Origin: Clostridium sp. AM58-1XD
GTDB taxonomy: Bacteria; Bacillota; Clostridia; Lachnospirales; Lachnospiraceae
Direction of reading: 5' to 3'
Assembly (NCBI RefSeq): GCF_003464085.1
Contig: NZ_QSDR01000037.1
Location: 1 to 36,723, forward strand
Length of the DNA: 36,723 bases
Part shown: positions 1 through 36,723 of the stretch, in pieces
Numbering within the stretch: position 1 is the first letter of the stretch
Layout of the letters: each line of letters opens with the position of its first letter
Notes under the pieces: generated by a model
Told to the model about the DNA's origin: nothing
Database searches by the model: none
The model's input: only the letters and a program-made list of their open reading frames with translations
Program-made: the position numbers and the translations under genes

Positions 1-20
1 AGACTGCCCTGCTGTTTAAG

Positions 21-70
21 AAACAGATTCCGTTTCCCTGCATCCGCAGGCCAGGGAATCTGTTTTTTTT
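21..70 (+). terminator. Rho-independent terminator of an upstream gene
   Basis: A two-tier hairpin: the outer arm AAACAGATTCC pairs with GGGAATCTGTTT, an inner CCTG/CAGG arm closes the loop, and eight or more T follow. It must end a transcript entering from the left, whose gene lies outside the window. Confidence 0.85.
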
Positions 71-303
71 GTTACATAGACAACCGTGGTTAGAGCCTAT
101 GAACAAACGTCAAAGCGTTAGGAACGTTCTCCGAACCTATGTAACTAAAAAGCCCTCCGGGCAGGGTCGCCCTGCGGCGGTAAGGAATGATGCCGCTAAT
201 GCGATTGCATGCCCCGCTTTATCGGGTACCGCGCTCAGCGCGAGAGTTCCGCAAACGGAACTCTTTGTTCCAAAATCTTAACGAAAAAAACACAACTTAT
301 GCG
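71..303. other. Hairpin-rich non-coding element between two terminators
   Basis: No convincing gene is seen. GTTACATAG (71-79) is the inverted copy of CTATGTAAC (137-145), enclosing smaller hairpins such as AACG/CGTT. After it come GCAGGG/CCCTGC (161-175), CGCG/CGCG (230-242) and a 9-bp arm AGAGTTCCG/CGGAACTCT (243-264). A 70-codon frame (69-281) crosses all of these but lacks a ribosome site, so I treat it as a by-product. The translated text resembles recurring spurious proteins I associate with Lachnospiraceae genomes, which would fit a dispersed repeat. That memory is unverified. Confidence 0.5.
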
Positions 304-340
304 GATTGTCTTTCACATAAAGACAATCTAATATTTTTTC
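304..340 (+). terminator. Rho-independent terminator before the liv promoter
   Basis: GATTGTCTTT and AAAGACAATC form a 10-bp stem around a 5-nt loop and are followed by an A/T tract with six T. It would stop transcription from 71-303 before the liv promoter. Confidence 0.7.
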
Positions 341-350
341 TTAATTATTC

Positions 351-378
351 TTGATTTTTCTCGTTTCCCTGCTATAAT
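351..378 (+). promoter_or_regulatory. Sigma-A promoter of the liv operon
   Basis: TTGATT (351-356) and a perfect TATAAT (373-378) are separated by 16 nt. The expected start is near 385, giving a leader of about 65 nt with a small GGAC/GTCC hairpin before the AAGGAGG ribosome site at 435-441. Confidence 0.8.
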
Positions 379-477
379 GGTAACAACGTGTTTTTATGGT
401 ACGGACTCTTGTCCATTTCACAAAAACATTGAAAAAGGAGGATTAATTATGAAACAAGAAAACTGTTATCAGCTGTA

Positions 478-1620
478 ATGGTATCATGTATGACCGTCGG
501 CATGCTTGCCGGCTGTGGCGGAGGTTCCTCATCCGGCAGCGATTCAAAGACGATTAAAATTGGTGTATTCGAACCGACCACTGGTGAAAACGGCGGCGGC
601 GGTTTCCAGGAGGTACTTGGTATCCGCTATGCCAATAAAATACACCCGACCGTAAAGATCGGCGATACTGAATATAATGTAGAACTTGTAGAGGTAGACA
701 ACAAGTCTGATAAGACTGAGGCAGTCAACGCTGCACAGAAGCTCGTAAGCGACAAGGTATCCGTTGTCCTCGGCAGCTACGGCTCCGGCGTTTCCATCGC
801 TGCCGGCCAGATTTTTGCCGACGCGAAGATACCTGCAATCGGCTGCTCCTGTACAAATCCGCAGGTTACACAGGGAAATGACTACTATTTCCGTACATGT
901 TTCATCGATCCGTTCCAGGGTACTGTAATGGCGAACTACGCAGTACAGAACGGCGCGAAGAAAGCTGCTGTCATCACACAGCTTGGAGACGATTACTCAT
1001 CCGGACTCGGTTCCTTCTTCAAGTCAGCTTTCGTAGAATTAGGCGGAGAAATTGTCAGTGAAGAACAGTTCCAGACAAACCAGACCGATTTCAAAGCGAT
1101 TCTGACGAACGTAAAAGCGGCTGAACCGGATATCATCTTCGCTCCTTCTTCCATTACCACAGCTCCGCTGATCATCAAGCAGGCAAGAGAGCTGGGTCTC
1201 GACGCCACAATCGCTGCCGGTGATACATGGGAGAACTCCACAATCATTGAAAATGCAGGCAGTTCCGCTGAAGGCGTTGTTCTCTCTACCTTCTTCGACG
1301 AATCTGAACCGGCTAACGATGAAGCGGCTGCTTTCATCAAAGGCTTTAAGGAGTACTTAAAAGAAAATAAACAGGAAGAGATCATCCCAGCTGTTTCCGC
1401 TCTTGGATACGACGCATATTTAAGCGCAATCAAGGCGATTGAAGAAGCCGGCTCTACCGATACAACAGCCATCCGCGATGCATTAAAAACAGTCTCTATC
1501 GACGGCGTGACAGGAACCATCACATTTGATGAGAACGGTGATGCGAAAAAAGACATGGCCTTCATCAAGACAATTGAAAACGGCGCATTCAAGTTCCTGA
1601 CCACAACAACAATTCAGTAA
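478..1620 (+). CDS. livJ: Branched-chain amino acid ABC importer, substrate-binding lipoprotein (start codon region frameshifted)
   Basis: Periplasmic-binding-protein type I fold of the LivJ/LivK family: an extracytoplasmic lipoprotein that captures branched-chain (or related) amino acids for LivHMGF. A lipobox LAGC lies just after a hydrophobic stretch, and the mature protein starts with a Gly/Ser linker, as in Gram-positive lipoproteins. The best start is ATG 449, with AAGGAGG 8 nt upstream, but that frame stops at 476-478 after nine codons. Adding one A to the A-run at 452-454 gives a normal signal peptide (K-L-L-S-A-V before the present Met 478). As written, only the shorter Met 478 start is open, with part of the signal peptide missing and no ribosome site. 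A sequencing error or a real signal-peptide mutation would both explain it. Confidence 0.9.
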   Translation: MVSCMTVGMLAGCGGGSSSGSDSKTIKIGVFEPTTGENGGGGFQEVLGIRYANKIHPTVKIGDTEYNVELVEVDNKSDKTEAVNAAQKLVSDKVSVVLGSYGSGVSIAAGQIFADAKIPAIGCSCTNPQVTQGNDYYFRTCFIDPFQGTVMANYAVQNGAKKAAVITQLGDDYSSGLGSFFKSAFVELGGEIVSEEQFQTNQTDFKAILTNVKAAEPDIIFAPSSITTAPLIIKQARELGLDATIAAGDTWENSTIIENAGSSAEGVVLSTFFDESEPANDEAAAFIKGFKEYLKENKQEEIIPAVSALGYDAYLSAIKAIEEAGSTDTTAIRDALKTVSIDGVTGTITFDENGDAKKDMAFIKTIENGAFKFLTTTTIQ

Positions 1621-1652
1621 ACAGCACAATCTTTCCTGGATAAGGAACGAAT

Positions 1653-1684
1653 AGAACGGGTGGGGTTTTTGCTCCACTCGTTCT
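1653..1684 (+). other. Intergenic hairpin between livJ and livH
   Basis: AGAACGGGTGG and CCACTCGTTCT pair through a short T-rich loop with G-U wobbles. There is no T tract behind the stem. Similar hairpins behind binding-protein genes often protect the upstream message, so that the binding protein is made in excess over the permease. That role is inferred. Confidence 0.5.
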
Positions 1685-1711
1685 TAAATTACTTTAGGAG
1701 GTTATAATCCC

Positions 1712-2592
1712 ATGACTCTGACAACCTTTTTTCAGCAGTGTCTGACCGGTATTTCCCTGGGCGGTGCGTATGCCCTCATTGCAATCGGTTATACCTGGTT
1801 TACGGCATTCTCCGCCTGATCAATTTCGCTCACGGCGATATTTTTATGATGGCGGGCTATTTTATGATCTTCGCCATGGCCAGCATGCCATGGTTCCTTG
1901 CGATTCCGGTGGTTCTCATCGTCACCGTTATTCTGGGCGTTTCCATTGAGCGCGTTGCATACCGTCCGCTGAGAAGTGCACCCAGAATGTCGGTCATGAT
2001 TTCTGCGATCGGTGTTTCCTACCTGCTCCAGAATCTGGCAACCTATCTCTTTACCGCTCTTCCAAAGGGCTATCCTGAGATTCCTCTTCTCAAAAGGATC
2101 TATCAGATCGGCGGCCTTTCCGCTTCTCTTGTAACCTTTTTAACACCTGTTCTGACGCTTATTCTCGTATACGGCCTGATTCTGCTGATTAATCATACAA
2201 AAATCGGTATGGCAATGCGTGCCGTATCCAAGGATTACGAGACAGCCTCCCTGATGGGAATCAAAATCAACCGCGTCATCTCCTTTACCTTCGCCGTCGG
2301 TTCTCTGCTGGCAGCAATCGGTTCCATTCTCTATTTTACGGACCGAATGACGGTGTTTCCGTTCTCCGGCTCTCTTCCCGGCCTGAAATGTTTCGTTGCG
2401 GCCGTATTCGGAGGAATCGGCAGTATTCCCGGCGCTGTCATTGGAGGTTTTATCCTCGGCCTCGGCGAGACTGCCCTGGTAGCTCTCGGATATTCCACCT
2501 TCAGCGACGCGTTTACGTTTATCCTGTTAATCGTCATGCTTCTCATCCGTCCGACAGGACTGTTCGGAGAGAAGACGACTGACAAAGTGTGA
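1712..2592 (+). CDS. livH: Branched-chain amino acid ABC importer permease LivH (frameshifted near the N-terminus)
   Basis: Inner-membrane permease of the LivH family, about 293 residues with many hydrophobic segments. The family motif I-N-F-A-H-G-D follows the first membrane segment, and G-G-I-G-S-I-P-G is near the C-terminus. The start at ATG 1712 has AGGAGG (1696-1701). The opening residues and A-Y-A-L-I-A-I-G-Y-T are right for LivH, but the frame slips at 1795/1796. Restoring one A (ACC-ATG-GTT-TAC) yields the family sequence Y-T-M-V-Y-G-I-L-R-L. Without that base, only the part from about 1738 is open, in a frame whose first 20 residues are not LivH-like. It ends 10 nt before the likely livM start, so the two are co-transcribed. 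Confidence 0.88.
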
Positions 2593-2602
2593 GGTGGCAG
2601 CT

Positions 2603-3715
2603 ATGAACATAAAAAATACAAGAACAAGAAATCATGTACTTACAATTGCTGCTCTGCTGTTTTTCTGCGGCCTGCTCGCATTTCTGGAAATAAATTCCGC
2701 CGCATACAGCTATCAGATATCCATTCTGGAAAGAAGCGCCATCTATGCTGTTGTAGCTGTTTCCATGAATCTTCTTACCGGCTTTACCGGATTGTTTTCA
2801 CTCGGCCAGGCAGGCTTTATGGCCCTTGGCGCTTATACGGTAGCCATACTTACTATCCCAGTGGAAAACAGGCCCAGTGTTTACTATGTTGACGGAATCT
2901 CTCCCGCCATCGCCAATCTCCACACTCCATTCTGGGTTGCCCTCATTCTGGCCGGAGTAGTTGCCGCGCTGGTGGCAGCTTTGATCGGAATCCCGGTACT
3001 GCGTTTAAAAAGCGATTATCTGGCAATCGCAACTTTAGGTTTTTCCGAAATAATCCGCGCCTTCATATCGGCGCCTCAGTTTAACAAGATTACAAACGGC
3101 TCTTACGGCTTGAAAAATATACCGGCCTTCCCAAACCTGTTTGTTGCATTTGGATTCTGCGCCCTCTGTATCGGTTTAATGGTACTGCTGATCCGTTCCT
3201 CCTATGGGCGCGCCTTCAAAGCCATTCGTGAGGATGAGATTGCAGCTCAGGCCATGGGACTGAACCTGTTTCATTATAAGGAACTGTCATTTGTTATTTC
3301 CTCCTTCTTTACAGGAGTAGGCGGCGGCCTCCTGGCTATTTTCATGCGTTCCATCGATTCCAAGACGTTTTCCATTACTCTGACTTACGATATTCTATTA
3401 ATCGTAGTTCTGGGCGGAATCGGAAGCGTAACAGGAAGCGTCATCGGCGCCTTTCTCGTTACGGCAGGCCGTGAATGGCTTCGCTTCTTTGACAATCCGC
3501 TTACGATCGGCGGAATTCAGATCCCTCTGTTCCGCTCCGGCTTCCGTATGGTTGTCTTCTCTATCCTTCTGATGGCCGTAGTGCTCTTCTACCGCCGCGG
3601 AATTATGGGAAGCAACGAATTCTCCTGGGACGGTCTCGGGCGGCTTATACGAAACATTCCGCGCAAGCTGCGTGGAAAGAAGACAAAGGGACAGGCGGAA
3701 GGAGGAAAACAGTAA
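2603..3715 (+). CDS. livM: Branched-chain amino acid ABC importer permease LivM
   Basis: Second membrane subunit of the liv importer, about 370 residues. LivM-type signatures are visible: N-L-L-T-G-F-T-G-L-F-S-L-G-Q-A-G-F near the N-terminus, L-R-L-K-S-D-Y-L-A-I-A-T-L-G-F-S-E-I in the middle, and G-G-I-G-S-V-T-G late in the protein. The coupling motif Y-G-R-A-F-K-A-I-R-E-D-E-I-A-A that contacts the ATPases is intact. I chose ATG 2603 because GAGGTG sits 6 nt upstream; GTG 2594 in the same frame is an alternative. The stop overlaps the livG start (TAATG), so translation is coupled. The C-terminus is rich in Lys and Arg. Confidence 0.95.
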   Translation: MNIKNTRTRNHVLTIAALLFFCGLLAFLEINSAAYSYQISILERSAIYAVVAVSMNLLTGFTGLFSLGQAGFMALGAYTVAILTIPVENRPSVYYVDGISPAIANLHTPFWVALILAGVVAALVAALIGIPVLRLKSDYLAIATLGFSEIIRAFISAPQFNKITNGSYGLKNIPAFPNLFVAFGFCALCIGLMVLLIRSSYGRAFKAIREDEIAAQAMGLNLFHYKELSFVISSFFTGVGGGLLAIFMRSIDSKTFSITLTYDILLIVVLGGIGSVTGSVIGAFLVTAGREWLRFFDNPLTIGGIQIPLFRSGFRMVVFSILLMAVVLFYRRGIMGSNEFSWDGLGRLIRNIPRKLRGKKTKGQAEGGKQ

Positions 3716-4563
3716 TGTCTGAAAATATCCTGCATTTGGAAAATGTAACGATGCAGTTCGGCGGCGTTGTTGCTGTCAACGATCTCACCCTGGATGTGAA
3801 TCAGGGAGAAATCGTAGCCCTGATCGGTCCGAACGGCGCAGGCAAGACGACTGCCTTTAACTGTGTAACCGGCATTTATGAACCGACCTACGGAAAAGTG
3901 AACTTCCGTGGGGAGGCAATTCTGGCCGGAACGCCTCATGGAAAAATGAAAAAGCTTTACGCCGGAGAGGCTCATGTCAAGTCCATTCATGAAATACACA
4001 ACACGCCTGACAGAATTACGAAAATGGGAATTGCCCGTACATTCCAGAATATACGCCTTTTCGGCGCTTTAACTGTATTTGATAACGTTTTGATCGCTAA
4101 GCACATGAGAGCCCGCCAGAATGTCTTTTCGGCCATTCTGCGGCTGAATTATAAAGAAGAACGCCGGATGCGGGAAGAAACCATGAAGCTTCTGCGCATG
4201 CAGGGTCTTGCTCATCTGAAGGATGAACTGGCTTCTTCTCTCCCTTACGGGCTTCAGCGCCGGCTGGAGATCGCCCGGGCCCTGGCAACCGAACCCTCCC
4301 TGCTCCTTCTGGATGAGCCGGCAGCAGGAATGAATCCCCAGGAAACTCAGGATCTGACTGATTTCATCAAGCAGATCAAGGAAGACTATAACCTTTCTAT
4401 TTTTATGATTGAACACCACATGGATCTTGTCATGCAGATTTCCGACAGGATCTACGTTCTGGATTTCGGCAAGCTGATTGCCCATGGAACACCTGATGAA
4501 ATACAGAATAATGAACGTGTAATTGATGCATATCTGGGGGTGAGCGACGATGCTGAAGATTGA
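3715..4563 (+). CDS. livG: Branched-chain amino acid ABC importer ATPase LivG
   Basis: Cytoplasmic ATPase that powers the importer with LivF. Walker A G-P-N-G-A-G-K-T is at residues 39-46, the signature loop L-P-Y-G-L-Q-R-R at 176-183, Walker B L-L-L-L-D-E-P at 196-202 and the switch His at 234. The protein is 282 residues, longer than the usual 250-255 of LivG. The excess is an insertion of about 30 residues (roughly 68-100) between F-R-G-E and I-T-K-M-G-I-A-R-T-F-Q-N, containing several His and Lys residues. AGGAGG precedes the ATG, which overlaps the livM stop. The livF start lies inside its 3' end. Confidence 0.95.
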   Translation: MSENILHLENVTMQFGGVVAVNDLTLDVNQGEIVALIGPNGAGKTTAFNCVTGIYEPTYGKVNFRGEAILAGTPHGKMKKLYAGEAHVKSIHEIHNTPDRITKMGIARTFQNIRLFGALTVFDNVLIAKHMRARQNVFSAILRLNYKEERRMREETMKLLRMQGLAHLKDELASSLPYGLQRRLEIARALATEPSLLLLDEPAAGMNPQETQDLTDFIKQIKEDYNLSIFMIEHHMDLVMQISDRIYVLDFGKLIAHGTPDEIQNNERVIDAYLGVSDDAED

Positions 4564-5254
4564 TAATATAAAAGTAAATTACGGTGGAATCGAAGCCGTA
4601 AAGGGAATTTCCTTCGAAGTACCGGTGGGCAGCATAGTCACTCTGATCGGCGCCAACGGTGCGGGAAAGAGCACGACGCTGCGTTCCATCATGGGACTCG
4701 TAAGGCCATCCTCCGGTTCGATTATATTTAACGATGAAGACATTACGAAGAAAGAAACGCCCTATATCGTTTCCAAGGGCATTGCCCTCGTTCCTGAGGG
4801 ACGCCGCGTATTCGCCGATCTCACCGTTTTGGAAAACATCAAAATCGGAGCTTATTTGAGAAATGATTCGCTAGAAGATGATATCAACTGGGTGTATTCC
4901 CTGTTTCCTCGTCTGAAGGAAAGAAGCTGGCAGCTTTCCGGCACACTTTCCGGCGGCGAACAGCAGATGCTGGCCGTTGCGAGAGCTCTGATGGGCCGCC
5001 CCAAAGTACTGATGATGGATGAGCCTTCTCTTGGCCTGGCTCCTCTCATCGTAAAGGATATTTTCTCCATTATCCGTGAAATCAACAAAGCGGGCGTAAC
5101 TGTGCTCCTGATCGAACAGAACGCCAATATGGCGCTTCATGTAGCCGATATGGGCTATGTACTGGAAACAGGAAATATAACCCTCTCCGGCACCGGAAAA
5201 GAGCTGCTGGCAGACGAATCCGTGAAGGCAGCTTATCTCGGTAAGAAGAAGTAA
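4550..5254 (+). CDS. livF: Branched-chain amino acid ABC importer ATPase LivF
   Basis: Second ATPase of the liv importer, 234 residues, the normal family length. Walker A G-A-N-G-A-G-K-S is at 34-41, the signature L-S-G-G-E-Q-Q-M at 133-140 and Walker B L-M-M-D-E-P-S at 154-160. V-P-E-G-R-R-V-F-A-D-L-T-V-L-E-N is typical of LivF. The ATG overlaps the last 14 nt of livG, and its ribosome site GGGGGTGAG lies inside livG, so the two ATPases are translationally coupled. It is the last gene of the operon. Confidence 0.95.
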   Translation: MLKIDNIKVNYGGIEAVKGISFEVPVGSIVTLIGANGAGKSTTLRSIMGLVRPSSGSIIFNDEDITKKETPYIVSKGIALVPEGRRVFADLTVLENIKIGAYLRNDSLEDDINWVYSLFPRLKERSWQLSGTLSGGEQQMLAVARALMGRPKVLMMDEPSLGLAPLIVKDIFSIIREINKAGVTVLLIEQNANMALHVADMGYVLETGNITLSGTGKELLADESVKAAYLGKKK

Positions 5255-5282
5255 AAAGATAGCGCAAAAAGGGCGCAAAAAG

Positions 5283-5334
5283 AAATCCCTGGTTACTCCG
5301 ATGCGGTGGCAAGTCGTAACCAGGGATTTTTTTT
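5283..5334 (+). terminator. Terminator at the end of the liv operon
   Basis: AAATCCCTGGTTAC pairs perfectly with GTAACCAGGGATTT and is followed by a run of T. The complementary strand also shows a T-rich tail, so it may end the converging tag transcript too. The 120 nt from 5,335 to 5,455 contain nothing I can recognise. Confidence 0.92.
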
Positions 5335-5455
5335 GCTTGGGTGGAGGCGAAGGCTGGGTGGTCGTTATTATGAGGATGTCTGCTGTGTGGTGGTGGATAT
5401 ATGCCCACACAGTAGAGGTACAAAAGAGGGGCATCCGAAATGCGGCCAGCTGAAT

Positions 5456-6027
5456 CTATGCCTTCATTTCATCCCACACAAAGCAGTCTTTTATGTGGTC
5501 ATTTACCATTCCGGTTGCTTGCATGAACGCATAAATAATAGTCGAACCGACAAACTTAAATCCCATCTTCTTTAAATCCCTGCTGATCTGGTCGGAAATC
5601 GGGGTGGTTGCAGGAATATCCTCCATTTTTTCCCAGCGTCCTATAATCGGTTTATGATTCACATAACTCCATATAAAGGTATCAAGCTTCCGTATTTTTG
5701 CTGTACCTTTAAGAATGCCTTGGCGTTGATTACGGCAGCGTTAATTTTCAGACGGTTTCTGATAATTCCCTCGTCTGTCATCAGTTCCTGAATCTTACCG
5801 TCTGTGTAAAGTGCCACCTTCTTAGGGTCAAATCCGTCAAAAGCTGCCCGAAATGCGTCTCGCTTTTTCAGTACGGTTATCCAAGAAAGTCCTGCCTGCA
5901 TCCCTTCTAAGATCAGCATCTCAAACAGCCTGTTATCATCATGTACCGGCCGTCCCCACTCATTGTCATGATAATCAATATATATGGGAAGGTCTCCCGC
6001 CCAAGAGCATCTGATTTTTTCTTTCAT
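5456..6027 (-). pseudogene. tag: DNA-3-methyladenine glycosylase I, split by one frameshift
   Basis: Base-excision repair glycosylase that removes 3-methyladenine. The N-terminal part has the Tag hallmarks: C-S-W-A-G near the start (zinc Cys), Y-H-D-N-E-W-G-R-P, and L-E-G-M-Q-A-G-L-S-W-I-T-V-L-K-K-R. The C-terminal part has G-F-K-F-V-G-S-T-I-I-Y-A-F-M-Q-A-T-G-M-V-N-D-H with the conserved zinc-site His. The frame breaks near 5684: restoring one T (minus strand AGC-TTT-GAT) joins the halves through D-T-F-I-W-S-Y-V-N-H-K, the expected Tag sequence. The whole protein would be about 189 residues, the usual length. Because only one base is wrong, a sequencing error is a fair alternative to a true pseudogene. 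The start overlaps the possible end of the merR gene. Confidence 0.88.
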
Positions 6028-6075
6028 AATGATTCCTCTTTTCTTATTTTCATCGGTATCTGAATCTCCGTAAGA

Positions 6076-6366
6076 TCATTCTTCTGCCCGAATCGATTTT
6101 TCAACATCATGATACTTTTGACGGAGCTGTTGAATGAGAAACTCGTCATCGTTTCTGTTAAGAATTTCCACAATCTCGGAAACCTGAAAACCACTGTCAC
6201 GAAGATATATAATCCGATTTAATATGGGAATCTGATCAGAAGAATACATTCGGTAGCCTGTCCAGGGATCAATCTTCGCAGGCTTCAAAAGCCCCGTTTC
6301 GTCATAATATCGAAGCATACGGATTGTCACCTGTGTTAACTTTGAAAATTCGCCTATTTTAAACAT
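6076..6366 (-). CDS. Short MerR-family transcriptional regulator
   Basis: The first 70 residues form a MerR winged helix-turn-helix (I-G-E-F-S-K-L-T-Q-V-T-I-R-M-L-R-Y-Y-D-E-T-G-L-L-K-P, then the G-Y-R-M-Y wing), followed by the start of the dimer helix. At 96 residues it lacks the effector domain of BltR/BmrR-like relatives (about 270). The frame ends at a TGA at 6076. In another frame the sequence stays open for about 20 more codons and stops at the tag start in an ATGA overlap. A one-base slip near 6080 is therefore possible, giving about 113 residues. Likely co-transcribed with tag. The inducer is unknown. Confidence 0.75.
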   Translation of the reverse strand: MFKIGEFSKLTQVTIRMLRYYDETGLLKPAKIDPWTGYRMYSSDQIPILNRIIYLRDSGFQVSEIVEILNRNDDEFLIQQLRQKYHDVEKSIRAEE

Positions 6367-6463
6367 TCACCCGCTCCTTTCACCGCTTCATAAAACCTGC
6401 CGGTATCGGCCTGGCCTCATAGTCAACCCGCCGCCAATAGCTCCACTCACGGTGAGTACGGAA

Positions 6464-7352
6464 CTATTTTTTTCTATACTCCGTAGGAGTGCAGCCTTTT
6501 AGTTCCCGAAAGGCCTTTGCAAAATAGCTCATCTCCTGAAAGCCGCATTGGACCGCTATATCAGCAATTTTCTGGTCAGTCTGATTCAGCAGCCTGGCGG
6601 CCTCCTGAATCCGGAACTGCCTGACATACCGGATCGGCGTCGTTCCGATTATACTGCGGAAGCACCGCAGGCATTCGCTTTCACTAATCGCTGCACTTGC
6701 CGCAATCTGAGCTGTGCTCATTTCTTCTGAATAATGTTTCTGGATATAATGCAGCATGGTTTTCATCCGTTCTCCGTCACGCAGAATCTTTCTGGATGGC
6801 CGGCTTTCTGTTAATGGACAGCGGCTGTATATCAGAAACATCAGTTTTGACAGGGACGCTCGCACGGAAAATTCATATCCCGGCGTTTCTTCCACACTGC
6901 TCTGCCATGCCGCTTCAATCGCCGCAACCGCCTCATTTCCCCATGGAACCCTTTGATCAAAACGCACCATTCTCATGGCCGGATGATCCATTACGGGCTG
7001 CAGGTACTTCTGCCAGAAAATGCTGTCAATTCCGCCTCCCACAAGTCTCGGATGGAATACCACGGAATGAAACCTGCAGCCTGAATTCTCCGCTTCCCAT
7101 GCTCCATGGAGCACACCAGCATTAATAAAAAAAGCCGTTTCCCTCTGTAACCACATATTTTTCTGTGCCGGCCGCCACGATTGCCCGCCCTTCTGTGACG
7201 ACTACGGCTTCCAGCTCTTCATGCCAGTGCCAGGGAACTTCCTCAAGCGCCAGATTGTCATAATAACAGGCGGCCGGAAATAGTGCCGTTCCATGGTCCA
7301 GAAGTTCCTTCCCCTGTTCATCTATTATAGTCTCGCACACTGCAAGTGCCAT
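6464..7352 (-). pseudogene. AraC-family regulator with cupin sensor domain, split by one frameshift
   Basis: The N-terminal half is an AraC-binding cupin (V-P-W-H-W-H-E-E-L-E, a metal- or sugar-binding His cluster). The C-terminal 100 residues hold the two helix-turn-helix motifs of the AraC/XylS family (S-T-A-Q-I-A-A-S-A-A-I-S-E-S and K-I-A-D-I-A-V-Q-C-G-F-Q-E-M-S-Y-F-A-K-A-F). The minus strand has seven T at about 7,130; with six T the frame runs G-N-G-F-F-I-N-A-G-V-L-H-G and the two parts join into about 296 residues, the family norm. This looks like a homopolymer error or a phase-variable tract. It is divergent from the MFS gene, its probable target. Confidence 0.87.
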
Positions 7353-7427
7353 TCTCTCCCCTCCTTTTTGACGGTTTTCTCATATAAAACCGGCGGAATT
7401 ATTCTATATATTCATAACTTCTGCTGA

Positions 7428-7433
7428 TATAAT
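7428..7433 (+). promoter_or_regulatory. -10 box of the MFS gene
   Basis: TATAAT lies 29 nt before the MFS start codon, with no good -35 hexamer at 17 nt. This is typical of promoters that need an activator, here plausibly the divergent AraC regulator. Confidence 0.5.
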
Positions 7434-7461
7434 CATATCAGAATTCAAGGAGGCAATCAAC

Positions 7462-8700
7462 ATGGTACATTTACTTTTAGCAGTTATCTATTTATCCTTT
7501 ATCAGCCTCGGCCTGCCCGACTCTCTGCTGGGCGCCGCCTGGCCGTCGATGTACGGAGAATTTAACGTATCCGTCTCATGGGCCGGAGCCGTCTCTATGA
7601 TTATCGCTCTGGGCACTGTTGTTTCCAGTCTTCAAAGTGACCGGCTGACACGGATGATCGGCACCGAAAAAGTCACCGTTGTCAGCGTTGCAGTCACTGC
7701 TGCCGCGCTGTTTGGTTTTTCTGTCAGCCATTCCTTCTGGCTGCTGTGCCTGTGGGCAGTTCCATACGGGCTTGGGGCAGGAAGCGTGGACGCTTCCCTC
7801 AATAACTATGTCGCACTCCATTATAAAAGCCGCCATATGAGCTGGCTTCACTGCATGTGGGGTGTGGGGGCTTCTGTCGGACCCTACATTATGGGCCGGG
7901 CGCTCACAGGAGGCTATGGCTGGAATATGGGCTACCGCTATATTTCCATCCTGCAGATCATCCTGACTGCTGTTCTGCTTCTGAGTCTTCCTCTCTGGAA
8001 AAAACAGCCGGATCAGATTCAGAAAAAAGCTGCAGCCAGTTCGTCTGAAAAGCTCCTGACGCTCCGTCAGATCATCGAAATTCCAGGCGCCAGGGAGGTC
8101 ATGGCCGTATTTTTCTGTTATTGTGCTGTGGAGCAGACAGCCGGCCTCTGGGCCAGCAGTTACCTGGTTCTGCACGGAAAAATGACAGCTGAGGCGGCTG
8201 CCGGTTCTGCCAGTCTGCTCTTTATCGGTATTACAGCCGGCCGGGCGCTCAGCGGATTTCTGACGCTGCACCTGAATGATATACAGATGGTCCGTCTTGG
8301 GCAGTGCCTCATCGCTGCCGGAATCGCTGCACTGGTGATGCCTTTTGGAACTGCCTCGTCACTCACAGGCCTGATTCTGATCGGCCTCGGGTGCGCCCCG
8401 GTTTATCCCTGTCTCATCCATTCCACCCCGGAACACTTTGGAGCCGGCAGATCACAGGCGATCATCGGCGTACAGATGGCCAGCGCTTATGTGGGAACAT
8501 GCTTAATGCCGCCCCTTTTTGGGATTATTGCCAATCGCATCGACGTCTCTCTGCTTCCTCTTTATCTGTCAGCTGCTCTTATTCTTATGATTGTCATGCA
8601 TGAAAGGCTGTTGAAAAAAACGCCTTATGCAGCAGGGGTTGCGGCGGCGGCCGGTTCAATCTTTTCAAAAGAACTTACCGTTGACTCTGACACGGTGTGA
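7462..8700 (+). CDS. Major facilitator superfamily transporter, fucose-permease-like
   Basis: A 412-residue protein with about 12 hydrophobic segments. The N-terminus (I-S-L-G-L-P-D-S-L-L-G-A-A-W-P) and the G-L-G-A-G-S-V-D-A-S-L-N-N-Y-V segment match the FucP/YfkF-like MFS branch. Substrate unknown; sugars or drugs are both possible. AAGGAGG precedes the ATG. The divergent AraC-cupin gene suggests induction by a small ligand. The last 20 nt of the gene contain the -35 box of the next promoter. Confidence 0.85.
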   Translation: MVHLLLAVIYLSFISLGLPDSLLGAAWPSMYGEFNVSVSWAGAVSMIIALGTVVSSLQSDRLTRMIGTEKVTVVSVAVTAAALFGFSVSHSFWLLCLWAVPYGLGAGSVDASLNNYVALHYKSRHMSWLHCMWGVGASVGPYIMGRALTGGYGWNMGYRYISILQIILTAVLLLSLPLWKKQPDQIQKKAAASSSEKLLTLRQIIEIPGAREVMAVFFCYCAVEQTAGLWASSYLVLHGKMTAEAAAGSASLLFIGITAGRALSGFLTLHLNDIQMVRLGQCLIAAGIAALVMPFGTASSLTGLILIGLGCAPVYPCLIHSTPEHFGAGRSQAIIGVQMASAYVGTCLMPPLFGIIANRIDVSLLPLYLSAALILMIVMHERLLKKTPYAAGVAAAAGSIFSKELTVDSDTV

Positions 8701-8709
8701 GGGTATAAA
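8681..8709 (+). promoter_or_regulatory. Promoter of trmO inside the 3' end of the MFS gene
   Basis: TTGACT (8681-8686), 17 nt, then TATAAA (8704-8709). This near-consensus sigma-A promoter gives trmO its own transcript, with a leader of about 25-30 nt containing AAGGAGG. Confidence 0.65.
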
Positions 8710-8741
8710 GTAGATTTACACCAAATCAAGGAGGTAAATTT

Positions 8742-9218
8742 ATGAAGCAGTTCACAGTAAATCAGATTGGGAAAATCGAAATGAACAAGGCCGGAATGTT
8801 TGTCAGGATTGAACCTGAATTCATTCCGGCCCTGCAGGCTTTTGAAGGTTTCAGCCATATTAATATCGTATGGTGGTTTGACGGATGTGACAACAGCCGG
8901 TCCAGAAATGTACTGGAAGTTCCCAGCCCTTACAAATCAGCTCCAAAGGTCATGGGAACCTTTGCAACAAGGTCGCCCGAACGGCCCAATCCCATCGCCC
9001 TGACGGCGTCCCAGATCATCCGAATCGACTATGAAACAGGGATGATTCAAATCGCATATACGGATGCGGACAACGGCAGTCCTGTGCTTGATTTAAAACC
9101 GTATACTCCAAGCCTTGACCGTGTAGAGCGGCCTGCCGTTCCCCAATGGTGTTCCCACTGGCCGAAAAGCCTGGAGGAATCGGCTGAATTTGACTGGGAA
9201 AATGAATTTACTTATTAG
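8742..9218 (+). CDS. trmO: tRNA m6t6A37 methyltransferase TrmO (TsaA/YaeB family)
   Basis: SAM-dependent enzyme of the UPF0066 family that N6-methylates t6A37 in threonine tRNA. Signatures are G-T-F-A-T-R-S-P-E-R-P-N-P-I-A-L-T in the middle and D-N-G-S-P-V-L-D-L-K-P-Y-T-P-S-L-D near the end, both strongly conserved in the family. The 158-residue length matches the single-domain form; the enterobacterial enzyme has an extra C-terminal domain. AAGGAGG is placed well before the ATG. It converges on the MATE gene with only 15 nt between the stops and no terminator visible. Confidence 0.93.
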   Translation: MKQFTVNQIGKIEMNKAGMFVRIEPEFIPALQAFEGFSHINIVWWFDGCDNSRSRNVLEVPSPYKSAPKVMGTFATRSPERPNPIALTASQIIRIDYETGMIQIAYTDADNGSPVLDLKPYTPSLDRVERPAVPQWCSHWPKSLEESAEFDWENEFTY

Positions 9219-9233
9219 GGAAGCAGATGTTTA

Positions 9234-10619
9234 TCAGTCCAGATCCAGTCGTTCCCTTCTCTGATACCCGATCACCTTTTTGAAGACGAGGCGGAACGTA
9301 ACAGCAGAACAGATCACCGCCAGAATATCGGATATTGGTTCGGTATAAAAGACATTCGTAACGCCGAACAACGGCGGAATAGAGAACACGCACAGGAAGA
9401 AAACCGCTTTCCGGAAGGTGGAAAGAATAATCGCAATCTTCGCCTGTCCAAGGCCCGTAAAACCATCTACAATCACATACTGGGCTCCCAGCGGGATAAT
9501 TCCCAGGGTGTAGATTCTGATCGCCCATACCGTCAGCCGTACATACTCTTCATTTCCGGTAAAAATGCGGACAAACAGCTGCGGTACGGTCTGGGCGGCC
9601 AGAAACATGATTCCTGTAAACCCCAGAGCCAGGTACAGTATGTGTTTCTCTGCCTTTATAATCCTGTCCGGCCGCTTTGCTCCGTAGTTATACCCCAGTA
9701 TCGTCTGAGTTCCCGTGGTGATTCCCCCCAGAGGCATCGTTACTATCAGCATAAAGCTCTGTACAATCGTAGCGCATGTCAGCAGCATATCTCCCCGCTC
9801 AGGGCCTCCATACCTCTGTATAACCGTATTCAATGATATAATCAGGATATTGTCAAACGCAATAATCAGAAAATAGGAAAATCCCAGCAGTGCCACTCTG
9901 CGCATAATAAACCAGTGGTATCCGCCAAATGTGATCTTTACCGGAGGCCTGTCCCCAAACAAAAACGCCAGTACATAAATACAGGAAGCCATCTGGGAAA
10001 GAACAGTTGCCAGAGCCGCGCCCCTCACTCCCATGTGCAGGGCAAAAATAAAAATCGGATCCAGCACAATATTGCTTACCGCACCCAGAATTACAGATTT
10101 CATTCCGATTTTAGCAAATCCCTGACAGATAATGAACTGGTTCATACCTGCCGTCATGAGGGCAAATACGGTCCCCAGAAGATAGATTGTGATGTATGCG
10201 TTCGCATACTCATACGTTCTGCTGCTGGCCCCGAACCACATCAGCAGATGGCGTTTCATCAGCAGGGACAAAATAGTTATAACCACGGATATCACTGCCA
10301 GCATGAGGAAGCAGTTAGATAGAATCCTCTGGGCTCCTTTTATATTTTTCTGTCCCATCTTAATGCTCATAAGCGGTGCTCCGCCGATGCCGACCAGGAA
10401 TGAAAATGCGGTCAGGAGCGTCACAATCGGACCGCAGACTCCTACTCCCGCAAGTGCCAGTTCTCCGATTTCCGGTATATTTCCTATGTACATCCTGTCT
10501 ACAATACTGTAAAAAACGCTGACAAACTGTGCCAGCATCGAAGGAAACGCGAGCCTCCAGACAAGCCCGCGCATATCATCCGTATCTAAATTATTTTCCA
10601 GTTTCATTTTCTTGTGCAT
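9234..10619 (-). CDS. MATE-family efflux transporter
   Basis: A 461-residue, roughly 12-helix membrane protein of the multi-antimicrobial extrusion family (DinF/NorM superfamily), exporting drugs or metabolites by cation antiport. MATE features include the N-terminal P-S-M-L-A-Q-F-V-S-V-F-Y-S-I-V-D-R-M-Y-I-G and the repeat-2 start with P-L-G-G-I-T-T-G-T-Q-T-I-L-G-Y-N-Y-G-A. It begins 2 nt after the stop of the AI-2E gene, so the two are co-expressed. A start at the second Met (M-K-L-E-N) is also possible. Substrate unknown. Confidence 0.9.
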   Translation of the reverse strand: MHKKMKLENNLDTDDMRGLVWRLAFPSMLAQFVSVFYSIVDRMYIGNIPEIGELALAGVGVCGPIVTLLTAFSFLVGIGGAPLMSIKMGQKNIKGAQRILSNCFLMLAVISVVITILSLLMKRHLLMWFGASSRTYEYANAYITIYLLGTVFALMTAGMNQFIICQGFAKIGMKSVILGAVSNIVLDPIFIFALHMGVRGAALATVLSQMASCIYVLAFLFGDRPPVKITFGGYHWFIMRRVALLGFSYFLIIAFDNILIISLNTVIQRYGGPERGDMLLTCATIVQSFMLIVTMPLGGITTGTQTILGYNYGAKRPDRIIKAEKHILYLALGFTGIMFLAAQTVPQLFVRIFTGNEEYVRLTVWAIRIYTLGIIPLGAQYVIVDGFTGLGQAKIAIILSTFRKAVFFLCVFSIPPLFGVTNVFYTEPISDILAVICSAVTFRLVFKKVIGYQRRERLDLD

Positions 10620-10621
10620 GC

Positions 10622-11746
10622 CTACTCTTTCTTTCTAAATTCATTGATATCATGCACTAAAATTTTCAAATTGTCAATGAGAGAATCAAATGCTCCGAAT
10701 TCATAGAGATTGAGAGCGAGCATTCCGATTGGGACGGCCAGAATCATGCCGCCGATACCGGAAATTCGGAATCCCAGATACAGGAAAACAAGTGTGAGCA
10801 GCGGAGGCATTCCAATGGTATCGCCTACAATTTTGGGCTGGATAATCTGACGTACCACCTGTGTAAGAACGTAAAGGAGCACCAGTCCGGCTGCAAAGGC
10901 GTATTCTCCTGAAAAGAGCTTGACAGCTGCCCATGGAAAGAGAGCCGTTCCCGTTCCGAAAATCGGCAGAAAATCCAGTATGGCAATCAATACCGCCCAC
11001 AACAGAGCATATTTGATCTGAAGAATGAGGAAACCGACAGCCAGGATTGCTGCTACCACGAACATGATCCGGAACTGTGCCAGGAAGTATCCTCCGATCA
11101 GCTTTTTTATATTCTCTTTTAAAAACGTATAATACCGGATTCCAGATTCCGGTATAAACTGTTTCCAGAATGTGATAATCCTGTCTCTTTCTACAATAAA
11201 AAAATAAGAGGAAAGAATCGTAACCACCACGCTTACAAGGACTTTCGGAATTCCCTTCGCCACGTGCCCTGCGGCCGACATGGTGGGGGAAGCAATTTTC
11301 TGCATCGCAATACTGATATATTCCTCCACGCTGCTGCTGAACTCCTCAAAATTCCTCTGTCTCTCCGGGGATAATTTCAGAAATAGATTTTCAAAATTAT
11401 CGAAGGCGTTTTTCAGTTCTGCCAGCATATTGTCAAAGAGCGCCGGCAGATCCCTGGCGAAATTGCCGGCTTCAATCGCCAGCCGTGAAAGGATCAGATA
11501 AATCAGGCCGATGACCGCTGCCAGCACGACGATAACAATCACCATGGAACTGTGCTTCCGGACCATCTTCACCCGTTTTTCCAGAAAACGCACCAGTGGA
11601 TTGGCAATCATGGCCAGAACCCATCCAATTACAAATGGCATGAAGAATTTAAGCAGCCTGGGAACTGCAAATACGACAAGGCAGATGCCTGCCAGCGGAA
11701 TTATAATGTTCAAAAGAACTCTGGTGTATTTCTTCACACTGTCCAT
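10622..11746 (-). CDS. AI-2E family membrane permease, YtvI-like
   Basis: A 374-residue protein of the AI-2E/UPF0118 family: N-terminal hydrophobic hairpin, a soluble middle segment (about 95-165, rich in Glu/Asn/Phe) and a C-terminal membrane block. That block contains the motif D-F-L-P-I-F-G-T-G-T and the family segment Q-I-I-Q-P-K-I-V-G-D. These motifs resemble the sporulation membrane protein YtvI more than the TqsA branch. Transport substrate unknown. It lies between hisC-like and MATE genes in a minus-strand run. Confidence 0.85.
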   Translation of the reverse strand: MDSVKKYTRVLLNIIIPLAGICLVVFAVPRLLKFFMPFVIGWVLAMIANPLVRFLEKRVKMVRKHSSMVIVIVVLAAVIGLIYLILSRLAIEAGNFARDLPALFDNMLAELKNAFDNFENLFLKLSPERQRNFEEFSSSVEEYISIAMQKIASPTMSAAGHVAKGIPKVLVSVVVTILSSYFFIVERDRIITFWKQFIPESGIRYYTFLKENIKKLIGGYFLAQFRIMFVVAAILAVGFLILQIKYALLWAVLIAILDFLPIFGTGTALFPWAAVKLFSGEYAFAAGLVLLYVLTQVVRQIIQPKIVGDTIGMPPLLTLVFLYLGFRISGIGGMILAVPIGMLALNLYEFGAFDSLIDNLKILVHDINEFRKKE

Positions 11747-11795
11747 ACCATCACCTGCTTTTCATTTCATTCTATGTATCAGTTGGACAAATATT

Positions 11796-12869
11796 TCATA
11801 ATTCGTACCCGTGTCCGTTTAAATATGTATGCAGAAAGGCAAACAGCTCATCCATTTCCTCATTCGTTCCTATGGTCACGCGCAGATGGTTGGAAAGCCC
11901 TGGCTGGTCAAAATATCTGACATAGATATGCGCGTTCTTTAAAGCTTCAAACAATTCCTTTGCCGGACATTTTTCATGGGATACAAAAAGGAAATTTGCC
12001 ATGGAATCGGGAAAATGGAATCCCAGCTCACGAAAACGCTGCTTTGCCCACTCCCTTGTTTCCATAATCTTTGACGTAATTTTTCTGAAATATTCATCAT
12101 CTTTGACAGCCTCTGTTCCGAGCAGAAGGGACGGCATATTCATCGTGTAAGAATTATAGGAATATTTGACGTCATACATCGCCTGAATCAGACGTCTGCT
12201 GCCCATCGCAAATCCGATTCGCATTCCTGCCATGGATCTGGACTTGCTGAAGGTCTGCACTACGAGGACATTGTCATATTTTCTGGTCAGAGGCAGGGCC
12301 GACTCCCCTCCAAAATCAATATATGCCTCATCTACGATTACAACTGTATCCTGATTGCGCTTTATGATATCTTCCACCTGTTCCAATCCCATAAAAAGTC
12401 CGGTCGGCGCATTTGGGTTCGGAAAAATGATTCCGCCGTTCTCTTTCCTGTAATCTTCCAGCCGGATCCGGAACTCTCCGTCCAGCGCCGGCGTTTCATA
12501 AGGAATTTCAAATAATCCTGCCCACACCTTATAAAACGAATAACTGATGTCAGGAAATAAAACCGGCCGGTCAGAATTAAAAAATGTAAGAAAGGCCGTA
12601 GCCAGCACATCATCCGAGCCTACGCCTGTAAATATTTCGTCTTCACTCAATCCATAATAGTCTGCAAGAGCCTTTACGAGGCAGCTGCAGGCCGGATCCG
12701 GATATTTTCTAAAGCTGTCCGCACTCATCTCTTTCAGCAGCCTCTCAACGCCTTTAGCAGGCGGATAGGGGTTCTCATTTGTATTCAGCTTAATCAGCTT
12801 TTCATCCTGCGGCTGTTCGCCTGGAACATATGGTTCCACTTTTCTTATGTATTTTTCCCATTGTCTCAT
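11796..12869 (-). CDS. hisC: Histidinol-phosphate aminotransferase-like PLP enzyme
   Basis: Fold-type I PLP aminotransferase, 357 residues, the HisC length. It has N-T-N-E-N-P-Y-P-P near the N-terminus, N-P-N-A-P-T-G for the substrate/PLP Asn, V-V-D-E-A-Y-I-D-F for the PLP ring Asp, T-F-S-K-S-R-S with the Schiff-base Lys, and a late L-R-V-T-I-G carboxylate Arg. HisC converts imidazole-acetol phosphate to histidinol phosphate with glutamate; many paralogues act on aromatic amino acids instead. There are no other his genes nearby, so the substrate is not proved. It follows another aminotransferase by 28 nt. Confidence 0.82.
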   Translation of the reverse strand: MRQWEKYIRKVEPYVPGEQPQDEKLIKLNTNENPYPPAKGVERLLKEMSADSFRKYPDPACSCLVKALADYYGLSEDEIFTGVGSDDVLATAFLTFFNSDRPVLFPDISYSFYKVWAGLFEIPYETPALDGEFRIRLEDYRKENGGIIFPNPNAPTGLFMGLEQVEDIIKRNQDTVVIVDEAYIDFGGESALPLTRKYDNVLVVQTFSKSRSMAGMRIGFAMGSRRLIQAMYDVKYSYNSYTMNMPSLLLGTEAVKDDEYFRKITSKIMETREWAKQRFRELGFHFPDSMANFLFVSHEKCPAKELFEALKNAHIYVRYFDQPGLSNHLRVTIGTNEEMDELFAFLHTYLNGHGYEL

Positions 12870-12897
12870 AATTAAGCACCTTCATTCCTGTCCGATT

Positions 12898-14091
12898 CTA
12901 TTCTGCCTTCAGTTCCTTCATAACCTCCCGGAAAGCCGGCAGGGATCGTTCGATCTGCTCATACGTCACACAATATGCGATTCTCACATAGCCCGGACAG
13001 TAAAATGAACTTCCCGGAACAACAAGAATATGATGCTTTTTGCATACGTCGCAGAATTTCTGTTCATCCTGGTTCGGCGCTTTTACAAAGAGATAAAATG
13101 CGCCTTCCGGTTTAATACATTCGAAACCGTATTCCATCAGACTTGCATACAGCAGGTTTCTGTTTTTGTCATATATGCCGATATCCGCAGTCACATCCAC
13201 ACAGCGCATAACGGCACGCTGAATCAGAGACGGGGCATTGACGCTTCCGCAAATGCGATTGGCAATTACCGCTGCCGTATACAGTTCTCCGCTCGGATCC
13301 GCTTCTTCAGGAATCAGCACGTATCCGATGCGCTCACCCGGAATGGAAAGGGATTTGCTGTAAGAATAAACAACCGCCGTATTTGCATAATACTTCGTCA
13401 CAAACGGTACCTGAACTCCGTCATATACCAATTCCCGATATGGTTCATCCGAAATGAGCATAATTTCCGAATGGAATTCCTCTCCCTTTTCCGTAAGAAT
13501 TTCTGCGATTTTCCTGATTGTTTCTTCAGAATACACAACTCCTGTCGGATTATTCGGCGTATTGATAATCACCGCTTTCGTCCTCGCCGTAATTTTCTCT
13601 CTGAATTCCACCAGGTTCGGCTGAAAGTCCACTGTGTTTGGACTGATCACAACCAGCTCGCCATCGTGATTCTTTACATATGCATTGTATTCCACAAAAA
13701 ACGGAGCGAACACAATCACCTCATCTTTCGGATTTAATATGGTCTTCAATACCACATTCAGTCCGCTCGCCGCACCAACGGTCATCAGCAGACGGTCTTC
13801 TGTAAAGGATGTTCCAAATCTCCTGTTCAGGTTGTCAGCTACCGCTTTTCTGACGTCTTCAAAACCGCTGTTGCTCATATATCCATGGACAAATACAGAA
13901 TCTTCTTCATTCAGAATATCGATCAGCGCCTGCTTCAGGCTGTCGGGAGCGGGCACATTTGGATTGCCCAGACTGAAATCATAGACGTTTTCCTCTCCGT
14001 ATACGGCCGCCATCTTCTTGCCTTCCTCGAACATTGCTCTGATCGCTGAATTATTCTGTACCATCGGCTTCATTTTTTCTGAAATTCTCAT
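12898..14091 (-). CDS. Class I/II PLP-dependent aminotransferase (aspartate aminotransferase-like)
   Basis: A 397-residue aminotransferase. It has I-N-T-P-N-N-P-T-G-V-V for the cofactor/substrate Asn, I-S-D-E-P-Y-R for the PLP Asp and Tyr, and Y-S-Y-S-K-S-L-S-I-P-G-E-R-I-G-Y with the Schiff-base Lys. The C-terminal Y-V-R-I-A-Y-C-V has the substrate carboxylate Arg. AGGAGG precedes the ATG at 14,091. The related family in Clostridia transaminates aspartate, aromatic or branched amino acids; I cannot choose among them. Paired with the hisC-like gene. Confidence 0.88.
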   Translation of the reverse strand: MRISEKMKPMVQNNSAIRAMFEEGKKMAAVYGEENVYDFSLGNPNVPAPDSLKQALIDILNEEDSVFVHGYMSNSGFEDVRKAVADNLNRRFGTSFTEDRLLMTVGAASGLNVVLKTILNPKDEVIVFAPFFVEYNAYVKNHDGELVVISPNTVDFQPNLVEFREKITARTKAVIINTPNNPTGVVYSEETIRKIAEILTEKGEEFHSEIMLISDEPYRELVYDGVQVPFVTKYYANTAVVYSYSKSLSIPGERIGYVLIPEEADPSGELYTAAVIANRICGSVNAPSLIQRAVMRCVDVTADIGIYDKNRNLLYASLMEYGFECIKPEGAFYLFVKAPNQDEQKFCDVCKKHHILVVPGSSFYCPGYVRIAYCVTYEQIERSLPAFREVMKELKAE

Positions 14092-14150
14092 GTTGTCTTC
14101 CTCCTGAAATACATATACGTCTCGGCGTATATTAAGTTATCCTCTCATCT

Positions 14151-15431
14151 TCAACGTTCTCTCACCGCACAGTAGACTGCTGCCGCCCCTGTCACCGCAA
14201 AGTAAAACCAGGTGGCAGGATTTGAAAACCAGGTGGTAAAGAAGGAGAACATAAAATATATGGCTATCTGTGCATAGAAAAGCAGGCCTGCAGGATTTCG
14301 CATTCTCTGTATCTTTGATACAAGGAAATAGGCCAGTGCCCCCAGCATACACGCAAATATAACAACCCCCGCAACCCCAAAATCATAGTAAGAATCATAA
14401 AACAACGTCAATGTGGTCAGTTCTTCCTTATTGACGATAATCGGATAATTGATGAGAGCCGGATAGAGAAATTTCAGCCCTGTCAGTGCCCAAAGTGGAA
14501 AAAGCGACTTCATCCCCCATGCAAAGTGATCCAGATATTTCACAAGACAGTCAAAATTATCGTAATTATTTGAAATATACATATATGGCTGTGTAACAAA
14601 TATGGGCATATGGCTGTTTTTCATTTCAAAAATGCCGTTCAGATATTCCACATCATGACTTCTGGCTACGGTCAGCAGCAGATAGCAGGGTACAATAATA
14701 GCCAGCGCAGTCCAGACATAGGTCATGGAGAAGCCGCGGCTCCCTAATATAAATGTGAAAAGCGCGAGAAATACGGCCAGAATCATCTGAAATCTGGATA
14801 CGCAGAGAATCGGAATCAAAAAAGAGACGGCATCCATGACAACTACCGCAGTCCTCTTCCATCCTGATCTCCGCTTATCCTCCTGAAAATACAGGACAGA
14901 CAGAGCAGGAATCAGAACACAGGATACGGTCAGGTAATGGACGCCTGATATGTGAAAAGTAGAATATGCATGCGGAACTCCCCGTACAAGGAGCGGAATA
15001 AATCCCAGCTTATACGCTTCAAAGGAGAAGGCTGCCAGAGAAAGAACAGTAAGGGCACCCATCACCTCAAACAGAGGTTTGGAATACCCTTTTTTGTTAT
15101 GAAAATGCGCACGAAAATCGTCTGGAGAGCCATAACGTCTCTCCAAAACTTCAAATGTTAGCCAGAATGCGGTCAGTGCAATGAGAAAGCACACCCATGT
15201 GACAGGGCTCCATTCCCTCTGCAGACGGCTGAGTTTCAGGCAGGACAGCGCCTGACCTGATACCCAGAAGAAAGAAAAAACAGCTCTCAGGTGAATGATA
15301 TTTCCCGACCGTCTGTAATCATACCAGTACAGGTAAGCAGCAGCCATTAATAATACGAAACCGGACAGATAATAGTGCTCTGCTCTGGCAAACAGAAAGG
15401 ATGCCAGATAACAAATCAGATATACATCCAT
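14151..15431 (-). CDS. Polytopic membrane protein, Wzy-like oligosaccharide repeat-unit polymerase
   Basis: About 426 residues with 10-12 hydrophobic segments and a large extracytoplasmic loop late in the protein containing P-A-L-I-N-Y-P and T-L-F-Y-D-S-Y-Y-D-F-G-V-A-G. That motif order (a Tyr/Pro-rich loop followed by F-Y-D-F-G-x-x-G) is what I know from O-antigen/capsule polymerases of the oligosaccharide repeat-unit polymerase family. No glycosyltransferases are near, so the assignment is by architecture only. It starts 4 nt after the HPr stop and uses a ribosome site inside the HPr gene. Confidence 0.7.
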   Translation of the reverse strand: MDVYLICYLASFLFARAEHYYLSGFVLLMAAAYLYWYDYRRSGNIIHLRAVFSFFWVSGQALSCLKLSRLQREWSPVTWVCFLIALTAFWLTFEVLERRYGSPDDFRAHFHNKKGYSKPLFEVMGALTVLSLAAFSFEAYKLGFIPLLVRGVPHAYSTFHISGVHYLTVSCVLIPALSVLYFQEDKRRSGWKRTAVVVMDAVSFLIPILCVSRFQMILAVFLALFTFILGSRGFSMTYVWTALAIIVPCYLLLTVARSHDVEYLNGIFEMKNSHMPIFVTQPYMYISNNYDNFDCLVKYLDHFAWGMKSLFPLWALTGLKFLYPALINYPIIVNKEELTTLTLFYDSYYDFGVAGVVIFACMLGALAYFLVSKIQRMRNPAGLLFYAQIAIYFMFSFFTTWFSNPATWFYFAVTGAAAVYCAVRER

Positions 15432-15435
15432 ATCG

Positions 15436-15699
15436 TTATTCTCCCAATCCTCTCTCTACAACAGCGATCATCGCTGCCAGAGCCTCCTCTTCATCAATTC
15501 CCTCGCATACGAATTCGATCTCATCGCCGCTTTTTACACATGCTCCCAGAACGCTCAGCACGCTTTTTGCATTATACGTACTGCCTCCAAACATAAAATG
15601 TACATGTGACTTAAATTTGATCGCTTCTGTGCAAAGTGCTCCTGCCGGTCTTAAATGAAGTCCTGTAGGATTTTTCACTATAATCTTGCCCGTCGTCAT
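15436..15699 (-). CDS. HPr-family phosphocarrier protein
   Basis: An 87-residue HPr-fold protein. The active-site His is at residue 15 in G-L-H-L-R-P-A, and the regulatory serine position is Ser 46 in N-A-K-S-V-L-S-V-L-G, so both phosphorylation sites of Gram-positive HPr are present. The start at 15,699 is set by AAGGAGG 8 nt upstream. It begins 14 nt after the stop of cdaR, so it is probably in the cyclic di-AMP operon rather than with PTS enzyme I. It could be the main HPr or a Crh-like regulatory paralogue. Confidence 0.9.
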   Translation of the reverse strand: MTTGKIIVKNPTGLHLRPAGALCTEAIKFKSHVHFMFGGSTYNAKSVLSVLGACVKSGDEIEFVCEGIDEEEALAAMIAVVERGLGE

Positions 15700-15712
15700 A
15701 TTATGTGCCTCC

Positions 15713-17041
15713 TTATTGATTATCTGCGGAAGGACCTTCTGTTTCTTCCTGTGATTCCGTCTCTTTATCCGTACTGCTTTCATGGGTCTGGGTCGTTGCT
15801 GATACCGTCTCTGATTCGGTGACCGTAACTGTAAACGGCGTATAATCCATAACTTCAAATATATCATTCTCTTCAAATACCAGAACGCCCTTATTATCTC
15901 CTGGATTCATTCCTTCCAGGCTGATTTCCGCTCCCAGATCATCTGCAGTCAGAGTCTCCAGATCGCGTGCCAGACCCTTTACCGTTACATCTACGGTACT
16001 GCTTCCAAAGGAATATTTATAATCATCAGAACGTCCTGTTTCCGAAAGCTCTTTCAGATCAACCTTGAGCGTCATTGTCTCAAGCCGCTCTATCTTCAGC
16101 TTAACCGTAACTTTACCGCGGTTGCCCACTACCGTCAATCCCTCAGGGAGATACTTTGTAATATCAATCGTTACTGTTTTGGTCTCAGAAGCGCCGTCAA
16201 TATTCAGCTCCTCTTCCGGAACCTGAATCGCATCGATCGACTGCAGCACGCTGCTTGTACCGATAACAGGAATTGATTCTTCACTGCTCTCCATACCCGT
16301 ATAGCGGCAGTCAGGAGCAACCGTTCCCTGTACGTTCAGCCTGAGCGGCAGGCTCTTTACTTTCAGAACCTCCTGTTTGTAGGAAATTTCTTTTGTATCG
16401 ACCGTAATCCGGTCGCCGATCTCCATAATTTTATTACCGTTTGCATCATAAAAGACTGGCGCTGTGGTTCCTTCCACATTCGAATAAGCGCCATCCACAG
16501 AGAATTCAACTCCCGCATAGCTGATCTGTCCCACCTGAGATACAGGTCCGCTCACATAAATATATTCCGGACTCAGTTCCACATCGCCAAGATCATATCC
16601 TTCTCTCGTCTTACCAAGGGCTGAAGCCTGAAGTGGGAAGCGTTTTCTCTGCAGTGCTTCCGTCTTGATATGAATGACATTCGGCTTCACGGATACGGAA
16701 TCCAGCAATTCTTTATGATTAATCACCTCTACCGTCACCGGAACAGCTCCTGTCACATCGTAAAGGTCCTCCAGATTAACGTAAACGCGAAAATCAGATG
16801 AACTTATCTTATACTCGTCAAGAGTCCTGACGTGATATGAGACGGTGACCGTATTCTTTCCCACGATCTCATAAGTCTGTCCCGCCGCTGTCAGAACGCC
16901 CTCATTAACAATATCTACCTGTACTTCCTTACTCCTCTCAATTCCCGGATTGGAGACATTTACCACCAGCAGCCACAGAAAAAAGGCCAGAAAAAGAGAG
17001 AGCAGTTTAAGTCCCAGATTATTTGCGAGCCTTTCCTTCAT
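15713..17041 (-). CDS. cdaR: CdaR (YbbR-domain) regulator of the diadenylate cyclase
   Basis: A 442-residue membrane-anchored extracytoplasmic protein. One N-terminal membrane helix (L-L-S-L-F-L-A-F-F-L-W-L-L-V-V-N-V) is followed by about four YbbR repeats with P-V-x-V and G-x-V-T-V-K strands, and a Ser/Thr/Glu-rich tail. CdaR binds and tunes CdaA. Its start overlaps the 3' end of cdaA by 23 nt, which means coupled translation. The hydrophilic tail (about the last 35 residues) is low complexity. Confidence 0.92.
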   Translation of the reverse strand: MKERLANNLGLKLLSLFLAFFLWLLVVNVSNPGIERSKEVQVDIVNEGVLTAAGQTYEIVGKNTVTVSYHVRTLDEYKISSSDFRVYVNLEDLYDVTGAVPVTVEVINHKELLDSVSVKPNVIHIKTEALQRKRFPLQASALGKTREGYDLGDVELSPEYIYVSGPVSQVGQISYAGVEFSVDGAYSNVEGTTAPVFYDANGNKIMEIGDRITVDTKEISYKQEVLKVKSLPLRLNVQGTVAPDCRYTGMESSEESIPVIGTSSVLQSIDAIQVPEEELNIDGASETKTVTIDITKYLPEGLTVVGNRGKVTVKLKIERLETMTLKVDLKELSETGRSDDYKYSFGSSTVDVTVKGLARDLETLTADDLGAEISLEGMNPGDNKGVLVFEENDIFEVMDYTPFTVTVTESETVSATTQTHESSTDKETESQEETEGPSADNQ

Positions 17042-17897
17042 TCTTCCGCCTTCCCTTCCAAATTTTAAAACGATTATTTTTATCCGCCTCGTCTTTCGTC
17101 AACGCTGCAGACAAGATCTTCTTCAACTCATCTCCGTCGGAAATCCTCCTGAGCCATCCTCCTTCCGCTACGGAAATCCTTCCCGTCTCTTCCGAAACAA
17201 CAACCGTAAGGCTGTCGGATACCTCACTGATTCCCACGGCCGCCCGATGGCGCGTTCCCAGATCCTTGCTGATCGCCATATTATCCGATAACGGCAGATA
17301 ACATGTTGCCGCCGCGATCCTGTTGCCGCGGATTACAATCGCTCCGTCATGAAGCGGCGTATTATGTTCAAAAATATTAATCAAAAGCTGGCTTGAAACG
17401 AGTCCGTTGATCTCTATTCCGGTACGTTCAATCTCTTTCAGGGAAACTCCCTGCTCGATAACCATCAAAGCGCCCGTCTTGACCTTTGCCATCTCGATTG
17501 TGCCTTTTACAATCTCATTGATCGTCTTCTCCGTAAATCCTCCGGACTCCTTCGAATCATCAAAGGAGAAAATACCGGCGATCAGGTTCTGGCTGCCCAG
17601 CTGTTCCAATGCTTTTCTAAGCTCCGGCTGAAATATGATAATAAGGGCTGTTGTTGCAATAATTGCACATTTCCCAATAATCCACAGGATCGTATCCAGC
17701 TGAAGGAGATATGCCAGAACTGTAAAGCCAAGAATCACCGCAATGCCCTTCAGAAGTGTCCATGCCCTTGTATTTTTAATCCAGAACAAGATCTCATATA
17801 CCAAAAATGTTATGATAATTATCTCGAGTATATTTCGAAATGATATTCTAGGCAGAAATGAAAGCCATGAATACAGGCTCTCAGCAATCTTAGTCAT
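17019..17897 (-). CDS. cdaA: Diadenylate cyclase CdaA (cyclic di-AMP synthase)
   Basis: A 292-residue membrane-bound DAC-domain enzyme that makes cyclic di-AMP from two ATP. Three N-terminal membrane helices (about 20-90) precede the DAC domain. Catalytic motifs are intact: D-G-A at 184-186 and G-T-R-H-R at 214-218. Cyclic di-AMP controls potassium and osmolyte transport and cell-wall homeostasis in Firmicutes. GAGGTG precedes the ATG. The usual partner glmM is not in this window; the operon continues with cdaR and HPr instead. Confidence 0.95.
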   Translation of the reverse strand: MTKIAESLYSWLSFLPRISFRNILEIIIITFLVYEILFWIKNTRAWTLLKGIAVILGFTVLAYLLQLDTILWIIGKCAIIATTALIIIFQPELRKALEQLGSQNLIAGIFSFDDSKESGGFTEKTINEIVKGTIEMAKVKTGALMVIEQGVSLKEIERTGIEINGLVSSQLLINIFEHNTPLHDGAIVIRGNRIAAATCYLPLSDNMAISKDLGTRHRAAVGISEVSDSLTVVVSEETGRISVAEGGWLRRISDGDELKKILSAALTKDEADKNNRFKIWKGRRKNEGKARK

Positions 17898-17961
17898 ACA
17901 CTCACCTCTTTGCCTTTTTATAGATAGAAAAAATGCACCGCCCCGCGGCTGCCGGCAGAAC

Positions 17962-18912
17962 TTATCGTCTTACCTGATGTCCTGCCTTTCTGGCATTGAT
18001 CTGCTGCACCCTGACATCCGGTGCAGATACCGTGATCTTCGGTACAGCTTTTACATAATAATAATAGTCGTCATCTTCATACTGCAGGTATTCTGTCCGC
18101 GTATAATCCACCGCCAGAACAAAAAAATTATAGACTGCGGCAATTGTCACAGAGATAAACATTCCCACAATCAGTGAAATCATCGGAACTGTAATGTTGA
18201 ACAGAAAATCGCCGATAAATATAACCACCAGCTGAGCGATCGTTCCAACGATAATTGCAATCGTCCACGCATAGTCAACAGATGTATTTCTGATAATGCA
18301 CACGACCAGAATTCCTACTGCAAAGGCCGCCATCATGACGAGCATCGTCTGATTCGACATGATGTTTTTAATAATCTGTCCGTATTTCTGTGTAATATCC
18401 ACTGCCGCGTCTCCAGTAAGAACGCCGGCGTTCTGCTTTACATATAGGAGAATGTAATAAAGACATACTCCGCAGCTTACCGGAATGACTGACATGAGTC
18501 CACAGGAAAGACCGGCCAGAAGCGGCACCACATAAGGCACCTTCAAGAAAAACAACACCGGTGTGGCAATCAGCAGTATGCTGTCTCCCGGCTGAAATCC
18601 ATAATACAGCAGCATGATAATGACCATAAAAGCCGCCGTCAGGATTGCAATCTCAAATGAAACACTATTAATATGAATCAGCGCAAAAACTGCCGTAATC
18701 AGTGAAATTACACCATATGGAAGGACTGAACAGACAAGTGACAGGCCGATCACCAGAAGCGGGCTCTTCAGCTTTGCCATAAAGCCGATATTCTGGTTCA
18801 AAATAAGAAAAATTGCCAGACACAGAGCAAATTTTATGATTGGTCTGACATATAAGGCATTTCTGCCGTAAAATTCTTTTAACCATTCTTTGAATACAAG
18901 AAGTCCCATCAT
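17962..18912 (-). CDS. Unknown polytopic membrane protein
   Basis: About 316 residues with roughly nine hydrophobic segments (first around 28-45) and a charged C-terminal tail. The tail has a run of acidic and Tyr residues (Y-E-D-D-D-Y-Y-Y-Y) followed by a short basic end. I do not recognise a family. AAGGAGG is upstream of the ATG at 18,912, and the start overlaps the stop of the upstream gene (ATGA). Position directly before cdaA and co-directional suggests a cell-envelope role, which is inference. The Tyr-rich cytoplasmic tail could be an interaction or phosphorylation site. Confidence 0.7.
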   Translation of the reverse strand: MMGLLVFKEWLKEFYGRNALYVRPIIKFALCLAIFLILNQNIGFMAKLKSPLLVIGLSLVCSVLPYGVISLITAVFALIHINSVSFEIAILTAAFMVIIMLLYYGFQPGDSILLIATPVLFFLKVPYVVPLLAGLSCGLMSVIPVSCGVCLYYILLYVKQNAGVLTGDAAVDITQKYGQIIKNIMSNQTMLVMMAAFAVGILVVCIIRNTSVDYAWTIAIIVGTIAQLVVIFIGDFLFNITVPMISLIVGMFISVTIAAVYNFFVLAVDYTRTEYLQYEDDDYYYYVKAVPKITVSAPDVRVQQINARKAGHQVRR

Positions 18913-19340
18913 GATGTCCTTCCTCCTTTGCCAGTCAGCTCTCTTGTCTTCGTACGGAATTCATAACGCTTATGAAGCCTTCTCAGTTTGGCTTTATAGA
19001 CGCGTATCGCTCTGCCGGCATTGTCATAACGCTTCGAATAAATCGTATAGGTAATCCACAAATAAACAAACAGGCCAAAACCATAAAGGATTGCTCCCTG
19101 TATCCCCATTCTGACAAGATGTTCCACCGTGATCATGTTCAGAAGCTCTTCGATTGAATACAGTCCCCATACGACAAAACCGATCAGAAAACTGCACGTA
19201 AAACGAAAAAACGCTTTCAGCATATGGCTTCCTACATAGTCGCTTTTAAACATGGACTCTGCAGGAAACATATCTTTTCCTTCTTTTTTTTCGAACATGG
19301 CGATTCCTGTCATCAATTGAATCTTATCTTCATTCAGCAT
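18909..19340 (-). CDS. Unknown small membrane protein, first gene of the cdaA run
   Basis: About 143 residues. A hydrophilic N-terminus is followed by two hydrophobic helices (F-F-R-F-T-C-S-F-L-I-G-F-V-V-W-G and a second at Y-G-F-G-L-F-V-Y-L-W-I), then a very basic tail (K-A-K-L-R-R-L-H-K-R-Y). I chose the ATG at 19,340 because GGAG lies 8 nt upstream; an ATG at 19,436 would add 32 residues but has no ribosome site. It overlaps the next gene by 4 nt and is probably its partner. Family not recognised. Confidence 0.65.
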   Translation of the reverse strand: MLNEDKIQLMTGIAMFEKKEGKDMFPAESMFKSDYVGSHMLKAFFRFTCSFLIGFVVWGLYSIEELLNMITVEHLVRMGIQGAILYGFGLFVYLWITYTIYSKRYDNAGRAIRVYKAKLRRLHKRYEFRTKTRELTGKGGRTS

Positions 19341-19597
19341 AAGCCATTCTCCGTCATTACATAATATTTGATACCATGGGCACTGGGTGCGGAGCAATCC
19401 GGTATCAATGGGGACAAAAGACCTTTTGACCCCCATATCTAATATATCGATTTAGTATATCATAAAACTTTTCCATTGGCGAGAGTCTCCAGCTGATTTT
19501 TTAATAAATCGTAAGATTTCTTATTTCGTGCCCATTCACTGCTCATTTTGCCCTGAAAGGATCGATCTTAGCCATAGACCTCAAAGCCGAAGGATAC

Positions 19598-19672
19598 AAA
19601 AAACATGCCCTCGATACCAGATGGATGATCCCTTCCGCTGACCTTAAAGCGGAATCTGATGTCGAGAGCATG
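19598..19672 (-). terminator. Long hairpin terminator behind the cupin gene
   Basis: Nested arms: CATGCCCTCGA (19604-19614) with TCGAGAGCATG (19662-19672, one wobble or mismatch), CAGAT with ATCTG, and TTCCGCT with AGCGGAA. On the minus strand the stem is directly followed by six T. At about 70 nt it is longer than a simple terminator, so an attenuator or small structured RNA is possible. It ends the tryptophanase-cluster transcript. The rest of 19,341-19,728 shows no solid gene. Confidence 0.7.
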
Positions 19673-19728
19673 TGGGATGTTTCCTTGCAACACCCTCTTT
19701 TGCTGCCTGTATTCAGTTTTTAAACCGG

Positions 19729-20085
19729 TTACTTCTCGTGATTGTAAAGCACCATTGCCAGGAAACACAGGTCCTGGTCCCCGGTGTTTTCAATGCTGTG
19801 GCTGCTGCCGTCGCGGCACTGCATCATATCTCCCGGGTGAAGGATATATTCTTTTCCATCATCCACTACTTTCGCAGTGCCTTCCAGAATATAATATACC
19901 TCAAACTCGCCCGTATGCTGGTGATAGCCGATCGAACCGCCTGGCGGAATCACTGCCCTTCCAAAAAACGATCCTGCGCCATAGGAATCCTCTGCTTCCA
20001 GAAATTTGACAGCGCTGACCGTCAGCATGCCGCCTCTCATATTTTCGTAGTGATTCACTCCCATATCCTGAACTGTCCTGACCAT
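19729..20085 (-). CDS. Small cupin-domain protein
   Basis: 118 residues, one cupin barrel. The metal motif 1 is G-Y-H-Q-H-T-G-E-F-E (His, His, Glu) and motif 2 is G-D-M-M-Q-C-R-D-G-S-S-H-S-I-E-N with one His. P-P-G-G before motif 1 is typical. Possible roles are a metal-dependent isomerase or dioxygenase, or a ligand sensor. AAGGAGG is 6 nt before the ATG. Last gene of the LysR-tnaA-nhaC-M24-cupin series, about 40 nt after the M24 gene. Confidence 0.85.
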   Translation of the reverse strand: MVRTVQDMGVNHYENMRGGMLTVSAVKFLEAEDSYGAGSFFGRAVIPPGGSIGYHQHTGEFEVYYILEGTAKVVDDGKEYILHPGDMMQCRDGSSHSIENTGDQDLCFLAMVLYNHEK

Positions 20086-20124
20086 ATAATTCCTCCTTAA
20101 AGCCCTGAAAGGGCTGTGGTATTA

Positions 20125-21327
20125 TCAGTAATCGATGCAGACCAGCTCCTGAGGTACACGGCTCATCCGTCTTCCTCCGTCCCTGGTTACCACATAATTA
20201 TCCACGCAGATCGCTGCGGCTTCCTTATTTTTACAGCGGGGATGCATGGAGAAATACATGTTCTCTTTGAGCGTCATCGGCTCTTCTTTACAGAAGACAG
20301 GGCGGTCTACAATATCATACCCCTGTCCGTGCGCAAAGAAATGGCCTTCTTCTGCATATCCCTGTGCTGCCAGCCGGCGGTTGCCCTCCTGGAATACATC
20401 GCCTGGTTTTGCTCCTGGTATACACATGGAAGCCAGATCGTTCTCCAGCCTGACTGCATCGTCCCATGCCTTCTGCATGGCTGCGGAAGGTTCTCCCATG
20501 GAATAGGTGCGTCCCAGTTCTGCCCAGATTCCTCCAGGACCGGCCAGTTCGATCAGAATATAGACGTAATCGCCCCTCTGAATGGTATTATTCTGATAGA
20601 AATAAAGGTTTCCGCCAGGCGCTGTGGGATGTGCCCCTGTAAGCACCAGAAAGTCCGAACAGTACATATCGTCCGCCAGATGACGGAGAGCCAGCGATAC
20701 TTCGCGTTCCGTGCGTCCGACACGAAGTATCGTGGGAACTGCCGCCAGAATATCTTCGTGGAGCCGGACTGCTTTTTCGCAGAGTGACAGTTCATATGGT
20801 GACTTTACCGCTTTTATTTCATCCATCATATCCGTGGCGTCCGTAAACACCACATCTGCAAGCGTTTCTGTCATGTATTTATAGACTCCTGCCGGAAGGA
20901 TATTCATTCCCACGAAACCGGCCCTTTTCCAGCCATGACGGCGGATAATCTTACAGAACTCTTCTGCCGGATAGGAATCCGTGTAACATATGGAAGGCAA
21001 AAAGGGCACGGAAATATTGTCCAACACGTCACGGCAGCAGAGATAATCACCGCATGCGGCTCCACCCCAGTCTCCATGGCCGACGATGCTGATTCCTTCC
21101 TGAGAGAACAGGAATCCATGAGGATAAACGGGAACCTGAAGATCCGTTAGATATTTCTGCACGCCGCCGAAGATCTGGTTATCTCCCCAAAGCACGAGGC
21201 AGTCTATTTCCTGACGGCGCATTGCCTCACGCGTGACCTTCCATCGGCGCTCCATTTCGGCTGCGTCCGTACGGAAGTGAAAACGCCCCAGCTGGTCCCC
21301 TTCCAGTGAAAATCGTGTATTTGCCAT
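20125..21327 (-). CDS. M24 (Xaa-Pro peptidase/creatinase-fold) protein with non-canonical metal site
   Basis: 400 residues with a creatinase-type N-terminal domain and a C-terminal pita-bread domain. At the five metal-ligand positions of M24 aminopeptidases (Asp, Asp, His, Glu, Glu) I read Glu 260 (I-E-L-A-G), Glu 270 (A-E-L-G-R-T), His 333 (H-G-Q-G), His 362 (F-S-M-H-P) and Asp 376 (V-D-N-Y). Only the His is standard. Creatinase lost its metal similarly, so this may be a hydrolase or lyase other than a prolidase. The start at 21,327 has GGAGA 6 nt upstream; a Met two codons earlier is too close to the ribosome site. Between nhaC and the cupin gene. Confidence 0.8.
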   Translation of the reverse strand: MANTRFSLEGDQLGRFHFRTDAAEMERRWKVTREAMRRQEIDCLVLWGDNQIFGGVQKYLTDLQVPVYPHGFLFSQEGISIVGHGDWGGAACGDYLCCRDVLDNISVPFLPSICYTDSYPAEEFCKIIRRHGWKRAGFVGMNILPAGVYKYMTETLADVVFTDATDMMDEIKAVKSPYELSLCEKAVRLHEDILAAVPTILRVGRTEREVSLALRHLADDMYCSDFLVLTGAHPTAPGGNLYFYQNNTIQRGDYVYILIELAGPGGIWAELGRTYSMGEPSAAMQKAWDDAVRLENDLASMCIPGAKPGDVFQEGNRRLAAQGYAEEGHFFAHGQGYDIVDRPVFCKEEPMTLKENMYFSMHPRCKNKEAAAICVDNYVVTRDGGRRMSRVPQELVCIDY

Positions 21328-21348
21328 AATCATTCTCCTTTTTCGTTA

Positions 21349-22701
21349 TCAGACGATAAAGCCCAGGATTCCATACAGCACCGCGCAGATCACAAACGTA
21401 ATCAGACGGTAAGGCGCCATAATCTTAGAGAGGTCTACAGGGTCGACTCCGGCGGAAGTTGCCGGAAGGATGACATTGTCAGATATCGGTGACGACTGAT
21501 CGCCAAACAGAGAACCGCTGAGCATAGCTGCGGTAGTCAGCGGAAGGCTGGCTCCTACGGTAAGTGCTAACGGGAGGCTCAGTGGTACTACGATAACGGC
21601 AGAAGCGCTGAGGCTGCCTGTGGCGTAGGAAATAATACAGCAGAGCAGGAATGTGATCAGCGGAACCAGATCCGTGCTTAAAAAGCTGCTGACAAGGCTG
21701 ACCATATAGCCGGCAAATCCAAGATCGGTAACGACAACACCGAACGCGAAGGCAAAAACCAGGATCAGATAAATACCTGCCATATCCTGAAATCCACGGA
21801 TGACACAGCCTGTAAGCCGGCCGAATGGAACGCTTCCTTTAACCAGGTCATAGACTGCCGCCGTAACGGTTCCGATCAGGATTCCTGCGGTAATCGTAGG
21901 CTTGCCGATCATTAATGATACCGTAGCCAGTCCAATCAGCAGCAGGCTGATCGGCAGAATAAACGCCCAGATATCCGCCTTTACTTCAGGTCCTCCTAAA
22001 ACGTCCGTCATTTCTGCGTCATCTGTAAACACTTCATCTGAATTGCTGTTTTTAATTGCTTCTTCAATCTTTTTCATACGGCCAAGGTCCGGGAAAATAC
22101 CAAATGCGACCAGGCCGGCGATAATAATAGAGATAAATGCAAAAAAGAAATATGGCCAGCTGGAAAGGTAAACGGAAAAACCGTCCATATCCAGCGAAGA
22201 AATAAGGCCGCTTACAAAAATCAGCATCAATCCGAATGGTAGCAGCGTTCCGGTATTCGAGCAGACAGACGCTACAATAAAGGCTGATTTTTCTTTTGGC
22301 ATCTTTGTTTTATAGATTGCAGGGCGCATAAAACGGCTGATGCTGATCTGTCCCAAAGAGCCGGCAACTCCCAGCAGAAGGCTGAGAAAGAATATGGAGA
22401 CTGCTGTCTGTCTGGAAGTCTTAATCCGCCTGCTGGACCATTCTGCGAAAGCTTTGAAGCCGCCGCCCTGTTTAATGAAGTTAAGCATAATTCCCAGCAG
22501 CATCATACACATAAGAATACTGCCGTTGCTTCCAACTCCCTGTATAAAGTATTTATCCACGATGGGCGGTATAAATCCTCCGCCATTAAGAATAACAGAC
22601 CCGATTACAATCCCTACAAACAGGGATGCCAGTACGTTCTTACTCCAAAGGGCCAGAATGATGACCACAAAAGGAGGGATAACTGATAAAAAATTATTCA
22701 T
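21349..22701 (-). CDS. NhaC-family Na+/H+ antiporter or amino acid transporter
   Basis: 450 residues, about 11-12 membrane segments, NhaC family. Typical are the segment A-S-V-C-S-N-T-G-T-L-L-P-F-G and the late F-G-D-Q-S-S-P-I-S-D-N-V-I-L-P-A-T. The NhaC family includes sodium/proton antiporters and also methionine, malate/lactate and probably other amino acid carriers. Directly after tryptophanase, it may bring in tryptophan or export a product; this is inferred from position. GGAGAGTGGAG precedes the ATG. The gap to tnaA is 35 nt. Confidence 0.85.
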   Translation of the reverse strand: MNNFLSVIPPFVVIILALWSKNVLASLFVGIVIGSVILNGGGFIPPIVDKYFIQGVGSNGSILMCMMLLGIMLNFIKQGGGFKAFAEWSSRRIKTSRQTAVSIFFLSLLLGVAGSLGQISISRFMRPAIYKTKMPKEKSAFIVASVCSNTGTLLPFGLMLIFVSGLISSLDMDGFSVYLSSWPYFFFAFISIIIAGLVAFGIFPDLGRMKKIEEAIKNSNSDEVFTDDAEMTDVLGGPEVKADIWAFILPISLLLIGLATVSLMIGKPTITAGILIGTVTAAVYDLVKGSVPFGRLTGCVIRGFQDMAGIYLILVFAFAFGVVVTDLGFAGYMVSLVSSFLSTDLVPLITFLLCCIISYATGSLSASAVIVVPLSLPLALTVGASLPLTTAAMLSGSLFGDQSSPISDNVILPATSAGVDPVDLSKIMAPYRLITFVICAVLYGILGFIV

Positions 22702-22736
22702 ACTCCACTCTCCTTACTAAATTAGTAAACTGGTAT

Positions 22737-24137
22737 TTACTCCGTTTTTTCGCTGACTGGTTCCAGATGCGCCTGAAAATGCCGCAGAATCGGGGGTTCC
22801 CATGTAATCCGGTAGCCATGTTTAATTTCATGCGCCCGTTCCTTAATGGCAGTCAATGCTTCCGCCATAATATCCAAATGGGCCTGCGTATAAACACGGC
22901 GTGGTATCGCCAGACGGGTGAATTCGAAATCGGCATGGAGCTGCTCGCCTGTGTCAGGATCGTTGCCCAGCATATATGATCCGATGTCGCAGGCGCGGAT
23001 TCCAGCTTCTTTGTAAAGCTCAACCGCTAACACCTGGCCTGGAAATTCATAATATGGAATCTGAGGGAACATGGCAGCCGCGTCTACAAAAACTCCATGG
23101 CCTCCGACAGGTGACTGATAGGCGATGCCTGCATCGTCCAGGCGGGAGGCCAGATACTCCATCTGCCCGATCCTGTACCGGAGATAGTCTTCATCGATGC
23201 CTTCATATAAACCTGCCGCCAACGCTTCCAGATCACGTCCTGCAAGGCCGCCGTATGTATAAAATCCTTCATAGCTTATGCAGTTTGCACGAATTTTTAA
23301 AATCAGCGGAGAATCTTCCTCTTTCACGCCGATTAAACCGCCCATATTGACAATTGCGTCTTTTTTGGCAGACATGGTAAACATATCCGCATACCCGAAC
23401 ATCTGCTGTACAATTTCTTTCACAGACATATCTTTACATGCTTCTTCATCCCGTTTGATAAAATATGCATTTTCAGCAAAGCGGGCTGCATCGATGTCCA
23501 GAGGTATTCCATATTTTCTGCACACCTGCGAAACCTGGCGCATATTTTCCAGAGAAACCGGCTGTCCCCCCGCAGAATTGTTGGTTATGGTCATTACTAC
23601 CAGGCCAATATTTTCCGCACCGTGTTCCAGTATCAGGGCTTCCAGCTTCTCCACATCCATATTGCCCTTAAACGGAGCACGTTTCGCCGGATTTTTGGCG
23701 GCTTCCACTACGCAGTCAATTGCGCGGGCTCCCGCCAGTTCCACATGGGCGCGAGTCGTGTCAAAAAACATGTTGGAAACAGCGAACTTTCCAGGTCCCA
23801 GCAAAAGAGGAAACAGCACCTTTTCCGCAGCACGGCCCTGGTGTACCGGCTGGATATAGCCATATCCAAAAATATCTTTTCCTGCATCAATCAGGTGATA
23901 ATAGCTGGATGCTCCCGCATATGCTTCATCTCCCTGCATGACTCCGCCCCACTGGACTGCACTCATTGCGTTCGTACCCGAATCTGTAAGCAGATCAATA
24001 TAACAGTCTTCCCCCTTAAGACCGAACATATTGTAATGTGCCTCTCTGATCTTCTCCTCTCTTTCTTCACGTGTAAGCATCCGAATTGTCTCAACCATTT
24101 TGATGCGGAATGGCTCCGGAACATATTTAACAGCCAT
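22737..24137 (-). CDS. tnaA: Tryptophanase (tryptophan indole-lyase)
   Basis: 466-residue PLP beta-eliminating lyase that splits tryptophan into indole, pyruvate and ammonia. The family start [17 protein letters not shown] and T-H-Q-G-R-like loop (V-H-Q-G-R-A-A-E) are clear. The PLP Lys is 259 in M-S-A-K-K-D. Two residues separate tryptophanase from tyrosine phenol-lyase: Asp 126 in F-F-D-T-T (Thr in phenol-lyase) and His 453 in L-R-H-F (Phe in phenol-lyase). Both are the tryptophanase form. AGGAGG precedes the ATG. No Trp-containing leader peptide like TnaC was found in the 138 nt upstream, so control is probably through the LysR protein. Confidence 0.92.
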
Positions 24138-24177
24138 AATTAACCCCTCCTTAATCTATTTTGATCTTTATACATTC

Positions 24178-24206
24178 ATCATAGCATAAGACAAAAAAGA
24201 TGCATA
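24178..24206 (-). promoter_or_regulatory. Probable activator-dependent promoter of tnaA
   Basis: TATGAT as -10 (24178-24183), with only a poor -35 match 17 nt upstream. Between here and the LysR stop are partial dyads (A-T-A-A-C-N..., G-C-A-T-A-A-T-C-C-G and G-C-A-T-A-C-G-C) that could be LysR T-N11-A sites. Site boundaries are guesses. Confidence 0.4.
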
Positions 24207-24275
24207 ATCCGAAAAGGGCATACGCTGGTTATAACTGTTCGGAATAGCTGAAAAAAGAGAACCTCCTGTGATGAG

Positions 24276-25190
24276 CTACTGTCCGGATTTACCGTAATAT
24301 TCCTCGATCAGGCGGACAAATGCTTCTGCTTCAGGAGAGAGCATTTCCTTGCGCCGTTTCACCCATCCCATCTCTACGCTCACATCACAATTTTCGATCG
24401 GAATGACACGAAGTCCATAACGCTCATAATCCTGGCGGCTGAGCCACAGGCTGAAGGCAAAAATATCGGTTTCCTGCATCAGGCTGATGGTTACCGCACC
24501 ATTATTGAGATAAACTGCCTTCTGAAATTCTGAAAGACTTACCGAGTCAATAATCAGATATGTAGTCAGGGTAGAAAAATAGTCATCCGGCGGACGCACG
24601 ACTGTGTAGTTCAGCAGCTGGCGCATATTCACTGTACGGCAGTCAAACAGGGGATTATTCGGTCCCAGTACCGCGTACCATGTGTCATTTGCTACCAGAT
24701 TAAATTCCAGGCCGTGATAGTCGAGCAGGCGATGAACTTCTTTGCTTTGGGCATTATTGATATGAAGCACTCCGATTTCAGAACGGAGGCCGGATACATC
24801 CTCCGCAATCTGACTTATGCGGGATTCTCTCAGAGTAAATGCAATATTCCGCCCGCGGTAAAGATTATAATACCTGCTCAGCAGACTTGCGGAAATAAGA
24901 TTTGGATAGGCGGAGACCGATATGACGCTTGGCAGCTCTTCTGATGATATCTTTGAAATAAGATCAAACTGATTGAGGATATTTTTCGTATACATATACA
25001 GTTTTTTACCATCCTCTGTCAGAGAAACTCCCCGGTTGTTCCGTTCAAATATCTTTATATTCAGCTCTGCTTCCAGGCATGACATGACCTTGCTCAGACT
25101 TGGCTGCGAGACATACAGAAGTTCTGCCGCCTTGTTCATGCTCCCCGTTTCTGCAATTTGAAGAAAATATTTCAAATACTGAATCTGCAT
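24276..25190 (-). CDS. LysR-family transcriptional regulator
   Basis: 304 residues. The N-terminal winged helix-turn-helix is textbook LysR (L-K-Y-F-L-Q-I-A-E-T-G-S-M-N-K-A-A-E-L-L-Y-V-S-Q-P-S-L-S-K). It is followed by the linker helix and a periplasmic-binding-type effector domain starting near residue 90. It lies directly upstream of tnaA in the same direction, which is less usual than divergent LysR pairs but fits read-through control of tnaA-nhaC-M24-cupin. The inducer might be tryptophan or indole. Confidence 0.9.
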   Translation of the reverse strand: MQIQYLKYFLQIAETGSMNKAAELLYVSQPSLSKVMSCLEAELNIKIFERNNRGVSLTEDGKKLYMYTKNILNQFDLISKISSEELPSVISVSAYPNLISASLLSRYYNLYRGRNIAFTLRESRISQIAEDVSGLRSEIGVLHINNAQSKEVHRLLDYHGLEFNLVANDTWYAVLGPNNPLFDCRTVNMRQLLNYTVVRPPDDYFSTLTTYLIIDSVSLSEFQKAVYLNNGAVTISLMQETDIFAFSLWLSRQDYERYGLRVIPIENCDVSVEMGWVKRRKEMLSPEAEAFVRLIEEYYGKSGQ

Positions 25191-25568
25191 TGAGTGCCCC
25201 CTTTCCTCGTCTGCTTAGCCAGATCAAATCCCTATTCCGCAGGTATTCTGCTTCTGCTGATGCATTGAAACAGCCATCAACGGTTATTACAATCTTATCA
25301 ATGGAGCCGTAAAAAAGCAAGAAAGATTACACACAAGCATAATATCCTCCTTTGGGACTCCCGTTTCATCCCCGTTTTGCATCCGGTCTCGTTATACCGC
25401 AGCATGGCCTGTCAAACGCAGCAAAAGGGCCCTGCAGAAATGCTGTTTGACCAGCATTTTTGCAGCAGCCCTTCTACATGTCTGACGCCGGCAGATCAAT
25501 CATTTGAAGACTTCCTCCATACATCTGCCGAATATAGAACATACATCCGTTTCTTATCTATTGTAAAC
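25191..25568. other. Gene-free stretch between lysR and the collagen-like gene
   Basis: 378 nt with no gene I can support. It contains the leader of lysR at the left and the terminator of the collagen-like gene at 25,422-25,474. No clear promoter for lysR could be fixed. Confidence 0.5.
25422..25474 (-). terminator. Terminator behind the collagen-like gene
   Basis: On the minus strand AAGGGC...TGC...AAATGCTG pairs with CAGCATTT...TGCA...GCCCTT, giving a stem of more than 15 bp with small bulges around a 6-nt loop, ending in CCCTTTTG. It lies about 95 nt after the stop. Confidence 0.75.
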
Positions 25569-26355
25569 TTACGTGGCATCTCCCAGGCGTATAACAGTAA
25601 GTGCAAGGTCCTCAAACGTAAATCCATCCTCGCTTGCAATAACCTGAAGCGTTGCCGGAACCGCAGTTACCTGGAACGGCACGCTGAAAGACATCGTGGC
25701 AACTTCATTTGTTGACGAAAATGTGTGGCTCGCTACAGCGCCGGCTACCGGTGCTCCATCCAGGTTCAGCCTCGCTAAAACGGATGAAGGGATCGTAGTT
25801 CCCGTATTGACGGAAACCGTGCCGTGGAAGGTTGCCTGGTAAATACCCGGCTGATTAATCATAATATCGGTCGATCCTGCCTGGTGGGTGATTGCGGACC
25901 CAGAGACAAGAGGCGTATCCGTAAATACGAGCGCCGTATTGGCAGTTGTCGGCTGGGTAGCTGAGTTAACCGTCGCCAGAACTTCTGGTGTGCCTCCTGA
26001 TCCCGGTTCCCCACGGGGTATCACAAAGTCAAAAATTGCGTCTTCATCCGTACCGGAATTCGTTACCTCTGCCGGTGTTCCCGGATCACCCGTTGTCACC
26101 GAACCAATTCGGATGGTTGCTGCCGCTCCTGTGGGACCTGTTTCTCCCTGTATTCCCTGCGGACCTTCCGGACCAGTCGGGCCTTCCGGACCAGCGTCTC
26201 CCTGTATTCCCTGCGGGCCTTCCGGACCGGTTGGACCTTCCGGACCAGCTGTTCCTTCTTCTCCCTGTATTCCCTGTGGACCTTCCGGACCGGTCGGGCC
26301 GGTCGGGCCTGTCGGACCCGTAACTCCTGTTGCTCCTGTCGCTCCTGTGGAGCCA
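25569..26355 (-). pseudogene. Collagen-like (BclA-type) surface or exosporium protein, 5' part cut off by the integrative element
   Basis: The remaining reading frame has about 25 Gly-X-Y triplets. These include a repeated 15-16-residue unit built from [16 protein letters not shown], then a hinge ([13 protein letters not shown]) and a C-terminal jelly-roll-like domain of about 130 residues (S-G-S-A-I-T-H, I-N-Q-P-G-I-Y, L-T-V-I-R-L). This is the build of BclA-like exosporium and other clostridial collagen-like proteins. The triplet pattern begins abruptly at about 26,355 with no start codon; the next 40 nt belong to the element end. An open frame continues to a TTG at 26,381 without a ribosome site. 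The missing N-terminal part should lie past the right end of the element. Confidence 0.85.
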
Positions 26356-26381
26356 TGGATAATAAGAAAACCAACTATCAA

Positions 26382-26407
26382 TTAAAATGCGGTCATATTA
26401 AACCGCT
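26382..26407 (-). terminator. Short hairpin at the recombinase stop codon
   Basis: On the minus strand GCGGT and ACCGC pair across the TAA stop and are followed by ATTTTAATT. A weak terminator right at the element end, which may limit read-through into the collagen gene. Confidence 0.45.
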
Positions 26408-28089
26408 TCGGAATGGGTGTTGATTTCAATAAAATCCTGCACCCGGCGGAGTTCATCAGCAAAGCGAAGAACAATGCTGATATTGCCGCCTTCATAAACT
26501 GTGATACTGTCAACAAGATCAATCAGAATATCCCTTGATAGTGTGGTAACATTTTCGTATTTGCGAAAGGCAACCAGAAAAGGATTTTCAGTGTCTACAC
26601 CGTTTTCTTGTTCGGCCCTCTCGTTTTGTAGTTTTTTAATCGTTGTAGTTATCTCTTTTTCCTGTGCTTCATAGTCCTCCCGCATACGGCGGTAATCGGT
26701 CTGGCTAATCTCGTTGTCTTTCCAATCTTGATAAACAGCCTGTTTATATCTAATTACCTTGGCAAGCTCCCGTTCCTTTTTGGAGATAGCCTCCAACAAT
26801 TTCTTATCCTGGCTCTTGATGATTGGAGCCCTGTTAATCTGTTCAATGATTTTTGTATAGTCGATTGCAAGGTATACATACTGCTGAATTGCAAACAGGA
26901 CAGCCGCTTCTAAGCGGTTATGCTGTATGGAATGTTTCGTACAGGCTTTTTTTGACCGTCTCTTATAAGTCGAACAGTAGTAATATACATGTTTTTTAAC
27001 TTCACTTCTTATCATAGCTTTTTCGCAGTCAGCACAACGCAGGAAACCACTGAACAAATATAGCGTATCATTTTTAGGAGATGTGCGGGTGTCCTTCTGT
27101 AATAACCGCTGAACTTTATCAAAAATTTCCCGGTCGATAATTGGCTCGTGAGTTTTTTCTTTAATAAACCATTCGTCCTCCGGGACTTTCTCCTGAATAT
27201 GGACTTTGTAACTTTTTATACGATAACGCCCTTGTACCATATCACCGCAATACATTTGATTTTTAAGTATGTCCCCCACTGTCTTTTCACTCCAAAGAGG
27301 GTTTTTTGTTGGGTCACTGTGCGGATTTTGGTACTTCAAGCCTAACCGCTTTTGTTTATATACCGTTGGACAGAGAATACTATGGTCGTTTAAGTACCGT
27401 ACAATAGAGAGTTTACTCATACCAGCCAGATATTTCTCGAATATCTCCTTTACAATTTCAGCGGCTTCTTCATCAATAATAAAAGCATTTTTATTTTCTG
27501 GATTTTTCAAATAACCGTATGGGGCAAATGCGCCGATAAACTCACCATTGTTGCGTTTTGTCCGAAATGTCTTTCGTACATCTTCCGACGTTCTGGCCGC
27601 GTAACGGTCATTCATAAGGCCATTTATTGGGATTTCCATGTTTTGCGTACAGTCAGGGTTTGCGAATGTGTCAACGTAGGGATTGCCAAATGCGATAAAG
27701 CGGCAACCGTATGTAGGGAGATACTGCTCCAGAAACTTCCCCTGGTCGGCATAGTTACGAAAGGCCCGGGCAAGAGTTTTGCAAACAACGCAATTCACAT
27801 TACCCTCACGAATGTCTTTTGATAACCGTTGAAAATCAGGTCGTGTGTCCTCTGTTGTTCCAGAGCGTCCATCATCTACATAAATATCATAAATGATATA
27901 CGTTTCGTTGCAGAATTTTTCTTCCACAAATTCCAGATTGATTTTTCTCTGGTTGGTTACACTTTCGGATTCATCATTATTCCTTAAATCCTCTTTGGAA
28001 AGTCTGATATAAATACCGATTTTCCATTCAAATGATTTTACGCTTTCCTGCTTTTGAGTTTCAGTGATAACACGGCTCTTTCGCGCCAT
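26398..28089 (-). CDS. Large serine recombinase (element integrase, TndX/TnpX-like)
   Basis: 563 residues. The resolvase domain has the nucleophile Ser 31 in I-Y-I-R-L-S-K-E-D and the D-D-G-R-S-G motif near 72-77. The recombinase domain starts at about 200 (Y-G-Y-L-K) and a zinc ribbon at about 350-390 (L-R-C-A-D-C ... Y-Y-Y-C ... C-T-K-H). A C-terminal coiled coil follows, rich in Lys/Glu. This is the architecture of integrases that insert and excise conjugative transposons via short cores. The stop is about 45 nt from the collagen-gene junction, the usual place for such a gene. GAAGGAGG precedes the ATG; the promoter at 28,123-28,151 is near consensus. Confidence 0.95.
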   Translation of the reverse strand: MARKSRVITETQKQESVKSFEWKIGIYIRLSKEDLRNNDESESVTNQRKINLEFVEEKFCNETYIIYDIYVDDGRSGTTEDTRPDFQRLSKDIREGNVNCVVCKTLARAFRNYADQGKFLEQYLPTYGCRFIAFGNPYVDTFANPDCTQNMEIPINGLMNDRYAARTSEDVRKTFRTKRNNGEFIGAFAPYGYLKNPENKNAFIIDEEAAEIVKEIFEKYLAGMSKLSIVRYLNDHSILCPTVYKQKRLGLKYQNPHSDPTKNPLWSEKTVGDILKNQMYCGDMVQGRYRIKSYKVHIQEKVPEDEWFIKEKTHEPIIDREIFDKVQRLLQKDTRTSPKNDTLYLFSGFLRCADCEKAMIRSEVKKHVYYYCSTYKRRSKKACTKHSIQHNRLEAAVLFAIQQYVYLAIDYTKIIEQINRAPIIKSQDKKLLEAISKKERELAKVIRYKQAVYQDWKDNEISQTDYRRMREDYEAQEKEITTTIKKLQNERAEQENGVDTENPFLVAFRKYENVTTLSRDILIDLVDSITVYEGGNISIVLRFADELRRVQDFIEINTHSEAV

Positions 28090-28115
28090 GTGAACCTCCT
28101 TCCTTTATCACTTTA

Positions 28116-28141
28116 CACCTATATTATACCATGTATAGGTG
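28116..28141. promoter_or_regulatory. Inverted repeat over the recombinase -10 box (probable operator)
   Basis: CACCTATA (28116-28123) and TATAGGTG (28134-28141) are perfect inverted copies flanking the -10 box. A repressor bound here would block the integrase promoter. The likely binder (XRE protein or the recombinase itself) is a guess. Confidence 0.5.
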
Positions 28142-28151
28142 GTGTGAACAA
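28123..28151 (-). promoter_or_regulatory. Recombinase promoter
   Basis: On the minus strand TTGTTC (28146-28151), 17 nt, then a perfect TATAAT (28123-28128). The -35 is the first part of a 35-bp element repeated at 34,580. Confidence 0.8.
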
Positions 28152-28181
28152 TGTTGTCGAGCCCTTGCAAATCTTGTCCCG
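28147..28181 (-). repeat. Copy 1 of a 35-bp promoter-upstream element
   Basis: 32 of 35 positions equal those of 34,580-34,614. It contains the palindrome AACATTGTT-type core near the -35 box and two direct TTGTC words (plus strand) about 20 nt apart. Both copies hold the same position relative to a -35 box. Confidence 0.75.
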
Positions 28182-28189
28182 AGGCCGAC

Positions 28190-28219
28190 AAAAACGGCCT
28201 GCACACTGATTACAGGCCG
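28190..28219 (-). terminator. Bidirectional terminator at the end of the DUF6870-like gene
   Basis: CGGCCTG (28195-28201) and CAGGCCG (28213-28219) with T5 on both sides. The TAA stop codon sits in the loop. Confidence 0.75.
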
Positions 28220-28473
28220 CTCTTTTTACGTTGAAGGAAGTCAGTGAAGCAATCCTCAAGGGGCGGGGCGCTATCCAGAAATTCCAGTTTAACGCCCATA
28301 TCGCCCACCCGGAAGCAGTACGGATTTTTTACTTTGCGGAGCACCTGCGCCGCCCGCTGTTCTCTCGGAACCGTGTTATCGAAGGTCAGCCCGGACACGT
28401 CAACTAAGTCCTCTTTGTTGACTGTCGTTATATCAACGCCCGCGAGCTCCGTTAAATGAATTTGTTTTTGCAT
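28210..28473 (-). CDS. Small element protein, DUF6870-like
   Basis: 87 residues. The N-terminus Q-K-Q-I-H-L-T-E-L-A-G-V-D-I-T-T-V and the later R-K-V-K-N-P-Y-C-F-R-V-G-D match my memory of the DUF6870 family, found in conjugative elements of Lachnospiraceae and relatives. Function unknown. Start at 28,473 because of GGGGGCGA just upstream; eight more in-frame codons exist without a ribosome site. No membrane segment. Confidence 0.7.
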   Translation of the reverse strand: MQKQIHLTELAGVDITTVNKEDLVDVSGLTFDNTVPREQRAAQVLRKVKNPYCFRVGDMGVKLEFLDSAPPLEDCFTDFLQRKKSGL

Positions 28474-28583
28474 GGATATTCGCCCCCTTTCTTCCATGTG
28501 TATGTCATTCCCTGATTGTCCTATGAGGAAATGACAAAAGGCGGCCCGTTCTCACGCGCCGCCCTTTGCCATCTGCTCATAAG

Positions 28584-28608
28584 ACCTCGGGCCAAGTTGG
28601 CCCGAGGT
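28584..28608. repeat. 23-bp palindrome, copy 1 (CCTC-arm form)
   Basis: Arms CCTCGGGCCA/TGGCCCGAGG with loop AGT; one further A/T pair outside. 20 nt after the stop of the 66-residue gene. Confidence 0.9.
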
Positions 28609-28627
28609 CAGAGCAGAGAAGAGAGGT

Positions 28628-28828
28628 TTAGTAGGGACTCTGGCAATAGTGTTCGTCGGCTTCTTCAATAGATTTCATATCGAAAACCCAATGAAGCTCA
28701 CGAACCACCCGTTTAATATACTCGGGCTTGAAGTCACAGTTTTCCATCGCCCATATGACGTAACCGCGGCAGGCATTATTGCTCCACCGTTCGGTCAACA
28801 TCATATCCAAAGTCAAATCTTTTTCCAT
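28628..28828 (-). CDS. Small acidic element protein of unknown function
   Basis: 66 residues, no Cys-rich motif or membrane helix. Sequence like L-T-E-R-W-S-N-N-A-C-R-G-Y-V-I-W-A-M-E is seen in small proteins of related elements as far as I recall, without known role. GGGAG precedes the ATG. Its leader contains the strong hairpin at 28,856-28,915. A palindrome copy follows the stop. Confidence 0.7.
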   Translation of the reverse strand: MEKDLTLDMMLTERWSNNACRGYVIWAMENCDFKPEYIKRVVRELHWVFDMKSIEEADEHYCQSPY

Positions 28829-28855
28829 TTCGATTCTCCCTATTCAAAAATAGGT

Positions 28856-28915
28856 GGAGCGCCGCGCCGGGAAGTTTTGGGCTGTTATCGGACAGAATAT
28901 CCGGCCCGGCGCTCC
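28856..28915 (-). other. Strong two-tier hairpin in the leader of the 66-residue gene
   Basis: GGAGCGCCG (28856-28864) pairs with CGGCGCTCC (28907-28915), and GCCGG (28866-28870) with CCGGC (28901-28905), with one unpaired C on each side. A CTGT/ACAG hairpin sits in the loop. 27 nt upstream of the start codon, so it may control translation or mark an RNA end. Confidence 0.65.
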
Positions 28916-28932
28916 TGATCGTTTACTTACAC

Positions 28933-29213
28933 AGATACCCCGGACGGGCGGCGGCTTGTCCACCCCATAGGAATTTCACCTCTCCCCATTCTTATGGCAA
29001 GGCGTTCTCAATGCCTGCGACGGCTCACGGCCTTTGGCCGCTTCAACGCTCGGACTATGACTAAACGCAAGTATCAAGGCTTGTCTGCTTTATCCGGCGG
29101 AACCAGCCTCGGCCCGCCTGCGACATGGGCCTTGTCGCTCTCTCTATTCTCTGGCAATAGAGGTCATGGCGGGCCTGTCACTCAGCATACACACCCTTCG
29201 TATCCGGGTATCT
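28933..29213. ncRNA. Candidate structured RNA of about 280 nt
   Basis: AGATACCC-CGGA (28933-28944) pairs over 260 nt with TCCGGGTATCT (29203-29213), 11 bp with one bulge. On the plus strand this closing stem is followed by TTTTT. Inside lie AGGC/GCCT near 29,000-29,015, CGGCC/GGCCG (29028-29040) and an outer arm GGCCCGCC/GGCGGGCC (29111-29118 / 29168-29175). That arm encloses GCGACA/TGTCGC and CTCTATT/AATAGAG, a three-way junction. The only open frame over it (28994-29221) has no ribosome site. Strand and identity are unproved; the T tract favours the plus strand. Confidence 0.5.
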
Positions 29214-29251
29214 TTTTATGAAATTGTCAAGCTGCACGGGGGAGCTTCAAG

Positions 29252-29273
29252 CCTCGGGCCAACTTGCCCGAGG
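29252..29273. repeat. 23-bp palindrome, copy 2 (one base shorter)
   Basis: CCTCGGGCCA, loop ACT, then TGCCCGAGG with one G missing from the right arm. 52 nt after the sigma-factor stop. Confidence 0.85.
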
Positions 29274-29324
29274 TAGTTATCCCTCTCAATAGCCATGAGA
29301 ATAAACGGGCAAAATCGGGCCGGT

Positions 29325-29747
29325 TTAGATACGATTTTTCAAAAAAATTTCCATGTTGCGGAGCCCGCGCTCAATCGAAGTCCGAACTGTTTTCTCATGG
29401 ACTCTCTCGGCTCTTGCAATTTCAACTTTGCTCATTCCGAGTATGTAATGAGCGTAAACCCTGCGGCTCTGCATTTCCGGGAGCGAAGCGAGGGCCGCGC
29501 GGAGCTCCTGCGCCGTAACCTTGCGCTCGTAAAGCTCACAGGGAGACAGGGCAACGAAAAGAGCTTCATGCTCGATACCGTCTCCGGCGTCCAACGAAAA
29601 ATACGCTTTGTTCCAATACACACGGCGGATATAGTTCCGCTCCATGCGCTCGGCCTCGGCCAGAGCCGCCGCCACTTCGTCAGAGACTTCCACAAACAGG
29701 TCGTTATGATAAAACGGGTACAGATCCCGCAAGTTGATTTTCTTCAT
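29325..29747 (-). CDS. Sigma-70-family-like factor of the element
   Basis: 140 residues. The C-terminal half has a sigma region-4 helix-turn-helix (L-P-E-M-Q-S-R-R-V-Y-A-H-Y-I-L-G-M-S-K-V-E-I-A-R-A-E-R), the pattern seen in sigma-like regulators of Clostridia conjugative elements. No region 2 is seen, so it may be a region-4-only regulator rather than a full sigma factor. Start 29,747 is fixed by GGAGGT 9 nt upstream; a longer frame to 29,924 would run through palindrome copy 3 and is not credible. Flanked by palindrome copies on both sides. Confidence 0.85.
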   Translation of the reverse strand: MKKINLRDLYPFYHNDLFVEVSDEVAAALAEAERMERNYIRRVYWNKAYFSLDAGDGIEHEALFVALSPCELYERKVTAQELRAALASLPEMQSRRVYAHYILGMSKVEIARAERVHEKTVRTSIERGLRNMEIFLKNRI

Positions 29748-29837
29748 AGTGATACCTCCATTTCGGTTTTGGTGGACGAGTGAACCGAAATGGAGAGGGC
29801 GGGGAGCGGCAGCGGGGCAACTCCCCTTTGTTTGGAA

Positions 29838-29860
29838 CCTCGGGCCAAGTTGGCCCGAAG
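29838..29860. repeat. 23-bp palindrome, copy 3 (mixed arms)
   Basis: CCTCGGGCCA, loop AGT, TGGCCCGAAG. On the minus-strand RNA the odd pair is a U-G wobble, so the stem is kept. 91 nt upstream of the sigma-like start. Confidence 0.9.
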
Positions 29861-30198
29861 CCAGTTTGCCGCAAATGAAAAGCGCCCGTATAGCACAAGG
29901 CCAAACGAGCGCAAGAACAAACACTATTAGTTCCTCTTAAATGATGTGTATAGGTAAATGGAGGAGCGCAACTATGGACATAAAGGGTCAGGCTTTTTTT
30001 AAGAAGTAGAAGTTTGACTGATTATGTCGAATATAATGGTTCACGGCGATACCCTCCTTGTACCGCCGTGTCCTCTAAATAGGGCGATTTTATCACACCC
30101 TCCGTTATTCTTATTTCCAAAAAGAAAACGACGGCTTTGATTGCTATTTCAAAACCGCCGTTAGGCTACTGTATTTTGTTTAGGCGCATAACTATCCT

Positions 30199-30242
30199 AC
30201 CGCCAAACAACGGTTTTTTTTATTTACCGTTGAGCGGTTTTG
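30199..30242 (+). terminator. Hairpin terminator upstream of the XRE gene
   Basis: ACCGC/GCGGT and AACGGT/ACCGTT arms around a T-rich loop, followed by TTTTG. Confidence 0.5.
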
Positions 30243-30346
30243 CTGTTTCATGTACATAATTGGTGTTATTTAGGTAAACTCTATGTGTTGTATACTCATT
30301 TCATTTTGAAAATTGGAGCTATACAATGTAATAGGGTGATTTATTT

Positions 30347-30709
30347 ATGAGAAAACCAACAGAAGTCTATGACTTCAAGGCTTTCGGACAGGCCATCAAA
30401 GCGGCCAGGAAGGCCAAAGGCTACACCCGGGAGCGGTTAGGGAAAGAACTTGATATTGCCCCACGCTATCTCGTCTCAATCGAGAATGAAGGCCAGCACC
30501 CGAGCCTGCAAGTTTTTTATGAACTTGTGACCTTCTTTGATATATCGGTAGACCAGTTTTTCTTTCCGATGAAAACGCCGGATAAGACTACACAGCGCCG
30601 ACAACTCGATGAACTTCTAAATGGCGTTGATGAAACCGATCTTGTCATTGTATCCGATACCGTAAAGGGAATACAAAAAGCCAAAGAAGCCAGAAAAGCG
30701 GAGGCGTGA
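30347..30709 (+). CDS. XRE-family helix-turn-helix regulator
   Basis: 120 residues. Cro/CI-type helix-turn-helix in the first 70 residues (I-K-A-A-R-K-A-K-G-Y-T-R-E-R-L-G-K-E-L-D-I-A-P-R-Y-L-V-S-I-E-N), then F-F-D-I-S-V-D-Q-F-F-F-P and a short charged tail. This is a common regulator of Clostridia conjugative elements, the only plus-strand gene of the element here. It probably represses or switches element genes; targets unknown. GGGTGA precedes the ATG. Confidence 0.9.
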   Translation: MRKPTEVYDFKAFGQAIKAARKAKGYTRERLGKELDIAPRYLVSIENEGQHPSLQVFYELVTFFDISVDQFFFPMKTPDKTTQRRQLDELLNGVDETDLVIVSDTVKGIQKAKEARKAEA

Positions 30710-30773
30710 TAGCCCCCGCTTTTTCATTTGACAATACAACATTTTTTTGTTGCAGCAGCGGCTACTTTATAGA

Positions 30774-30796
30774 CTTCGGGCCAACTTGGCCCGAAG
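30774..30796. repeat. 23-bp palindrome, copy 4
   Basis: CTTCGGGCCA/TGGCCCGAAG, loop ACT, perfect. 8 nt after the flavin-reductase stop, in a convergent gap with the XRE gene. Confidence 0.95.
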
Positions 30797-30803
30797 CAAA
30801 CGC

Positions 30804-31487
30804 TTAATTCGTAACCCACTCAATAGGAACATCCGGTTCCAATGTTCCGTGATTTATCGGCGTGATCTCACCTGTTTCTGGATTGGTCGGTTGGTCGATT
30901 TGATATAAATATCCACTCTTTCCGTATCTGCCGAGCAAACTTTGGTCGTAGCGTTCTCTATCCATACAAATGTTGACGGCTTTCAATGCAACTGCAACTT
31001 CTTGACTTCCCTCGAAAAGCTCATGTTCCCACAAATATTCACATTCGATATTCAAAAAGCATTCTTTAATTTGTGGAGCGTTGACCATTATGGCTTTCTC
31101 CGCAGTTAAGCCAGAGGCGGTAATTTCATCTGTTTCAAACTGATTGTTGCCAATCGTTTTTATACAGCGGTCATAAATGTCGATAGATGGGAAATTTAAT
31201 ACACATACTTTTGTTTCTTTCAGCGATTGATACATATGCCCGCCTCTATTAACCTTTCCCATGATACATATAAAGTTGTCAGCTCCACTTCCGGCAAAGG
31301 TAGACCAAGATTGCAGACAGGCGTTTTCCTTACCGTTCGATTTCCAGCCTGTAACGAGGAATACCAACGATGGCATGGCTGTCACAAAATCGTACCATGA
31401 CAAATTACCACAGGCAGCAAAGTATTGCTCCGCTTCATATCCGGCAAGTTTTTCCGGCCTATCTGTAATAGATATTTCTTTTTTCAT
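30804..31487 (-). CDS. Flavin reductase-like FMN-binding split-barrel protein (cargo)
   Basis: 227 residues of the flavin reductase family: P-S-L-V-F-L-V-T-G at the first strand, S-W-S-T-F-A-G-S for FMN phosphate contact, and R-G-G-H-M-Y-Q-S-L-K-E-T-K-V-C-V-L-N-F-P typical of the clostridial subfamily. Such proteins reduce flavins or act as redox partners or nitro/quinone reductases. Start 31,487 by GGAGGA 6 nt upstream; 11 more in-frame codons exist without support. It is AT-richer than the element backbone and lies behind a WYL regulator, so likely a stress-inducible cargo. Confidence 0.85.
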   Translation of the reverse strand: MKKEISITDRPEKLAGYEAEQYFAACGNLSWYDFVTAMPSLVFLVTGWKSNGKENACLQSWSTFAGSGADNFICIMGKVNRGGHMYQSLKETKVCVLNFPSIDIYDRCIKTIGNNQFETDEITASGLTAEKAIMVNAPQIKECFLNIECEYLWEHELFEGSQEVAVALKAVNICMDRERYDQSLLGRYGKSGYLYQIDQPTNPETGEITPINHGTLEPDVPIEWVTN

Positions 31488-31529
31488 ATTCAATTCCTCC
31501 ATTTGTTTTAATCGTAACACATGTAATAC

Positions 31530-31550
31530 GACACCTTTATGTCCTATTCC
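31530..31550. promoter_or_regulatory. Putative WYL operator before the flavin-reductase gene
   Basis: On the minus strand GGAATAGGACATA, then AAGG and TGTC; GACA/TGTC are inverted. The same 13-bp word occurs before the WYL gene. It overlaps the WYL stop codon. Confidence 0.5.
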
Positions 31551-32458
31551 TCGTATTGAGCTAACATGTTTTTGGCCTTTTTACGGATTTCATTCACTAA
31601 TTCACAAGGTTCAATAACTTTTACTGCCTCTCCATAACTAAGTATCCATTGAACTAAATAATTATAATTTGTAAAAACATTTTCAAAAAGCAGTTTGCCA
31701 GATTGATGGTCTAATGTTATACATTCCGGGCCATATTCATCAATCAGTCTATATTTTACACTCATATCAAAAAGGGCTACCAGTTTTATATCGTCACGCC
31801 AAATATATTGGTCAAAATCAAGTTCTTTTTCTGAAATAAATCTTTCCTCATAATTTGTTTTTAGATTCTGTAATTTGCTTAAACGATTTAATTTGAAAAG
31901 TCTATAATCTTGTTGAGTAAGGCAGTACCCGTAAACATACCATGCAAACCACCTAAATATTATAAAATAAGGCTCAATGGTACGTTCACTTTCTCCTTTT
32001 TCAGAATAGTAGTGGAATAAAATCAGTTCCCGATTGTTAATAGCCTGTTTTATTAAATCTATTTTTTCAGTTAGGCTTACTTGATAAAACGAGGCTAAAC
32101 TAATAATAATTTTGTTTTGATCGGAAAGGATTGAGCTCTTATCGTGACTTAGTTTCTCCATCAGGCTTTGGGTATAAGGGTATTTTGAAATGGTATCAAT
32201 ACTCTTGAGGCCCATAAAAATAGCACTCAATTCTTTTTGTGTCAGTATTGTTTTATCAATTTTATAACCTTCTTCAATGGAAATCCCCCCGCCATATCCT
32301 TGCATGGACACAATAGGGATACCAGCTTTACATATATCATCAATATCACGCTGGATAGTCCTGCATGAAACCTCGAAGCGCTTGGCTAATTGAGAAATTG
32401 TTACTTTTTCCTTTTGCAAAAGTATTGTAATAATACCGATAAGACGGTCTATCTTCAT
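31544..32458 (-). CDS. WYL-domain transcriptional regulator (cargo)
   Basis: 304 residues. N-terminal DeoR-type winged helix (T-I-S-Q-L-A-K-R-F-E-V-S-C-R-T-I-Q-R-D-I-D-D-I), then a WYL domain with R-T-I-E-P-Y-F-I-I-F-R-W-F-A-W-Y-V-Y-G-Y-C and F-K-L-N-R-L. YafY/PafBC-type regulators sense nucleic acid or small ligands and often act on stress. Start 32,458 by GGGGTGAT; six more codons are open upstream. The gene is AT-rich, codon use differing from the relaxase, a sign of separate origin. 56 nt before the flavin-reductase start. Confidence 0.92.
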   Translation of the reverse strand: MKIDRLIGIITILLQKEKVTISQLAKRFEVSCRTIQRDIDDICKAGIPIVSMQGYGGGISIEEGYKIDKTILTQKELSAIFMGLKSIDTISKYPYTQSLMEKLSHDKSSILSDQNKIIISLASFYQVSLTEKIDLIKQAINNRELILFHYYSEKGESERTIEPYFIIFRWFAWYVYGYCLTQQDYRLFKLNRLSKLQNLKTNYEERFISEKELDFDQYIWRDDIKLVALFDMSVKYRLIDEYGPECITLDHQSGKLLFENVFTNYNYLVQWILSYGEAVKVIEPCELVNEIRKKAKNMLAQYEE

Positions 32459-32474
32459 ATAATCACCCCATGCC

Positions 32475-32510
32475 ATTATAACATGGAATAGGACATATGT
32501 ATGTCTTATT
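32475..32510 (-). promoter_or_regulatory. WYL promoter with inverted-repeat operator
   Basis: TATAAT on the minus strand (32475-32480). An inverted repeat AATAGGACATA/TATGTCTTATT (32487-32510, one mismatch) covers the -35 position. The word GGAATAGGACATA (32485-32497) recurs at 31,538-31,550. Suggests autoregulation. Confidence 0.6.
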
Positions 32511-32706
32511 TCTTTGTTATCTTTTTCAGCCTACCGCTAAACGGCAAGCGATGCAAGTGTCTATACACTTGCGAATTTTCCACGTTCCGGCTCCCGCCGA
32601 AACCTGAAAAATCCCGCTTGTTGGGGCCAGCCCCAAACCCTGCGGAACCTCGGGCCAACTTGGCCCGAAGCTCCGTCGCTCCGCTCGATTGGTTGCGTCT
32701 CATTCG
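32511..32706. other. Gap between the WYL promoter and the relaxase stop
   Basis: No gene seen. Contains hairpins GCAAGTG/CACTTGC and TTGGGG/CCCCAA and palindrome copy 5. It marks the join between AT-rich cargo and GC-rich backbone. Confidence 0.45.
32648..32670. repeat. 23-bp palindrome, copy 5 (mixed arms)
   Basis: CCTCGGGCCA, loop ACT, TGGCCCGAAG; wobble pair on minus-strand RNA. 37 nt after the relaxase stop. Confidence 0.9.
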
Positions 32707-34131
32707 CTATCGCTCCTGTTCCTTATTTTTCTCCTGCCCGGTCAGGCCGAGCAGATAATCAATGTTTGCTTTTGCCGTTGTGACTTCCCGCATATCTTTC
32801 CGGGCTTCCCGGTACTCGGCGTAGAGCTCCTTTTTTTCAGCCGCCAGCCTGCGGCCTTCCTCCTTCTGTTTCTCCATCTTTGGGAGCTTCGCCCCGTCCA
32901 GAATGGCACTCATTTTGGCCCGGGCCGCCCGGTAAATCTCAATATCCGCCTCATGTTCTGCAAGGAAATTTTTACTGTACCGTGAAGCCTTGTACGCCTC
33001 AAACACGGGGTGGGTCTTTGCATAGTTTACCGTGGCTCCTTTAAGCTCCGCATTGGCGGCAAGCGCGGCCTCCACCGACTTGATTTTTCCAGCCAGAACG
33101 TGAAACCGCTCCGTGGCCTCCCCGGCCTTTTTCTCCAACTGCTCATACTCCGTCAGGCCGTTGTCCTGCAAGTAAGCCAGAGCCGCCGCCATCTGCTTTA
33201 GGTTGAATACTTTTGCCCACCGCTCATAGGCCGGGCCTTTTCCTTGAAGCCGGTTCTGAATGTCGATAATCAGGTTGAGCCTTCGGCCCGGCTTCACAGG
33301 CTCCGCCGCCCGGCTGGAGGGCAAGGGGGCGCGGCCTTCGATAACGGCCCGTATATCCTCCGGACTATAACCTTCCCCGAGTGTGGAGGCCCGGCAACGG
33401 GTAAACCGTTCCTGTCCGGGACAGCGAAACGAGAGAGAGCCGCCGCGCCCGTGTTTGACCTCGTAGCCCGCCGCCTTCATCAGTGAGAGAAACGCGGCAA
33501 AATCGGCGGGCTTCTGCAAGAGGGCCGCGTCGATCTGCGCCCGCAGCCGCTCCTGAAAGGTGGGCGGTTTGTTATCCTCAAGCCATTCCCCGTAATTCTT
33601 AAACTTGCCTTTACTCCGAGGCTTCGGATTTTTCACAATCGAAAGCCCGTGTTCCAGACAGATCCGGTCACTTACCCGCCGGATTGCAAAAGAACTGTTC
33701 CAGAAATTCCGAAACTTCCGGGTATAGTCAAGGGACGTTGAATTGTAGTAAATATGGTTGTGGACGTGTGCCTTATCAATGTGTGTTGTGACAATAAAAG
33801 CGTGGTTGCCTTTTGTCCAGCTCATGCCGAGCTCGTAGCCGATACGGTTTGCTTCTTCCGGGGTCACTTCTCCGGGGAGGAAGGATTGCCGTATCTGATA
33901 ACACAAAATGTCCTCGTCCCACTTCTGCACCCGGCCCGTGATGGCCTTATATTTGCTCTTAGAAAGCAGAAATTCCGCGTCCACCGTGGCCGGGTCGCAC
34001 TCATAAGCGGAGATAAGTTTACCGCCCCGGGTCTTATCGGGATTTTTGCCGTAGTCAATACATTCCTTGATTGCCTCCGCTATCGTCTCCCCGACGTTGA
34101 TATGCCGGGTAAAATGGCGGGTAGTTGCCAT
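32707..34131 (-). CDS. Relaxase/mobilization nuclease (MOBP-type)
   Basis: 474 residues. The N-terminal relaxase domain has the metal triad His 122, His 124, His 126 in K-A-H-V-H-N-H-I, and candidate nucleophile Tyr residues in the first 45 residues (C-I-D-Y-G-K-N, S-A-Y-E-C). The C-terminal half is a Lys/Glu-rich helical region without a helicase. It nicks the transfer origin and pilots the strand into the recipient. GGAGGTGAG precedes the ATG. Gene order MobC, then CD1845-like, then relaxase fits CTn/Tn1549-like modules. Confidence 0.93.
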   Translation of the reverse strand: MATTRHFTRHINVGETIAEAIKECIDYGKNPDKTRGGKLISAYECDPATVDAEFLLSKSKYKAITGRVQKWDEDILCYQIRQSFLPGEVTPEEANRIGYELGMSWTKGNHAFIVTTHIDKAHVHNHIYYNSTSLDYTRKFRNFWNSSFAIRRVSDRICLEHGLSIVKNPKPRSKGKFKNYGEWLEDNKPPTFQERLRAQIDAALLQKPADFAAFLSLMKAAGYEVKHGRGGSLSFRCPGQERFTRCRASTLGEGYSPEDIRAVIEGRAPLPSSRAAEPVKPGRRLNLIIDIQNRLQGKGPAYERWAKVFNLKQMAAALAYLQDNGLTEYEQLEKKAGEATERFHVLAGKIKSVEAALAANAELKGATVNYAKTHPVFEAYKASRYSKNFLAEHEADIEIYRAARAKMSAILDGAKLPKMEKQKEEGRRLAAEKKELYAEYREARKDMREVTTAKANIDYLLGLTGQEKNKEQER

Positions 34132-34191
34132 ATCTCACCTCCATTCCATGAAGAACGGCGGCCCCGCAGAGCCGCCGTTTTGCTGTTCCTG

Positions 34192-34214
34192 CTTCGGGCC
34201 AACTTGGCCCGAAG
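34192..34214. repeat. 23-bp palindrome, copy 6
   Basis: Perfect CTTCGGGCCA/TGGCCCGAAG with loop ACT. 12 nt after the CD1845-like stop. Confidence 0.95.
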
Positions 34215-34226
34215 TCCCGCCGCCTG

Positions 34227-34520
34227 TCAGCTTGTGATGAACCGCCGGAGGGAATAGTTCAGCCCGTCCAATGCGCTGATGATAAATTCCGCGATAGCCG
34301 GGAGCCCATAGGGCGAGAGCAGGAAAGCCAGGACGAGAAACGCCACGCCGCCGACAGGCTGATGTTGGAGCACGAACAGGCCCACGGCAATCAGGGCCAG
34401 CACCCCGGAGGCCAGGGACAAAAGCCCCCCGGCTACGTCGAACAGGAACATCAGCACCGCCATCAAAAGCGACAGAACCAGCAGAAACGGCAACGCGATA
34501 ATCTTAAATATCAGTCTCAT
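34227..34520 (-). CDS. Small membrane protein, CD1845-like
   Basis: 97 residues with three hydrophobic segments and the conserved end L-L-S-P-Y-G-L-P-A-I-A-E. This matches the CD1845 family, named from Clostridioides difficile conjugative transposons; function unknown, perhaps part of the transfer apparatus. It has its own promoter at 34,556-34,584 and is bracketed by palindromes. Confidence 0.75.
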   Translation of the reverse strand: MRLIFKIIALPFLLVLSLLMAVLMFLFDVAGGLLSLASGVLALIAVGLFVLQHQPVGGVAFLVLAFLLSPYGLPAIAEFIISALDGLNYSLRRFITS

Positions 34521-34555
34521 ATAAACAGCCCCTTTCTTTGTTTTATCCTACTATA

Positions 34556-34584
34556 ATTTTACCATTTCAGGGGCCGGACAACAA
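34556..34584 (-). promoter_or_regulatory. Promoter of the CD1845-like gene (and probably the relaxase)
   Basis: On the minus strand TTGTTG (34579-34584), 17 nt, TAAAAT (34556-34561). The -35 is part of the second 35-bp shared element. Confidence 0.65.
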
Positions 34585-34614
34585 TGTTGTCGGGACTTTG
34601 CAAATCTTGTCCCG
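34580..34614 (-). repeat. Copy 2 of a 35-bp promoter-upstream element
   Basis: Same words as copy 1 (AACAATGTTGTCG, then TTGCAAATCTTGTCCCG on the plus strand), three mismatches between them. Same spacing to the -35 box. Confidence 0.75.
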
Positions 34615-34619
34615 GCATA

Positions 34620-34642
34620 CTTCGGGCCAACTTGGCCCGAAG
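34620..34642. repeat. 23-bp palindrome, copy 7
   Basis: Perfect CTTCGGGCCA/TGGCCCGAAG with loop ACT. 54 nt after the MobC stop. Confidence 0.95.
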
Positions 34643-34696
34643 CTCCCGGACAGAAAAAAAGCAGGGGAGCGAGGGCCCAGCCCCCGCTCCCCATGC

Positions 34697-35038
34697 TCAC
34701 AGCTCTACAATGGCGGATAGCTGTTTCAGTATGTCATTTATGCGCCCCCACAGCTCGGCGTAGTCCTGTTGAAGCCCGGCAATTTCGTTCGGGTATATGC
34801 CGTAGGTGTTGGCGTGGATCGCCACCTGATTCAGATTGTTGGAGCACCGCCGTTGCAGGGAAACCAGTTCCCGGACGGGCGAGAGGTCAACATGGAGGAT
34901 ATAGCCGTTTAAGGCCATCTTGCGGACAAAGGCGCTCATGTTGCGGACGCCTGCCTCGTCCATGCGGGCGTGAAGCTGTTCCAGTTCCTCCGGGGATACC
35001 ATCACATAAAGCGGGATATTCCGCCTGCGGCGGGGCAT
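34697..35038 (-). CDS. mobC: MobC-like relaxosome protein
   Basis: 113 residues. N-terminal ribbon-helix-helix (I-P-L-Y-V-M-V-S-P-E-E-L-E-Q-L-H), then the MobC signature L-S-P-V-R-E-L-V-S-L-Q-R-R-C-S-N-N-L-N-Q-V-A-I-H-A-N. MobC helps melt the transfer origin for the relaxase. The start overlaps the preceding stop (TAATG). Confidence 0.92.
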   Translation of the reverse strand: MPRRRRNIPLYVMVSPEELEQLHARMDEAGVRNMSAFVRKMALNGYILHVDLSPVRELVSLQRRCSNNLNQVAIHANTYGIYPNEIAGLQQDYAELWGRINDILKQLSAIVEL

Positions 35039-35220
35039 TACCGTTCCTCCCGCTCCCGGCTCCGCTTGTGGTGGGGCGGTTCCTTTACCTTATCCAGCGG
35101 CTTTTCCAGTTCAGGGGGAACCGGGGCGGGCGGCGTGTTGTTCAGCACACCGTCAATCATGTTGTAATTCTGTTCAGCGGAGAGCTCCGCCGACTTCAAA
35201 GGGTTATCCTTTTCCTGCAT
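35038..35220 (-). CDS. Small Pro-rich element protein, DUF4316-like start
   Basis: 60 residues. N-terminus with N-P-L-K-S-A-E-L-S-A-E-Q-N-Y-N-M-I-D-G resembles the DUF4316 family start (my recall), then a Pro-rich middle and basic end; shorter than usual members. Start 35,220 with AGGAGG overlapping the preceding stop. Function unknown. Translationally coupled to mobC. Confidence 0.6.
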   Translation of the reverse strand: MQEKDNPLKSAELSAEQNYNMIDGVLNNTPPAPVPPELEKPLDKVKEPPHHKRSREREER

Positions 35221-35230
35221 GAAATACCTC

Positions 35231-35749
35231 CTATCTTTCCTCATGGGCGGGGCTGCTTTTCTTTGCGGGCGGTTCCTGATGATCCTTTGCCTGCTTCGAG
35301 CCCTTGCGGAGCTGGGCGGCAATCGAAAGTTTTTCTCTGCGCTCCGCCTGTAATTCCTGCATAATTTCAAACCGCTCCGAGAGCTGTTCCGGGGTCACAA
35401 AGTCTTTCAGCACATAGGAACCAAAATCCGGGTGGAACCACGTCAGCCGTTTGCGCTCGGAGAAATGGCGGCTGTCCTCCCATTTTCCGAGGGCCTGTGT
35501 CTGTTCCTCCATGCGTTTTTTCAGGTCAGGATTTTTCCGGGAGGGTTTCAGTTCGTAGTCCTCCATCTGCTTATCTGTCAACGGCTTTGCGTAAATCAGT
35601 TCGCCCCACGCCTGGAAGGCTTCCCCCGGTATGGGAATACGAAAATCACAGTCATAGTTTTTAATCTCCACGGGCTTGTTGTCGGGCGGTTCAGGGAACG
35701 TCCACATATCCACTGGCCGCTGTGTAGAGTAGTATTTGTACCCGTCCAA
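35231..35749 (-). CDS. Element protein, LPD28-like (polyvalent-protein-associated domain)
   Basis: 172 residues. Y-Y-S-T-Q-R-P-V-D at the start, then F-Q-A-W-G-E-L-I-Y-A-K-P-L-T-D-K-Q-M-E-D-Y-E-L matches a domain I recall as LPD28, found in mobile-element proteins that often enter recipients. The C-terminal third is charged and Pro-rich. The start codon is TTG at 35,749, chosen because GGAGGA lies 6 nt upstream. Confidence 0.6.
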   Translation of the reverse strand: MDGYKYYSTQRPVDMWTFPEPPDNKPVEIKNYDCDFRIPIPGEAFQAWGELIYAKPLTDKQMEDYELKPSRKNPDLKKRMEEQTQALGKWEDSRHFSERKRLTWFHPDFGSYVLKDFVTPEQLSERFEIMQELQAERREKLSIAAQLRKGSKQAKDHQEPPAKKSSPAHEER

Positions 35750-35767
35750 ATAATTCCTCCTTTCCGG

Positions 35768-35790
35768 CTTCGGGCCAAGTTGGCTCGAAG
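35768..35790. repeat. 23-bp palindrome, copy 8
   Basis: CTTCGGGCCA, loop AGT, TGGCTCGAAG; one C to T change giving a G-U wobble on plus-strand RNA. 18 nt upstream of the TTG start. Confidence 0.9.
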
Positions 35791-35899
35791 TCCTTACTTG
35801 TTACGATTTCCCCCGCAAAACAGGGGTAGGACATAGATTTATATTAAGGCCGCTCAAACCGGGCGCGGAAAGCCCGGAAACACAGGGGTTTTACAGGGC
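35791..35899. other. Candidate transfer origin (oriT) region
   Basis: CCCCC (35810-35814), GCAAAACA and GGGG (35823-35826) form a short inverted repeat followed by TAGGACATAG and an AT-rich stretch. Position upstream of mobC and the relaxase and the look of the repeat suggest oriT of Tn1549-like elements as I remember it. The nick site is not proved. Confidence 0.3.
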
Positions 35900-36277
35900 C
35901 TAATCGTAACGCCGCCCCCTGTTTTTCTCCCGCTTTTTCCGCATACGCTCCCGGCTCCGGCGGCGGTTGCCCTCGGCCTTGCAGGCTTCGGAGCAGTAGG
36001 CTTGCCGTCCCTCGGGGATAAAGGCCCTCCCGCATACGGCGCAGCGCCTTATTTCCGGCCCCGCCGCCTCCCCCGTGAGGGAGGTTTCCAGCACCGGGGC
36101 CAGAGGCAGTACCGCCGCCCGGAAGTAGCGGCACAGGCTCCCCGTCCACCACTTGCCGAGCATATAGCAGGGGCAGTCCAACGGGAGACAGCCGTATTCG
36201 CTGTCATAGTTGGCGCACATACCCGTGACCAGCCGCCGGATTGTTTTCCTCTCGTCACGGGTCAGCTCCCGGCACAT
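35900..36277 (-). CDS. Cysteine-rich VLP-type protein
   Basis: 125 residues. N-terminal L-T-R-D-E-R-K-T-I-R-R-L-V-T and a Cys-rich block (M-C-A-N-Y-D ... C-L-P-L-D-C-P-C-Y-M-L-G-K-W) are the Cys-rich VLP family. A second zinc-finger-like block follows (C-A-V-C-G-R-A-F ... Y-C-S-E-A-C-K). Common in conjugative elements of Firmicutes; role unknown, probably nucleic-acid binding. Start 36,277 overlaps the previous stop (TAATG). Confidence 0.85.
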   Translation of the reverse strand: MCRELTRDERKTIRRLVTGMCANYDSEYGCLPLDCPCYMLGKWWTGSLCRYFRAAVLPLAPVLETSLTGEAAGPEIRRCAVCGRAFIPEGRQAYCSEACKAEGNRRRSRERMRKKREKNRGRRYD

Positions 36278-36453
36278 TACCGCTTCGGGCCAACTTGGCC
36301 CGAAGTCCTGCGGGGCTCTACAATCAGGGTGCGCCGCTTCTTCCTGCAATCGCCGCCGTGCTCCCGGCAGGCGGAGCAGGGCTCCGGGTCGCGCCGGGAG
36401 GGCCGGGGAACCTGCTTCATCATTCGCTCATAGGGGCTGTCGGTAAAATTCAT
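36277..36453 (-). CDS. Small Cys-containing element protein with palindrome-encoded tail
   Basis: 58 residues: M-N-F-T-D-S-P-Y-E-R-M-M-K-Q-V-P-R-P, a C-S-A-C and C-R-K-K-R block, then the end S-G-Q-V-G-P-K-R. That tail is encoded by palindrome copy 9, so the repeat has become part of the coding end. Start 36,453 by AGGAGG, overlapping the upstream stop (ATGA). Function unknown. Confidence 0.65.
   Translation of the reverse strand: MNFTDSPYERMMKQVPRPSRRDPEPCSACREHGGDCRKKRRTLIVEPRRTSGQVGPKR
36283..36305. repeat. 23-bp palindrome, copy 9 (inside the 58-residue gene)
   Basis: Perfect CTTCGGGCCA/TGGCCCGAAG with loop ACT. The only copy lying in a likely coding region. Confidence 0.95.
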
Positions 36454-36723
36454 TCCCTGTCCTCCTTCCCCGGTTCGTCTCCTTCCTCCGGCTCGTCCTC
36501 GTCCCACGGCGGGAGGTCGCTGTCCCCGTCCGGCTCGTCCCCTTCTTCCTCAAAGTCAATTTCTTCCTCGTCCAGATCGGGGGCCTGATGTTTCGGGCGG
36601 TATATCTTGAAGTACCAGCCGGCCCCGCCGCCGATGACCGCCACGGCCAGCACCAGAAGGATTGTTCCGATGGGACTGTCGTTCTTTTCGGGCTCCGGGG
36701 CCGGGGCGGGCTCCGGGGCGGGT
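36450..36723 (-). CDS. C-terminal part of a CD1107/DUF4366-like membrane protein (cut by the window edge)
   Basis: About 90 residues are visible: a Pro/Ala/Glu-rich linker (P-A-P-E-P-A), one membrane helix (T-I-L-L-V-L-A-V-A-V-I-G-G-G-A-G-W-Y) and a very acidic cytoplasmic tail. This is how I know the end of CD1107-type mobile-element proteins with DUF4366. The frame is open to the edge, so the start lies outside. Overlaps the next gene by ATGA. Confidence 0.7.
   Translation of the reverse strand, partial: PAPEPAPAPEPEKNDSPIGTILLVLAVAVIGGGAGWYFKIYRPKHQAPDLDEEEIDFEEEGDEPDGDSDLPPWDEDEPEEGDEPGKEDRE

Follow-up and report, generated by a model that had tools for sequence, protein, structure and literature searches.

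Organization of the palindrome copies in the window

The window, a stretch of 36,723 nucleotides of contig NZ_QSDR01000037.1 from Clostridium sp. AM58-1XD, contains one end of an integrative conjugative element and nine copies of a 23-bp palindrome with the sequence CTTCGGGCCAASTTGGCCCGAAG. The genes and sites of the element are as follows.

26398..28089, minus strand: large serine recombinase, at the element end
28210..28497, minus strand: DUF6870 protein, element backbone
28585..28607: dyad site 1, CC..GG form, 20 nt past the stop of a 66-aa ORF
29252..29273: dyad site 2, lacking one base; the copy in the near-twin element (genome G001) is full-length
29325..29747, minus strand: sigma-70 region-4-like protein, element backbone
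29838..29860: dyad site 3, upstream of the sigma-like gene
30774..30796: dyad site 4, 7 nt past the stop of a flavin-reductase-like gene
32648..32670: dyad site 5, 36 nt past the relaxase stop and inside a 65-aa ORF, near the ORF start
32707..34131, minus strand: MobA/VirD2-type relaxase, sharing 99% identity with its counterpart in the G001 element
34192..34214: dyad site 6, between the DUF5699 gene and the relaxase, a junction occupied in 18/18 elements
34227..34520, minus strand: DUF5699 protein, element backbone
34620..34642: dyad site 7, 54 nt past the MobC/NikA stop
34697..35038, minus strand: NikA/MobC-like protein
35768..35790: dyad site 8, 18 nt upstream of the ORF at 35231–35749
35900..36280, minus strand: cysteine-rich VLP-type protein with an approximate start; the Pfam match is that of the homologue in L131
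36283..36305: dyad site 9, at the start of the cysteine-rich VLP-type gene, coding for the end of a 76-aa ORF

Eight copies were found at ≤3 mismatches, against none expected from 100 dinucleotide shuffles, and the ninth is short by the one deleted base. No copy at ≤5 mismatches is present in positions 1–28584, representing 28.5 kb of chromosome. Both the count of nine and the absence from the chromosome, as claimed in the sequence-only reading, were thus confirmed, as was the location of most copies past minus-strand stop codons: six of the nine lie 7–54 nt after one, and the copies at 29838, 35768 and 36283 are situated upstream of minus-strand genes. The copy said to encode the end of a small protein is that at 36283, in the ORF 36277–36507 ending in SGQVGPKR. 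A search of Rfam gave one match, which is unrelated, and no earlier report of the palindrome core was found in the partly covered literature.

Distribution of the sites among conjugative elements

Among Clostridia and relatives, the palindrome is the hallmark of one clade of integrative conjugative elements. Most elements carry 15–25 copies (some 20 per element), mostly about 1.2 kb apart and just past stop codons. In the whole-genome search, at least one copy was found in 34 of 35 genomes, clustered in element-sized stretches, and the control read backwards gave 0–2 per genome. The genome-contig scan required one exact core per stretch; further copies were taken from a relaxed scan, and the resulting census of site-bearing stretches is to be read as ‘at least’. 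In genome G002, nine sites form small scattered groups. A de novo dyad search of 25 regions with other relaxases gave largest clusters of 1–3 copies, equal to the shuffled controls (1–3), and the same search detected 10 copies in two regions, those of G107 and a Subdoligranulum element. In viral contigs, seven palindrome loci were found; five adjoin an element gene, one of these with more than one copy.

Occupancy was tabulated for 24 junctions of the shared backbone, of which eight are full, seven empty and nine mixed, so that 15 of 24 are always or never occupied. The longest cargo stretches are free of sites, with gaps of up to 8.4 kb in the elements of G005 and G011. These two features lend no support to the proposal that the palindromes are joints for module exchange.

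ParB-family protein of the elements

Elements of this clade encode a ParB-family protein (ParB_N PF02195, E 2.9e-18). The gene parB of the element in the window lies beyond the window edge and was read from the near-twin element in G001, where it occupies C1:4396923–4398309. Profile and fold matches of the protein are Spo0J, Noc and KorB. The structure model (pLDDT 83.5) matched 7bnr (1.3e-11), 7ol9 (9e-11) and 8qa9 (1.9e-9) in Foldseek; the alignments have TM 0.3–0.45 of the query and high rmsd, probably reflecting domain hinging. The predicted N-terminal domain and HTH fold resemble those of solved ParB, Noc and KorB; a profile of the HTH alone gave no match in the PDB. In an alignment of 31 sequences, G57 H58 R59 R60 and N92 are invariant, and R96 E97 nearly so; the element protein therefore has the GxRR and NxxxRE-type motifs of the ParB/Noc/KorB family. 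Judging by these motifs, CTP binding, clamp closure and sliding are proposed for it.

ParB of the element clade was found in 24 of 26 genomes with ≥8 sites and in none of the nine with ≤5 sites, at an identity cut of ≥62% that was chosen after a gap at 54–62% had been seen. No close ParB was found in G002, in G013, whose element lies on a 19.8-kb contig, or for the small site clusters of G017 and G029, and in G107 some 70 kb separate the nearest ParB from the listed sites. In the elements of G001, G005, G011 and G027, parB occupies the outermost position of the backbone, with a site on each side, and is directed as the transfer genes are. A search for ParA (tblastn, two ParA queries) gave no match in 21 element regions, several of them truncated, so that the adjacent parA gene of a ParABS partition system was not found in the elements. 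A ParA gene is located beside parB in 12 of 23 regions of relatives.

Dyads within the linker codons of related parB genes

In related parB genes, a variant dyad of the approximate form CTTCnnnnCAASTTGnnnnGAAG was found inside the codons of the interdomain linker, 63–71 and mostly 67–68 residues after GHRR. Of 32 parB genes in the non-redundant set, 27 have it, L253 being missed by the core motif, versus 3/32 and 1/32 for two control windows. Synonymous shuffles gave p<0.05 for 24 of the 32 linkers and for 1/32 and 1/32 controls. The dyad was also found in 10 of 11 held-out parB genes, which remained from 25 loci after removal of three without a recognisable core and 11 that either duplicated another locus or shared ≥85% identity with training sequences. 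It is absent from many element ParBs (G005 type) and from G021, G004a and L254.

The 27 genes contain 16 different 4-bp boxes, and the box stays palindromic, 103 of 108 pairs being complementary where 5000 half-swaps gave at most 59. In the fetched stretch around the parB genes of relatives (up to ~20 kb on each side), no further copies of their private dyads were found except for one match with four mismatches; therefore, outside the element clade a single site is seen, the one in parB. No earlier report of parS embedded in a ParB linker was found among the matches listed, literature coverage being partial.

The box varies with the ParB recognition helix. The statistic, which reads the left box only in 38 proteins, was equalled in 0 of 2000 permutations, with a block value of 0.949 versus a permutation maximum of 0.517, and the best column outside the linker is K of TVKQ (partial r 0.63). 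Seven of the 38 proteins (G005, G027, G008b, G021, G004a, L322 and L254) had been given boxes from dispersed sites; without them the result was again 0/2000, with a linker column, trivially linked, first and K second. In both runs G001 was assigned the box GGGC, despite linker dyad halves reading GGAC and GGGT, and L258, whose linker dyad keeps 7 of 10 positions, was likewise given a box. A variant element on OY725840.1 has the box GGGA, and its assembly also contains, on OY725853.1, a ParB that adjoins a GAGA/GGGA site and has the helix NYKK, which resembles SYKQ of L268, a distant ParB with the box GGGA. Two ParBs 87% identical show a clean switch of box. The link is imperfect: the box TGTC occurs with both SATQ and SKSQ. 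In the held-out set three boxes were predicted exactly from the helix, and the overall nearest relative gave the same three. The helix-to-box code thus appears to be partly readable.

Probable function of the sites

Because dyads occur in the parB linkers of relatives and the box tracks the recognition helix, the palindromes are very probably DNA-binding sites, of the parS or KorB-operator type, for the ParB-family protein of the same integrative conjugative element; of the functions that the sequence-only reading had offered, binding sites gain support in this way. A ParB dimer would bind each dyad, with one helix per half-site, load as a CTP-dependent clamp and slide, and some 20 sites would let sliding ParB coat the element. 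The likeliest use would be KorB-like control over the whole element together with maintenance of the transfer region, since parB is outermost, co-directional with the transfer genes and flanked by sites, and no ParA was found in the regions searched.

On a wider scale, it is likely that a ParB family of Clostridia and their neighbours carries a centromere-like site in the codons of its own disordered linker, which joins the CTPase domain to the DNA-binding domain. With the site inside the gene, the two travel together and specificity is free to diversify. One lineage of conjugative elements would have multiplied the site to about 20 copies, and long-range control would come from its own clamp, bound over the greater part of the element.

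The same ParB sites could also be true parS centromeres, by which an excised replicating circle is partitioned with ParA of the host or of a co-resident plasmid. This possibility overlaps with the preferred explanation, differs from it in use, and seems rather doubtful. Active partition is reportedly known for SXT/R391 ICEs, and parA beside parB in about half of the relatives' regions points in the same direction, but ParA is missing from the element regions, truncated as several are, and relatives manage with a single site per searched stretch. Hijacking of parS by an integrative element is described in the available part of one source (PMC10954446).

That the palindromes are RNA hairpins stabilising or processing the mRNA 3' ends of a long operon is very improbable. 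The stem is strong, and 110 of 146 tabulated junction sites lie 0–28 nt past a stop, gap lengths being rough because the gene calls are ORF comparisons with starts often too long. The reported co-change of the second pair (CC..GG versus CT..AG) is real and persists in larger samples, both sides being changed in 10 cases versus 3.4 expected and, in another sample, in 15 versus 3.2. The accompanying claim that mixed copies keep a G-U wobble holds for two of three window copies, which are U-G on the transcribed strand, but the copy at 35768 gives A-C. Among oriented half-variants, G-U and A-C number 44 and 57 (p 0.23; 212 oriented copies) and, in the second sample, 54 and 41 (p 0.22; 210 oriented copies). 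A selected RNA stem is contradicted by this lack of a significant G-U preference, and arm changes without compensation, named beforehand as evidence against it, are seen at pair 8 (CG 164, CA 18, TG 17, TA 1). A run of ≥4 T follows 13 of 210 sites, and an upstream window has one in 9 of 210, so that there is no clear excess; intrinsic terminators were rejected on these counts, and selection for an RNA hairpin on the wobble counts and on pair 2 alone co-changing. The box also tracks a protein helix. The palindrome is under selection as DNA and not as folded RNA.

Selfish or neutral palindromes of the REP/RPE type, spreading through the element, would account for copies that occupy gaps as well as in-frame positions within proteins, and for a dyad without a stop codon in any of the six frames. 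Such an origin is hardly to be expected: site arms are 93% identical where the flanks at the same junctions drop to 45 and 44%, junction occupancy is largely conserved, the dyad coevolves with ParB, and the copies are concentrated in the element and are not dispersed over the host genome.

Binding by a different protein of the element, with SpoVG-like fam23 and sigma-like fam4 as the leading candidates, is extremely improbable. SpoVG proteins bind nucleic acid, and in the first gene-content screen, in which many regions are truncated and G211 and Subdo2, holding a few variant dyads, were counted as site-free, fam23 was found in 19/23 site-bearing and 0/25 site-free regions, fam4 in 21/23 and 5/25, and parB (fam17) in 16/23 and 1/25; fam23, fam16 and fam20 were as element-specific as ParB. 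However, the box tracks the ParB helix, and of 23 regions around parB genes or variant sites of relatives, 21 have parB with a linker dyad, four have fam23 and two have fam4; the SpoVG-like protein suggested by the screen was dropped as the binder, since relatives with linker-dyad parB mostly lack it.

Accepting ParB as the probable binder, an unexplained repeat of conjugative elements common in gut and soil Clostridia becomes a testable protein–DNA system. The linker dyads give the probable site of each ParB from its own gene, and the ParB–site pairs represent a natural library for learning the recognition code and the evolution of specificity. KorB-like control by a clamp is known from a Gram-negative plasmid, and the results suggest that it may also operate in integrative elements of Gram-positive bacteria.

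Comparison with known systems

The elements have genes for the relaxase, MobC, VirB4, VirD4 and C40 peptidase in common with Tn1549/CTn-type conjugative elements. No dyad was detected at ≤5 mismatches in 41 kb of the pJEG050 vanB element, nor in 41 kb of either of two elements resembling it.

The canonical consensus of chromosomal parS is TGTTNCACGTGAAACA, which is not matched by the dyad. Chromosomal ParB/parS and Noc/NBS resemble the present system in fold and in the palindromic nature of the site, and their specificity is partly set by R173 and Q162 of the recognition helix, according to the accessible part of the source (PMC7383237). In a by-eye alignment, R173 corresponds to V of TVKQ and Q162 to N ten residues earlier. 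The presence of parS inside parB is already known from parS-359 of B. subtilis (PMC4442127, in part). Unlike these known sites, which the same partial sources present as strongly conserved, the box described here varies among relatives (16 in 27 genes).

Dispersed palindromic sites on one mobile element are also found in the IncC plasmid R55, with 14 putative inverted-repeat parS sites, and in SGI1, with two; ParB binding to three sites was shown by EMSA (PMC10954446, available portion). As far as that portion goes, the present system differs from R55/SGI1 in sequence and host, in the ParA of the R55 system, and in the additional dyads in the parB linker of relatives.

The element ParB is like KorB in its fold match to 8qa9 (E 1.9e-9), and the O_B operator sequence of KorB is unlike the dyad. 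KorB of plasmid RK2 is a ParB-family CTP clamp with O_B operators both near and far from promoters, and it represses replication and transfer genes of the plasmid, as stated in the accessible text (PMC11790492). In contrast to KorB of RK2, the sites of the elements lie mostly just past stop codons within the transfer gene cluster, and their host is not a Gram-negative plasmid but an integrative element of Clostridia.

Gene Content of the Window and Its Palindromes

The gene content of the window corresponds to one end of an integrative conjugative element, with genes for serine recombinase, DUF6870, a sigma-like protein, relaxase, DUF5699 and MobC/NikA. Several further features accompany these genes:

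25569-26381: collagen-like Gly-X-Y repeat gene, adjoining the element
28123-28181: 59-nt repeat, upstream of the recombinase gene
28965-29084, minus strand: Rfam match RF02913 (pemK RNA; 37.5 bits, cut-off 34.8), in the gap separating a 66-aa ORF from the sigma-like gene
34556-34614: second 59-nt repeat (76% identical to the first), beside the MobC gene

The 59-nt pair is possibly an oriT or an operator pair. In genome G001 the element (ends at loci L140 and L142) also has a collagen-like ORF at its outer end, and similar ORFs lie beside the element of genome G009; collagen-like Gly-X-Y repeats may be a recombinase target.

The nine palindromes described in the sequence-only reading are real: eight fit the 23-bp pattern with no more than three mismatches (expectation in shuffled sequence, 0), and the ninth, at 29252, has lost a single base. 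Their reported absence from the chromosome was borne out, with none in the first 28.5 kb of the window at up to five mismatches.

Distribution of the Palindrome

Scanning genome contigs for an exact match to the core yielded at least 120 stretches, most of them from Clostridia and their neighbours. Among the matches listed, a core element gene is present in 110 of 127 stretches (7 viral and 120 genomic) and in 85 of 86 multi-copy stretches, and is absent from 15 of 40 single-copy stretches. Whole-genome counts in 35 genomes range from 0 to 46 copies (0-2 for the reversed-pattern control), grouped in element-sized clusters; in genome G011, 19 of 21 copies lie inside 32 kb. Twenty-one element regions were excised and annotated by cross-comparison of ORFs. 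The 16 fullest contain 13-25 copies each, with a median spacing of 0.9-2.7 kb, mostly about 1.2 kb. In genome G001, a near-twin element, its relaxase 99% identical to the window's, reveals the content past the window edge.

Conservation and Placement of the Sites

At the same gene junctions of different elements, the palindrome arms are 93% identical, against 45% and 44% for the 25-nt flanks (11 junctions, each with at least four non-redundant contexts); by this comparison, the palindrome sequence itself is under selection. Occupancy was tabulated for 24 junctions, each present in at least four elements. Eight are always occupied (18/18, 14/14, 13/13, 11/11, 8/8, 7/7, 6/6, 4/4), nine are mixed (e.g., 6/19, 3/13, 5/13) and seven are never occupied (0/17, 0/16, 0/16, 0/14, 0/13, 0/12, 0/10). 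At these last, the genes overlap or are separated by little sequence (the following ORF is a median of at most 18 nt away). Junction sites mostly lie 0-28 nt past the stop codon (110 of 146), the remaining ones 44-174 nt past it. Certain copies lie in frame within proteins, for example in the N-terminal part of a C40 peptidase; all six frames of the site are open, one reading SGQLGPK. Within some elements the base at the dyad centre (C or G) has a near-uniform orientation (7/0, 0/6, 0/8, 1/10); other elements are mixed (9/5, 5/7).

Selection on the palindrome could act on an RNA stem or on a DNA dyad. Co-change at pair 2, which the sequence-only reading had noticed, exceeds chance (10 against 3.4 expected and 15 against 3.2) and is compatible with a kept palindrome of either kind. 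The G-U wobble noted with it shows no significant excess: RNA pairing would prefer G-U on the transcribed strand, but mismatched pairs in gene-oriented copies comprise 44 G-U and 57 A-C (n = 212, p 0.23), and in a second sample (210 non-redundant of 339 oriented copies) 54 G-U and 41 A-C (p 0.22), so the RNA stem is disfavoured. Changes at pair 8 are one-sided, without compensation, and a T-run follows the site in 13/210 copies, against 9/210 in the upstream window. The DNA dyad is the better fit.

ParB Protein of the Element

The end of the element beyond the window carries a gene for a ParB_N protein with an N-terminal extension of about 200 residues. In a profile search it matched the structures of Spo0J, Noc and KorB, and its predicted core (pLDDT 83.5) has fold matches to ParB, Noc and KorB. 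Taking ParBs of at least 62% identity as close, a threshold chosen after the data were seen, one is encoded in 24 of the 26 genomes with at least eight sites and in none of the nine with no more than five (35 genomes in all). In the two exceptions, the sites form small scattered groups (G002) or the element lies on a 19.8-kb contig (G013). No ParA was found in the 21 element regions; a ParA gene lies beside parB in 12 of 23 regions of relatives. Between the PrgI and VirB6 genes, site-bearing elements carry SpoVG and DUF7007 genes (e.g., L143:13798-14745), and the Tn1549-type elements compared an MT-A70 methyltransferase gene instead.

Dyads within parB Genes of Relatives

Of 391 genomes drawn from across the class, 37 matched the pattern and 132 encoded a homologue of this ParB; several imperfect matches lie within these homologous parB genes. 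With pairing required at 8 or more of the 10 arm positions, a dyad is present in the linker-spanning window of 27 of 32 non-redundant ParB genes, and in 3/32 and 1/32 for the neighbouring windows. It lies 63-71, mostly 67-68, residues past the GHRR motif. Synonymous recoding seldom recreates it (p < 0.05 in 24/32 genes; 1 and 1 in the controls). Of 25 held-out loci, 11 were usable and non-redundant. The dyad is present in ten of them, positioned at residue 67 or 68; position 67 of the eleventh holds a 7/10 version. When the twin's ParB was modelled, the segment encoded by the dyad (residues ~123-130) fell between the two domains, where model confidence is lowest.

The commonest linker dyad is CTTCnnnnCAASTTGnnnnGAAG, with AT-type ends in some genes. 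The box, the variable 4-bp stretch in each half, has 16 versions; 103 of 108 box pairs are complementary, compared with a maximum of 59 in 5000 half-swaps. The palindrome of the window is built in the same way, its box being GGGC.

Covariation of the ParB Helix and the Box

The box varies with a four-residue stretch of the ParB recognition helix.

Boxes and the helices found with them
GCCG: SGDT (3/3)
GTCC and TTCC: SRNQ or SKNQ (8/8)
GTGC: SAR (2/2)
GGGC and GGGT: SVKQ, TVKQ or TIKQ
GGGA: SYKQ or NYKK

The code is imperfect, TGTC being found with SATQ and SKSQ, and CCGA with HPRQ and SGRQ. With overall similarity controlled for, the third residue of the helix ranks first among 159 columns (partial r 0.63), and the value of the four-residue helix was reached in 0/2000 permutations. 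Aligned by eye, the second helix residue would correspond to R173 of Caulobacter ParB, and the position ten residues ahead of the helix to Q162; both are parS contacts, R173 being a specificity residue (PMC7383237).

For the held-out helix pairs GD, GI and KN, the helix match gives the exact box, as does the nearest overall relative. It gives 3/4 bases each for RE and KT (nearest relative, 0 and 2) and 2/4 each for KS and RN (1 and 2); three further held-out helices have no training match. The ParBs of loci L359 and L257 are 87% identical and differ in the helix pair (KT and GD) and the box (TGCC, with a 10/10 dyad, and GCCG), a pair that, read from sequence, is a natural specificity switch.

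Elements with the GGGA Box

The Subdoligranulum plasmid OY725840.1 carries a related element with ten dyads with the box GGGA, three having GAGA in one half; no ParB was found in the 91 kb read of its 94.6 kb. OY725853.1, from the same assembly, carries a parB gene whose product shares 53.6% identity with the twin's ParB; a GAGA/GGGA site follows the gene directly, and the helix resembles that of a distant GGGA-box ParB. The expectation of a ParB matched to the GGGA box thus appears to hold in OY725853.1, and we infer that the two are parts of one element. Genome G211 (relaxase 58% identical) has three GGGA-type dyads (C38:256, C38:4273, C15:10882), and the only ParB found there is a distant one (33%). 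At 11867-11947 of locus L182 (OY725877.1), three different palindromes of similar general look lie side by side.

Proposed Mechanism and Comparison with Known Systems

The array, its conservation, its co-occurrence with ParB, the linker dyads and the helix covariation, established at the sequence level, indicate that the palindromes are very probably parS- or operator-like sites of the element's own ParB. The protein would bind the dyads, form a CTP clamp, slide along the DNA and control the element.

KorB of plasmid RK2 is the nearest model (PMC11790492), about 14 dispersed parS sites on one mobile element are known from R55 and SGI1 (PMC10954446), and parS can sit within parB in B. subtilis (PMC4442127). 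As far as a partial literature search reaches, the fixed linker position of the dyad, the range of boxes and the helix code that goes with it, and the multiplication of sites along an integrative conjugative element are apparently new.
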